Source: Acidobacteriota bacterium (GTDB lineage Bacteria > Acidobacteriota > Vicinamibacteria > Vicinamibacterales > CAVVIG01). Taken from it: 43,691 nucleotides of DNA. Every line of letters begins with the position of its first letter. Position 1 is the stretch's first letter. Location: contig JAHFUI010000001.1 of assembly GCA_023265175.1 (NCBI GenBank), forward strand, positions 18,599 through 62,289, written 5' to 3'. Positions 1 to 43,691 of this stretch are shown here, piece by piece. The translations under genes were made by a program, and so were the position numbers. The notes under the pieces are model-generated. The model searched no databases. It saw only the letters and a list, made by a program, of their open reading frames with translations, and was not told the DNA's origin.

Positions 1-15
1 ATTTCGCATCGTGCA

Positions 16-588
16 TTACCCCTGTCTGGGTTTGATCCCCTCCACAAACATGAGCCCGTCGCGTTCGGCGAGCCTGCGGACCGCTCGGAAGCCGCCAGCT
101 TGAAATGCCGGTTCCGGATCGAACGGCGGCGCGCTTGGTGCACGCGTCAGCAGGCCACCGAGCCCGCCGCGGCGTACGCTGCCGATGACCACGACGCGGC
201 CTCCGGGCCGCAGAATGCGCAGCGCTTCGAGGACCGCTCCGGCGCGATCATCGGCGGGCACGCTTGCGAGGAGGCCGGCGGTCTCGTCAATCACGACGAG
301 ATCGAACGCGCCGTCGTCCGCGGGCACGCGCGTGGGTGGCGCGGTCTGAATCTCTACGAGCACGCCGGCGCCCGCAGCGCCCTTTCGCGCGCGCGCGGCC
401 GACGCGTCATCGGGCACGAAAGCGACCGCGGTGCCGGACAGCCCCACTTTCCGCGCGATGGCCGCCAGCCGTCCGCCGTGCGGGCATCCGATCTGCGCCA
501 CGCGCTCGCCCAGCTTCACGCCCGTCATGCCGACGACGAGCATGTGCGGATCGCCCGCGCGGGCGAACGGATTAGTCAGCATCGGCAA
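16..588 (-). CDS. SAM-dependent methyltransferase-like protein
   Basis: A 190-residue protein that resembles a class I S-adenosylmethionine methyltransferase. The motif I region (residues about 27-40, QIGCPHGG) keeps the glycine-rich loop shape but is not a classic DxGxGxG. A motif II/IV-like stretch FDLVVIDE and a late RPGGRVVVIG strand typical of this fold follow. No substrate domain can be recognised. It reads away from the inositol-phosphate synthase, with a heptamer repeat array filling the divergent gap. The loop is degenerate, so it may bind SAM weakly or not at all. The start at 588 is the first ATG; an internal ATG at residue 3 is equally possible. Confidence 0.65.
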   Translation of the reverse strand: MPMLTNPFARAGDPHMLVVGMTGVKLGERVAQIGCPHGGRLAAIARKVGLSGTAVAFVPDDASAARARKGAAGAGVLVEIQTAPPTRVPADDGAFDLVVIDETAGLLASVPADDRAGAVLEALRILRPGGRVVVIGSVRRGGLGGLLTRAPSAPPFDPEPAFQAGGFRAVRRLAERDGLMFVEGIKPRQG

Positions 589-597
589 CAGTTTACA

Positions 598-829
598 GCG
601 ACTGGCGACTGACGACTGGCGACTGACGACTGACGACTGGCGACTGGCGACTGGCGACTGGCGACTGGCGACTGGCGACTGGCGACTGGCGACTGACGAC
701 TGGCGACTGGCGACTGGCGACTGACGACTGGCGACTGGCGACTGGCGACTGACGACTGGCGACTGGCGACTGGCGACTGACGACTGGCGACTGGCGACTG
801 ACGACTGGCGACTGGCGACTGACGACTGA
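598..829. repeat. Heptamer tandem array 1 (CTGGCGA/CTGACGA)
   Basis: About 33 head-to-tail copies of a 7-bp unit, alternating CTGGCGA and CTGACGA on the plus strand (TCGCCAG/TCGTCAG on the minus strand). It fills the gap between the divergent methyltransferase-like and inositol-phosphate synthase genes, ending about 15 bp before the GTG of the latter. It is the longest purely intergenic array in the window. Long open frames reading through it on the minus strand are artefacts of the repeat having no stop in that direction. Confidence 0.97.
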
Positions 830-843
830 TATAGTTCTCCTCC

Positions 844-2157
<1,314 letters not shown>

Positions 2158-2160
2158 CGC

Positions 2161-2285
2161 TCAATTTGGTTATCTGGTTATTTGGTTATCTGGTTATCTG
2201 GTTATCTGGTTATCTGGTTATGTCGTTATTGAATGCACGAGCGACAGAATCCAATAACCAGATAACCAAATAACCAGATAACCAA
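2161..2285. repeat. GGTTATCT octamer repeat forming a long hairpin
   Basis: Seven tandem copies of GGTTATCT or GGTTATTT (about 2167-2221) are followed, after a ~30-bp spacer, by the inverted sequence AATAACCAGATAACC and its repeats (about 2251-2284). The two arms can pair over roughly 30 bp. The right arm ends one base before the ATG of the next gene, which has no visible ribosome binding site. The structure may therefore act as a terminator for ino1 and mask the next start codon. Confidence 0.93.
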
Positions 2286-2777
2286 ATGAAGGCTTCGTTG
2301 GCCCAACCGGCGCTTCTCGGCGGTCTGGTGGGTGGCATGCTGTCGGCCCTGCCCCTCATCGCGGCAGGCAATCTGTGCTGCTGCCTGTGGATCGTGAGCG
2401 GCGGCGTCGTGGCGGCCTACGTGCTTCAGCAGAATCAATCGACACCGATTACCCCCGCGGACGGCGCGCTGGTCGGCCTGCTCGCGGGAATCGTCGGCGC
2501 GTTCGTCTATCTGATTGTCTCGATTCCCATCAACTTTCTTATGGCCCCCTTGGAACGCCTGCTGTTCCAGCGCCTCGCCGACACGATGGGCAACATGCCG
2601 CCGGAATTCCGCCAGTACGCGAACAGCTCCTTCAGCGCCACGCTCGGCGCCGTGGTCGGCTTCGTGGTCATGCTCGTCCTTGGCGCGATCTTTTCCACCG
2701 TCGGCGGCGCCGTTGGCAGCATCATCTTCGGTAAGAAGACGCGGCCCGGCGCCGATCTCGTTCCGCCTCCGGCGTGA
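2286..2777 (+). CDS. Small integral membrane protein of unknown function
   Basis: A 163-residue protein with about four hydrophobic segments (roughly residues 9-28, 32-46, 63-90 and 117-150), including glycine-rich GGLVGGML and GGAVGSIIFG turns and a CCC triplet near residue 36. A polar loop with NMPPEFRQYA lies between segments three and four. I do not recognise a named family beyond acidobacterial-type membrane proteins. The ATG at 2286 abuts the arm of a hairpin repeat; GTG 2328 and ATG 2337 are in-frame alternatives. It precedes the ABC module but has a separate intergenic gap. Confidence 0.7.
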   Translation: MKASLAQPALLGGLVGGMLSALPLIAAGNLCCCLWIVSGGVVAAYVLQQNQSTPITPADGALVGLLAGIVGAFVYLIVSIPINFLMAPLERLLFQRLADTMGNMPPEFRQYANSSFSATLGAVVGFVVMLVLGAIFSTVGGAVGSIIFGKKTRPGADLVPPPA

Positions 2778-2820
2778 TTAATCTACAGCGGCGCCAGCCA
2801 TGCGCCGATAATGGACAGAT

Positions 2821-3864
2821 GTGATTGCGGTCCAGCACCTGACCAAGCGCTTTGGTCGGCAGACGGCCGTTGACGATCTCACGTTCGAGGTCCGGGTGGG
2901 CGAGGTCCTCGGTTTCCTCGGACCCAACGGGGCCGGCAAGACCACGACGATGCGGATGATCACGGGGTATTTGCCGGCGACCTCCGGCAAGGTGTCGATT
3001 GACGGCTTCGATCTGATCGATCATCCGCTCGATGTGAAGCGGCGCATCGGCTACCTGCAGGAAAACCCACCGCTCTATCCCGAGCTGACCGTTCGCCGTT
3101 ATCTCGAGTTCGTGGCCGAGATCAAAGACGTGCCGGCGCGGCGCCGCGCCGCACAGGTCGATCGCGCGATCGATCGCGTGAACCTCGGTGAGGTGCGCGA
3201 CAAGCGGATCGCGAAGCTGTCGAAAGGATTCAAACAGCGCGTCGGACTCGCCCAGGCGATCGTCCACGAGCCGCCGGTCCTCATTCTCGACGAGCCAACG
3301 TCGAGTCTCGATCCCAAGCAGCGCGCCGAAGTGCGCGACCTCATCGCCGAGCTGCGCGGCGACCATACGGTGGTTCTCTCGACGCACATTCTGCCGGAGG
3401 TGAGCCAGATTGCCGACCGCGTGTTCATTCTCAATCGCGGACAGGTGATGGCGGTCGACACGCCGGCGCGTCTCGCGGAGCGCCTGCGCGGCCGGGAAAT
3501 GGTCATCGTCGAAGTGCAGATGCCGCAGTCGGCAGCCGACAGTCACCAGTCGTCAGTCGTCAGTCGTCAGTCGTCAGTCGACAGTCGTCAGTCGTCAGTC
3601 GTCAGTCGTCAGTCGTCAGTCGACAGTCAACAGGTGGCCCTTGCGCGTGAGGCGTTCGAGGCGATTCCGGGCGTCTCGCATGTAGTCGTCGACCCGTCGT
3701 CGGGTCCGAACCTGCACGTGCGCATCGAGAGTGCGCCGGGTACGGATGTGCGCGGCGACGTGGCGGCGCTCGTGGCGGCGCGCGGGTGGCGGTTGCTCGG
3801 CTTGAAGAATGAGTCGCTGTCGCTCGAGGAGATCTTCCTCGAGCTCACGAAAGACGAGCCGTAA
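2821..3864 (+). CDS. ABC transporter ATP-binding protein (GldA-like)
   Basis: The ATPase of an ABC-2 type exporter, expected on the inner face of the membrane with the permease next door. Walker A GPNGAGKT lies at residues 34-41, the LSKGF signature near 133, Walker B VLILDEP near 153 and the switch histidine in STHI near 189. A C-terminal regulatory domain follows (about 275-345, DUF4162-like). Between the nucleotide-binding and C-terminal domains, residues about 241-271 are encoded by a CAGTCGT heptamer array and read as SSVVSRQ-type repeats, an insertion that relatives should lack. It starts at GTG 2821; the stop is one base before the permease GTG, so the two are translationally coupled. 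Confidence 0.9.
   Translation: MIAVQHLTKRFGRQTAVDDLTFEVRVGEVLGFLGPNGAGKTTTMRMITGYLPATSGKVSIDGFDLIDHPLDVKRRIGYLQENPPLYPELTVRRYLEFVAEIKDVPARRRAAQVDRAIDRVNLGEVRDKRIAKLSKGFKQRVGLAQAIVHEPPVLILDEPTSSLDPKQRAEVRDLIAELRGDHTVVLSTHILPEVSQIADRVFILNRGQVMAVDTPARLAERLRGREMVIVEVQMPQSAADSHQSSVVSRQSSVDSRQSSVVSRQSSVDSQQVALAREAFEAIPGVSHVVVDPSSGPNLHVRIESAPGTDVRGDVAALVAARGWRLLGLKNESLSLEEIFLELTKDEP
3540..3628. repeat. Heptamer tandem array 2, inside an ABC ATPase gene
   Basis: About 12 copies of CAGTCGT/CAGTCGA on the plus strand lie entirely within the open frame of the GldA-like ATPase gene. As three heptamers equal 21 bp, the array encodes a 7-residue repeat (QSSVVSR) and keeps the frame open. In the opposite orientation the same unit would give TGA stops. 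Confidence 0.96.
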
Positions 3865-3865
3865 G

Positions 3866-4651
3866 GTGCGCCACGCCTTTGCCATCGCCAAGCGGGAGTT
3901 GCGCTCTTATTTCGTCTCGCCGATCGCGTACATGGCGATGACGATGTTCGTGTTCCTGTCCGGCGCCTTCTTCTCGAACATGGTCGTCTATTACGTCAGG
4001 CAGGCGATGCTGGCGGACCGCCAGATCGAGCAGATCGCGCGGTCGGACCTGCAGCTCGACGTGCCGTCCGTCATCCTGGGCGAATTTTTCAAGAACGAGG
4101 CGTTCATCCTGCTGCTCGTGCTCCCGCTGCTCACCATGGGGCTCATCACCGACGAGCGGCGCAAGGGGACGCTGGAGTTGCTGCTGACTTCACCGATCCG
4201 GTCCGCGGAGCTGGTCGCGGGAAAATTCCTCGGCGCGTTCTCGATGTTTGTCATCATGCTGTTGCCGACGCTGCCGTTCTATTACGTTCTCCATCAGGGC
4301 GGCGCGTGGGAGCCGGGCATCGTCGCGGCGGGGTATCTCGGTTTGTTGCTGGTCGGCGCCGCGCAAATCGGGATCGGGCTGTTCGTCTCGTCGCTGTGCG
4401 AGAACGTGCTCGTCTCGGCGTTCGGCACCTACGGCATCCTCGTCGCCCTGAGCTTCGTGGACACCTCGGCGTCGCTCGCGCGGTCGATCTGGGCCGATTT
4501 CATCCAGTGGCTCTCGTTCTTCTACCACTACGTGAATTTTTCGCGCGGCGTCGTGGCGCTCGGTGACATCAGCTACTTCGCCACATATCTCGTCTTCGCG
4601 CTGTTTCTCACGCAACGGTCGATTGAAGCCATTCGGTTCAAGCGAGCGTGA
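3866..4651 (+). CDS. ABC-2 type transporter permease (GldF-like)
   Basis: A 261-residue integral membrane permease that pairs with the ATPase just upstream. Six hydrophobic segments are visible, starting with SPIAYMAMTMFVFLSG and ending with a LVFALFL helix. Between segments two and three is the conserved ABC-2 loop TDERRKGTLELLLTSPI, which couples to the ATPase. The GTG at 3866 begins two bases after the ATPase stop and gives the usual short cytoplasmic N-terminus AIAKRELRSYF. The trio with the following GldG-like gene matches the GldA-GldF-GldG layout known from gliding bacteria and found widely elsewhere. The substrate is unknown. Confidence 0.88.
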   Translation: MRHAFAIAKRELRSYFVSPIAYMAMTMFVFLSGAFFSNMVVYYVRQAMLADRQIEQIARSDLQLDVPSVILGEFFKNEAFILLLVLPLLTMGLITDERRKGTLELLLTSPIRSAELVAGKFLGAFSMFVIMLLPTLPFYYVLHQGGAWEPGIVAAGYLGLLLVGAAQIGIGLFVSSLCENVLVSAFGTYGILVALSFVDTSASLARSIWADFIQWLSFFYHYVNFSRGVVALGDISYFATYLVFALFLTQRSIEAIRFKRA

Positions 4652-4661
4652 ATGCAAATGC

Positions 4662-4726
4662 AACCACGAAAACACGAAGTCACGAAGAATACGTTTTCTT
4701 TTTCGTGTTTTCGTGTCTTCGTGGTT
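4662..4726. repeat. ACACGAAG-type octamer hairpin
   Basis: An inverted repeat whose left arm starts AACCACGAAAACACGAAG and whose right arm ends CGTGTCTTCGTGGTT. Each arm is itself a short tandem array of 8-bp units ending in ACGAAR. It sits between the permease stop and the GldG-like gene and could form an imperfect stem of about 27 bp. The same hairpin type recurs at 12224-12272 and 30025-30104. Confidence 0.92.
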
Positions 4727-4743
4727 CTGGCGGGTGACGGTGT

Positions 4744-6246
4744 ATGAGGCGTTACATCTTTCTCCCGGGTGTCGCCCTCGCCATCGCGGCGTGTGCGCGG
4801 ACGGCCGTCGTCGGTCAGTGGGATGGCCTTAATATCGGCCTCGCCATCGGGGGCGCCGCGATTCTCGCGCTGAGCGTCGTGGTGAATCGGCGCGAGGTGA
4901 AGGACTGGTGGCACGATCCGCGCGGCGTGTTTGCGGTCGCGACCGGGATCTCGACCGTGACGCTCGCTGCGATCCTGGTTCTGGCGAACATCCTGGTGTG
5001 GTATTACCCGTGGCGCACGGACCTCACGGCATCGGGCCGCAACACGGTCACGAGCGAGACGCAATCCGTTCTTAAAAAGCTGTCGAAAGAGGTACGGCTG
5101 CGGCAGTTCGGCCGGAGCAGCGACCCGCGCGTGGAGCAGCTCCTGGCGTCGTTTCAGGCCGGCAGCCCGCGTATCCACGTCGAGTTCGTCGACGCCGAGC
5201 GCCAGCCGCGCGAGACGCGGCAGTACGGCGTCATCAAGAACGGGACCGTCGTCGTCACCGCCGGCGACAAGTTCCGGAAGGTCGACAATCCGAGCGAGCA
5301 GGCGCTGGCAACCGCGCTGCTGCAGGTGACGAGCGAGGTCGAGCGCAAGATCTGCTTCGTCACCGGCCACGGCGAGCACGGGCTGTCAGATGAAGGCGCC
5401 AAAGGTTTCTCGAAGCTGGTGCAGTGGCTGGAGGCGTCGAACTTCACTGTGGACCGGATCAGCCTGCTGGAAGCAGACGTTCCCGACTCATGCTCGGCGA
5501 TCGTCCTTGCGGGCCCGCAGCGAGAGCTGGAGCCCGGCGAGCTCATGCGGTTGAGTGCGTACGCCGATCTCCGCGGCCGAGCGGCGGTGCTGATCGATCC
5601 CGCCCCGGGCATTTCGCTCGCCGACTGGCTGAGGCCCCGGGGTATCATCCCCGGAACGGGACTCATCGTCGACACGAGCGGCGCCGGGCAGACCGTCGGC
5701 GGCGGACCTCAGACGCCGCTCGCGCTGACGTATGCGGATCACCCGATCTCCAGCGGCTTCGAGATCGCGACGATCTACGACTGGGCGCGACCGCTCGATG
5801 TCGTGGAGCGGCCTGAACACGGAGGCAAGCCGGTCGCCATCGCGAAAACGAGCGACCGCAGCTTTGAGGAGATGGACCTCGAGGCGCACACGGCGAAGTT
5901 CGATCCCGACCGCGACCGGCGCGGGCCTTTCACGCTGGCTGTCGCGACCGCGTTCAAACGGACGCAAAAAACCGGCGATGAAGCGCGGCTGGTCGTGTTC
6001 GGCGACTCGGACTTCGTCTCGAACGGGTTCCTCGATCGTCAGGGGAACGCGACGTTGTTTCTCAGGACGATCTCATGGCTGGTCGGCGAGGCGGAAGCCA
6101 CGATCGTCAACGTGCAGAACCGGGAGAACCGGCGCATCAACCTGACCGAGCGCGGGCGGATCTGGATGTACGCGATCAACATCGGCCTGTTGCCGGTCAT
6201 CCCGCTCCTGGCCGGCATCATCCTGTTGATCCGATCGAGGCGCTAA
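4744..6246 (+). CDS. GldG-like ABC transporter auxiliary protein
   Basis: A 500-residue membrane-anchored protein of the GldG/ABC_transp_aux type. Two or three N-terminal hydrophobic helices (about residues 5-50 and 66-88) precede a large extracytoplasmic region. That region opens with the typical WRTDLTASGRNTVT stretch ('tension' motif after the helix) and carries the glutamine amidotransferase-like fold with FVTGHGEHGL near residue 205. The C-terminus returns to the membrane with a helix at about 478-496 followed by RSRR. It completes a GldA-F-G-like module, separated from the permease by a hairpin repeat. In Flavobacterium these genes support gliding; here that role is only a possibility. 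Confidence 0.87.
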   Translation: MRRYIFLPGVALAIAACARTAVVGQWDGLNIGLAIGGAAILALSVVVNRREVKDWWHDPRGVFAVATGISTVTLAAILVLANILVWYYPWRTDLTASGRNTVTSETQSVLKKLSKEVRLRQFGRSSDPRVEQLLASFQAGSPRIHVEFVDAERQPRETRQYGVIKNGTVVVTAGDKFRKVDNPSEQALATALLQVTSEVERKICFVTGHGEHGLSDEGAKGFSKLVQWLEASNFTVDRISLLEADVPDSCSAIVLAGPQRELEPGELMRLSAYADLRGRAAVLIDPAPGISLADWLRPRGIIPGTGLIVDTSGAGQTVGGGPQTPLALTYADHPISSGFEIATIYDWARPLDVVERPEHGGKPVAIAKTSDRSFEEMDLEAHTAKFDPDRDRRGPFTLAVATAFKRTQKTGDEARLVVFGDSDFVSNGFLDRQGNATLFLRTISWLVGEAEATIVNVQNRENRRINLTERGRIWMYAINIGLLPVIPLLAGIILLIRSRR

Positions 6247-6274
6247 TGGGGCCCCTCTTGTCGATAAGGTGCTC

Positions 6275-6667
6275 ATGAACAACCCCCAGGGACACGTCCT
6301 CGTCGTCGACGATGAAGAAGGCATCCGGCGGCTGCTGGACCGGCTGCTGTCGGCGAGAAATTATTCGGTGAGTTTGGCCGGGACGCTGCCCGAGGCGCTC
6401 GAGATTCTCAAGTCGAAACCGATCGACGTCGTCCTCCTGGATCTCCAACTGGGCGAGCGGAAGACCGGCCTGCAACTGCTTCACGAGGTCCGGCGGCACG
6501 CCACGACCGTGCGGCTCCCGGTGATTATTCTGACCGGCCTGAAATTGGAAGAGGCCGACGAGGAGCAAATCCGGGCAGAGGGCGCTTACGTGTTCTATAA
6601 GCCGATCGATACCGAAGCGCTGCTCGTCTACGTGGATCGCCTGGTCCACAACCGGCCCGCCTCTTAG
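6275..6667 (+). CDS. Single-domain response regulator (receiver only)
   Basis: A 130-residue CheY-like receiver without an output domain. The acidic pair DDE sits near residues 13-15, the phospho-acceptor aspartate in VVLLDLQL near residue 53, the conserved threonine in ILTGL and the lysine in FYKPID near 110. ATG 6275 is preferred over GTG 6269 because an AAGG lies six bases before it. It stands just before the secretin gene with a 45-bp gap and could relay a signal to the pilus machine, but no cognate kinase can be assigned from sequence. Confidence 0.9.
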   Translation: MNNPQGHVLVVDDEEGIRRLLDRLLSARNYSVSLAGTLPEALEILKSKPIDVVLLDLQLGERKTGLQLLHEVRRHATTVRLPVIILTGLKLEEADEEQIRAEGAYVFYKPIDTEALLVYVDRLVHNRPAS

Positions 6668-6712
6668 AGTCTTCTTAAAGTCTCCCGTCGGACTGACCGA
6701 AATTACACACGA

Positions 6713-8335
6713 ATGATACGTACGGCAATGCTCTTCGTATTTCTTTCGTGTGGGCTGGTCCTGCCGCTAGCAGCCCAGCAATCGCCCGCGCCGCAGCTGG
6801 AACCGTTGGCGGTCAGCCAGATTGAGGAGGGAAGACGCCAGCAGCGCGCGCAACAGCCCGGTGAGCCGTTGCCGGTGACGCGGATCGACGAGCAGCAGCG
6901 CACCACCAGCGCGCTCGATCGCGGCCAGCCGTTCTCACTCAGCTTCTCCGAGCCGCAGCCAATCAAAGATCTGTTGCTCGTGCTCGTGCGCGGCACGAAT
7001 TTGAGCGTCGTGGTGGAGCCCGGGATCGACGGCACGTTCGTCGGCGAATTGAACAACGTGACGCTGCGCCAGGCGCTCGACGCGATTCTGCATCCGCTGG
7101 GACTGGACTACTCGATCGAGGGCAACCTCATTCGTGTCTTCAAGCGCCGGATCGAAACGAGAATCTTCTTCATCGATCACGTCACGACCCGGCGCAGCGG
7201 CAGTCGAGGCCTCAGCGCCAGCTCGAGCGCCGGTGGCGGTGGGACCACAACGGCGGGTGGCGTGGGCGGTGCCGCGGCCGGCGGGGCCGGCGTGGCGGGT
7301 ACTGCGGCTGGGGGCGGCGGTGGCGGGTCGACAGGCAGCGGCGGGGGAAGCGGCGCGACGGTCGGCGGCACCGATACTGGCGATCTGTTCGACGAGCTGT
7401 CCAACGGCATCAAAGGAACACTGCTGTCGGCGGATGGCAAGTTCAATCTCGATCGGAAAGCCGGAATCCTGCAAGTCACCGATTATCCGGACCGGCTCGA
7501 TCAAATCGCCCAATACCTTGAAACGTACCTGGTCCGTTCGCATCGCCAGGTTCAGATTCAAGCGAAGGTGATCGAGGTCGTCCTGCAAGATGATTCGCAG
7601 TTCGGCATCAACTGGAGCACGGTGTTCTCCAAGGCGGCCGGTGACATCAAGGTGACGCAGAACCTCGCGCCGTCGACGAGCGGCGCGTTCACCGTCGGCC
7701 TCAACATCTTCAATTTCCAGGGATTGCTCAGCGCGTTTGCGAGCCAGGGCAAGGTGAACGTTCTCTCGAGCCCGCGCGTGATCGCGATGAACAACGAGCC
7801 GGCGATCATGCGCGTCGGCACGCAGGACGTCTTCTTCGTCACCACCAGTCAAGTGGACGCGACGAGCGGCCGCGTGCTGCAGACGACCGTGACGCCGCAG
7901 GCGATCACCGAGGGCGTAGTCCTCAGCGTGACACCGCAAGTCAGCGCGGACGGCATCATCAACATGAGCATCAGTCCGAGCATCACCGAGCGAACCGGTC
8001 AGGCGACCTCGCGCCTCGGCGACACGGTGCCGATTGTGAGCGTGCGCGAGACCGACACGATCGTCCGCGTCCGCGAGGGCGAAACGATCGTCATCGCGGG
8101 GCTGATGCAGGATCGATTGAGCATCGACACGTCCAAGGTGCCCATCGCCGGCGATCTGCCGCTGGTCGGTGGGCTGTTCCGGCGGCAGGAAAAATCGAAG
8201 CGCAAGACCGATCTCGTCATCCTGCTGACGCCGACGATTCTCAACCCTGGCCTCATCGCCGACTTCGCGGCGACCGATCAGGAACGGCTGTACCTGGAAC
8301 AGAAACAGGCGGATCGTCCGCCCGTGAAGAAGTGA
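6713..8335 (+). CDS. mshL: Outer-membrane secretin (GspD/PilQ/MshL-like)
   Basis: Forms the outer-membrane channel of a type IV pilus/type II secretion-like machine. The 540-residue protein has a signal peptide (residues 1-21, ending LAAQQ) and an STN/N0-like domain (about 73-146). A Gly/Ala/Ser/Thr-rich linker follows (about 168-222), then a second N-domain (225-300) and the secretin homology domain (about 340-512), closing with VPIAGDLPLVGGLFR and LVILLTPTIL, the family hallmark. The order secretin, ExeA-type ATPase, TPR protein copies mshL-mshM-mshN of MSHA pilus clusters, hence the symbol. No pilotin gene is seen nearby. Confidence 0.93.
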   Translation: MIRTAMLFVFLSCGLVLPLAAQQSPAPQLEPLAVSQIEEGRRQQRAQQPGEPLPVTRIDEQQRTTSALDRGQPFSLSFSEPQPIKDLLLVLVRGTNLSVVVEPGIDGTFVGELNNVTLRQALDAILHPLGLDYSIEGNLIRVFKRRIETRIFFIDHVTTRRSGSRGLSASSSAGGGGTTTAGGVGGAAAGGAGVAGTAAGGGGGGSTGSGGGSGATVGGTDTGDLFDELSNGIKGTLLSADGKFNLDRKAGILQVTDYPDRLDQIAQYLETYLVRSHRQVQIQAKVIEVVLQDDSQFGINWSTVFSKAAGDIKVTQNLAPSTSGAFTVGLNIFNFQGLLSAFASQGKVNVLSSPRVIAMNNEPAIMRVGTQDVFFVTTSQVDATSGRVLQTTVTPQAITEGVVLSVTPQVSADGIINMSISPSITERTGQATSRLGDTVPIVSVRETDTIVRVREGETIVIAGLMQDRLSIDTSKVPIAGDLPLVGGLFRRQEKSKRKTDLVILLTPTILNPGLIADFAATDQERLYLEQKQADRPPVKK

Positions 8336-8344
8336 GGCGCCGCG

Positions 8345-9778
8345 ATGTATGAGGAATACTACGGCTTCGTCGAGAAGCCGTTCAGCCTGACGCCCGATCC
8401 GAAGTATCTGTACAAGAGCGAATCGCACGCGGGCGCGTTCGATCTGCTGCAGTACGCCATCCGCCGTCGCGAGGGGTTCGCGGTCATCACCGGCGACATC
8501 GGCACGGGCAAGACCACGCTGTGCCGCGCGCTGCTGGAGCAGGTCGATCGCAAGACGTTTACCGCGCTCGTCCTGAACCCGTTTCTCTCGGAGGACGATC
8601 TCCTCAAGCTGATCCTCCAGGATTTCGGCGTCATCTCGCGCGAGGAGATGAAACAGGGGCGGTTTGCCCGCATCAGCAAGCAGGAGCTGATCGACGCGCT
8701 CTACGATTTCTTGCTCGGACTCCTGCCGCTGCAGTCGAGCGCAGTCGTGATTATCGATGAAGCGCAGAATCTGCCGCTGCAGGTGCTCGAGCAGATTCGA
8801 ATTCTCTCGAATCTCGAGACCGACAAGGAGAAGCTGCTGCAGATCGTGCTCGTCGGCCAGTCGAACCTCGAGACGCTGCTGCGATCGCCCGAGCTGCGCC
8901 AGCTCGATCAGCGCATTTCGATTCGGTACCATTTGAAACCGCTCAGCCACGAAGAGACGACGGCGTACATCGCGCATCGGCTGACGATCGCGGGCGGATC
9001 GAGGGTCGGCTTCAGCCGCAAGGCGGTCGCGATGGTCCACCGCGCCTCTGGCGGACTGCCGCGCCTGATCAACCTGATTTGCGACCGGGCGCTGCTCGGC
9101 GCCTACTCGGTCAGGACCAACCGCGTGTCGCCGGAAATGGTCGAGAACGCGATCGACGGTCTCGAACTGCAGACGTCGGCGCGTCCCGGCTGGGCGCGCG
9201 CGCATCGCCGCTCACTGATGGCCGGGATCGGCACGGCTATGGCGGCGCTGACGTTGGGCGTCGCCGCGCAGTTCGGACCGATGATTTCGTCTCACGTGAC
9301 GGGCACGCAGCCGAGCGCCGGCGCCGTGAGCGTCCTGACGCCCGCGCCGGAGCAGACGGCCACGGCCGCTGTCGTTCCACAAGGCGATCCAGTGTTGGAC
9401 AACGTCGCGCATGACCGGTCGGCGAGCCCGCAGACGTTGGCGCCGCTCGCCGCGAACGATCCGCATCGCTTGCCGTCCGGCTCCGGCTATACCGTCGTCG
9501 TCGCGTCGTATTCGGTGACTGCCGGAGCGAGCGCCGCGCAAGTGACGTCGCTGACCTCGCGGCTCGAAAAAGCCGGTTTCACGGTGTATTACGCCGACGT
9601 CGATTTGGCGGCACGGGGCCGCTGGCGCCGCGTCCTGGTGGGCGCGTTTGCCGGCCTCGACGAGGCGCGCAACGCCGAAGCGCAGCTCAGGCAAGCACCG
9701 GGCCTCGAGCTCGCTCGCGCCGTCACCTTTCAGCTCGCGTCGAGCGCGCCGAGCGCTCCGCGAGCCGCGAAGGGGTGA
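8345..9778 (+). CDS. mshM: ExeA/MshM-type AAA ATPase with C-terminal SPOR domain
   Basis: A 477-residue protein starting with the ExeA-family opening YYGFVEKPFSLTPDP. Walker A GDIGTGKTT lies at 50-58, Walker B VVIIDEAQ near 134-141 and the GGLPRLINLICD sensor-2 region near 237. A single membrane helix (about 290-312) leads to a Pro/Ala-rich periplasmic linker and a C-terminal SPOR-like peptidoglycan-binding domain (about 380-465). This design fits a motor that links the cytoplasm to septal or denuded peptidoglycan and helps place the secretin, as known for ExeA and GspA. It lies 9 bp after the secretin gene and one base before the TPR gene. Confidence 0.9.
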   Translation: MYEEYYGFVEKPFSLTPDPKYLYKSESHAGAFDLLQYAIRRREGFAVITGDIGTGKTTLCRALLEQVDRKTFTALVLNPFLSEDDLLKLILQDFGVISREEMKQGRFARISKQELIDALYDFLLGLLPLQSSAVVIIDEAQNLPLQVLEQIRILSNLETDKEKLLQIVLVGQSNLETLLRSPELRQLDQRISIRYHLKPLSHEETTAYIAHRLTIAGGSRVGFSRKAVAMVHRASGGLPRLINLICDRALLGAYSVRTNRVSPEMVENAIDGLELQTSARPGWARAHRRSLMAGIGTAMAALTLGVAAQFGPMISSHVTGTQPSAGAVSVLTPAPEQTATAAVVPQGDPVLDNVAHDRSASPQTLAPLAANDPHRLPSGSGYTVVVASYSVTAGASAAQVTSLTSRLEKAGFTVYYADVDLAARGRWRRVLVGAFAGLDEARNAEAQLRQAPGLELARAVTFQLASSAPSAPRAAKG

Positions 9779-9779
9779 A

Positions 9780-10985
9780 ATGAGCCGACTGATCGACGCG
9801 CTGCGGCGGACCGGCGGCACGCGGCTTCTGTCGAGCCGTCAGCAAGCGGTGCCGCCCAACGCGCACGCGGATACCGTGCTCGCGGCGCTTGGATATTCGC
9901 CCGAGAAGCGCCGGTGCGGCTGGTCGCGTCGCACTCTGTATATCTTCGCGGCCGCGGCGACGATGCTGCTTGGGGTTGGCGGATGGGTGATGGTGAACGT
10001 GTACGGGCTCTACTCCCGGGCGCCGCTAGGTCGAAGTATCGGACGCGTGCCGAGCACAGCTGCTCCTCAGGTGGCGACCCGCTCTCCGGAGCCAGTCCCG
10101 GTAGAAGCGGACGCGACACCAACGCCGCCTGGTATCGCGGCGGCATCCGAGCCGCCAATCGCCCAGTTCATCCCTGCTCGTAGCGCTCCGATCGAGGACG
10201 TCGCCCGGCAGTCGACAGTCGGCAGGCGGCAGGCGCCAGGCGGCAGGCGCCAGGCGGCAGGCGCCAGGCGGCAGTTGGCAGTCGCCAGTCGGCAGTCGGC
10301 AGGCGCCAGTCGTCAGGCGGAAGTCCCTGCTGCGCGTGCGCCTCAGACGCCCGCGCCGCTTGCCGCGTCATCGTCCCCGGGGGCGCCGGCCGGAGCGTCT
10401 GCGGTGTCAGACGAGGACCACTTCAGGCTCGCGGTCTATTACCAGCGCGCCGGCGATTTCGACACTGCGCTCACGCACTACCGCGCGCTGCTGCAGCGCA
10501 ACGAGCTGAACGCCGAAGCGCACAACAATCTTGGCCTGCTGTATCAGCAGAAAGGGCAGCTCGATCAGGCGATTCCGCAGTTTCAGCGGGCGATCCTCAT
10601 CGATCCGAAGTACGCGAAGGCGCACAACAACCTCGGTGTCGCGCTTTTGCGGTCGGGCAACGCCGACGCCGCGGCGACCGAGTTTCAGGCGATTCTGGCG
10701 GGGGATCCGAAAGACGTCGATGCGCTCGTGAATCTGGCGCTGGCGTTCAAGGCGGCGGGGAGTCCGGGCAAAGCGCAGGAGACGCTGCTGCGGGCCATTG
10801 CCGTGCGCTCGACGAGCGCCGCCGCGCACTACAACCTCGCGTTACTGTACGAGCAGGATCAGGAGATGGCGAGCGCGATCGACCACTACCGCGCGTTTCT
10901 GACCCACGCCGGCGTCGAATACGCCAACCTCACCGGCGATGTGCGCAAGCGTGTCGAGACGCTGAGCGCGCGGCTCGTTCCCTAA
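9780..10985 (+). CDS. mshN: MshN-like membrane-anchored TPR protein
   Basis: A 401-residue protein that begins MSRLIDALRR, the usual opening of this group. It has one membrane helix (about 52-74), a Pro/Ala-rich periplasmic linker (80-208) and at least four tetratricopeptide repeats (about 209-375, with AEAHNNLGLLYQQKG and AKAHNNLGVALLRSG). The linker contains residues about 143-179 encoded by a degenerate heptamer array (RRQAPGG-type repeats), which looks like a repeat invasion of a tolerant region. ATG 9780 follows the ATPase stop by one base. It presumably scaffolds pilus or secretion assembly; the name MshN rests on position and architecture. Confidence 0.83.
   Translation: MSRLIDALRRTGGTRLLSSRQQAVPPNAHADTVLAALGYSPEKRRCGWSRRTLYIFAAAATMLLGVGGWVMVNVYGLYSRAPLGRSIGRVPSTAAPQVATRSPEPVPVEADATPTPPGIAAASEPPIAQFIPARSAPIEDVARQSTVGRRQAPGGRRQAAGARRQLAVASRQSAGASRQAEVPAARAPQTPAPLAASSSPGAPAGASAVSDEDHFRLAVYYQRAGDFDTALTHYRALLQRNELNAEAHNNLGLLYQQKGQLDQAIPQFQRAILIDPKYAKAHNNLGVALLRSGNADAAATEFQAILAGDPKDVDALVNLALAFKAAGSPGKAQETLLRAIAVRSTSAAAHYNLALLYEQDQEMASAIDHYRAFLTHAGVEYANLTGDVRKRVETLSARLVP
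10207..10320. repeat. Heptamer tandem array 3, inside the TPR gene
   Basis: About 16 degenerate heptamers of the forms CAGTCGG, CAGGCGG, CAGGCGC and CAGTTGG on the plus strand, all within the linker-coding part of the mshN-like gene. It is more diverged than the other arrays and uses GGCGCCA/GGCGGCA alternation, so it is probably older. The reading orientation is again the one free of stop codons. Confidence 0.93.
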
Positions 10986-10992
10986 CGGGCTG

Positions 10993-11325
10993 CTAAGTCG
11001 CACGATCAGCGCCGCCGCGCCCCGCGCGTAGCTCGACGATGTTCCGCAGCGGCCAGGCGGAGAGGCGCGGGCCGATCGGGAAGTTCTCCGTCCCGGAATG
11101 ACAATCCCAACAGCGCACGACGCGCGCGGTCAGCATCACCGTCTCCGACTCCAGCTCGAATTCCACCGCGACCTGATGATTGGGCGCCTGCGGGCGCGCC
11201 GCGTGTACGAGCGCGCCGGTCTCGCTCACCTCGACGAGATGCCCGTCGTGACGGCCCATGCGAACTCGATGCGGCGACACGCGGACGCGCACGGCCCGGC
11301 GCCGCTCGATCGTCGCGGCCGTCAA
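10993..11325 (-). CDS. PilZ-domain protein (probable c-di-GMP binding)
   Basis: A 110-residue protein made of little more than one PilZ domain. The N-terminal arginine motif is present (RRRAVRVR, residues 8-15). The second motif reads EVSETG (32-37) instead of the usual D/N-x-S-x-x-G, a conservative change, so binding of c-di-GMP is likely but not certain. It is convergent with the TPR gene, with only 7 bp between the stops. An in-frame extension upstream is not obvious. It fits a cluster where other proteins also suggest c-di-GMP control. Confidence 0.82.
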   Translation of the reverse strand: MTAATIERRRAVRVRVSPHRVRMGRHDGHLVEVSETGALVHAARPQAPNHQVAVEFELESETVMLTARVVRCWDCHSGTENFPIGPRLSAWPLRNIVELRAGRGGADRAT

Positions 11326-11680
11326 CGGCGCCTCGCTTCTCGTTCTTCCCTCGACAGATCACGACCATCATGACGATCACCTCTGGCGTGCCCTCGTCCC
11401 GCGGTCCCGTGACGGGACGCGGCTCAAATTTTCAGAAAACGATGCACCCCCGACTTAGCAAGAGCGTTGCCAACATATGAGGTCTTCCACCGGCCAGCGC
11501 CGAATCGCCGCTCGGTCAGAGACAGGAAACGAACTGCACGCAGTCGCGTGTAGTGCGCGAGGCGGGACGAAAGGTCCTGTGGATGTTCGAGCGTTGCGGC
11601 AACAGACGCAGCGCGGCGCGCGCTACCGGAGTTGTGGCTTCAGCGAAGAGGACGCTTCAAAATTCGGGGGTGATCAGGGA
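11326..11680. other. Gene-free stretch upstream of the PilZ gene
   Basis: About 355 bp without a convincing gene. Short open frames on the plus strand here have no recognisable domains and arginine-rich, shadow-like composition. A small inverted repeat, GTCCCG-TGA-CGGGAC near 11403-11417, could form a hairpin. I see no tRNA, clear promoter or mobile element. Confidence 0.6.
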
Positions 11681-12157
11681 TCAGGGCGCTACGAAAAGAA
11701 TCTTGTACAAGCTGGCGCCTTTGTCGGGGTTCGTGATCAGTAGATCATGCCACGACGCCGATTGCACGAACCCGCGCAGGACGCGCAGGTCGATCGTGCC
11801 GTGCCGCACGCCCTGGGCGGGCAACACAACGCGGACCTCGTAGCGGACCGTGTCGCCGCGCTGGACACCGAGAAACTTCGTGAACTCGACTTCCGCGATC
11901 AACTCGAACGGCAGCTGAAACGTGCCGTCGCTCGAGCGGATGGTGAAAAAGCGATTGCCGGATTCGTTCAGCAGCGTCTCGTCGACGCGGAGATCCGAAA
12001 CCGGGACGAACCAATCCGGCAGGCTGCGATCGGTGAACACCAGCGCGTTGAACTTACGGGCGCGGACCCCCAACTGCGCCGCCGGCCGCGCGGCGATGTC
12101 GCCCGAGAGCGACGTCAGGAGCAGCAAGCAAACGAGGGAGACAGCGTGGGGGCGCAT
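11681..12157 (-). CDS. Secreted protein of unknown function
   Basis: A 158-residue protein with a clear signal peptide (residues 1-23, hydrophobic core VSLVCLLLLTSLSG, likely cut after IAARPAA or shortly before). The mature part is beta-rich with alternating polar/hydrophobic strands (KFNALVF, FFTIRSSDGTFQLPFEL, RYEVRVVLPAQG). No cysteine pair or catalytic motif is seen and I do not recognise a family. It is divergent from the pilin array, sharing the 376-bp intergenic region that holds a hairpin repeat and a sigma-54 site. Confidence 0.65.
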   Translation of the reverse strand: MRPHAVSLVCLLLLTSLSGDIAARPAAQLGVRARKFNALVFTDRSLPDWFVPVSDLRVDETLLNESGNRFFTIRSSDGTFQLPFELIAEVEFTKFLGVQRGDTVRYEVRVVLPAQGVRHGTIDLRVLRGFVQSASWHDLLITNPDKGASLYKILFVAP

Positions 12158-12223
12158 GCGAGCGGGGCCATCTTACGCCGCGCGGCCGCGTGGTTCAAAT
12201 CAACGCCTCACAACCCATTTCAG

Positions 12224-12272
12224 AACCACAAAGGCCACGAAGAACACCAAGAAAACCTTTGTGATCTTTGTG
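12224..12272. repeat. ACCACAAAG-type 9-mer hairpin
   Basis: Tandem 9-bp units (ACCACAAAG, GCCACGAAG, AACACCAAG) are followed by CTTTGTGATCTTTGTG, which can pair back with them. It belongs to the same hairpin family as 4662-4726 and 30025-30104. It lies between the divergent secreted-protein gene and the first pilin gene, about 150 bp upstream of the sigma-54 promoter candidate. Confidence 0.88.
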
Positions 12273-12418
12273 CCGTGTTATTCAACATTATTTGCAGGCT
12301 GCCCAGTCTGGGCCCGCGAGATGAGGCTTCAATTCGTGTCGGTTTGTCCGCGGATCTGACCGAGCGGAATCAACCCAACCAGTTGTCCGCAAGCGACATA
12401 CAGCGCTTGCTCGTGTCA

Positions 12419-12434
12419 GGGCATGGCGATTGCT
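12419..12434 (+). promoter_or_regulatory. Candidate sigma-54 promoter for the pilin array
   Basis: GGGCATGGCGATTGCT has the invariant GG and GC separated by exactly 10 bp and matches TGGCAC-N5-TTGCW at all but two positions. The predicted start, near 12445, lies about 90 bp before the GTG of the first pilin gene. Several TGTC/GACA elements lie just upstream (about 12335-12417), reminiscent of sites reported for PilR-type activators. An NtrC-type activator is encoded at 24931-26346. Confidence 0.65.
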
Positions 12435-12533
12435 CTGTTAGACGACCGTTCAGGCGTCGCGGACGCCCGGGCTGTGGACGGGGCGAGGCCGGCTCGACAT
12501 CCACATCTCGCGAACCAGCACAAGGAGTCAGCG

Positions 12534-13322
12534 GTGCTCACAAGGGTTTCGAACGATCGCGGCATGACCATCATCGAAACGATGGTCATGCTTTCGGTCA
12601 TGTTCATCCTCGCCGGCGTTCTGTCGCCGATCGTGTCTGAATCGATCACAACGGCCAGGGAGGTCAAGGCGAAGAGCGACGCCATCATGCTCGCCACCGC
12701 ACTCATCAATCTCACAAAGGATCTTGGCGCCGATGCCCTGAGCTCGAGTGCCACGACGTCCGGATCGTATGAGGTCAACTCCGCGATCTCCCCGACGAGC
12801 TTCCTCGCGTCGCAAGGCAGAAGCGGTCGCGCCGCGCGTCTGCCGGAGGTGCTCATCAGCGAGGGTACGGACCCGTCCACCACCGATAGCGAAAATACGG
12901 GCAGCGCGCTCAAAGCCCCGATGGTTTCCATGGTTTCACTGAGCGCCATGGGGCAGAAAGCGGCCGATGCGTCGTCGTCGCGGACTCCGCGCTCCAAGTG
13001 GCTGCAGGCCGGACGCGATCTGCTCAACGACTATCTCGTGACCAACACCCATGGCTTTCGGATGCGAAGACCGGGCGAGAACGACGGGTGGAACGGTCCG
13101 TACCTCAGCGCCAAATTGCCCGGCGATCCCTGGGGCAACCGCTACATGATCAACTCCTCCTGGCTCGACGGAGGCGCGACCGCGTCCGACGCAGCCGGGA
13201 ATCTCCGCAGCGCGGTCTATGTCGTGTCGGCCGGCGCAAACGGCATCATCGAGACGCCGTTCAACCAGCCGATCACCGACGCGAAGGCGTACGGCGACGA
13301 CATCGTCGTGCGGATTCAGTGA
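12534..13322 (+). CDS. Prepilin-type GspG-like protein, array member 1
   Basis: A 262-residue prepilin. The leader is 10 residues ending RG, then the mature start MTIIE with the required glutamate at +5 and a hydrophobic assembly helix. The GspG-type C-terminal segment begins DPWGNRYMIN at residue 198 and ends in a GDDIVVRIQ tail. It has a long Ser/Thr-rich insert (about residues 65-145) that later members lack. GTG 12534 is chosen because AAGGAG sits six bases before it; upstream frame extension has no pilin character. It is probably the first gene of a sigma-54-driven transcript. The stop overlaps the next ATG by one base (TGATG). Confidence 0.85.
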   Translation: MLTRVSNDRGMTIIETMVMLSVMFILAGVLSPIVSESITTAREVKAKSDAIMLATALINLTKDLGADALSSSATTSGSYEVNSAISPTSFLASQGRSGRAARLPEVLISEGTDPSTTDSENTGSALKAPMVSMVSLSAMGQKAADASSSRTPRSKWLQAGRDLLNDYLVTNTHGFRMRRPGENDGWNGPYLSAKLPGDPWGNRYMINSSWLDGGATASDAAGNLRSAVYVVSAGANGIIETPFNQPITDAKAYGDDIVVRIQ

Positions 13323-13951
13323 TGTCAGGGCTCCTGCGCGATCAGCGTGGACTGACGCTCATCGAGGTCAGCTTGATGCTGCTCGCCAGCGCCACCTTCA
13401 TGGCGGCGCTCGCGCCGTCGATTCGCGCCGTCGTCTTCAAGGCCCAGACAACGGCCGCGACAACCTACATGAATCAAATCGTGACCGCTGTAAACGCATC
13501 GATCGGCACAGTCGGCGAGACCGGATGCCGTCGTTTCAGAAGCAGCGGTGGCTGCAACGGGCCGAACGTGAGCTTGATCGTGACCGACGGCGACATGCCG
13601 ACGAGGTGTGTCGCGGCAACCGGGTGTGGCGGCGGCGTGTCGTCCTGGAACCGTCTCGTCAATGGCACCACGATCGATTTCCTCGAACGACACATCGTCA
13701 CCAACAACCCGGGAGGGAACCCTGCGAATAATTATCCCATCGGCAACTGGAAAGGCGCCTACATGAACGCGCCGATCGATCCGGATCCGTGGGGCAATCG
13801 CTACATGCTCAATGTGGAATACATGAACAACTTCCCTAACAGTGTCTGGGTGCTGTCCGCCGGACCGGACGAGACGATCAGCACGATCTTCACGGCCGTG
13901 TGGCCGGTCGCGGTGGGTGGCGACGATCTGGCCGTCCGGGTGGAGCAATAA
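13322..13951 (+). CDS. Prepilin-type GspG-like protein, array member 2
   Basis: A 209-residue prepilin with a 10-residue leader (MSGLLRDQRG) and mature start LTLIE. Four cysteines at about 69, 78, 96 and 102 could form two disulfides in the globular head. The DPWGNRYMLN segment starts at residue 155 and a SAGPDETI/GGDDLAV ending follows, corresponding to the calcium-site end of GspG proteins. A DFLERHIVTNNPGG stretch is shared with member 3. The start overlaps the previous stop, indicating coupled translation. Among the array it is closest to members 1 and 3. Confidence 0.87.
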   Translation: MSGLLRDQRGLTLIEVSLMLLASATFMAALAPSIRAVVFKAQTTAATTYMNQIVTAVNASIGTVGETGCRRFRSSGGCNGPNVSLIVTDGDMPTRCVAATGCGGGVSSWNRLVNGTTIDFLERHIVTNNPGGNPANNYPIGNWKGAYMNAPIDPDPWGNRYMLNVEYMNNFPNSVWVLSAGPDETISTIFTAVWPVAVGGDDLAVRVEQ

Positions 13952-13952
13952 C

Positions 13953-14651
13953 GTGGTCCGCCGCTCGTCGGAAGCCGGCGTCACGCTCGTCGAGATTACG
14001 ATCGTCCTGCTCTGCATCGCGATTCTGACCGCCGCCGCCGCGCCGGTCGCCTCGCGGACGATCGATCGCGCCAAGCTCGCGCGGGCCGTGAGCGACGAAG
14101 CGGCCATCAAGACGGCTATCACGAACTTTCTGACAGACATGGTGGCCGTTGTCTTCACCAACAACGGCGCCGCGGCCGGCGGGACGACTAGCGTCCTCGT
14201 CAGCGACGGCGACATCCCGACCGAGCCGTGCCCCGGCGCTGTCCCGGCGGCCGACTGCACGGCGTGGAAGGGCGTGGTCGTCACGGTTGCGGCGCCGGCA
14301 GGCGGGGCTCCGTGCAGTACGACGGAGGTGATTGGATCCTGCGTCGATTTCCTCGAGCGACACCTCGTCACGAACACCCCGGCTGGCGGCGCGTACTCAA
14401 CCGTCGCAGCCTGGAAAGGTGCGTACCTTTCCGCGCCGGTCGAGCCAGACCCCTGGGGCAATCGTTACGCGGTGAACACGCAGTTCCTGAAGGCGACGAA
14501 CCCGGCGACGTTGACGTCCAACGACGTCTTCGTGCTCTCAGCCGGACCTGATGAACAGATCGACACGGTCTTCACGAAAAACGGCATCACCCCTGGGGAC
14601 GACGACATCATCAACGTGGTTCGGCGCGACCTCAACGCGACCGTACCGTAA
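13953..14651 (+). CDS. Prepilin-type GspG-like protein, array member 3
   Basis: A 232-residue prepilin. GTG 13953 follows the previous stop by one base and gives a 9-residue leader ending EAG, then VTLVE with Glu+5. Four cysteines lie outside the helix (about 93, 102, 121, 130) in positions recalling member 2, so a disulfide-stabilised head is likely. A DFLERHLVTNTPAGG stretch, DPWGNRYAVN and a VFVLSAGPDEQIDT ending with GDDDIINVV follow. The N-terminal helix is unusually alanine-rich (LTAAAAPVA). Confidence 0.87.
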   Translation: MVRRSSEAGVTLVEITIVLLCIAILTAAAAPVASRTIDRAKLARAVSDEAAIKTAITNFLTDMVAVVFTNNGAAAGGTTSVLVSDGDIPTEPCPGAVPAADCTAWKGVVVTVAAPAGGAPCSTTEVIGSCVDFLERHLVTNTPAGGAYSTVAAWKGAYLSAPVEPDPWGNRYAVNTQFLKATNPATLTSNDVFVLSAGPDEQIDTVFTKNGITPGDDDIINVVRRDLNATVP

Positions 14652-14659
14652 GACCGATC

Positions 14660-15502
14660 ATGAAGACCCATCCATCGACATCCTCCTCGCTGCGCCCCTC
14701 TCGCCTAACAGTCCGTGGTGGGCTGCTAGCTCGGTCGGCGCGCGGCCTGTCGCTGGTCGAGGCGACGATCATTCTGGCGACCGTGTCGATCCTGAGCGCG
14801 ATTTTGGCGCCGACGATCAGCGGCTACATCGACCAGGCGCGCATCGCGCGCGCCCGCGAAGACGTGCGCGTCATCGGCGACGCCATCAACACTTTCATCG
14901 ACGACAACGGGGAGAAGGTGTTTCTGCAGGACGGAGTGGGCGCGGCCGCATTGAACCCGCCGGCGAACCGGCGCGATAACGGCGGCACGAGCTACCGGGT
15001 CAATCTGCTGGTGAGCGACGGCGACGTTCCGACCGGCGCCGCCGGCGTCACCGACGTCGCGTTCTGGCTGCAAGCGGTGAGCGCGACCTTCGTCCAGACG
15101 CTGTCCGATCACCTGATCGAGAACCAGCCGAACGACACGACGGCGAACCGTTATCGGAACCCCAACGACGTGACGACGGCTTCAACGGGTGGGAACATCG
15201 ATTTTGCCCGCACGGAATCGAGCGGCTTCAACGCGCCGTACGCCTGGCGGGGCGCGTACCTCAAGAGCCCGGTGAACGCCGACCCGTGGGGCAACCGCTA
15301 CGCCGTGAACGTCGGCTTCCTCGATCCGTCGCCGACCATCGCCATCGCGAATATCTCGACGGCCGTGGCGAATTACCCGAGGATGGACGTGTTCGTGATC
15401 TCGGCGGGCGGGGACGAGGAAATCGACACCACGCCAGAGCAGGACGGCGCGGTGCCGGGCGACGACGACATCATTTACGTGGTGAGCAGCAATGCCAAGT
15501 AA
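14660..15502 (+). CDS. Prepilin-type GspG-like protein, array member 4
   Basis: A 280-residue prepilin, the longest of the ten. The leader is long (29 residues, Ser/Arg-rich, ending SARG) before LSLVE. The helix is followed by ARAREDVRVIGDAINTFI, a pattern shared with member 5. The head ends with DPWGNRYAVN and VFVISAGGDEEIDT, then GDDDIIYVV. The head contains a NRYRNPNDVTTAS stretch similar to member 5's NRYRIATDMT. It starts 8 bp after member 3 and overlaps member 5 by 11 bp. Confidence 0.87.
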   Translation: MKTHPSTSSSLRPSRLTVRGGLLARSARGLSLVEATIILATVSILSAILAPTISGYIDQARIARAREDVRVIGDAINTFIDDNGEKVFLQDGVGAAALNPPANRRDNGGTSYRVNLLVSDGDVPTGAAGVTDVAFWLQAVSATFVQTLSDHLIENQPNDTTANRYRNPNDVTTASTGGNIDFARTESSGFNAPYAWRGAYLKSPVNADPWGNRYAVNVGFLDPSPTIAIANISTAVANYPRMDVFVISAGGDEEIDTTPEQDGAVPGDDDIIYVVSSNAK

Positions 15503-16238
15503 GCGACTGACGACTGTCGACTGTCAGTCCGAACGAGGTCTGTCGCTCATCGAGGCGACGATCATCCTGGCGGTGATCTCGGTTCTCACGTCGGTCCTGG
15601 CGCCATCGATCAACGACTACATCCAGGAGGCGAAGCAGGCCCGTGCGAAGAAGGACGTCGAGACGATCGGCACTGCGCTCAAGGTCATGCTGAGAGACGT
15701 CGGCGAAACGTGGGTGATGCAGGACGGTAACGGCACGTTGTCGACCGATCCGCCGTCGCACGCGGCTGGCAATCGTGTCGATCTGCTCGTCAGTGCCAGC
15801 GGCAGTATCCCCACCATCGGTCTCGCGCGTTCGTCGGGATCGCCGGACTGGAGCGCCGCGGTCAACGACTTGGGCATTCAAACATTGGACTACCATCTCA
15901 TTCTCAACAAGCCGAGCAATGTCGCGGCGAACCGTTACCGGATCGCGACCGACATGACGATCGGCTTCGACCCGACCGACGGCTCGCAGTTCAACTCCGA
16001 ATTCGCGTGGCGCGGCGCGTATCTGGAGGGACCAACTGGCGCCGATCCCTGGGGCACGCGCTTCGCCGTGAACGCAGAGTATCTGGCGAAGGCGCCCGGC
16101 GGCGCGGCGGGCAACGTGAACGACGTGTTTGTGCTGTGCGCCGGCAGCGATCGGACCACGAATACGCGCTACGACACCGACGGTGTCTCGGCGCTCGGCG
16201 ACGACATCATCTACGTCATTTCGGGGTCGACGCGCTAA
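15492..16238 (+). CDS. Prepilin-type GspG-like protein, array member 5
   Basis: A 248-residue prepilin. The 16-residue leader (ending SERG) contains LTTVDCQS, encoded by a short heptamer array, so part of the leader derives from repeat DNA. The mature start is LSLIE and the helix continues into a Lys-rich KQARAKKDVETIG stretch. The GspG-type end has DPWGTRFAVN and VFVLCAGSDRTTNT followed by LGDDIIYVI. The nearest relative is member 4. After its stop comes a 287-bp gap holding the second sigma-54 candidate. Confidence 0.87.
   Translation: MPSKRLTTVDCQSERGLSLIEATIILAVISVLTSVLAPSINDYIQEAKQARAKKDVETIGTALKVMLRDVGETWVMQDGNGTLSTDPPSHAAGNRVDLLVSASGSIPTIGLARSSGSPDWSAAVNDLGIQTLDYHLILNKPSNVAANRYRIATDMTIGFDPTDGSQFNSEFAWRGAYLEGPTGADPWGTRFAVNAEYLAKAPGGAAGNVNDVFVLCAGSDRTTNTRYDTDGVSALGDDIIYVISGSTR
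15504..15529. repeat. Heptamer tandem array 4 (short), in a prepilin leader
   Basis: About four units of CTGACGA/CTGTCGA on the plus strand, just after the stop of member 4 and inside the leader-coding region of member 5. The orientation is opposite to the other gene-embedded arrays, and the array is short enough that no TGA falls in frame. Confidence 0.8.
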
Positions 16239-16250
16239 GGCGAACCCCAA

Positions 16251-16294
16251 TTTTTGTAGAAATCAGGCCTTCGACGATCATCGTTTTTTGTAGA
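16251..16294 (+). promoter_or_regulatory. Two TTTTTGTAGA elements upstream of a sigma-54 site
   Basis: TTTTTGTAGA at 16251-16260 and TTTTTTGTAGA at 16284-16294 lie about 65-100 bp upstream of the -24/-12 element at 16357. A third copy, TTTTTTGTAG at 18111-18120, lies about 85 bp upstream of the third sigma-54 candidate. Position and recurrence suit enhancer sites for an NtrC-type activator; the sequence itself matches no site I know. Confidence 0.4.
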
Positions 16295-16356
16295 TTTCGC
16301 GGAGCGCCACGGTACGAAATTCGTGTAAGTCGTTGATACAGGTTGCTTCTCGTCGT

Positions 16357-16372
16357 TGGTACTGCAGTTGCT
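16357..16372 (+). promoter_or_regulatory. Candidate sigma-54 promoter before array member 6
   Basis: TGGTACTGCAGTTGCT carries GG-N10-GC and an intact TTGCT -12 half; only one base of the TGGCAC half differs. The predicted start near 16383 would give a leader of about 140 bases before ATG 16526. It is the best -24/-12 match seen in this window. Confidence 0.72.
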
Positions 16373-16525
16373 GTTGGGAAGTCGCGTAAGGGCCCGCTCC
16401 CACAGGAGCAGCGAAAGCAGTCACCCGGCGCTTTCCAGCGCACTGGCGGTGTTGACGGAAACTTGGCGCGGTGGGGGGCCGCAACGGACATGCGCGGAAC
16501 GAATCCCGGCATGTTGGAGGACAGC

Positions 16526-17260
16526 ATGAGACGCAGACTTACCGGACAACGCGGGATGTCACTGGTGGAGGCGACCATCATCCTGATGGTGCTGTCCCTC
16601 CTTACCGCGATGTTCGCGCCCTCACTCGGGGACTACGTGAACGACGCGAAAGACGTGAAGGTGAAAGAAGATCTCGAGGAGATTGGCCTCGCGATCGAGC
16701 GGACTGTCCGCGATACGGGGCAGCCGTTCCTGGAGATCGTGGCTGCCACCGGGACCACCAAGGCCAACCGCGTGGATGTGTTGACCACGGATGGCAACGC
16801 CGCGACGCTCGCCGCCGGCACGACGGCGACGCTGATTCCGGCCAGCACCGCGACGACGGTCGGGCTGACGTGGAATGAGGCGACCAATACCTCGACCTGC
16901 ACGATCCAGTTCATCACCAACGCGACGGTCGCGTATCCGCAGGCCGCCCTGGTCACCAGCTTCGGCGTCGGCGGACCTCGGCTGGGCATCGGCTGGCGCG
17001 GCGCGTATCTGGACCAGTGCGGTCCGGATCCGTGGGGCACGAAGTATTACGCCAATACGATTTTCCTGGGCGTCGCCAGCGACTCGGCGGCCGGGTCGGG
17101 CGAGGGCGCGAAAAGCGGCGGCTGGTCGTTCGACACGATCGTGCTGTCGGCGGGTCGCAACACGGTCATCGACACGAAGATCGACGCGGCCGATGCGAAT
17201 CACGGAACGACGCTCGTCGGCGACGACGTCGCCTACGTCGTGCAGGGTGCGACGCGGTAA
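16526..17260 (+). CDS. Prepilin-type GspG-like protein, array member 6
   Basis: A 244-residue prepilin with a 10-residue leader (MRRRLTGQRG) and mature start MSLVE. The helix is followed by DYVNDAKDVKVKEDLEEIG, then a Thr/Ala-rich head. There are two cysteines, in STCTIQF and DQCGPDPWGTKYY. It ends VLSAGRNTVIDT and GDDVAYVVQGATR. ATG 16526 has TTGGAGG five bases before it; ATG 16511 is a less likely alternative. It is a near-duplicate of member 8 (same length), with a middle segment almost identical in DNA and a strongly diverged 5' third. Confidence 0.87.
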   Translation: MRRRLTGQRGMSLVEATIILMVLSLLTAMFAPSLGDYVNDAKDVKVKEDLEEIGLAIERTVRDTGQPFLEIVAATGTTKANRVDVLTTDGNAATLAAGTTATLIPASTATTVGLTWNEATNTSTCTIQFITNATVAYPQAALVTSFGVGGPRLGIGWRGAYLDQCGPDPWGTKYYANTIFLGVASDSAAGSGEGAKSGGWSFDTIVLSAGRNTVIDTKIDAADANHGTTLVGDDVAYVVQGATR

Positions 17261-17346
17261 CGACGCGCATCCAGAACGAACGCCTCGATGGCCTGTTCCT
17301 TGGCCTGCGAAGCACTAACACGACGTTTCACCGGATGGAGCCTTCG

Positions 17347-17985
17347 ATGCGCAGCTCCGCACGATTCTCCCGGCGCCAGCAGGGTTTCACGCTGATCGAG
17401 CTGACGGTCGTCCTCGCCGTCATCGTGACGCTGGCCCTGATTCTGACTCCGTCGATCACGAACTTCATCAACGACGCACGCGTCGCGCGCGCGCGCAACG
17501 ATACGCAGACGATCGCCGGCGCGGTCATCCAGTTCTACAAGGACAACGGATTTTTCCCGCAGTGGACGGCGGCGGTCAGCGGGGGCCCAGGCACGGCGGC
17601 CAACAAGGTCGATCTGCTGATCAGCCCCGGCAATGTGCCGACCGTCTCGTCGGCCAACACCTGGACGACAGGGACCACCGATACCTTCGCGCACCAGTTG
17701 CTGAATAACACGCCCGCCTACACCGTGAAGAGCGCCACGTCGACGTTCGGCTGGAACGGCCCGTACATGTCATCGGACATCGGCGCCGACGCCTGGAACA
17801 ACCGCTACATGGTGAATACCGGGCTCATCGACACCAGCCAGGGCACCCAGACGCAAGGCGGCGCGACGAAGAGCGCCGTGTGGGTGATCTCGGCGGGACC
17901 CAACGGCCAGCTCGAGACCAGCTACACGCAAGCCGTTACCAGCGCGGTGAGTGCCGCCGACGACATCGCCGTTCGTATTCAGTAA
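17347..17985 (+). CDS. Prepilin-type GspG-like protein, array member 7
   Basis: A 212-residue prepilin of the classic FTLIE type with a 13-residue leader ending QQG. The assembly helix and early head (ITNFINDARVARARNDTQTIAG, then FYKDNGFFPQWTAAVSGG) are nearly the same as in members 9 and 10. The segment usually reading DPWGNRY is DAWNNRYMVN. It ends VWVISAGPNGQLET and ADDIAVRIQ. ATG 17347 is favoured because GGAG lies six bases upstream; ATG 17335 is also in frame. It forms a pair with member 6 that is echoed by the pair 8-9. Confidence 0.88.
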   Translation: MRSSARFSRRQQGFTLIELTVVLAVIVTLALILTPSITNFINDARVARARNDTQTIAGAVIQFYKDNGFFPQWTAAVSGGPGTAANKVDLLISPGNVPTVSSANTWTTGTTDTFAHQLLNNTPAYTVKSATSTFGWNGPYMSSDIGADAWNNRYMVNTGLIDTSQGTQTQGGATKSAVWVISAGPNGQLETSYTQAVTSAVSAADDIAVRIQ

Positions 17986-18204
17986 CAGCGGTACCCTTTC
18001 CTCGTTCAATAACAGCGGCGCCCTTTCCTCGGTCGCCGGAGCCATTACTCGACTTCCCAGGACTACCGGGCTGCGCGCATGTCGCGTAGCCGCTTCTGCA
18101 GCGGCCACTATTTTTTGTAGCCTCATCGCCGGCTCTCCCTTCCACAGCCGTAGATCCAAACCTAAAAATTTAAGTAAAGCATTGATATATATACATATAT
18201 CTAG

Positions 18205-18220
18205 TGGCATCTGCCTTGCT
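18205..18220 (+). promoter_or_regulatory. Candidate sigma-54 promoter abutting array member 8
   Basis: TGGCATCTGCCTTGCT matches TGGCAC-N5-TTGCW at all but one informative base, with GG-N10-GC spacing. It is preceded by an unusually AT-rich block (about 18163-18203), as expected for a bendable or IHF-like region. The predicted start near 18231 is only about 3 bases before ATG 18234, so the message would be nearly leaderless. Confidence 0.62.
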
Positions 18221-18233
18221 GCAGCACGACAGC

Positions 18234-18968
18234 ATGAGACACAAACTTACGCAACAACGTGGTATGTCACTCGTAGAAGCAACCATCATTCTGATGGTGT
18301 TGTCACTCCTCACCGCCGTCGTCGCGCCGTCAATCGGGGACTACGTGAACGACGCCAAGGACGTCAAGGCAAAGGAAGACGTCCAGGCGATTGGCACGGC
18401 GATCCAGCGGACCGTCCGTGACACGGGGGCGCCGTTTCTGGAGAAAGTGGCGGCCACCGGGAATACCATGGCCAACCGCGCGGACGTCTTGACGACGGAC
18501 GGCAACGCCGCGACGCTTGCCGCCGGCACGACGGCGACGCTGATTCCGGCCAGCACCGCGACGACGGTCGGGCTGACGTGGAATGAGGCGACCAATACCT
18601 CGACCTGCACGATCCAGTTCATCACCAACGCGACGGTCGCGTATCCGCAGGCCGCCCTGGTCACCAGCTTCGGCGTCGGCGGACCTCGGCTGGGCATTGG
18701 CTGGCGCGGCGCGTATCTGGACCAGTGCGGCCCGGATCCCTGGGGCACGAAGTACTACGCCAATACGATTTTCCTGGGCGTCGCCAACGACTCGGTGGCC
18801 GGGTCGGGCGAGGGCGCGAAAAGCGGCGGCTGGTCGTTCGACACGATCGTGCTGTCGGCGGGTCGCAACACGGTCATCGATACAAAGATCGACGCGGCTG
18901 ATGCGAACCACGGAACGACCCTCGTCGGCGACGATTTCGCGTTCGTGGTGCAGGGTGCGACGCGGTAA
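18234..18968 (+). CDS. Prepilin-type GspG-like protein, array member 8
   Basis: A 244-residue prepilin (leader MRHKLTQQRG, mature start MSLVE), the sister of member 6. The two share the two cysteines, the DPWGTKYY segment and the GATR C-terminus. By hand alignment the genes differ at about 52 of the first 267 bases, 1 of the next 197 and 16 of the last 271, suggesting gene conversion of the middle. ATG 18234 has no ribosome binding site (GCACGACAGC where member 6 has GGAGGACAGC) and sits just after a sigma-54 element. A GTG at 18204 is in frame but upstream of the predicted transcript start. Confidence 0.86.
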   Translation: MRHKLTQQRGMSLVEATIILMVLSLLTAVVAPSIGDYVNDAKDVKAKEDVQAIGTAIQRTVRDTGAPFLEKVAATGNTMANRADVLTTDGNAATLAAGTTATLIPASTATTVGLTWNEATNTSTCTIQFITNATVAYPQAALVTSFGVGGPRLGIGWRGAYLDQCGPDPWGTKYYANTIFLGVANDSVAGSGEGAKSGGWSFDTIVLSAGRNTVIDTKIDAADANHGTTLVGDDFAFVVQGATR

Positions 18969-19013
18969 GTCTCTCTCAACAAGATAAACGAGGGTTAGCG
19001 GACGGAGACTGCC

Positions 19014-19649
19014 ATGAGCTCGGAACGAATCTCTCGGAGCGAGAACGGGTTCACCCTGATCGAATTGACGGTGGTGCTCGCGGTGATCGTGACGCTGGCG
19101 CTGATTCTGACGCCCTCGATCACGAACTTCATCAACGACTCGCGCGTCGCGCGCGCGAGGAACGATACGCAGACGATCGCCGGCGCGGTCGTGCAGTTCT
19201 ACAAAGACAACGGCTTCTTTCCGCAGTGGACGGCGGCGGTCAGCGGCGGGGCCGGCACGGTGGCGAACAAAGTCGATCTGCTGATCAGCTCCGGCAATGT
19301 GCCGACCGTCTCGTCGGCCAACACCTGGACCACCGGCACGACCGACACGCTGGCGCATCAGGTGATGAACAACACGCCGGTCTATACGGTGAAGACCGCG
19401 ACCTCGCAGTTCGGCTGGAACGGGCCGTACCTCTCGTCGGACATCGGTGCCGACGCCTGGAACAATCGGTACATGGTCAACGTCGGCCTGATCGATACCA
19501 ACCAGGGCATCCAAACACAGAGTGGCGGCACGAAAGACGCGGTCTGGGTGATTTCAGCCGGTCCCAACGGCCAGATCGAGACGACGTTTACTCAGTTGGC
19601 CACGTCCGCAGCATCGGGCGGCGATGACATCGGCGTGCGGATCCAATGA
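19014..19649 (+). CDS. Prepilin-type GspG-like protein, array member 9
   Basis: A 211-residue FTLIE-type prepilin with a 12-residue leader ending SENG. Roughly 85 percent of residues match member 7, including FYKDNGFFPQWTAAVSGG, ANTWTTGTTDTLAHQ and DAWNNRYMVN. It ends VWVISAGPNGQIET and GDDIGVRIQ. It lies 45 bp after member 8, so 8-9 repeat the 6-7 arrangement and probably arose by duplication of a two-gene unit. A GGAG about seven bases before the ATG supports the start. Confidence 0.88.
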   Translation: MSSERISRSENGFTLIELTVVLAVIVTLALILTPSITNFINDSRVARARNDTQTIAGAVVQFYKDNGFFPQWTAAVSGGAGTVANKVDLLISSGNVPTVSSANTWTTGTTDTLAHQVMNNTPVYTVKTATSQFGWNGPYLSSDIGADAWNNRYMVNVGLIDTNQGIQTQSGGTKDAVWVISAGPNGQIETTFTQLATSAASGGDDIGVRIQ

Positions 19650-19739
19650 CGCGGCGTGCATCGAGCGCACACCGGACGGACGCCAGGAACAGACGATTGC
19701 GCTTGATTATGGCTCCGGTCGGTACTACCATACGGCTCA

Positions 19740-20426
19740 TTGGCAAGGCTCGCTGTTAGTCGCCCTTCGCTCCGAACATTGAATCGTGGGAATCGTGGGA
19801 ATCGTGGGAATCATGGGAGTCGTGGATTCACGCTCATCGAGCTGACGGTCGTTCTGGCCGTCATCGTCACCCTCGCGCTGATTCTCACCCCCTCGATTAC
19901 CAACTTCATCACCGACTCGCGCGTGGCGCGCGCGCGCAACGACGTGCAGACGATTGCCGCCGCCGCCGTGCAGTTCTACAAAGACAATGGGTTCTTCCCG
20001 CAATGGACGGCTGCGGTCAGCGGCGGTCCGGGCACGGCCGCGAACAAAGTCGATCTGTTGATCAGTCCGGGCAATGTTCCGGCGGTCGGCACCGCCAACA
20101 CCTGGACGACCGGCACGACCGACACGCTGGCGCATCAGTTGCTGAACAACACGCCGGTGTACACCGTGAAAACGGCGACGTCGCAGTTCGGTTGGAACGG
20201 TCCGTATCTCACCTCCGACATCGGCGCGGATCCCTGGAACAACCGCTACATGGTCAACGTCGGGTTGATCGATACCACGCAGGGCGTGCAAACCTCGGGC
20301 GGCGCCACCAAGAGCGCCGTGTGGATCGTCAGCGCCGGGCCGAACGGGACGATTGACACCGCCTATACCCAAGCGGTGACCATCGCACTGATTACCGGCG
20401 ACGACCTCGGCACCCGCATTCAGTAG
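19740..20426 (+). CDS. Prepilin-type GspG-like protein, array member 10
   Basis: A 228-residue FTLIE-type prepilin very close to members 7 and 9; here the segment is DPWNNRYMVN. The leader is long (29 residues) because it contains NRG repeats encoded by a tandem GGGAATCGT 9-mer array. The start shown is TTG 19740; TTG 19779 is an in-frame alternative that would leave mostly the repeat as leader. No good ribosome site precedes either. It ends VWIVSAGPNGTIDT and GDDLGTRIQ, and is the last gene of the array before a sigma-70-like promoter. Confidence 0.83.
   Translation: MARLAVSRPSLRTLNRGNRGNRGNHGSRGFTLIELTVVLAVIVTLALILTPSITNFITDSRVARARNDVQTIAAAAVQFYKDNGFFPQWTAAVSGGPGTAANKVDLLISPGNVPAVGTANTWTTGTTDTLAHQLLNNTPVYTVKTATSQFGWNGPYLTSDIGADPWNNRYMVNVGLIDTTQGVQTSGGATKSAVWIVSAGPNGTIDTAYTQAVTIALITGDDLGTRIQ
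19783..19831. repeat. GGGAATCGT 9-mer array in a prepilin leader
   Basis: About five units of GGGAATCGT/GGGAATCAT/GGGAGTCGT. As the unit is a multiple of three it encodes a simple NRG tripeptide repeat in the leader of prepilin 10, upstream of the cleavage glycine, so it would be removed from the mature pilin. Confidence 0.93.
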
Positions 20427-20542
20427 CGTCACTCGACATCAATCATCGGTCGATACGGTCGCGATCGAGTTCTTCGAGCAGGCCTGGTGGTCCCGGACCC
20501 GCATGGCGTTCCCCATCAATAACTTACGAACTACATTTTGTG

Positions 20543-20570
20543 TTGCTTCGCGCCCACGCGCCGCTATACT
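20543..20570 (+). promoter_or_regulatory. Candidate sigma-70 promoter for the pilM-pilN operon
   Basis: TTGCTT and TATACT are separated by 16 bp. The -10 box is one base from consensus, while the -35 matches at only its first three positions. It lies about 85 bp upstream of ATG 20656. A perfect CTCCTC-AA-GAGGAG inverted repeat (20623-20636) lies between promoter and start. Confidence 0.5.
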
Positions 20571-20655
20571 GTCGGTTCAACTCCCTCACATTGCTATCGA
20601 CCATCACGTTTCGAACCGAAATCTCCTCAAGAGGAGTGTCGTACCGAGCCAACGT

Positions 20656-22218
20656 ATGAAGCGAGTCGGAATCGAGCTGTCGGCTTCGCATTGCCGAATC
20701 GTCGAAACGATCGCGCCCCGACGCGCGGAAGGCGTGGGCGGGCACGAGGACGTGCGCGTCCGTGCGTTCGCGTCCATTCAGTACAAGACCGCGGCATCGC
20801 TGACCGAGCAGCTTCGCTCCATCATCTCCTCGAAAAGAATATCGCGCCGCGCGTGGGTGACGGTCTGGGGTGTCCGCAACGCGCATCAATTCCTGCTGCT
20901 GCCGCCCGCCGCACCGAGAGACCTCGACGCGCTGGCGCGTCGTGAGGCGCGTGGCGATCTCGCCGTACTGCAGGTCCAAGGCGGAGAGACGGCGTGCGGC
21001 GTTGCGATCGGCGGTATGCGTCAGGCGCCTGCCGCCGGCATGCGACGCGAGGTCGCGCTAGTTGCGGCGTCCGCCGAAGACGTTCGCACAGCGATTGAGC
21101 CGCTCGTCGACGCGGGCTTCGCTATCGACGGCGTGGCCACGCCGGCGCTGGCGTTGACGTCGTTGGCCCGCCGACGCCGGGGTGCCATCCCCGGACGGGC
21201 GCAGGCGTATCTTGCGGTGAACGCGGACGCAACCGGTCTGGCCGTCGTGCGCGACGGCTTGCTGGTCTTCGCCCGCGAGATTCCGTGGGGCTATCAGAGC
21301 GAGCCGGACGGACCTGGTACGCCACCGGACCCGGACGAGCTGGCCGCCCGGCTGGCGTCCGAGCTGCGACGGTCGTTTCTCTTCTTCAAGCAAACCTTCA
21401 AGACCGGGGTCGATCGGGTCATCACGTGCGGAGATCTGCCGCATCTGCGCTCGATCACGGCGCCGCTGATGACGGCGCTCGAACTGGAAGTCGAGACGCT
21501 CGATTCGATGGAAGGCATCGACGTCACGGTCCTGCCCGCTCCGGTCGACGAATTCCGCGCTCAGATCGCGACGCTGCGCCTCGCGTGGGCTGTGACCGCG
21601 GACGGGGCGCCGCCGATCAATCTACTGCCCTCCGACATCATCGCGGGACGCGACCGCAGCACGTGGCAACGCGCCATCGGCGCAGGCGTCGCCGCCGGCG
21701 TGGCGGTCAGCGCGCTGCTGTTCTGGCAGACCGATCTCACGACGCGCACCCGCACGCTGGAGTTGCGGCGCGCACAGCAGGAGCTGTCGTTGGCGGAGCC
21801 GCGGGCTCAGGCGGCGACCGACGCGCGCGAACGGCAGGCGGTCGATGGCGTGCGGCTCGCCGCGCTCGCGGCCTTCGACGCGCAGGGCCCGCGCCTGGCA
21901 CGCGCGCTCGAGGCCGTCGGGCAGGACACGCCAGCCGAGGTCGTCCTCAGCACCCTGAAGGTGCGGGCCGCAGGAGGAGTGTGGCGCGTGACGATTACCG
22001 GCGCGGCGGTGACGACCGATCCGGCGCTGGCACAGGGAGCCGTGAACCGGTTTCTCCGCGCGCTGCAGGCCTCGCCCTACTTCGGCGCGCCGGTCCGGCC
22101 CGCCGCGCTGAAGATGACGGCCGGCGATCTCCGGAGCGACGACAGCCGTGCGGGGCCGCTCGTGCCGCCGGGGATGAGCGGCATTGAATTTTCCGTCGAC
22201 TACGACATTCGCAAATGA
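20656..22218 (+). CDS. PilM-PilN fusion (GspL/MshI-like platform protein)
   Basis: A 520-residue inner-membrane platform protein joining two normally separate parts. Residues 1-310 look like the actin-fold PilM ATPase-like domain (opening KRVGIELSA, with YLAVNADATGLAVVRDG and FFKQTF). Then INLLP (321-325), the motif by which free PilN docks on PilM, leads straight into a membrane helix (about 340-357), a coiled-coil stretch (370-400) and a periplasmic ferredoxin-like domain (to 520). It acts in the pilus/secretion assembly platform. ATG 20656 is the only sensible start, though the GAGGAG upstream is 19 bases away. It overlaps the PilO-like gene by 4 bp. Confidence 0.88.
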   Translation: MKRVGIELSASHCRIVETIAPRRAEGVGGHEDVRVRAFASIQYKTAASLTEQLRSIISSKRISRRAWVTVWGVRNAHQFLLLPPAAPRDLDALARREARGDLAVLQVQGGETACGVAIGGMRQAPAAGMRREVALVAASAEDVRTAIEPLVDAGFAIDGVATPALALTSLARRRRGAIPGRAQAYLAVNADATGLAVVRDGLLVFAREIPWGYQSEPDGPGTPPDPDELAARLASELRRSFLFFKQTFKTGVDRVITCGDLPHLRSITAPLMTALELEVETLDSMEGIDVTVLPAPVDEFRAQIATLRLAWAVTADGAPPINLLPSDIIAGRDRSTWQRAIGAGVAAGVAVSALLFWQTDLTTRTRTLELRRAQQELSLAEPRAQAATDARERQAVDGVRLAALAAFDAQGPRLARALEAVGQDTPAEVVLSTLKVRAAGGVWRVTITGAAVTTDPALAQGAVNRFLRALQASPYFGAPVRPAALKMTAGDLRSDDSRAGPLVPPGMSGIEFSVDYDIRK

Positions 22219-22859
22219 AGGACTGGCTGACCGCGCATCATCGGCGAATCGTTCCGATCGTGGTGCCGGTGCTGATCGTCGGCGTCTGCTACCTCACCGT
22301 CATCGAGCCGCGCGCTCGCGCCGCCCGACGAGCGCAGGCGGAGACGATCGCCGTACGTGCGCGGCTCAGTGCCATTCCGGTTGGTGTGACCGTCCCTCGC
22401 GGGGAGATCGCGAGCGTGAACACCGCCGGCGAGTTCGAGCACCGCGTTCCGGCCACCGATCCGGTGCCGGATTTACTCGAGCGGCTCGCCCGCGTGGCCC
22501 TCGAGGGCTCGCCGTCGGGTTCGGTGCGCAGGTTGAAGATTGAAACGGCCGATCGCGTGGAGCTGGCGGGGCCCGGTGCGGAGGGCGGACCGCGTGTCGC
22601 GAGCACGTCGACAGACCAGCCGGACCCGCGCTTTGCGTTGTTTGCCACGAGTCTCACCTACACGTTGATTTCGGTGAAGTTCGAAGCCACGTACCCGGCG
22701 CTCGGCGGGTTCTTGTGGAATCTCCGCAATTTGCCGACGGCAATCGAAATCCGCTCGCTCGACGTGACGCACGTGGCGGTGCCAGCGGAGGACAGCCGGT
22801 TCCTGCAGGTGGAGCTGGTGCTGTTTGCGTTTCAGCGAGGGGCGGCCACGCCCTCATGA
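22215..22859 (+). CDS. PilO/MshJ-like assembly platform protein
   Basis: A 214-residue bitopic inner-membrane protein with a short cytoplasmic N-terminus, a helix at about 13-30 (VPIVVPVLIVGVCYL), a coiled-coil-prone ARAARRAQAETIAV segment and a periplasmic domain. The C-terminal LISVKFEATYPALGGFLWNLRNLPTAIEIRSLDV matches PilO/GspM-type folds. It would pair with the PilN half of the upstream fusion to form the alignment complex. ATGA overlaps join it to both neighbours, so the three genes are coupled. Confidence 0.82.
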   Translation: MKDWLTAHHRRIVPIVVPVLIVGVCYLTVIEPRARAARRAQAETIAVRARLSAIPVGVTVPRGEIASVNTAGEFEHRVPATDPVPDLLERLARVALEGSPSGSVRRLKIETADRVELAGPGAEGGPRVASTSTDQPDPRFALFATSLTYTLISVKFEATYPALGGFLWNLRNLPTAIEIRSLDVTHVAVPAEDSRFLQVELVLFAFQRGAATPS

Positions 22860-23380
22860 ACATGAAGCTGACGAACCGGCACCTCGCCGCCGCGGTGACG
22901 CTGCTGCTCGCGAGCATTCTGTACAACGCGTGGATTTTTTGGGGGCCGTCGTCGAAGAGCACCAGCCGGACGCAGCCCGTGGCGCCGCCCGCGAGCCAGG
23001 CTGCGGTCACGGCCGGCACGACGGGCGCGCCGCCCATGGTCAATCCGATGACGATGCCGGCTCCGTCTCGTCTTGATCTCGCGGTCGCGCCCACGTGGGA
23101 CCGCGATCCGTTCAGGCTGACGGCCGACAGCTCGACTCCGCCGGCGGTGGCGCCCGCGATCGCGGCCGTGGCGCCGGTAGTCGAGCCGGTGATCGGCGCG
23201 ATTCTGTTCTCGCCGGAGCGGCGTCTCGCGATTGTGAACGGAAAAATCGTGGCCGTGGGTGATCAGATCGCCTCTGGCGCGATCGTGGACATCACGAGGG
23301 ATGCCGTCCTCGTGCGCGGCGCGATGGGCGAGCGGCGCTTTCTGTTGGCCGGCCCGCGCCGCCGGGAGCTGCCGAAGTGA
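22856..23380 (+). CDS. PilP/MshK/GspC-like pilus assembly protein
   Basis: A 174-residue protein with one N-terminal membrane helix (about 9-30, LAAAVTLLLASILYNAWIFW) and a Pro/Ala-rich linker. A small beta domain follows (about 115-170) with IGAILFSPERRLAIVNGKIVAVGDQI, typical of the HR domain of GspC, MshK and PilP that binds the secretin N0 domain. There is no lipobox, so it is GspC/MshK-like rather than a PilP lipoprotein. It overlaps both neighbours by 4 bp. The next gene, a sensor kinase, is coupled to it, which ties regulation to the structural operon. Confidence 0.8.
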   Translation: MNMKLTNRHLAAAVTLLLASILYNAWIFWGPSSKSTSRTQPVAPPASQAAVTAGTTGAPPMVNPMTMPAPSRLDLAVAPTWDRDPFRLTADSSTPPAVAPAIAAVAPVVEPVIGAILFSPERRLAIVNGKIVAVGDQIASGAIVDITRDAVLVRGAMGERRFLLAGPRRRELPK

Positions 23381-24927
23381 CCCGCATTCCTGCCGAGACG
23401 GCGCGCGTATCGCGGGTGACGCGGGTGACGCGGGCGAAGCTCATGGTCGTGCTGCCGCTGACGATGGCGCTGCTCGTGGCGGCGACCGGCTTTTTCACGA
23501 TGAGCATGACCGAGCGGGCCTACGTGCTTCACGGAGCCGCCAGTCCGCTCGTTCAGGATCTCCTCAGCGTTCTCGGGCTGCAGATCGCGGCGATTTCAGT
23601 CATCGCGGCGATTCTCGGGCTCGGCATGGCGGCGGGCGTGACGGCGCCGCTTCGCGAGATCGCGCAACGACTCGGCGCGATGGCGTCCGGCGATCTGCGC
23701 GGCGGCGTCGAAATGGGATCGACATCGGAGGTCGACTCGTTGGCGGGAGCGGTGAACGAAGCCCTTCGCGCGATCAATCGGTATGTCTTCCAGAGCATGA
23801 CCGGGGCGGTCATCACGTTGAACACCGAAAGCATCGTCATTGGATCCAGTCCGGCGGCGGAAGCGACGCTCGGCTATCGGGAAGACGAGATCGTCGGCAA
23901 GCGGTTCAGCGAGGTCTTCGTGCCCGCGATCGGAGGCCACGCGACCCTCGCGGCGATCGAGGCCGCGATCGCCCGGCGCCAGCCGGTGGCCGTGGACGAC
24001 GTCATGATTCTGAGCAAGGACGGCGCGCCGATTCGCATCGGCATCAGCGCGTCGTACCTGAGGCGCGGCGACCGGCGCCAACGGACGGATCGCCTTCCCG
24101 GAGCGGTCGATCAGGATGAAGCGGTCGGCGTCACGATCGCGTTCAAGGATCTCACCGAGATTCGCCGGCTCCGCGATCGCCTGCACCAGGCCGACCAACT
24201 GGTCACGCTCGGGACCGTCACCGCTGGCGTGGCCCACGAGCTCCGCAATCCGCTCGGATCGCTCCGCGGTCTCGTCGAGCTGCTGGGGCGCGATTTCCCC
24301 AAAGGCGACCGGCGTCAGCAATACGTGACGACGATGCTGACGTCGATCGATCGGCTCAATCGGCTCGTCGAAGATCTGTTGCTGTTCTCGTCGCCCGCCG
24401 CGCCGACCGTCGAGCAGATCGATGTGAATGGGCTCGTGCGGGAGACGGTCAGCTTCGTGCGGATGGGCCTCGGTCAACGACAGGGCACGATCGAAGTGAT
24501 TGAAGAGGAAGGCGCACGATTTCACATGCGCGGCAATCGCGAGCGTCTCGGTCAGGCGCTCTCCAACATCGTCCTGAACGCCGTCCAGGCGAGCCCCGAT
24601 GGCTCGACCGTCACGGTGCGGACGACGATGACGCCGTTTCCCGCGATTCGGGTGCACAACGCCGGTTCCTATATCGCTCCGGGGCGGCGCGAGCAGCTGT
24701 TCGTGCCTTTCTATTCGACCAAGCCCATGGGCACCGGCTTGGGGCTCGCCATCGCCAGACAAATCGTGACCGCGCAGGGAGGCCGCATCGAGGTCGAAAG
24801 CGACCCGACGCAGGGGACGACGTTCGTCATTGCGCTTCCCGCAGCGGACGAGCCGAAGACCTCCGAGCCTTCGTCAATCACCGATGTTCCGCTGCCAACG
24901 CCGCACTGGCCGTTGGCGACCAGTTAA
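23377..24927 (+). CDS. PilS/NtrB-like sensor histidine kinase
   Basis: A 516-residue membrane histidine kinase. Two helices (about 22-44 and 63-91) frame a very short outer loop; a HAMP-like region (90-135), a PAS domain (136-260), a HisKA segment with VAHELRNP (His about 287) and an HATPase domain ending GTGLGLAIARQIV follow. The N-terminus includes RVSRVTRVTRAK, from a GCGGGTGAC 9-mer repeat (23403-23438). GTG 23377 overlaps the previous stop (GTGA). The kinase most likely phosphorylates the NtrC-type regulator four bases downstream and resembles PilS in layout. The short outer loop suggests it senses within the membrane, perhaps pilin, as PilS does. Confidence 0.9.
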   Translation: MTRIPAETARVSRVTRVTRAKLMVVLPLTMALLVAATGFFTMSMTERAYVLHGAASPLVQDLLSVLGLQIAAISVIAAILGLGMAAGVTAPLREIAQRLGAMASGDLRGGVEMGSTSEVDSLAGAVNEALRAINRYVFQSMTGAVITLNTESIVIGSSPAAEATLGYREDEIVGKRFSEVFVPAIGGHATLAAIEAAIARRQPVAVDDVMILSKDGAPIRIGISASYLRRGDRRQRTDRLPGAVDQDEAVGVTIAFKDLTEIRRLRDRLHQADQLVTLGTVTAGVAHELRNPLGSLRGLVELLGRDFPKGDRRQQYVTTMLTSIDRLNRLVEDLLLFSSPAAPTVEQIDVNGLVRETVSFVRMGLGQRQGTIEVIEEEGARFHMRGNRERLGQALSNIVLNAVQASPDGSTVTVRTTMTPFPAIRVHNAGSYIAPGRREQLFVPFYSTKPMGTGLGLAIARQIVTAQGGRIEVESDPTQGTTFVIALPAADEPKTSEPSSITDVPLPTPHWPLATS

Positions 24928-24930
24928 ATT

Positions 24931-26342
<1,412 letters not shown>

Positions 26343-26346
<4 letters not shown>

Positions 26347-27986
26347 TCGGCGAGACCCTCATGGCGCAGGGCGCGCTTACACACGCGCGGCTCGACAAAG
26401 CGCTCGCCGAGCAGAGCGCGCGGGGCGGTCTGCTCGGCCAGGTCCTGCTCGACATGAACTTCATCACCGAAGAGGCACTCGCGCGCGCGCTCGCAAAGGA
26501 GGCCGGGGTCCCCTTTCTCGCCGTCGACAGCATGGTCGCCGATCCCGACGCGCTCGCGCTCGTGCCGGAAGGCGTGGCGCGGCGCCACTTGATCGCGCCG
26601 GTGTCGGTGACCGGTTCGGCGATGCGGATTCTGCAGGCGAACCCGTTCGACGTCGTGGCGATTGATGAGATCCAGCGCCTCGCCCACCGGCCCATCGAGG
26701 TCCAGTGCGCGACACGCTCGGACGTTCTGCGCCTGATCGAACGCTCGTACGGCGATCGCGGCGAGATCGACTCGCTCGTGCACGCGGCCCTCAGGGCGCT
26801 CGAACAGCCGCTCGACGCCGCCGCGGTCGCCGAGTCGCCGATCGTGAAGCTGATCGAGGTGCTGCTGAACGATGCGATCACGCGCAGCGCGACCGACCTG
26901 CACATCGAACCGGAAGATCGCCTCATACGGCTGCGTCACCGGATCGACGGCGTGCTCACGGCCGGCAAGATCCTGCCCAAGGAGCTGCATCTGGCGCTGG
27001 TCAGCCGGCTGAAGGTCATGGCGGGGCTCGACATCGCCGAACAGCGGCTCCCGCAGGACGGCCGCATCACGCAGACCGTGAACGGCCGCCGTGTTGCGTT
27101 GCGCGTTGCCACGTTTCCCACGACGTTCGGCGAAAAAATCGCCGTCCGCGTCCTGGAAAACGAGAAGGTCGTCCGCGGGTTGGAGGAGCTCGGGTTCAGC
27201 AAGAAGAACTACGGGATCTTCAAGGACCTGCTCAGCAAGTCGCGCGGCATCATCCTCGTCACCGGGCCGACCGGCGCCGGCAAGACCACGACGCTGTATT
27301 CGGCGCTGGCGTACCTCGCGACGCGCGAAAAAAATATTTTGACGGTGGAGGATCCGGTCGAATGCCAGCTGCCGTCGATCCGGCAGACGCAGATCAAGCC
27401 GAAGGCGGGGTTCACCTTCGCCTCGGCGATTCGATCGCTGCTGCGGCAGGATCCCGACGTCATCATGATCGGCGAGATTCGCGATCCTGAAACCGCGCAA
27501 CTTGGCCTGCGTGCGGCGTTGTCGGGCGTGCTGATCTTCAGCACCCTGCACACGCAGGACTCGGCCGGCGCGATCCCGCGTCTCATGGATATGGGGCTCG
27601 AGCCGTATCTGCTGGCCTCGGGGATCGTCGGCGTGATCGCGCAGCGACTGCTTCGGGTGATCTGTCAGGACTGCAAGGAGGTGGTCACCTACCAGCCGGA
27701 ACTGCTCGCGAAAGTCGGGCTGGCGCCAGACCCCGGCCTCGTGCTGTACCGCGGCCGTGGCTGCGACCGGTGTGGCGAGACTGGATATCGCGGCCGGACG
27801 GCGGTCTTCGAGATCCTGGTCGTCGATCCCTCGATCAACGTGCTCATCCGCGAGCGCGCGGATTCACGGCTGATTAAGAAGGCCGCCACGAACGCGGGGA
27901 TGCAGACGCTGCTTGACGATGCGCTGTCGAAGGCGGTCTTCGGGGAGACGACGATTGAAGAAGTTCTGCGCGTGGGGTACGAGTAA
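26343..27986 (+). CDS. gspE: Pilus/T2SS assembly ATPase GspE/MshE-like
   Basis: A 547-residue hexameric motor that powers pseudopilus assembly from the cytoplasm. The N-terminus has two MshEN-like motifs (about 2-24 and 30-52, pattern LGxxLL...G.IT...L..AL..), which in MshE bind c-di-GMP. The first lacks its leading Arg-Leu because the protein starts there. The ATPase core has Walker A GPTGAGKTT (308-316), the Asp box near 333-338 and Walker B DVIMIGEIRDPETA (372-385). A zinc site C441-x2-C444 / C474-x2-C477 follows. ATG 26343 overlaps the regulator's stop. A second ATPase lies at 31420. Confidence 0.94.
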
Positions 27987-29206
27987 TGCCGACGTTTCAT
28001 TACACGGCGGTCGACGATCTCGGCGAACGGTTAATGGGGACCGCTGTCGCCGATAACGAAGAGGCGCTCGCCGAAGGACTGCGCCGCGACGGGCGGTATC
28101 TGGTCGCAGCGTCAGCCGCGAAGAACATTCTTGGAATCGACCTGTCGCAGATTCGCGTCCTCGAGCGCGTGAACAGGCGCGACGTGATTTTTTTCACGTC
28201 GCAACTGTCGACGGTGACGACCACGGGCGGGAACCTGGTCGAAGGGCTCACCGATCTCGAGCTTCAGATCTCGAAGCGGCCGTTGAAAGAGATCGTCGCC
28301 GCGCTGCGCCGCGATCTCGAAAGCGGCATGAGCCTGTCGGCCGCGCTCTCCCGTCATCCGAAGGTCTTCAACGAGCTCTACATCAACATCGTCGCCGCGG
28401 GGGAAGCGACCGGAAAGCTCGACTCGACGCTCGACGATCTCGCGCGACAGCTCGAAGCGCAGGAAGAACTCATGGGCCGCATCCGCGAGATGGCGACCTA
28501 TCCGATCATCGTCGTCGTGATGATGTGCGCCCTTGGCACCGTGCTGGTCGGATTCACGATCCCGCGGTTCCTGCAGGTCTACGAACGGCTGGGCAGCCAG
28601 ATCACGCTGCCGCTGCCGACGCGGGCGGTGATGGCGTTCTCGAACGTCGTGCGCGGGTACTGGTATCTGATCCTGTCAGCGTTGATCACCGGCTTCGTCG
28701 CGCTGCGGATGTACACACAGAGTCCGGCCGGTGCGATCACGTTCGATCGCCTGGTGCTGCGGCTGCCGATTGTCGGCGAGCTGGTCCGAAAAATTGTGCT
28801 CTCGCGGTTCGCGCACTATTTCGGCACGTTACACGAGGCGGGTCTCGAGGTTGCGCCGTCGCTATCGCTTATGGAGCGGCTCATTGGCAACAAGTACTTG
28901 TCGCACCAGTTCCATCGGGCGATCGATCGCGTGATGGCCGGCGACTCGCTCTCGCGCGCGCTGCAGCGCGTCGGCGAATTTCCGCCTCTGGTCATCCAGA
29001 TGATCGCGCTCGGCGAGCGCACCGGTCAGATGAGCAAGTCCCTTGGCGACGTCCGACGCTACTTCGATCGCGAGGTCGATCGGACGCTGAAGCGATCGAT
29101 CACGCTCTTCGGCCCCATCATGTTAATCGTGCTCGCGGCGGTGTTCGTCATCATGGCGTTGGCCTTCTACTTGCCGATGTTTCAGATGTTGCAGGGGATC
29201 AAATGA
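27986..29206 (+). CDS. gspF: Inner-membrane platform protein GspF/MshG-like
   Basis: A 406-residue polytopic protein with two T2SSF domains (about 70-192 and 272-394) and three membrane helices (about 170-192, 220-245 and 375-398). Each domain has the family hallmark, GEATGKLDSTLDDLA and GERTGQMSKSLGDVRRYFDREV. The N-terminal MPTFHYTAVDDLGERLMG is the usual opening of the family. It rotates or transmits force between the ATPase and the growing pseudopilus. It overlaps gspE by 1 bp (TAATG) and the next prepilin gene by 4 bp. Confidence 0.94.
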   Translation: MPTFHYTAVDDLGERLMGTAVADNEEALAEGLRRDGRYLVAASAAKNILGIDLSQIRVLERVNRRDVIFFTSQLSTVTTTGGNLVEGLTDLELQISKRPLKEIVAALRRDLESGMSLSAALSRHPKVFNELYINIVAAGEATGKLDSTLDDLARQLEAQEELMGRIREMATYPIIVVVMMCALGTVLVGFTIPRFLQVYERLGSQITLPLPTRAVMAFSNVVRGYWYLILSALITGFVALRMYTQSPAGAITFDRLVLRLPIVGELVRKIVLSRFAHYFGTLHEAGLEVAPSLSLMERLIGNKYLSHQFHRAIDRVMAGDSLSRALQRVGEFPPLVIQMIALGERTGQMSKSLGDVRRYFDREVDRTLKRSITLFGPIMLIVLAAVFVIMALAFYLPMFQMLQGIK

Positions 29207-30021
29207 CGCCAACGTTGCGACGTACCTTGAAATCGGCTGTAGTGCAGGCCTTGAGGCCTGCCGTATCGGGCGGACCTAAACGTCCGAATGACGTCAAGAT
29301 GTCCGGCTTCACGCTCATCGAGCTGATTGTGATCATCGCGGTCCTGGGCATCATCGCGACGGCGCTCACGCCGGCCATCGTCCAGCGGATCATGGACACG
29401 CGGATCGACACCACGCGGGAAGAGGAGCGAAGTCTGTACGAAGCGATGATCGGGCGTTCCGATCAGCCGGGCAACTTCGGGTTCGTGGGCGATCTGGGCC
29501 GCCTCCCGACAAGCTTTACAGAGCTGGTTCAGTCCACCGGCATGCCGGTGTACACAACGGCGACCCAGGGGAACGTCGGGATGGGGTGGAGAGGTCCGTA
29601 TGTCAACGTCGGGAATTCCGCCGCCGACTACCTGACCGATGCGTGGGGACGCGCCTACACCGGCGCGTCAACCGGACAGGTTCATAGCGCCGGGCCGGAC
29701 GGTACCGCCGGCAACAGCGACGACATTGTCTATCCGCCGAGTGCGCCGGTCATCACCGGGCGCGTGATCGTTACCGTGAAGACGATGCAAGGGAACAAGA
29801 TTGTCGTCGACCCGTCGGGATACAGCGTCGCGCTCTATTACTCGAACAGCGGCGTCCAGGCCACGCTGACCGATGCCGCCTCCACGTTTGTGTTCGACAA
29901 CGTCCCGATGGGGCTGCACAGGATTCAGGTCATCAAGATCTCGAACGGCGCGATTCAGGCGCAGGAAACGATTACCTCGCAGGGCAAAGGCGTGACGACG
30001 ACGGTCGAGGAGTGGTTTTGA
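29203..30021 (+). CDS. GspG-like prepilin with C-terminal beta domain
   Basis: A 272-residue prepilin coupled to gspF. The leader is 35 residues if translation starts at ATG 29203 (4-bp overlap), or only three (MSG) from ATG 29299. The mature protein begins FTLIEL and the head contains WRGPYVN, DAWGRAYTG and SAGPDGTAGNSDDIVYP, the GspG calcium-loop end. Unlike the array members it continues for about 90 residues (from VITGRVIVTVKT) as a beta-rich domain resembling carboxypeptidase-regulatory/Cna-B-like modules. It is probably the main or tip pilin of the machine, as GspG normally follows GspF. Confidence 0.86.
   Translation: MTPTLRRTLKSAVVQALRPAVSGGPKRPNDVKMSGFTLIELIVIIAVLGIIATALTPAIVQRIMDTRIDTTREEERSLYEAMIGRSDQPGNFGFVGDLGRLPTSFTELVQSTGMPVYTTATQGNVGMGWRGPYVNVGNSAADYLTDAWGRAYTGASTGQVHSAGPDGTAGNSDDIVYPPSAPVITGRVIVTVKTMQGNKIVVDPSGYSVALYYSNSGVQATLTDAASTFVFDNVPMGLHRIQVIKISNGAIQAQETITSQGKGVTTTVEEWF
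29235..29290. repeat. GCAGGCCTNAGGCCTGC-type dispersed palindrome in a prepilin leader
   Basis: TGTAGTGCAGGCCTTGAGGCCTGCCG followed by GGCGGACCTAAACGTCCG makes two small inverted repeats. This resembles the GTAGTGCRGGCCT dispersed palindromes often seen between genes in acidobacterial-type genomes. Here it falls in the part encoding the prepilin leader, so it is either translated and cleaved off or untranslated if ATG 29299 is used. Confidence 0.6.
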
Positions 30022-30024
30022 GGA

Positions 30025-30104
30025 ACCACCAAGGACACGATGGACACAAAGGAAACCTAAATGGCCTTATCTTCGTGTCCTTGGTGTCCTTTGTGGTGCC
30101 TCAG
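30025..30104. repeat. ACCACCAAG-type 9-mer hairpin
   Basis: The left arm ACCACCAAGGACACGATGG and onward pairs with the right arm TCGTGTCCTTGGTGTCCTTTGTGGTG. Each arm is made of 9-bp units. It lies between convergent genes (prepilin on plus, GGDEF protein on minus) and is well placed to act as a two-way terminator. Confidence 0.9.
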
Positions 30105-30131
30105 CGCTGCTACGCACAACGGAAAGTCGCG

Positions 30132-31160
30132 TTAGACTTCGGCCCGGATGTGGGCCGTCTTCGACAGGCCATCCAATCGCTCGACGCGGTTACGGCCGCG
30201 TTGCTTGGCTCGCTCGACGGCCGCTTCGGCTTCCGCCAAGAATCGATCGGGGTCGACCACGTCGCCGATCTCCACATTGACATTCACGACCGCGGCGCTC
30301 AAGGTGACGGGCACCGGCAGGTCCGTGCGGTGATCCATGGACCTGAGGCGCTCTTCGACCGTGTTTCGCACGCGTTCGGCCAGTTCGGCGGCGTCGTCCC
30401 CATCGGTGCGCGACAGGAGCACGACAATCGAATCCTCTGAGTGCCGCGCGACCCAATCGTGCTGGCGGAAGTATTGGCGGATGAGAATCCCCAACCGTTC
30501 GAGAATCTTGTCGCCGACCCCATAGCCGTGGTCCTTGTTGATCGCCGAGAGTTGATCGACGTCGAACAAGATCAGCGACATCGCATAGCCGAAGCGTCCC
30601 GCGCGCACGACTTCCTTCGCCAACACGGCGTCGAACAGCGGCCGCGTGTACAGCGTTGTCAGGCGGTCGGTGATCGTCAGGTCGCTCGGTTCCGTGTGCG
30701 TGCGCTCGGTGTAGGTGCCGAGGAGATCGAACGATGCCCGACGAACGAGCTGCGCGACGAGCGGCCATGGCTCGGTGGTGGCCCCGAAGGTTTCATCGAG
30801 CGCGAGCTCGTCGAGCGCCGTTCGCTCGGTCAAGTAAACGAACGTGAACAGGCGTTCCATCGGGAGCGCGCGCTCCAGGATCAGGTTGTGCAGGTCCGCG
30901 ACGAATCTGCCGCGTGGCTCGAGCTGGCCGTCGCGGACCGCGAAGGCGAGCAGCTGCGCCAGGATCTCGCCGATGCGGCGGCAATAGTCGGGGTCGAGCG
31001 ATTCCGATCCGCTGAACGGAAAGATGGCGACGGTGTCGGCGGCAATCTGGTCCAGGCGATCAACCAGCCGTCCGGCAATCCTCTCGCGCAGATCGTGCTG
31101 AATGCCTCCGCCATCTCCGGTGGCGAATCCCGGGTCGATCGGATCCACGGTATCAGACAT
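30132..31160 (-). CDS. Degenerate GGDEF protein, probable c-di-GMP receptor
   Basis: A 342-residue cytoplasmic protein with an all-helical N-terminal region (about 1-160) of unknown type and a C-terminal GGDEF domain (about 163-330, opening DRLTTLYTRPLF). The signature loop reads SEDSI at 241-245 where active enzymes have GGDEF/GGEEF, so diguanylate cyclase activity is unlikely. However the inhibitory I-site RQHD (232-235) is intact and at the exact 5-residue spacing, so the domain should still bind c-di-GMP. It is divergent from the second assembly ATPase, with 259 bp between them. No membrane helix or sensor domain was recognised. Confidence 0.85.
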   Translation of the reverse strand: MSDTVDPIDPGFATGDGGGIQHDLRERIAGRLVDRLDQIAADTVAIFPFSGSESLDPDYCRRIGEILAQLLAFAVRDGQLEPRGRFVADLHNLILERALPMERLFTFVYLTERTALDELALDETFGATTEPWPLVAQLVRRASFDLLGTYTERTHTEPSDLTITDRLTTLYTRPLFDAVLAKEVVRAGRFGYAMSLILFDVDQLSAINKDHGYGVGDKILERLGILIRQYFRQHDWVARHSEDSIVVLLSRTDGDDAAELAERVRNTVEERLRSMDHRTDLPVPVTLSAAVVNVNVEIGDVVDPDRFLAEAEAAVERAKQRGRNRVERLDGLSKTAHIRAEV

Positions 31161-31174
31161 GTTCCCCCACTTGA

Positions 31175-31196
31175 CCGCTCGCAGGCAAGCGAGCGG
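31175..31196. other. Hairpin in the leader of the GGDEF-protein gene
   Basis: CCGCTCGC and GCGAGCGG form a perfect 8-bp stem with a 6-base loop, 15 bp upstream of the GGDEF gene's start on the minus strand. No T-tract follows, so it is not a classic terminator. It might be a regulatory stem or operator in the divergent region. No c-di-GMP riboswitch core was found here. Confidence 0.5.
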
Positions 31197-31419
31197 CTCC
31201 GGACGGCTGCCATCAACAGAAGCCGAGCAACCGTGCGCAGCGACGTGCGATGGCGTGCACGTTGCCGCCGGACTTGTCGCCCGTCTGAGACAAGTGTCTG
31301 GAAAGGCGCCACTCTACTGACGGATGAGGTTGAATGCTTGGGTTTGTTATTGATCGGCTGGTGACACATCAATAGAATCAGCAGTTCGGAGATGTCCAGC
31401 TTCGGAAGGGAACCTGGGT

Positions 31420-33438
31420 TTGCGCAAGAAAATCGGTGAGTGCCTGATTCAGGCGGGCCTTATCACGGAAGACGATCTGCAGACCGCGCTGGTCGAGCAC
31501 AAGCGCACCGGCGAGCGGCTTGGTGTCGTCCTCGTGCGGATGAACCTCGCCACCGAAAAGCAGATCGCCAAGGCGCTCGCGTTGCAGCTCGGGTTCCCCT
31601 ATGTCAACCTCGCGGAGAATCCGCCCGACCCGACCGCGATCGTCCTCATCCCGAAGGAAGTGTCGATGAAGCGTGTCTGCATCGCCGTCGGTCTGGAGAA
31701 GAACCTCCTGACCGTCGCGATGTCCGACCCGCTGCTGTTCAGCCTCGTTCAGGATCTCGAGTTCCAGACCGGCTATCGCATCAAACAGGTGGTGGCGACG
31801 CGCGGCGACATACTCGAGGCCATTCAGATCGGCTACCCCGACAAGGCGCTGGCGCGCACGACCCAGCCCGGCGTGGATCTGCAGGTTGTTACGCCCCTGC
31901 AGCCGGCGCGCACTCGCGGCGGCGCACCCGGCGTCGAGCCGCCATCTGAAACCGCGCTGGCCAAGCGTCTCGAAGAGGAAGTCTTCGAGCCGGTCGCCGG
32001 CCTCAAGGAACGCAGCGAAGCGACGCCGATCATCGACCTCGTCGATTTGGTCGTCAAGAGCGCGATCAAGAGCAAGGCGAGCGACGTGCACGTGGAGCCG
32101 ATGGAAAAGGGGGTCCTCATCCGGCACCGCCTCGACGGGCTGCTCAAAGAGGTGATGGATCTGCCCAGGTGGGTCCATGAAGGCCTCATCGCGCGGCTCA
32201 AGATCCTGGCGGGGATGGACATCGCCGAAAAGCGTCTGCCGCAGGACGGCCGCCTGCGCTCGATGGTCGAAGACGGCGTGGCCGTCGACTTCCGCGTCTC
32301 GACGCTCCGCACGCTATTCGGCGAAAAGGTCGTTATGCGCGTGCTCGATCACCGCAAGGGCGTGCCCGCCCTCGAGGAGATCGGCATGTCGGCGTCCGCG
32401 CTGGAGGAAATGCGGCAGTTCCTCAAGCATCAGCACGGCATGATTCTGGTCGTCGGCCCCACCGGGAGCGGCAAGACGACGACGCTCAGCTCGGCGCTGG
32501 CGGCGGTCAGGTCCGAGAAGACCAACATCATCACGATTGAAGATCCCGTCGAGTACCAGATCCCCGGCGTCAACCAGACGCAAATCAACGAGAAGATCAA
32601 GCTCACGTTCGCCAGCGCCCTGCGATCGATCCTGCGCCAGGACCCCGACGTCATTCTGATCGGCGAGATCCGCGACTCGGAGACCGCGAAGATCGCGATG
32701 CAGGCGGCGCAGACCGGGCATCTCGTCCTCTCCACGCTCCACACCGACGACGCGCCGTCGTGCGTGACGCGGTTGATGGACATCGGGGCCGAACCGTACG
32801 TGATCGCGTCGGCGCTGGTCGGCGTCGTGGCGCAGCGGCTCGTCCGGCGGTTGTGCGGGAACTGCCGCCGTCAGTACACGCCGGCGGCCGACACGCTGCG
32901 CGCGCTCAACATCGCGGATGCCGACGCCTCGTCGATTCCGTTCTACAAGTCGGTCGGCTGCGATCAGTGCAATCACACCGGTTATCGCGGGCGCATCGGG
33001 ATCTACGAGGTGATGCGCGTCACCGATAAAGTGCGGCGGTTGATCGCGTCAAGGGCGCCGGAAGATCAGATCCGCGAGGCGGCCATCGGCGGCGGCATGA
33101 TCAGCCTTGGAGAAGATGGGTTGTCCAAGGTGAAGAGCGGCGTCACCACGCCCGAAGAGCTGCTGCGCGTCGTCACCGAAGTGCGCGAGATGCGGACGCT
33201 CTGCCCGGCGTGCGGATCGGCGGTCGGCGTCGACTTCGTCGCGTGCCCGCAGTGCGGCAAGCGCATCGGCGGGGGATGTCCGCATTGCGGACGCGCGCTG
33301 CAGCCTGGCTGGCAGTTCTGTCCGTATTGCACCCGGAGCACCGAGGTCAAACGAACGCCCAAACGCCTGCGCGACCGCGAGGAGCGCGAAGGACGCCGCG
33401 AGTTGCCACCCGCCAACGTGGCTGAGTTCAAAAAGTAG
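31420..33438 (+). CDS. Second assembly ATPase (GspE/PilB-like) with C-terminal zinc ribbons
   Basis: A 672-residue motor ATPase. The N-terminus has two MshEN-like c-di-GMP motifs (about 2-27 and 33-56). The core has Walker A GPTGSGKTT (346-354), Walker B DVILIGEIRDSETA and a C-x2-C pair of zinc knuckles (C479/C482, C514/C517). After the normal end (about residue 590) there is an extra tail with four more CxxC pairs (C595/C598, C609/C612, C620/C623, C634/C637) forming two zinc ribbons, then a charged stretch. The tail is not usual for this family. TTG 31420 has GGAAGGG upstream. It could serve a retractable or alternative pilus or replace GspE in some state. Confidence 0.91.
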   Translation: MRKKIGECLIQAGLITEDDLQTALVEHKRTGERLGVVLVRMNLATEKQIAKALALQLGFPYVNLAENPPDPTAIVLIPKEVSMKRVCIAVGLEKNLLTVAMSDPLLFSLVQDLEFQTGYRIKQVVATRGDILEAIQIGYPDKALARTTQPGVDLQVVTPLQPARTRGGAPGVEPPSETALAKRLEEEVFEPVAGLKERSEATPIIDLVDLVVKSAIKSKASDVHVEPMEKGVLIRHRLDGLLKEVMDLPRWVHEGLIARLKILAGMDIAEKRLPQDGRLRSMVEDGVAVDFRVSTLRTLFGEKVVMRVLDHRKGVPALEEIGMSASALEEMRQFLKHQHGMILVVGPTGSGKTTTLSSALAAVRSEKTNIITIEDPVEYQIPGVNQTQINEKIKLTFASALRSILRQDPDVILIGEIRDSETAKIAMQAAQTGHLVLSTLHTDDAPSCVTRLMDIGAEPYVIASALVGVVAQRLVRRLCGNCRRQYTPAADTLRALNIADADASSIPFYKSVGCDQCNHTGYRGRIGIYEVMRVTDKVRRLIASRAPEDQIREAAIGGGMISLGEDGLSKVKSGVTTPEELLRVVTEVREMRTLCPACGSAVGVDFVACPQCGKRIGGGCPHCGRALQPGWQFCPYCTRSTEVKRTPKRLRDREEREGRRELPPANVAEFKK

Positions 33439-33441
33439 CCG

Positions 33442-34263
33442 TTGGCCCTCAAGAATTATTACGAGCTGCTGGACATCGCGCCGTCTTCATCAGCCGACGA
33501 GGTGAAGAAGGCGTTTCGTCTGCAAATCGCCCGGTACCATCCCGACAAAGTTCAGCACCTCGGGAAAGAATTCCAGGCCATGGCGGCGGACCGCGCCGCC
33601 GAGCTGACCGAGGCGTATCGCATCCTCTCGGACGAGGCGCTGCGGGCGGATTACGATCGCGCGCGCGGCAACGCCGCTGCGGCACCGGCTCCTCTTGCTC
33701 CCGTCGCCGCCGCCAAGGGCGGTGCGGCTCAGGAGTCGGCGCCGGCCCCAGCGGCGGAGCCGGCGGCCGAGCCGCCGGGGCCCTCGGCAGGCGCGCAGTT
33801 CTCCAAGGAGCGCGCGAGCCGCGACGACTTCGTCAAAAAAGCGGCGATCGGCCGCTTCCGTCAAGCGCTGGCCGCATCCGGCACCGGCTACGACGAGGCG
33901 CCGGTGAAGGGGTTCGACATGGCGTGCGTGCCGAAAACGAAGTTGTTCGCGCGCAAGAAAGGGCCGCGGCTGCTCCTGCGGCTCGTGTCACGCGTCGACG
34001 GCGAGGCACTCAACGACACGTGGACGCAGGCGACGAAATGGAACGTGCCCGCGCAAGAGGAGATCTGCGTGTTCCTGCTCGGATCGTCGATCGCGCCGCC
34101 GCGGGAGCTGGCTGCCGCCATCGCCGAACAGCGCAAGAAGCCGGCGCGCGGGGCCAAGATCACGCTGATCCCGGTCGATCAGCGCGATTGGGACGCCCAC
34201 GTGCCGGTCGACGCACCGGGTGTCTGCAAGAGCCTGCTCGCGAAGTTGAAAAGCGGATCGTAG
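33442..34263 (+). CDS. J-domain (DnaJ-like) protein
   Basis: A 273-residue protein. Residues 4-75 form a J domain with YYELLDIAPSSSADEVKKAF and the HPD tripeptide at 33-35 that stimulates DnaK/Hsp70. A Pro/Ala-rich linker (76-118) leads to a C-terminal domain (about 125-270) that I do not recognise; it has none of the DnaJ zinc finger or client-binding parts. It starts at TTG 33442, 3 bp after the zinc-ribbon ATPase stop, so it is likely co-transcribed with it. It may recruit Hsp70 to the ATPase or pilus, which is inference from position only. Confidence 0.88.
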   Translation: MALKNYYELLDIAPSSSADEVKKAFRLQIARYHPDKVQHLGKEFQAMAADRAAELTEAYRILSDEALRADYDRARGNAAAAPAPLAPVAAAKGGAAQESAPAPAAEPAAEPPGPSAGAQFSKERASRDDFVKKAAIGRFRQALAASGTGYDEAPVKGFDMACVPKTKLFARKKGPRLLLRLVSRVDGEALNDTWTQATKWNVPAQEEICVFLLGSSIAPPRELAAAIAEQRKKPARGAKITLIPVDQRDWDAHVPVDAPGVCKSLLAKLKSGS

Positions 34264-34326
34264 TGGAACTCTCGCGCTGTCCTTGACGTATTCTTTCTTG
34301 TCGGGCCCGATTTCCTGACTGAACTT

Positions 34327-35013
<687 letters not shown>

Positions 35014-35102
35014 CAATTTACAATTTACAATTTGGAATTCACAACGCAAAGCCCGCGCGCTTTGAGACGCTTTGTAAATTGTGAATTGTAAATTGTGAAT
35101 TG
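35014..35102. repeat. CAATTTA heptamer hairpin
   Basis: The left arm has CAATTTACAATTTACAATTT and GGAATTCACAA; the right arm has TTTGTAAATTGTGAATTG and its repeat. The arms are made of 7-bp units and can pair to a long AT-rich stem with a GC-rich loop. The last copy supplies the TTG that begins the next open frame. Confidence 0.93.
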
Positions 35103-37139
35103 ATCGTGCGAAAGCTCACCGCCGGTGTGCTCGTTGGTTTCGTCGCGGCAGCCCTTGTCCTGACGGCGGACCGGCTGTGGACCCTCTTTGCCGGCGGCCT
35201 CGGACTGACCCCGCTCGACACCGTCGAGCTCAAGACGTACGACTGGCGGCTGTCGCGCACGGCGCGGCCGGAAAAGGCTCGCAAGGACATCGCGCTCGTC
35301 GAGATCGACGAGCGCTCGCTGCGCAATCTCCAACCGAATGCCGGCCGCTGGCCGTGGCCGCGCGTGGTGCACGCCGAGCTGATCGACTACTTGACCCGCG
35401 GTCACGCCAAGGTGATTGCGTACGACGTCGACTTCGCCGAGCCCGATACGCGGACCGGTTTCAAGTACGGCGAGTCGGTCATCTCGGGCACCGAGTCGGA
35501 CCGCGATCTCGCCGCGTCAATCGCGCACGCCGGCAACGTGATCCTGCTGGCGGATGCGACGTACGAGGCGCAGGAAGGCGTCAGCGCGCCGATGGCCGAC
35601 TCCGGACTGCATCTCGACAGCTCCGGCGTCACCGAACGCCGCGTCGTCTTTCCGCCGTTCAGGGCGATCAGCGATGTCGCAGCCGGTCTGGGTCACAACC
35701 TGTTCGTGCTCGACGCGGACGGTCCGCTTCGTCACGGCGTTCCGTTCGTACGGTCCGGTCGGCTCGTGCTCCCGTCGCTCGGGGTTGTCGCCGCGCTTCG
35801 AGCCGGCGGCATCGCAGCGGCCGACGTTCGCGCGAACGATGGCTTCGTCGACATCGGTACCCGCAAAATGCCGCAGGAGTGGCGTCGTGTGAGCTCCTCG
35901 TCCGGAACCACGGACTATCAATGGGCCCTGATCAATTTTCGCGGGCCGGCGTTCCTCCCTGGTTCCACGAGCCGTCCATACGCCTCGTATTCGTTCTGGG
36001 ATTTGCTGTACTCCGAAGAGCAGATTCGCGCGAGGGTCACACCAGACATCGACCCGTCGGTCTTCCGCGACAAGACGGTGTTCGTCGGCGTGACGGCCGC
36101 AGGACTGTTTGACGTATTCGAAACGCCGTTTTCGGGCGGCAAGATGCCGGGCATCCAGGTGCAGGCAGCGGTCGCCGACGACATCCTGTCCAACCGGTTC
36201 ATGCGGCCGGCCAGTCGCACGACGACAGCCGCTGGCGTCATTGCCGGCGGTCTCGCGGTCGGCCTGCTCGCGACGATCGTGCCGCCCTGGTGGGCGGGGG
36301 CCGCGACGCTGGCCGCCATGTCGCTGTTCATCGCGCTGGCCATGCGCGTCTTCGCGGCCGGTTATTGGTTGAATGTGACGCAGCCGGCGCTCGCCGGCGC
36401 GCTCGCCCTGTTTGGCGGCGTCGCCTATCAGTACCTGGTCGAGGGGCGCGAGAAACGCAAGATGAAGAAGCTGTTCGGCCAGTACGTCTCGAAGGACGTC
36501 TACGATCAGCTCGTGGAGAACCCGGCGCTGGCACGCCTTGGCGGACAGCGGCGCGAGATGACGGTGCTCTTCTCCGATATCCGCGGCTTCACGACCGTCT
36601 CGGAGCGAGGGCAACCGGAGGAGATCGTCGCGCTCCTCAACGAGTACTTCACGCGAATGGTCGACATCGTGTTCCGCCACAAGGGTACGCTGGACAAGTT
36701 CGTCGGCGACATGGTGATGGCGCTCTTCGGCGCGCCGCTCGACGACCCCGACCACGCCGACCACGCGGTCGAGGCCGCGCTCGAGATGGTCGAGGCGCTT
36801 CAACAGCTGAACGCCGGCTGGAAAGCCCACGGACGTCCGGAGCTCGACATCGGCATCGGCATCAACACCGGGCCGATGATCGCCGGCAACATCGGCTCGG
36901 AAGCGATCATGAGCTACACCGTGATTGGCGACGCGGTGAACCTCGGCTCCCGGCTCGAATCGTTGAACAAACAGTATGGGACTCGCATTATCATCAGCGA
37001 TGCCACACGAGCGCGCGTGACCAGGCCCTATCGGTTCCGGCCGCTCGGCGACGTCGTCGTCAAGGGCAAATCGCGGCCGGTGGCGATTTTCGAAGTGGTT
37101 GGCCGCGCCGAACGCGCGGCGGAGGTGCAGCGAGCATGA
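35100..37139 (+). CDS. CHASE2-domain adenylate/guanylate cyclase
   Basis: A 679-residue membrane receptor cyclase. One N-terminal helix (about 7-24) leads to an extracytoplasmic CHASE2 sensor (about 40-365, with DIALVEIDERSL and FFRDKTVFVGV-like strands). Two or three helices follow (372-395, 400-418, 425-446), then a class III catalytic domain (about 485-650). Metal-binding aspartates are in FSDIRGFT (Asp493) and KFVGD (Asp537), with VIGDAVNLGSRLE further on. Substrate lysine in LDKFVGD suggests cAMP as the product. The TTG 35100 lies within a hairpin repeat, and GTG 35106 is a likely real start. It overlaps the peptidase gene by 4 bp. Confidence 0.92.
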   Translation: MIVRKLTAGVLVGFVAAALVLTADRLWTLFAGGLGLTPLDTVELKTYDWRLSRTARPEKARKDIALVEIDERSLRNLQPNAGRWPWPRVVHAELIDYLTRGHAKVIAYDVDFAEPDTRTGFKYGESVISGTESDRDLAASIAHAGNVILLADATYEAQEGVSAPMADSGLHLDSSGVTERRVVFPPFRAISDVAAGLGHNLFVLDADGPLRHGVPFVRSGRLVLPSLGVVAALRAGGIAAADVRANDGFVDIGTRKMPQEWRRVSSSSGTTDYQWALINFRGPAFLPGSTSRPYASYSFWDLLYSEEQIRARVTPDIDPSVFRDKTVFVGVTAAGLFDVFETPFSGGKMPGIQVQAAVADDILSNRFMRPASRTTTAAGVIAGGLAVGLLATIVPPWWAGAATLAAMSLFIALAMRVFAAGYWLNVTQPALAGALALFGGVAYQYLVEGREKRKMKKLFGQYVSKDVYDQLVENPALARLGGQRREMTVLFSDIRGFTTVSERGQPEEIVALLNEYFTRMVDIVFRHKGTLDKFVGDMVMALFGAPLDDPDHADHAVEAALEMVEALQQLNAGWKAHGRPELDIGIGINTGPMIAGNIGSEAIMSYTVIGDAVNLGSRLESLNKQYGTRIIISDATRARVTRPYRFRPLGDVVVKGKSRPVAIFEVVGRAERAAEVQRA

Positions 37140-38281
37140 GACAAGCCCTTATCGGAAAACTGACGGTGACGATGGGGTTGGCGTTGCTGTGCACGCCCGC
37201 GTACGCGCAGCTTGGCGGGCTGGGCGGCGGCCTGAAGAAGGTGCAGCAGGCCCAGGATGCGAAACAGAAGTTCGACGACCTCAACGTCACCGACGAGGAG
37301 GAGCGGAAGATCGGCGAAGACGTGAGCGCCAAGGTCCGCCTGCGCTTCGGCGTGGTCCAGGATCCGGCTGTCCACAAGTACGTGACGACGGTCGGCACGC
37401 TGCTGGCACAGGAGTCGGAGCGGCCAAAGCTCGCGTGGACGTTCATCGTGCTCGACACCGACGGGGTCAACGCGTTCGCGTCTCCGGGCGGGCTCGTCCA
37501 CATCACCCGCGGGGCCCTCGGGTTGATCAGGAACGAAGCCGAGCTCGCGGGCGTCCTGGCGCACGAGATCGGCCATGTGGCGCATAAGCATACGGTCAAC
37601 GCGATCAAGAAGAACAAGGCAGTGCAGCTCGGCACGAGCGAGACGTTGTCCGATCGCGGACCGTTCCTCGACAAGATCGCCAACAAGGCGTACGAGATGG
37701 TTCTCGAGAACGCGTTCGATCGTGGCGACGAGCTCGACGCGGACAGGCAGGCCGTGCAGATCACGCAGAAGCTTGGCTACGCGTCCGGCGCCGTCGCCGA
37801 TTTCCTGTCGCGTCTCGACGAGCGCAACAAGGATCAGCCGGCCAGGAACGGACTGTTCGCCTCGCATCCGGAGACGAAGGAGCGGATCGACAAGGTCCGC
37901 CAGCTCGCCGCCTCCGCGAAGACCTCCGCCACTGTCGACCTACGGTACAAAGCGAACGTCAAGTACGAACCGACCGCGATCACGACGATTGCAACCGTCG
38001 AAGACGGCGCGGCGGGACTGACGGCGTCGAGCGCCAAGGACGACAAGAGCAAGACGAGCGACAAGGACAAGTCCGGCGATCAGGCGAAGCCGAAGGGATT
38101 CGGTCTCGGTAACCTGAAGCCGACGGCGGCGCCCGAGAAGCAGAGCACGCAGGTGGCGGCCTCGGGAGGTGCCAGAGGAATCGGCCCGGATCGCGCCGCG
38201 AAGGGTGGCAGCAATCCGAACGTCGTCAAGGTGTCGGTGTCGGCGGCCGAACTCGAGGCGTTTAAACGCGGGATTGCGTAG
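37136..38281 (+). CDS. M48-family metalloprotease with signal peptide
   Basis: A 381-residue exported zinc protease. Signal peptide 1-24 (cut after AYAQ), then a conserved M48 domain (about 50-275) with the HEIGH motif (His143, Glu144, His147) and the third ligand Glu199 in RGDELDAD. The FASPGGLVHITRGAL strand is typical of the BepA/LoiP group. The C-terminal 100 residues are low-complexity, Lys/Asp-rich and disordered. It may take part in envelope quality control. Coupled to the cyclase upstream (ATGA). The TAG stop is followed within four bases by a heptamer array. Confidence 0.9.
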   Translation: MRQALIGKLTVTMGLALLCTPAYAQLGGLGGGLKKVQQAQDAKQKFDDLNVTDEEERKIGEDVSAKVRLRFGVVQDPAVHKYVTTVGTLLAQESERPKLAWTFIVLDTDGVNAFASPGGLVHITRGALGLIRNEAELAGVLAHEIGHVAHKHTVNAIKKNKAVQLGTSETLSDRGPFLDKIANKAYEMVLENAFDRGDELDADRQAVQITQKLGYASGAVADFLSRLDERNKDQPARNGLFASHPETKERIDKVRQLAASAKTSATVDLRYKANVKYEPTAITTIATVEDGAAGLTASSAKDDKSKTSDKDKSGDQAKPKGFGLGNLKPTAAPEKQSTQVAASGGARGIGPDRAAKGGSNPNVVKVSVSAAELEAFKRGIA

Positions 38282-38284
38282 ACG

Positions 38285-38334
38285 GTCAGTCGTCAGTCGT
38301 CAGTCGTCAGTCGACAGTCGGGACAGTCGGCAGT
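38285..38334. repeat. Heptamer tandem array 5
   Basis: About seven units of CAGTCGT/CAGTCGA/CAGTCGG on the plus strand, starting just after the M48 peptidase stop (TAG-ACGGT-CAGTCGT). The orientation matches that gene's sense strand. About 130 bp of apparently non-coding DNA follow before the next gene. Confidence 0.93.
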
Positions 38335-38468
38335 CTCATCAGTTGGGGAGCTAGTCCTTTTGCTCTCACGGTGCTTATGGCGTACCGTGGACCTGCCGTC
38401 GGCAAGTAACGCCGGTTGGCGCCATCCACTCTACGTAGACGGTCCCGAATCAATCAACCCAATCACCC

Positions 38469-39290
38469 GTGAAGTTAATCTCCTGGAACATCGGACATCG
38501 TGCGGAACCGTGGCGGCGACTCCTTGAGTCGGACGCCGACGTCGCGCTCCTTCAGGAGGCCACCGAGCCGCCACACGAAGTCGTCTCGAAAGTCGGAATT
38601 GACGCAGAGCCATGGCTCACGGAAGGCGCCGGCGCACCCAGGCCGTGGCGCACTGCCGTTGTTCAGCTCACGAACCGGGTTCGTGTCGAATGGCTTAAGC
38701 CCTTTCGCATTTTCGAAGCGAGCGGTGGCGATCTTGCCGTAAGCCGGCTCGGCACGCTTTCAGCTGCCAAAGTCATCGCGCCTGACGGCAAGTCCGTGCT
38801 GCTCGCATCGATGTACGGCCTCTGGGAGAAACCGCACTCATCGACCGGTAGCTCCTGGATATATGCAGACGCGTCTGTTCACCGCGTGATTTCGGATCTC
38901 GCGGGGCTCATCGGTCAGCAGAACGGCCACAACATCTTGGCGGCAGGCGATCTCAATATCCTGCACGGCTATGGCGAGGGAGGAAACGCATACTGGGGCG
39001 GGCGGTACGCGACGGTCTTCGCCCGCATGTCGGCGATGGGTGTGCCATTTGTGGGGCCCCAGGCACCAAACGGTCGACGTGCGGATCCGTGGCCTACAGA
39101 GTTGCCGCCCGACAGCGCAAACGTCCCTACGTTCTACACGACCCACGCCGCACCGGAGACCGCGGCTCGGCAACTCGATTTCGTGTTCGCGTCCGTCGCC
39201 ATGAGCACGCGTGTGCGCGTCCGAGCCCTTAATGCGCCTGATCAGTGGGGTCCGAGTGATCATTGTCGCGTCGAGATCGAAATCGATTGA
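38469..39290 (+). CDS. Endonuclease/exonuclease/phosphatase-family protein
   Basis: A 273-residue protein of the EEP (exonuclease III/DNase I) fold. It begins [10 protein letters not shown] with the metal-site Asn, then DVALLQEAT with the catalytic Glu near residue 32. GDLNI near 159-163 and [10 protein letters not shown] at the very C-terminus (catalytic Asp-His pair) complete the site. All motifs are present, so it is probably an active metal-dependent phosphoesterase; DNA, phosphoinositide or other substrates cannot be told apart. GTG 38469 is the start. The gene stands alone between a repeat array and an IS110 remnant, and its less GC-rich DNA suggests recent acquisition. Confidence 0.84.
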
Positions 39291-39715
39291 TCAACCGGAA
39301 ACAACGTGCCGTGTAACTCTAACTCGGTTGAACTCGGCTTGCCCGACGGTGGCTGCACCCGCGTCAGATCCCCCGACCGCAGCAATCGGGCGAGCGCGAC
39401 CGCATCGCGGCGATCGGTCTTCACCTTGTCGCCTGGCTTCCTCGGAATGAGCGACGGCGCCACGACCTGACAGGCCAGGCCCTTCCCCGTCAGATACCGG
39501 TACAAGCCGTCCCCGCTCGGCCCCGCTTCATACGCGAACGTCAGCTGGGCGGTCTTGCCTTGCAGCCGGCGAATCAATTGATCGAGATCCGCCTGCCGAC
39601 TGCCAATGGCCCCGACGAACACGGGCGGATCGGCTCGGCCGCCCGCCGCGTGCGCGACGGCGATCGAATCTTTGTGGACGTCCAACCCGACGAACAGCGG
39701 TGTAGACTTCGACAT
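39260..39715 (-). pseudogene. Truncated IS110-family transposase
   Basis: The N-terminal RuvC-like (DEDD) half of an IS110-family transposase. It opens [14 protein letters not shown] with the first catalytic Asp, then FAYEAGPSG with the Glu and [15 protein letters not shown] with the Asp pair. After about residue 120 (near 39357) the frame runs into unrelated sequence and ends at 39260, inside the end of the EEP gene. The C-terminal transposase_20 domain with its catalytic serine is missing, so it cannot transpose on its own. The readable start, ATG 39715, and upstream non-coding DNA remain. Confidence 0.9.
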
Positions 39716-39716
39716 G

Positions 39717-39802
39717 GCTGACCTCCGGGAACACCACGCCGCGGTACATGCGGCGGTGCGGCTCTGGCCACAGGCTAACCCGCGATCACGCCGGAGGTCA
39801 GC
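39717..39802. mobile_element. IS110 left-end remnant with 12-bp inverted repeat
   Basis: GCTGACCTCCGG (39717-39728) and CCGGAGGTCAGC (39791-39802) are perfect inverted copies flanking a structured, GC-rich 60-bp stretch just upstream of the truncated transposase start. IS110 elements carry a non-coding end here that in some members encodes a bridge RNA. This may be a relic of that RNA or of the element's terminus. Confidence 0.6.
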
Positions 39803-39848
39803 CGTGTGTTACCGAAGTCATTCTGTCTAGCGTTTCGGAATTGAGCGG

Positions 39849-39872
39849 TCGTCGACGCTCTTGGCGCACATG
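39849..39872 (-). repeat. 24-bp duplicate of the four-helix-bundle gene's start
   Basis: The 24 bases at 39849-39872 are identical to 40340-40363, the start-codon region of the S23-type gene (encoding MCAKSVD). The copy lacks the rest of the gene and lies on the other side of heptamer array 6, suggesting a broken duplicate left by recombination. Confidence 0.9.
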
Positions 39873-39909
39873 GAAACGATAAAGCACCCTGCACGCCGAC
39901 CTCGGGCTC

Positions 39910-39984
39910 GACTGACGACTGTCGACTGACGACTGACGACTGACGACTGACGACTGACGACTGACGACTGACGACTGACGACTA
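39910..39984. repeat. Heptamer tandem array 6
   Basis: About ten units of CTGACGA (CAGTCGT on the minus strand). On the minus strand the array starts exactly at the stop codon of the S23-type gene: TAGTCGT followed by CAGTCGT copies, so the TAG is itself a one-base variant of the unit. Confidence 0.96.
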
Positions 39985-40362
39985 TCCCCGCTCCCGCCGA
40001 TCTTCCCGCCGCAGATGCTTGATCAGGCCGGTCGTCATCCGAGCGATCTCGTCGTACATCCCGCAGAGATCGTCCCGCTCCGTGGCGGATATGTATTCCC
40101 GTCCGAAGGCAACTCGAAGCTGCGTCCGAATCTCGTTGGACGACGATCGCGATCCGTGGAGGTAGACGGCAAAGTGGCGATCAGTCGACTGGCCGAATCC
40201 TTCCGAGATATCTGAGGCGACCCGCTCGGACGACGCTCCCATCTGATCGCGGAGTCGAGGATCCTGCCGAAAGCACGGACGCTTCAGGATGGCAGAGACT
40301 GCATCAGCGGCTTTGAGCGCCTTTTGATAAACCTGCAATTCGTCGACGCTCTTGGCGCACAT
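39982..40362 (-). CDS. Four-helix-bundle protein (S23/IVP family)
   Basis: A 126-residue all-helical protein of the 23S rRNA-intervening-sequence protein family, recognised by DELQVYQKALKAADAV at the start, the central QMGASSERVASDISEGFGQ and a final helix AYLHGSRSSSNEIRTQLRVA-like stretch. Despite the family name these are usually free-standing genes of unknown role, often linked to mobile DNA or diversity-generating elements; no rRNA or reverse transcriptase is seen here. The stop coincides with the first unit of heptamer array 6. Confidence 0.9.
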   Translation of the reverse strand: MCAKSVDELQVYQKALKAADAVSAILKRPCFRQDPRLRDQMGASSERVASDISEGFGQSTDRHFAVYLHGSRSSSNEIRTQLRVAFGREYISATERDDLCGMYDEIARMTTGLIKHLRREDRRERG

Positions 40363-40400
40363 GCGGCCGCGTCACGCATGACTCGTGCCGACGACTATCG

Positions 40401-40469
40401 TGACTGACGCCTGTCGACTGACGACTGACGCCTGTCGACTGACGACTGACGCCTGTCGACTGACGACTA
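40401..40469. repeat. Heptamer tandem array 7
   Basis: About nine units alternating CTGACGA, CTGACGC and CTGTCGA on the plus strand. On the minus strand it begins exactly with the aldolase gene's stop, TAGTCGT, then CAGTCGA, CAGGCGT and so on. It fills the gap up to the S23-type gene. Confidence 0.95.
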
Positions 40470-41279
40470 TTTCATCTTCCGTTTCCACAATTCCCAGGCG
40501 CGGCCGTACGGGTCCGGGGTGGCGTAGTAGAGACGCGCTTCTTCGGCGTCGAGATACGTGATCGTGCCGCCGAGCGCCATTGCCTGCGCCTGGAGACGCG
40601 CGTTCACGTCCAGATACACGCTGCGACCGACGACGGTCGGGATCGTGTCGGCGACAATCACGGCGCCATGGCCGCGCATGAGGACGGCCGGTTTTTTGCC
40701 GAGGACATCGGCCAGCGCGCGGCCGAGCCGCGCGTTCTCGATCAACATGTTGGTCATGCCGGCGGCTGCACGAATCTCGAACACCGGCACCCCTTCCGAC
40801 ACGAACGCGCTCTGGTGGTAGACCGGCCGCAGCGGCACGCCTGAGACGCCGAACGGAATGAGCGAGGGCGTGTGGCAATGGACGACGGCGTTGACGTCGG
40901 CGCGCATCCGGTAGATCTCGCCATGGATGAACCTCTCGCGATAGGAAGTCCTGCCGCCCGCATCGAGCGGGGCGCCGTCGAGGTCGTATTCCATGATGTC
41001 AGCCGTCGTGACCAGTTCCGGCGCGACCGATCGCGCCAGCAGAAAGCGGCCTGCGGTGACCGGGTGGCGAGCGCTCACGTGTCCGAAGCCGTCGAGAATC
41101 CCCTGCTGCGCGAGAATGCGATTGGCCGCCACGAGATCGTCGATCACCGCCGGAGCCGGCCGCGCGGTCGGGGTCGCCGGCTGCTGGCTGGCCAACACCG
41201 TAAGCTGCTCGAACAACGGCCAAGCCGCGCCCAGCGCGCACGCGCTGAAGAAATGTCGGCGGGAAGCATCGACTCGCAT
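40467..41279 (-). CDS. Class II aldolase/adducin-family protein, exported form
   Basis: A 270-residue protein of the class II aldolase/epimerase fold (fuculose-1-phosphate aldolase type). GHVSARHP lies near residue 66, the zinc-binding HCHTP with His134 and His136, and RGHGAVI near 195 supplies the third histidine. The N-terminus SRRHFFSACALGAAW resembles a twin-arginine (Tat) signal, unusual for this mostly cytosolic family, so the protein may act outside the inner membrane. The substrate cannot be told. The stop is the first unit of heptamer array 7. Confidence 0.86.
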   Translation of the reverse strand: MRVDASRRHFFSACALGAAWPLFEQLTVLASQQPATPTARPAPAVIDDLVAANRILAQQGILDGFGHVSARHPVTAGRFLLARSVAPELVTTADIMEYDLDGAPLDAGGRTSYRERFIHGEIYRMRADVNAVVHCHTPSLIPFGVSGVPLRPVYHQSAFVSEGVPVFEIRAAAGMTNMLIENARLGRALADVLGKKPAVLMRGHGAVIVADTIPTVVGRSVYLDVNARLQAQAMALGGTITYLDAEEARLYYATPDPYGRAWELWKRKMK

Positions 41280-41297
41280 GGCGTCGATTCTAGCAGG

Positions 41298-41329
41298 ACT
41301 GACGACTGTCGACTGACGACTGTCGACTA
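41298..41329. repeat. Heptamer tandem array 8
   Basis: About four units on the minus strand starting with the oppF stop: TAGTCGA, then CAGTCGT, CAGTCGA, CAGTCGT. It separates oppF from the aldolase gene. Confidence 0.93.
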
Positions 41330-42205
41330 AACCGCGGCCCAGTGGCCGTCCGCGATTTGACGCAGCGGCGCACCGTGGTCGACCGAGGCCGGATCCAGCA
41401 CGATCCGGTGACGCGGCGCGTCCGGATCGGTGACCGGGACGGCCGACAACAGCGCACGCGTGTAGGGATGCTCGGGCGCGCTGAAGAGCGATCGGGACGG
41501 TCCCATCTCCACGATCTTTCCGAGATACATGACCGCCACGCGACTGCAGATGTGCTCGACCAGCCGGAGATCGTGCGCGATGAACAGATAGGTGAGGTGC
41601 AACTGCTGTTGGAGGTCCGTCAGGAGATTGATCACCTGCGCCTGCACCGACACGTCGAGCGCCGACACCGGCTCGTCGAGCACCAGAAAGGACGGATTGA
41701 GCGCCACGGCGCGCGCCAGACCGATGCGCTGCCGTTGACCGCCGCTGAACTGATGGGGATACCGATCGAGGTGTGCCGGGTCGAGGCCGACCAGCCGGAA
41801 CAGCTCGGCGACGCGCTCACGCCGCGCGCTCCGGTCGCCGAGGTCATGGATGATGAGCGGCTCCTCCACGATCTGCCGCGCGCGCATCCGCGGATTGAGG
41901 GAGGCATACGGATCCTGAAAGACGATTTGCATGTCTCTGCGCATCTGCCTTAAGCGCGACCGCGTGGCCGCCAGGACGTCCTCGCCGCGGAATCTGACCT
42001 CCCCCGAGGTCGCCTCGACCAGCCGCAGGATGCAGCGGCCGGTCGTTGTCTTTCCGCTTCCGGATTCGCCGACGAGCCCGAATGTCTCGCCTTCCTCGAT
42101 GTGAAAGCTGACGTCATCGACCGCCTTGATCGGCGTGCCGGCTCGAAACAGACCCTTGTCCCGAGTGAAGTGCTTGACGAGGTGAGACACTTCCACGAGC
42201 GGCAT
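41327..42205 (-). CDS. Oligopeptide/dipeptide ABC transporter ATPase (OppF/DppF-like)
   Basis: A 292-residue ATPase beginning [13 protein letters not shown]. Walker A GESGSGKT, the [12 protein letters not shown] stretch, signature [14 protein letters not shown], Walker [15 protein letters not shown] and the peptide-transporter C-terminal region ([17 protein letters not shown]) are all present. The start is placed at ATG 42205, whose A is the last base of the oppD stop (TGATG), rather than further upstream, where the frame is only heptamer repeat. It pairs with OppD to power peptide uptake. The permease and binding-protein genes are not nearby in this window. Confidence 0.92.
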
Positions 42206-43497
42206 CACCGTTGACCGTCGGTTGACGACCCGGGGCCGACGTCTGACGACTGACGATTGTCGACTGGCGACTGGCGACTGTCGACTGACGACTGATGACT
42301 GTCGACTGACGACTGATGACTGTCGACCGACGACTGACGACTGTCGACTGACGACTGATGACTGTCGACCGACGACTGACGACTGTCGACCGACGACTGA
42401 CGACTGTCGACCGACGACTGACGACTGTCGACTGACGACTGTCGACTGGCGACTGTCGACTGACGACTGTCGACGAGCGCATGGAGGTAGCACCGCACTC
42501 CGTGCGCGGGCCCGACCTCGTACTCCGGCGGCGGGGCCGACGTGCAGAGGTCGAATCGATCGGGACAGCGCGGGTTGAACGCACAGCCGGGAGGCAGCGC
42601 GCCGAGCATCGGCACGGTGCCGTCAATCGCACGGAGCCGCTTGCCAGGCGCTCGGCCGGGCATCGATGCCAGCAGTCCGCGCGTGTAGGGATGTTTCGGC
42701 TCCCGCAGAATCGCGCGCACCGACCCCGCTTCCACGATGCGGCCCGCATACATGACCGCGACGCGGTCCGCCGTCTCGGCGATGATGCCCAAATCGTGGG
42801 TAATGAGCAGGAGAGACAAGTTGAACGCCGACTTCATCTCACGAAGCAGGTCGAGAATCTGCGCCTGGATGGTGACGTCGAGCGCGGTCGTCGGCTCGTC
42901 GGCGATCATGAGCGACGGTGTGCAGGCGAGCGCCATCGCAATCAGAACGCGTTGACGCATGCCGCCGGACAGTTGATGGGGATAATCGCGCACGCGCGCG
43001 GCCCCGTCCGGGACGCGCACGGCGTCGAGCAATTCGACGGCACGACGCGTTGCGTCGCGCCGCGTCGCGCGGTCATGGACGAGCAACGCCTCCGCGATCT
43101 GGTCGCCCACCGTGAACACCGGGTTGAGCGCGGTCATCGGCTCCTGAAAGATGAGCGCGATGTCGGCGCCGCGGACGGCCCGCATCTCAGCTTCCGGCAG
43201 CGTCAGAAGGTTCCGTCCCTTGAAGTGGATGCGCCCGCCGGCGATGCGGCCTGGCGGCTGCACGAGCCGCATGATCGACAGGGCCGTGACCGATTTACCG
43301 CTGCCCGACTCACCGACCAGCCCAAGGGTCTCACCCGCGCGAATCTCGAAGCTCACATCGTCCACCGCCGGCACGGGCCCGCCCGGCAGGTCGAAGACCG
43401 TCGTCAGGTGCGAGACGGATAACAGCACATCGCGTGCTGGGTGCTCAGTGCTAGGTGCTGGGTGCTGGGTGCTGGGTGCTGGGTGCTCGGTGCTCAT
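42205..43497 (-). CDS. Oligopeptide/dipeptide ABC transporter ATPase (OppD/DppD-like) with repeat tails
   Basis: A 430-residue ATPase whose core (about residues 22-342) has Walker A GESGSGKS, the [12 protein letters not shown] stretch, signature [14 protein letters not shown], Walker [15 protein letters not shown] and the [14 protein letters not shown] cysteine segment of the OppD/DppD family. Both ends carry repeat DNA. The N-terminus [15 protein letters not shown] comes from a GGTGCTG heptamer array; the last ~80 residues are SRQSSVD repeats from heptamer array 9. The stop overlaps the oppF start (TGATG) and the ATG overlaps the mutase stop (ATGA), so both ends look like true gene borders. 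GTG 43428 is an alternative start. Confidence 0.9.
42242..42473. repeat. Heptamer tandem array 9, encoding the OppD tail
   Basis: About 33 units, CTGACGA/CTGTCGA/CTGTCGACCGACGA on the plus strand, read as CAGTCGT/CAGTCGA in oppD's sense. It adds about 77 in-frame residues to OppD without a stop. Some units read CGGTCGA, showing drift. Confidence 0.97.
43431..43497. repeat. GGTGCTG heptamer array at the oppD start
   Basis: About nine units of GGTGCTG/GGTGCTC/AGTGCTC on the plus strand, reading CAGCACC/GAGCACC in oppD's sense. It lies between the mutase stop and the conserved start of OppD, and encodes its STEHPAP-type N-terminus if ATG 43497 is used. Confidence 0.95.
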
Positions 43498-43691
43498 ACG
43501 GTGGCCGACTCGGAGTATTCGCCGAAAACCGAGCGCATCGCGTCTGAGATTTCGCCGACCGTCGCTTGCGATTGGACCGCGGCGATGATCGGGGGCACGA
43601 GATTTCCCCCCTCGCGCGCCGCCTGCGACACCGCGTCCAGCGCCAGGCGGCACGACGAGGCGCTGCGGCCCGCGCGTACGGCCCGCAGCCG
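43494..43691 (-). CDS. Methylmalonyl-CoA mutase large subunit, C-terminal end (partial)
   Basis: The last 65 residues of a gene that enters from the right edge. The segment [20 protein letters not shown] followed by [11 protein letters not shown] is characteristic of the C-terminus of the substrate-binding (catalytic) chain of B12-dependent methylmalonyl-CoA mutase or a close relative (isobutyryl- or ethylmalonyl-type). It interconverts methylmalonyl-CoA and succinyl-CoA. No B12-binding DxHxxG motif follows, so this is either the small-type chain with a separate B12 subunit or the ICM-type form. Its TGA overlaps the OppD ATG. Confidence 0.86.

Follow-up and report, generated by a model that had tools for sequence, protein, structure and literature searches.

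An ordered array of ten GspG-like prepilin genes in a predicted MSHA-like type IV filament locus of an uncultivated Acidobacteriota bacterium

In most accounts, a type IV filament consists of one main pilin with a few specialised minor ones. In Neisseria, one expressed pilin copy (pilE) is accompanied by silent, truncated donors (pilS). The six adhesion pilins PilA1-PilA6 of Haloferax volcanii can each be the major pilin, and different growth states are reported to use different subsets; unlike the array described here they are archaeal, are not co-regulated with the biosynthesis genes, and are not presented in that paper as an ordered tandem set (PMC4371748). Streptococcus sanguinis builds one filament from two similar pilins, PilE1 and PilE2, in a 4:3 ratio, and differs from the present case in having just two pilins and a monoderm type IVa machine (PMC6916266). 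For the machinery itself we compared the locus with the MSHA pilus (MSH class; Denise et al. 2019, PMC6668835) and with the T2SS (GspG-H-I-J-K). In MSHA clusters a single major pilin is accompanied by a few distinct minor pilins, whereas the array reported here comprises ten tandem GspG-like pilins. No description of such arrays was found in the open-access literature that we searched.

Within the window, the whole stretch of 43,691 nucleotides that was analysed, positions 12534-20426 encode ten intact prepilins, head-to-tail on the + strand, all open and in frame. A sequence-only reading had reported ten adjacent prepilin genes with a leader ending in Gly and Glu at +5, and this was borne out: Gly at -1 and Glu at +5 were invariant across the ten, and the G-W-x-G-x-Y, D-x-W and DD positions were invariant or nearly so. 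Each copy had its own start and a full leader. Disrupted frames, named beforehand as speaking against the array, were not seen in any of the ten, the D and C pilins included. The genes are listed below; G122 is a genome of another family and G102 a further genome used in the tree.

12534..13322, + strand: pilin D1, orthologs in G122 and G102 (tree, 96/98)
13322..13951, + strand: pilin D2, overlapping the D1 stop, orthologs in G122 and G102 (tree, 98/86)
13953..14651, + strand: pilin D3, orthologs in G122 (tree, 99/96)
14660..15502, + strand: pilin C1, ortholog in G122 (tree, 100/99)
15492..16238, + strand: pilin C2, overlapping C1; its G122 counterpart has the same position and falls in the same region of the tree (88/91)
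16526..17260, + strand: pilin B1, gene conversion with B2
17347..17985, + strand: pilin A1, GspG-like, type A
18234..18968, + strand: pilin B2, gene conversion with B1
19014..19649, + strand: pilin A2, GspG-like, type A
19779..20426, + strand: pilin A3, the A copy adjoining pilM, predicted GspG fold

The NCBIfam GspG model TIGR01710 matched all ten array pilins (E 1.3e-4 to 6.7e-13). These ten and an eleventh prepilin, P11, did not reach its curated cut-off (88.85 bits), and because all ten fall under this T2SS cut-off we call the array pilins GspG-like rather than GspG. The Pfam T2SSG cut-off was exceeded by six of them. In the profile search none had GspH, I, J or K as best model, in agreement with the earlier description of GspG-like paralogs without a GspK-like member, and no MshA match was found among them with Pfam and NCBIfam profiles. 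The structure model of A3, the tenth copy (pLDDT 83), had GspG/PulG/EpsG proteins as its six top structural matches (VIA-align Z 7.5-8.8; next 5.8), and the MshA structure 9lab reached Z 2.4 against 8.8 for GspG. Foldseek alone gave no match for this model at E<=0.001, and the GspG ranking rests on the VIA-align Z-scores. A3 is thus predicted to have the GspG fold. The B1 model was poor (pLDDT 60) and too weak for a structure search.

Around the array, we found the following genes of a filament machine.

6713..8335, + strand: MshL/PilQ-like secretin (Pfam Secretin 3e-41; best NCBIfam model MshL TIGR02519, 213 bits, cut-off 250)
8345..9778, + strand: ExeA/MshM-like AAA ATPase with SPOR domain (Pfam AAA_22, SPOR; best named model TIGR03015, 278 bits, under cut-off)
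9780..10985, + strand: TPR protein in MshN-like position, the same in relatives
20656..22218, + strand: PilM/PilN-like fusion in the MshI position (weak Pfam PilN; position conserved)
22215..22859, + strand: PilO-like protein, by position and conservation in relatives; no family match
22856..23380, + strand: PilP/MshK-like protein, by position and conservation in relatives; no family match
26277..27986, + strand: GspE/PilB-type ATPase with MshE-type c-di-GMP motif (NF053729 54.6 bits, cut-off 38)
27986..29206, + strand: GspF/PilC-like platform protein (Pfam T2SSF 5e-53)
about 29242..30021, + strand: P11, GspG-like prepilin with C-terminal extension, after gspF; start codon uncertain
31420..33438, + strand: second PilB-type ATPase with c-di-GMP motif and zinc ribbon (NF053729 62.7 bits)

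Both ATPases carry the c-di-GMP motif above the NF053729 cut-off of 38 and match Pfam MshEN, giving each a predicted c-di-GMP-binding N-terminal domain like that of MshE. The T2SSF match of the platform protein, the counterpart of MshG, is common to other type IV filament classes and is not MSHA-specific. Judged by these profiles and positions, the type IV filament locus that holds the array is MSHA-like: as in the MSHA pilus, one locus combines the pilins with a secretin closest to MshL, a candidate ExeA/MshM-like ATPase, a TPR protein, a PilM/N-O-P-like set, a platform protein and an extension ATPase that carries the c-di-GMP motif. The locus departs from that pilus in the predicted GspG fold of its pilins, to which MshA is a poor structural match, and in the NtrC-type two-component pair adjoining it. 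With the T2SS it shares this fold, the C-terminal motif and ordered pilin genes of distinct types; unlike the T2SS, its array members are all GspG-like and none scores as H, I, J or K, and a profile search gave no match to the GspC, L or M families at the locus.

The eleventh prepilin noted after gspF is real and differs from the other ten: P11 has a GspG-like core that is extended C-terminally by about 90 aa. Its GspH match was weak and N-terminal only. The position after gspF was kept in three other genomes (G042, G052 and G077). The absence of minor pseudopilins held for the array locus and failed genome-wide, as the same genome has FimT/PilV/PilW/PilX-like genes on contigs C86, C154 and C246. 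Conventional minor pilins encoded there may do the priming.

The same array was sought in related genomes and was found, colinear in G122 and in part elsewhere. In G122, D1-D2-D3-C1-C2-B-A were colinear within 11 contiguous genes, and five to seven pilin types have orthologs in this other family with their order kept; there the array adjoins a polysaccharide cluster, without adjacent pilM-gspF. Parts of the order recurred in the more distant family f18 (G164, G192), of which the shared phylum Acidobacteriota alone is known. In two families the D1-C2 types occurred in order, mostly as single copies. Among same-family genomes the pilin family was absent from 24 of 26, and tblastn gave no match to A3 in 72,556 plasmids. 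Some genomes of family f5 had a similar locus with B and A as sole pilin types, and D and C are therefore not essential parts of the machine. In these genomes A is the final pilin before pilM; the site of A3 beside pilM is likely the ancestral A position. The number of B copies differs among lineages.

In the tree D1 grouped with A and not with D2 and D3, and a D1+D2+D3 clade was rejected (AU p=0.0024), a result to be read with caution given that some D2 rows were long-branched. The proposed division into four sets (D-D-D-C-C-B-A-B-A-A) therefore fails for a single D set, and also for C1 and C2 as a recent pair: both genes are old and distinct, and G122 has a counterpart of each. A single clade of all window copies was strongly rejected, and this clade test together with the colinear orthologs leads us to reject a recent tandem expansion of one gene. 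Repeated duplication, as suggested earlier, thus stands as a recent process for A and B and not as the main origin of the array; duplication of a B-A pair fits the tree, in which A1/A2 and B1/B2 are sisters. By these comparisons most of the array is old and kept in order, with recent amplification in A and B only. Pairs among A1, A2 and A3, which resemble one another as B1 and B2 do, showed dN/dS of about 0.13-0.17, indicating purifying selection, and the unconverted 5' part of B1/B2 gave about 0.16. The sole gene-conversion tract detected lies between B1 and B2 (dS 0.04 in the middle vs 0.66 and 0.50 in the flanks) and homogenises two copies of one type.

The array falls into three apparent transcription units, the tightly packed D1-C2, B1-A1 and B2-A2, with the following regulatory features in or near it.

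16250..16293, + strand: pair of TTTTTTGTAG motifs, one of them carrying a mismatch; candidate activator sites
16357..16372, + strand: exact sigma-54-like promoter upstream of B1, predicted
18111..18120, + strand: TTTTTTGTAG motif upstream of B2
18205..18220, + strand: exact sigma-54-like promoter upstream of B2, predicted
23377..24927, + strand: histidine kinase, HAMP-PAS-HisKA-HATPase by domain profiles
24931..26346, + strand: response regulator of NtrC type with GAFTGA; identity to f5 relatives about 71%

The window held two exact sigma-54-like sites vs 0.10 expected and three of the motifs vs 0.14 expected. In relatives, five sigma-54-like sites lay upstream of pilins where 0.56 were expected (P 3e-4), with a pattern loosened after the window had been inspected; compared with upstream regions of other genes, Fisher p was 0.045. 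The kinase, the NtrC-type regulator with GAFTGA and the -24/-12 promoter of PilS/PilR-type sigma-54 control are all present as sequence features. No rpoN was found in this MAG of 308 contigs, and no inverted repeats or inversion elements in 11000-20500.

We give about an even chance (roughly 0.5) to an MSHA-like machine whose product is a mixed filament of pilins with the GspG fold, A forming the backbone and D1-C2 serving as accessory subunits. The same order of distinct subunit genes is found in distant relatives, and the product is therefore probably a surface filament of many different subunits; many similar pilins are kept separate and in order between families, so each would have its own job. 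Type A, with its canonical FTLIE start and last place before pilM, is the likely backbone, D1-D2-D3-C1-C2 would form an ordered accessory set with a role for each member, possibly taking over the job of the H/I/J/K minor pilins, and B would be a second pilin of lineage-dependent copy number. The B-A units, at the least, are likely governed by the adjacent kinase and sigma-54 activator, and extension may be under c-di-GMP control. Co-assembly, individual pilin roles and actual regulation are what we infer here, and adhesion or biofilm formation would be the most likely cellular function. A distinct Acidobacteriota machine class in which the filament consists, from tip to backbone, of nothing but five to seven GspG-fold types in an ordered set that replaces H/I/J/K, gene order mirroring assembly order, seems unlikely.

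A mixed or switchable filament had been suggested, and mixed is the reading that fits best. In a switchable pilus the pilins would be alternatives, with separate promoters yielding different sets as conditions change. This is possible in view of the sigma-54-like site that precedes each of B1-A1 and B2-A2; the three units, the motifs before B1 and B2 and the adjoining kinase and activator agree with it. Yet similar sites at both B-A units suggest joint rather than opposite control, and ordered, mostly single-copy D1-C2 genes in two families fit fixed roles better than interchangeable ones, so we hold switching to be possible, if rather unlikely. Quite unlikely is a T2SS-like machine in which several GspG-like pilins form a protein-export piston: the GspG fold and motif would suit it, as would GspE and GspF being the top-scoring models of the first ATPase and of the platform protein, but every GspG match is under the equivalog cut-off, GspC/L/M matches and H/I/J/K at the locus are missing, and a pilus is indicated by the MshL-closest secretin and the c-di-GMP motifs of MshE type.

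The likeness of the A copies and of B1/B2, and relatives getting by with B and A alone, might also reflect mere dosage, with redundant A and B copies and D and C as drifting leftovers. The strong constraint on A and B, and D and C types that keep order, sequence and unbroken frames between families, make this very doubtful. As in Neisseria pilE/pilS there are many pilin copies and gene conversion, and the B1/B2 tract could suggest a store of recombination donors to one expressed pilin; the array copies are all complete, silent 5'-truncated donors are absent, and the one tract joins copies of the same type. On this ground we reject Neisseria-type variation, and a variation store is hardly conceivable. 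An assembly artefact of the metagenome bin might be suspected with so many contigs, but clearly divergent copies and a colinear array in an independent assembly leave it almost no credence.

The array offers a natural system for how mixed filaments assemble. It also bears on whether minor pilins can arise from a major one, and on the role of surface filaments in a poorly studied phylum.

Ten complete prepilin open reading frames lie head to tail on the forward strand at 12534-20426 of the window, which falls in contig C20 of a source assembly of 4.92 Mb in 308 contigs. In all ten, a Gly-terminated leader and Glu at +5 are combined with a hydrophobic helix; the end of each is GspG-like, and the Gly leader end, Glu+5 and the motifs G-W-x-G-x-Y, D-x-W, S-A-G and DD are invariant or nearly so. 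The GspG profile TIGR01710 matched 10/10 (E 1.3e-4 to 6.7e-13) with every score under the cut-off, the Pfam T2SSG cut-off was exceeded by six, and GspH, I, J or K was the best model for none in the profile search. This bears out the ten adjacent GspG-like prepilins claimed in the sequence-only reading, as well as an eleventh after gspF: P11, found there, has a GspG-like core with a ~90-residue extension. The leader of A3, the last pilin of the array, contains a 9-base repeat five times in frame (19781-19825, NRGNRG...), and its likely start codon is TTG. The array is embedded among the following genes.

Features of the locus (position in the window; strand where recorded)
6713: secretin, nearest model MshL
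8345: ExeA/MshM-like ATPase
9780: TPR protein
12534-20426, +: pilin array, between the TPR protein and the PilM/N-like gene
20656: PilM/N-like
22215: PilO-like, from position and conservation in relatives, not family hits
22856: PilP-like, on the same basis
23377: kinase
24931: NtrC-type regulator, carries GAFTGA
26277: ATPase, MshE-type c-di-GMP motif over cut-off
27986: platform
29242: P11
31420: second ATPase, MshE-type c-di-GMP motif over cut-off

By its gene content the locus appears to be an MSHA-like type IV filament machine, with a secretin nearest to MshL and the MshE-type motif in both ATPases; it is predicted to work like an MSHA machine, with membership of the MSH class (Denise et al.) tentative on secretin, MshM and MshA features. 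An IS110-type transposase fragment lies at 39260-39715. Tandem repeats of GCGACTG and related heptamers are scattered over 598-828, 3526-3628, 10206-10320, 39909-39983, 40402-40468 and 42238-42474, in part within genes.

The structure model of A3 (pLDDT 83) showed a small sheet in addition to the long helix at the N-terminus, with ~75-100 residues beyond GspG; the B1 model was poor. Foldseek returned nothing for A3 at E<=0.001, its top hits nonetheless being GspG structures. With VIA-align, GspG/PulG/EpsG ranked first (Z 7.5-8.8, 98-124 residues aligned), while the remaining pilins started at Z 5.8 and MshA reached Z 2.4. The DD pair conserved in array pilins resembles the calcium site of GspG, and by analogy may bind calcium.

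The proposed order D-D-D-C-C-B-A-B-A-A held as a description of the array but not for D as one set, because D1 clustered with A (support 97/95) and a D1+D2+D3 clade was rejected (p-AU 0.0024). Identity was 79-85% among A1, A2 and A3 and 91% between B1 and B2, compared with ~24-47% across types. Since A1/A2 and B1/B2 were sister pairs in the tree, the suggested duplication of a B-A pair fits. Among A copies dN/dS was ~0.13-0.17. Between B1 and B2, dS fell from 0.66 (codons 1-95) to 0.04 (codons 96-215) and was 0.50 at the end; together with a shared run of 179 identical bases, this points to a gene-conversion tract in the middle of these genes.

Two exact sigma-54-like sites (0.10 expected in the window) were located upstream of B1 (16357) and B2 (18205), and one with a single mismatch upstream of D1 (12419). 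The sequence TTTTTTGTAG occurred three times, once with a mismatch (0.14 expected), lying 73-107 bases ahead of the exact sites at B1 and B2. The B2 site (18205-18234 region) ends 13 bases ahead of the ATG, at the position expected for a ribosome site. In relatives, five such sites preceded pilins (0.56 expected, P 3e-4; p=0.045 against upstream regions of other genes), an excess that is supportive only because the pattern was loosened once the window had been seen. The gene rpoN was not found in the source assembly, though most relatives carry it (33 of the 40 genomes searched, the source genome being one of the 40); an assembly gap is likely.

At a strict threshold the pilin family was present in 19/162 genomes of the order and 19/396 of the phylum sample, where few candidates per genome were scored and copy counts are thus minima. 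Only two of 26 same-family genomes (G016 and G024) carried it, in a divergent locus. Genome G122, from another family of the order, encoded 11 contiguous genes (D1-D2-D3-D3'-C1-C2-B-B-B-A-A), with tree-supported orthology to the window types, and two further pilins closer to the secretin. One D3-like pilin there ends ahead of the DD motif (L044:2434-3030), and the array adjoins an apparent polysaccharide gene cluster, not pilM-gspF (L124 9600-20000). In G102, D1-D2 come first, at a contig end, and a 1782-aa open reading frame with a signal-like start, possibly a large surface protein, separates the TPR gene from the pilins (L131:6150-11498). Family f5 had the same locus with only B (1-3 copies) and A in G042, G052 and G077, six pilins in G078, and A as sole pilin in the apparently decayed locus of G030 (L048/L049; secretin and PilM/N partial); the last pilin ahead of pilM in f5 loci was A. 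Locus L045 had one pilin. Between the pilins of G052 lies a frame with a PEP-CTERM-like end (L050:15482-17272). In family f18 (G164, G192, G256), whose established kinship here is the common phylum, less fragmented genomes held ~9 pilins per locus (D1/A-like, D2/3-like, C-like and A-like ones among them; finer orthology weakly supported), adjoining a kinase and a sigma-54-type regulator ~52-54% identical to the window's. Solitary pilins of this family occur elsewhere, at L060:8337-9047, L063:8323-8937, L064:10296-11009, L161, L162 and L163, the first three beside response-regulator or kinase genes, some resembling the window's sigma-54 activator. Absence from the closest relatives together with disrupted frames had been named beforehand as speaking against the array; it is indeed absent from most close relatives, but no broken frames were seen. 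Given this distribution, the array is an old one, and losses have probably been frequent.

T2SS identity of the locus was ruled out by the GspG and H/I/J/K tests, and a secretion pseudopilus in place of a mixed filament seems improbable. A switchable filament, in which the pilins would alternate instead of mixing, is also unlikely, if slightly less so. The best reading of these sequences is a mixed GspG-fold filament made by the MSHA-like machine. Type IV filaments of mixed composition are already known, such as that of S. sanguinis with PilE1/PilE2 at a ratio of 4:3 (PMC6916266) and that of H. volcanii with six adhesion pilins (PMC4371748). Other contigs of the source genome encoded a PilA-type pilin and FimT/PilV/PilW/PilX-like genes (named by eye from sequence), and C154 a prepilin peptidase; such minor pilins could prime the array filament in trans. 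We infer co-assembly, the role of each pilin and a filament function, in which A would be the backbone of the mixed filament, B a variable second subunit, and D1-C2 an ordered accessory set.
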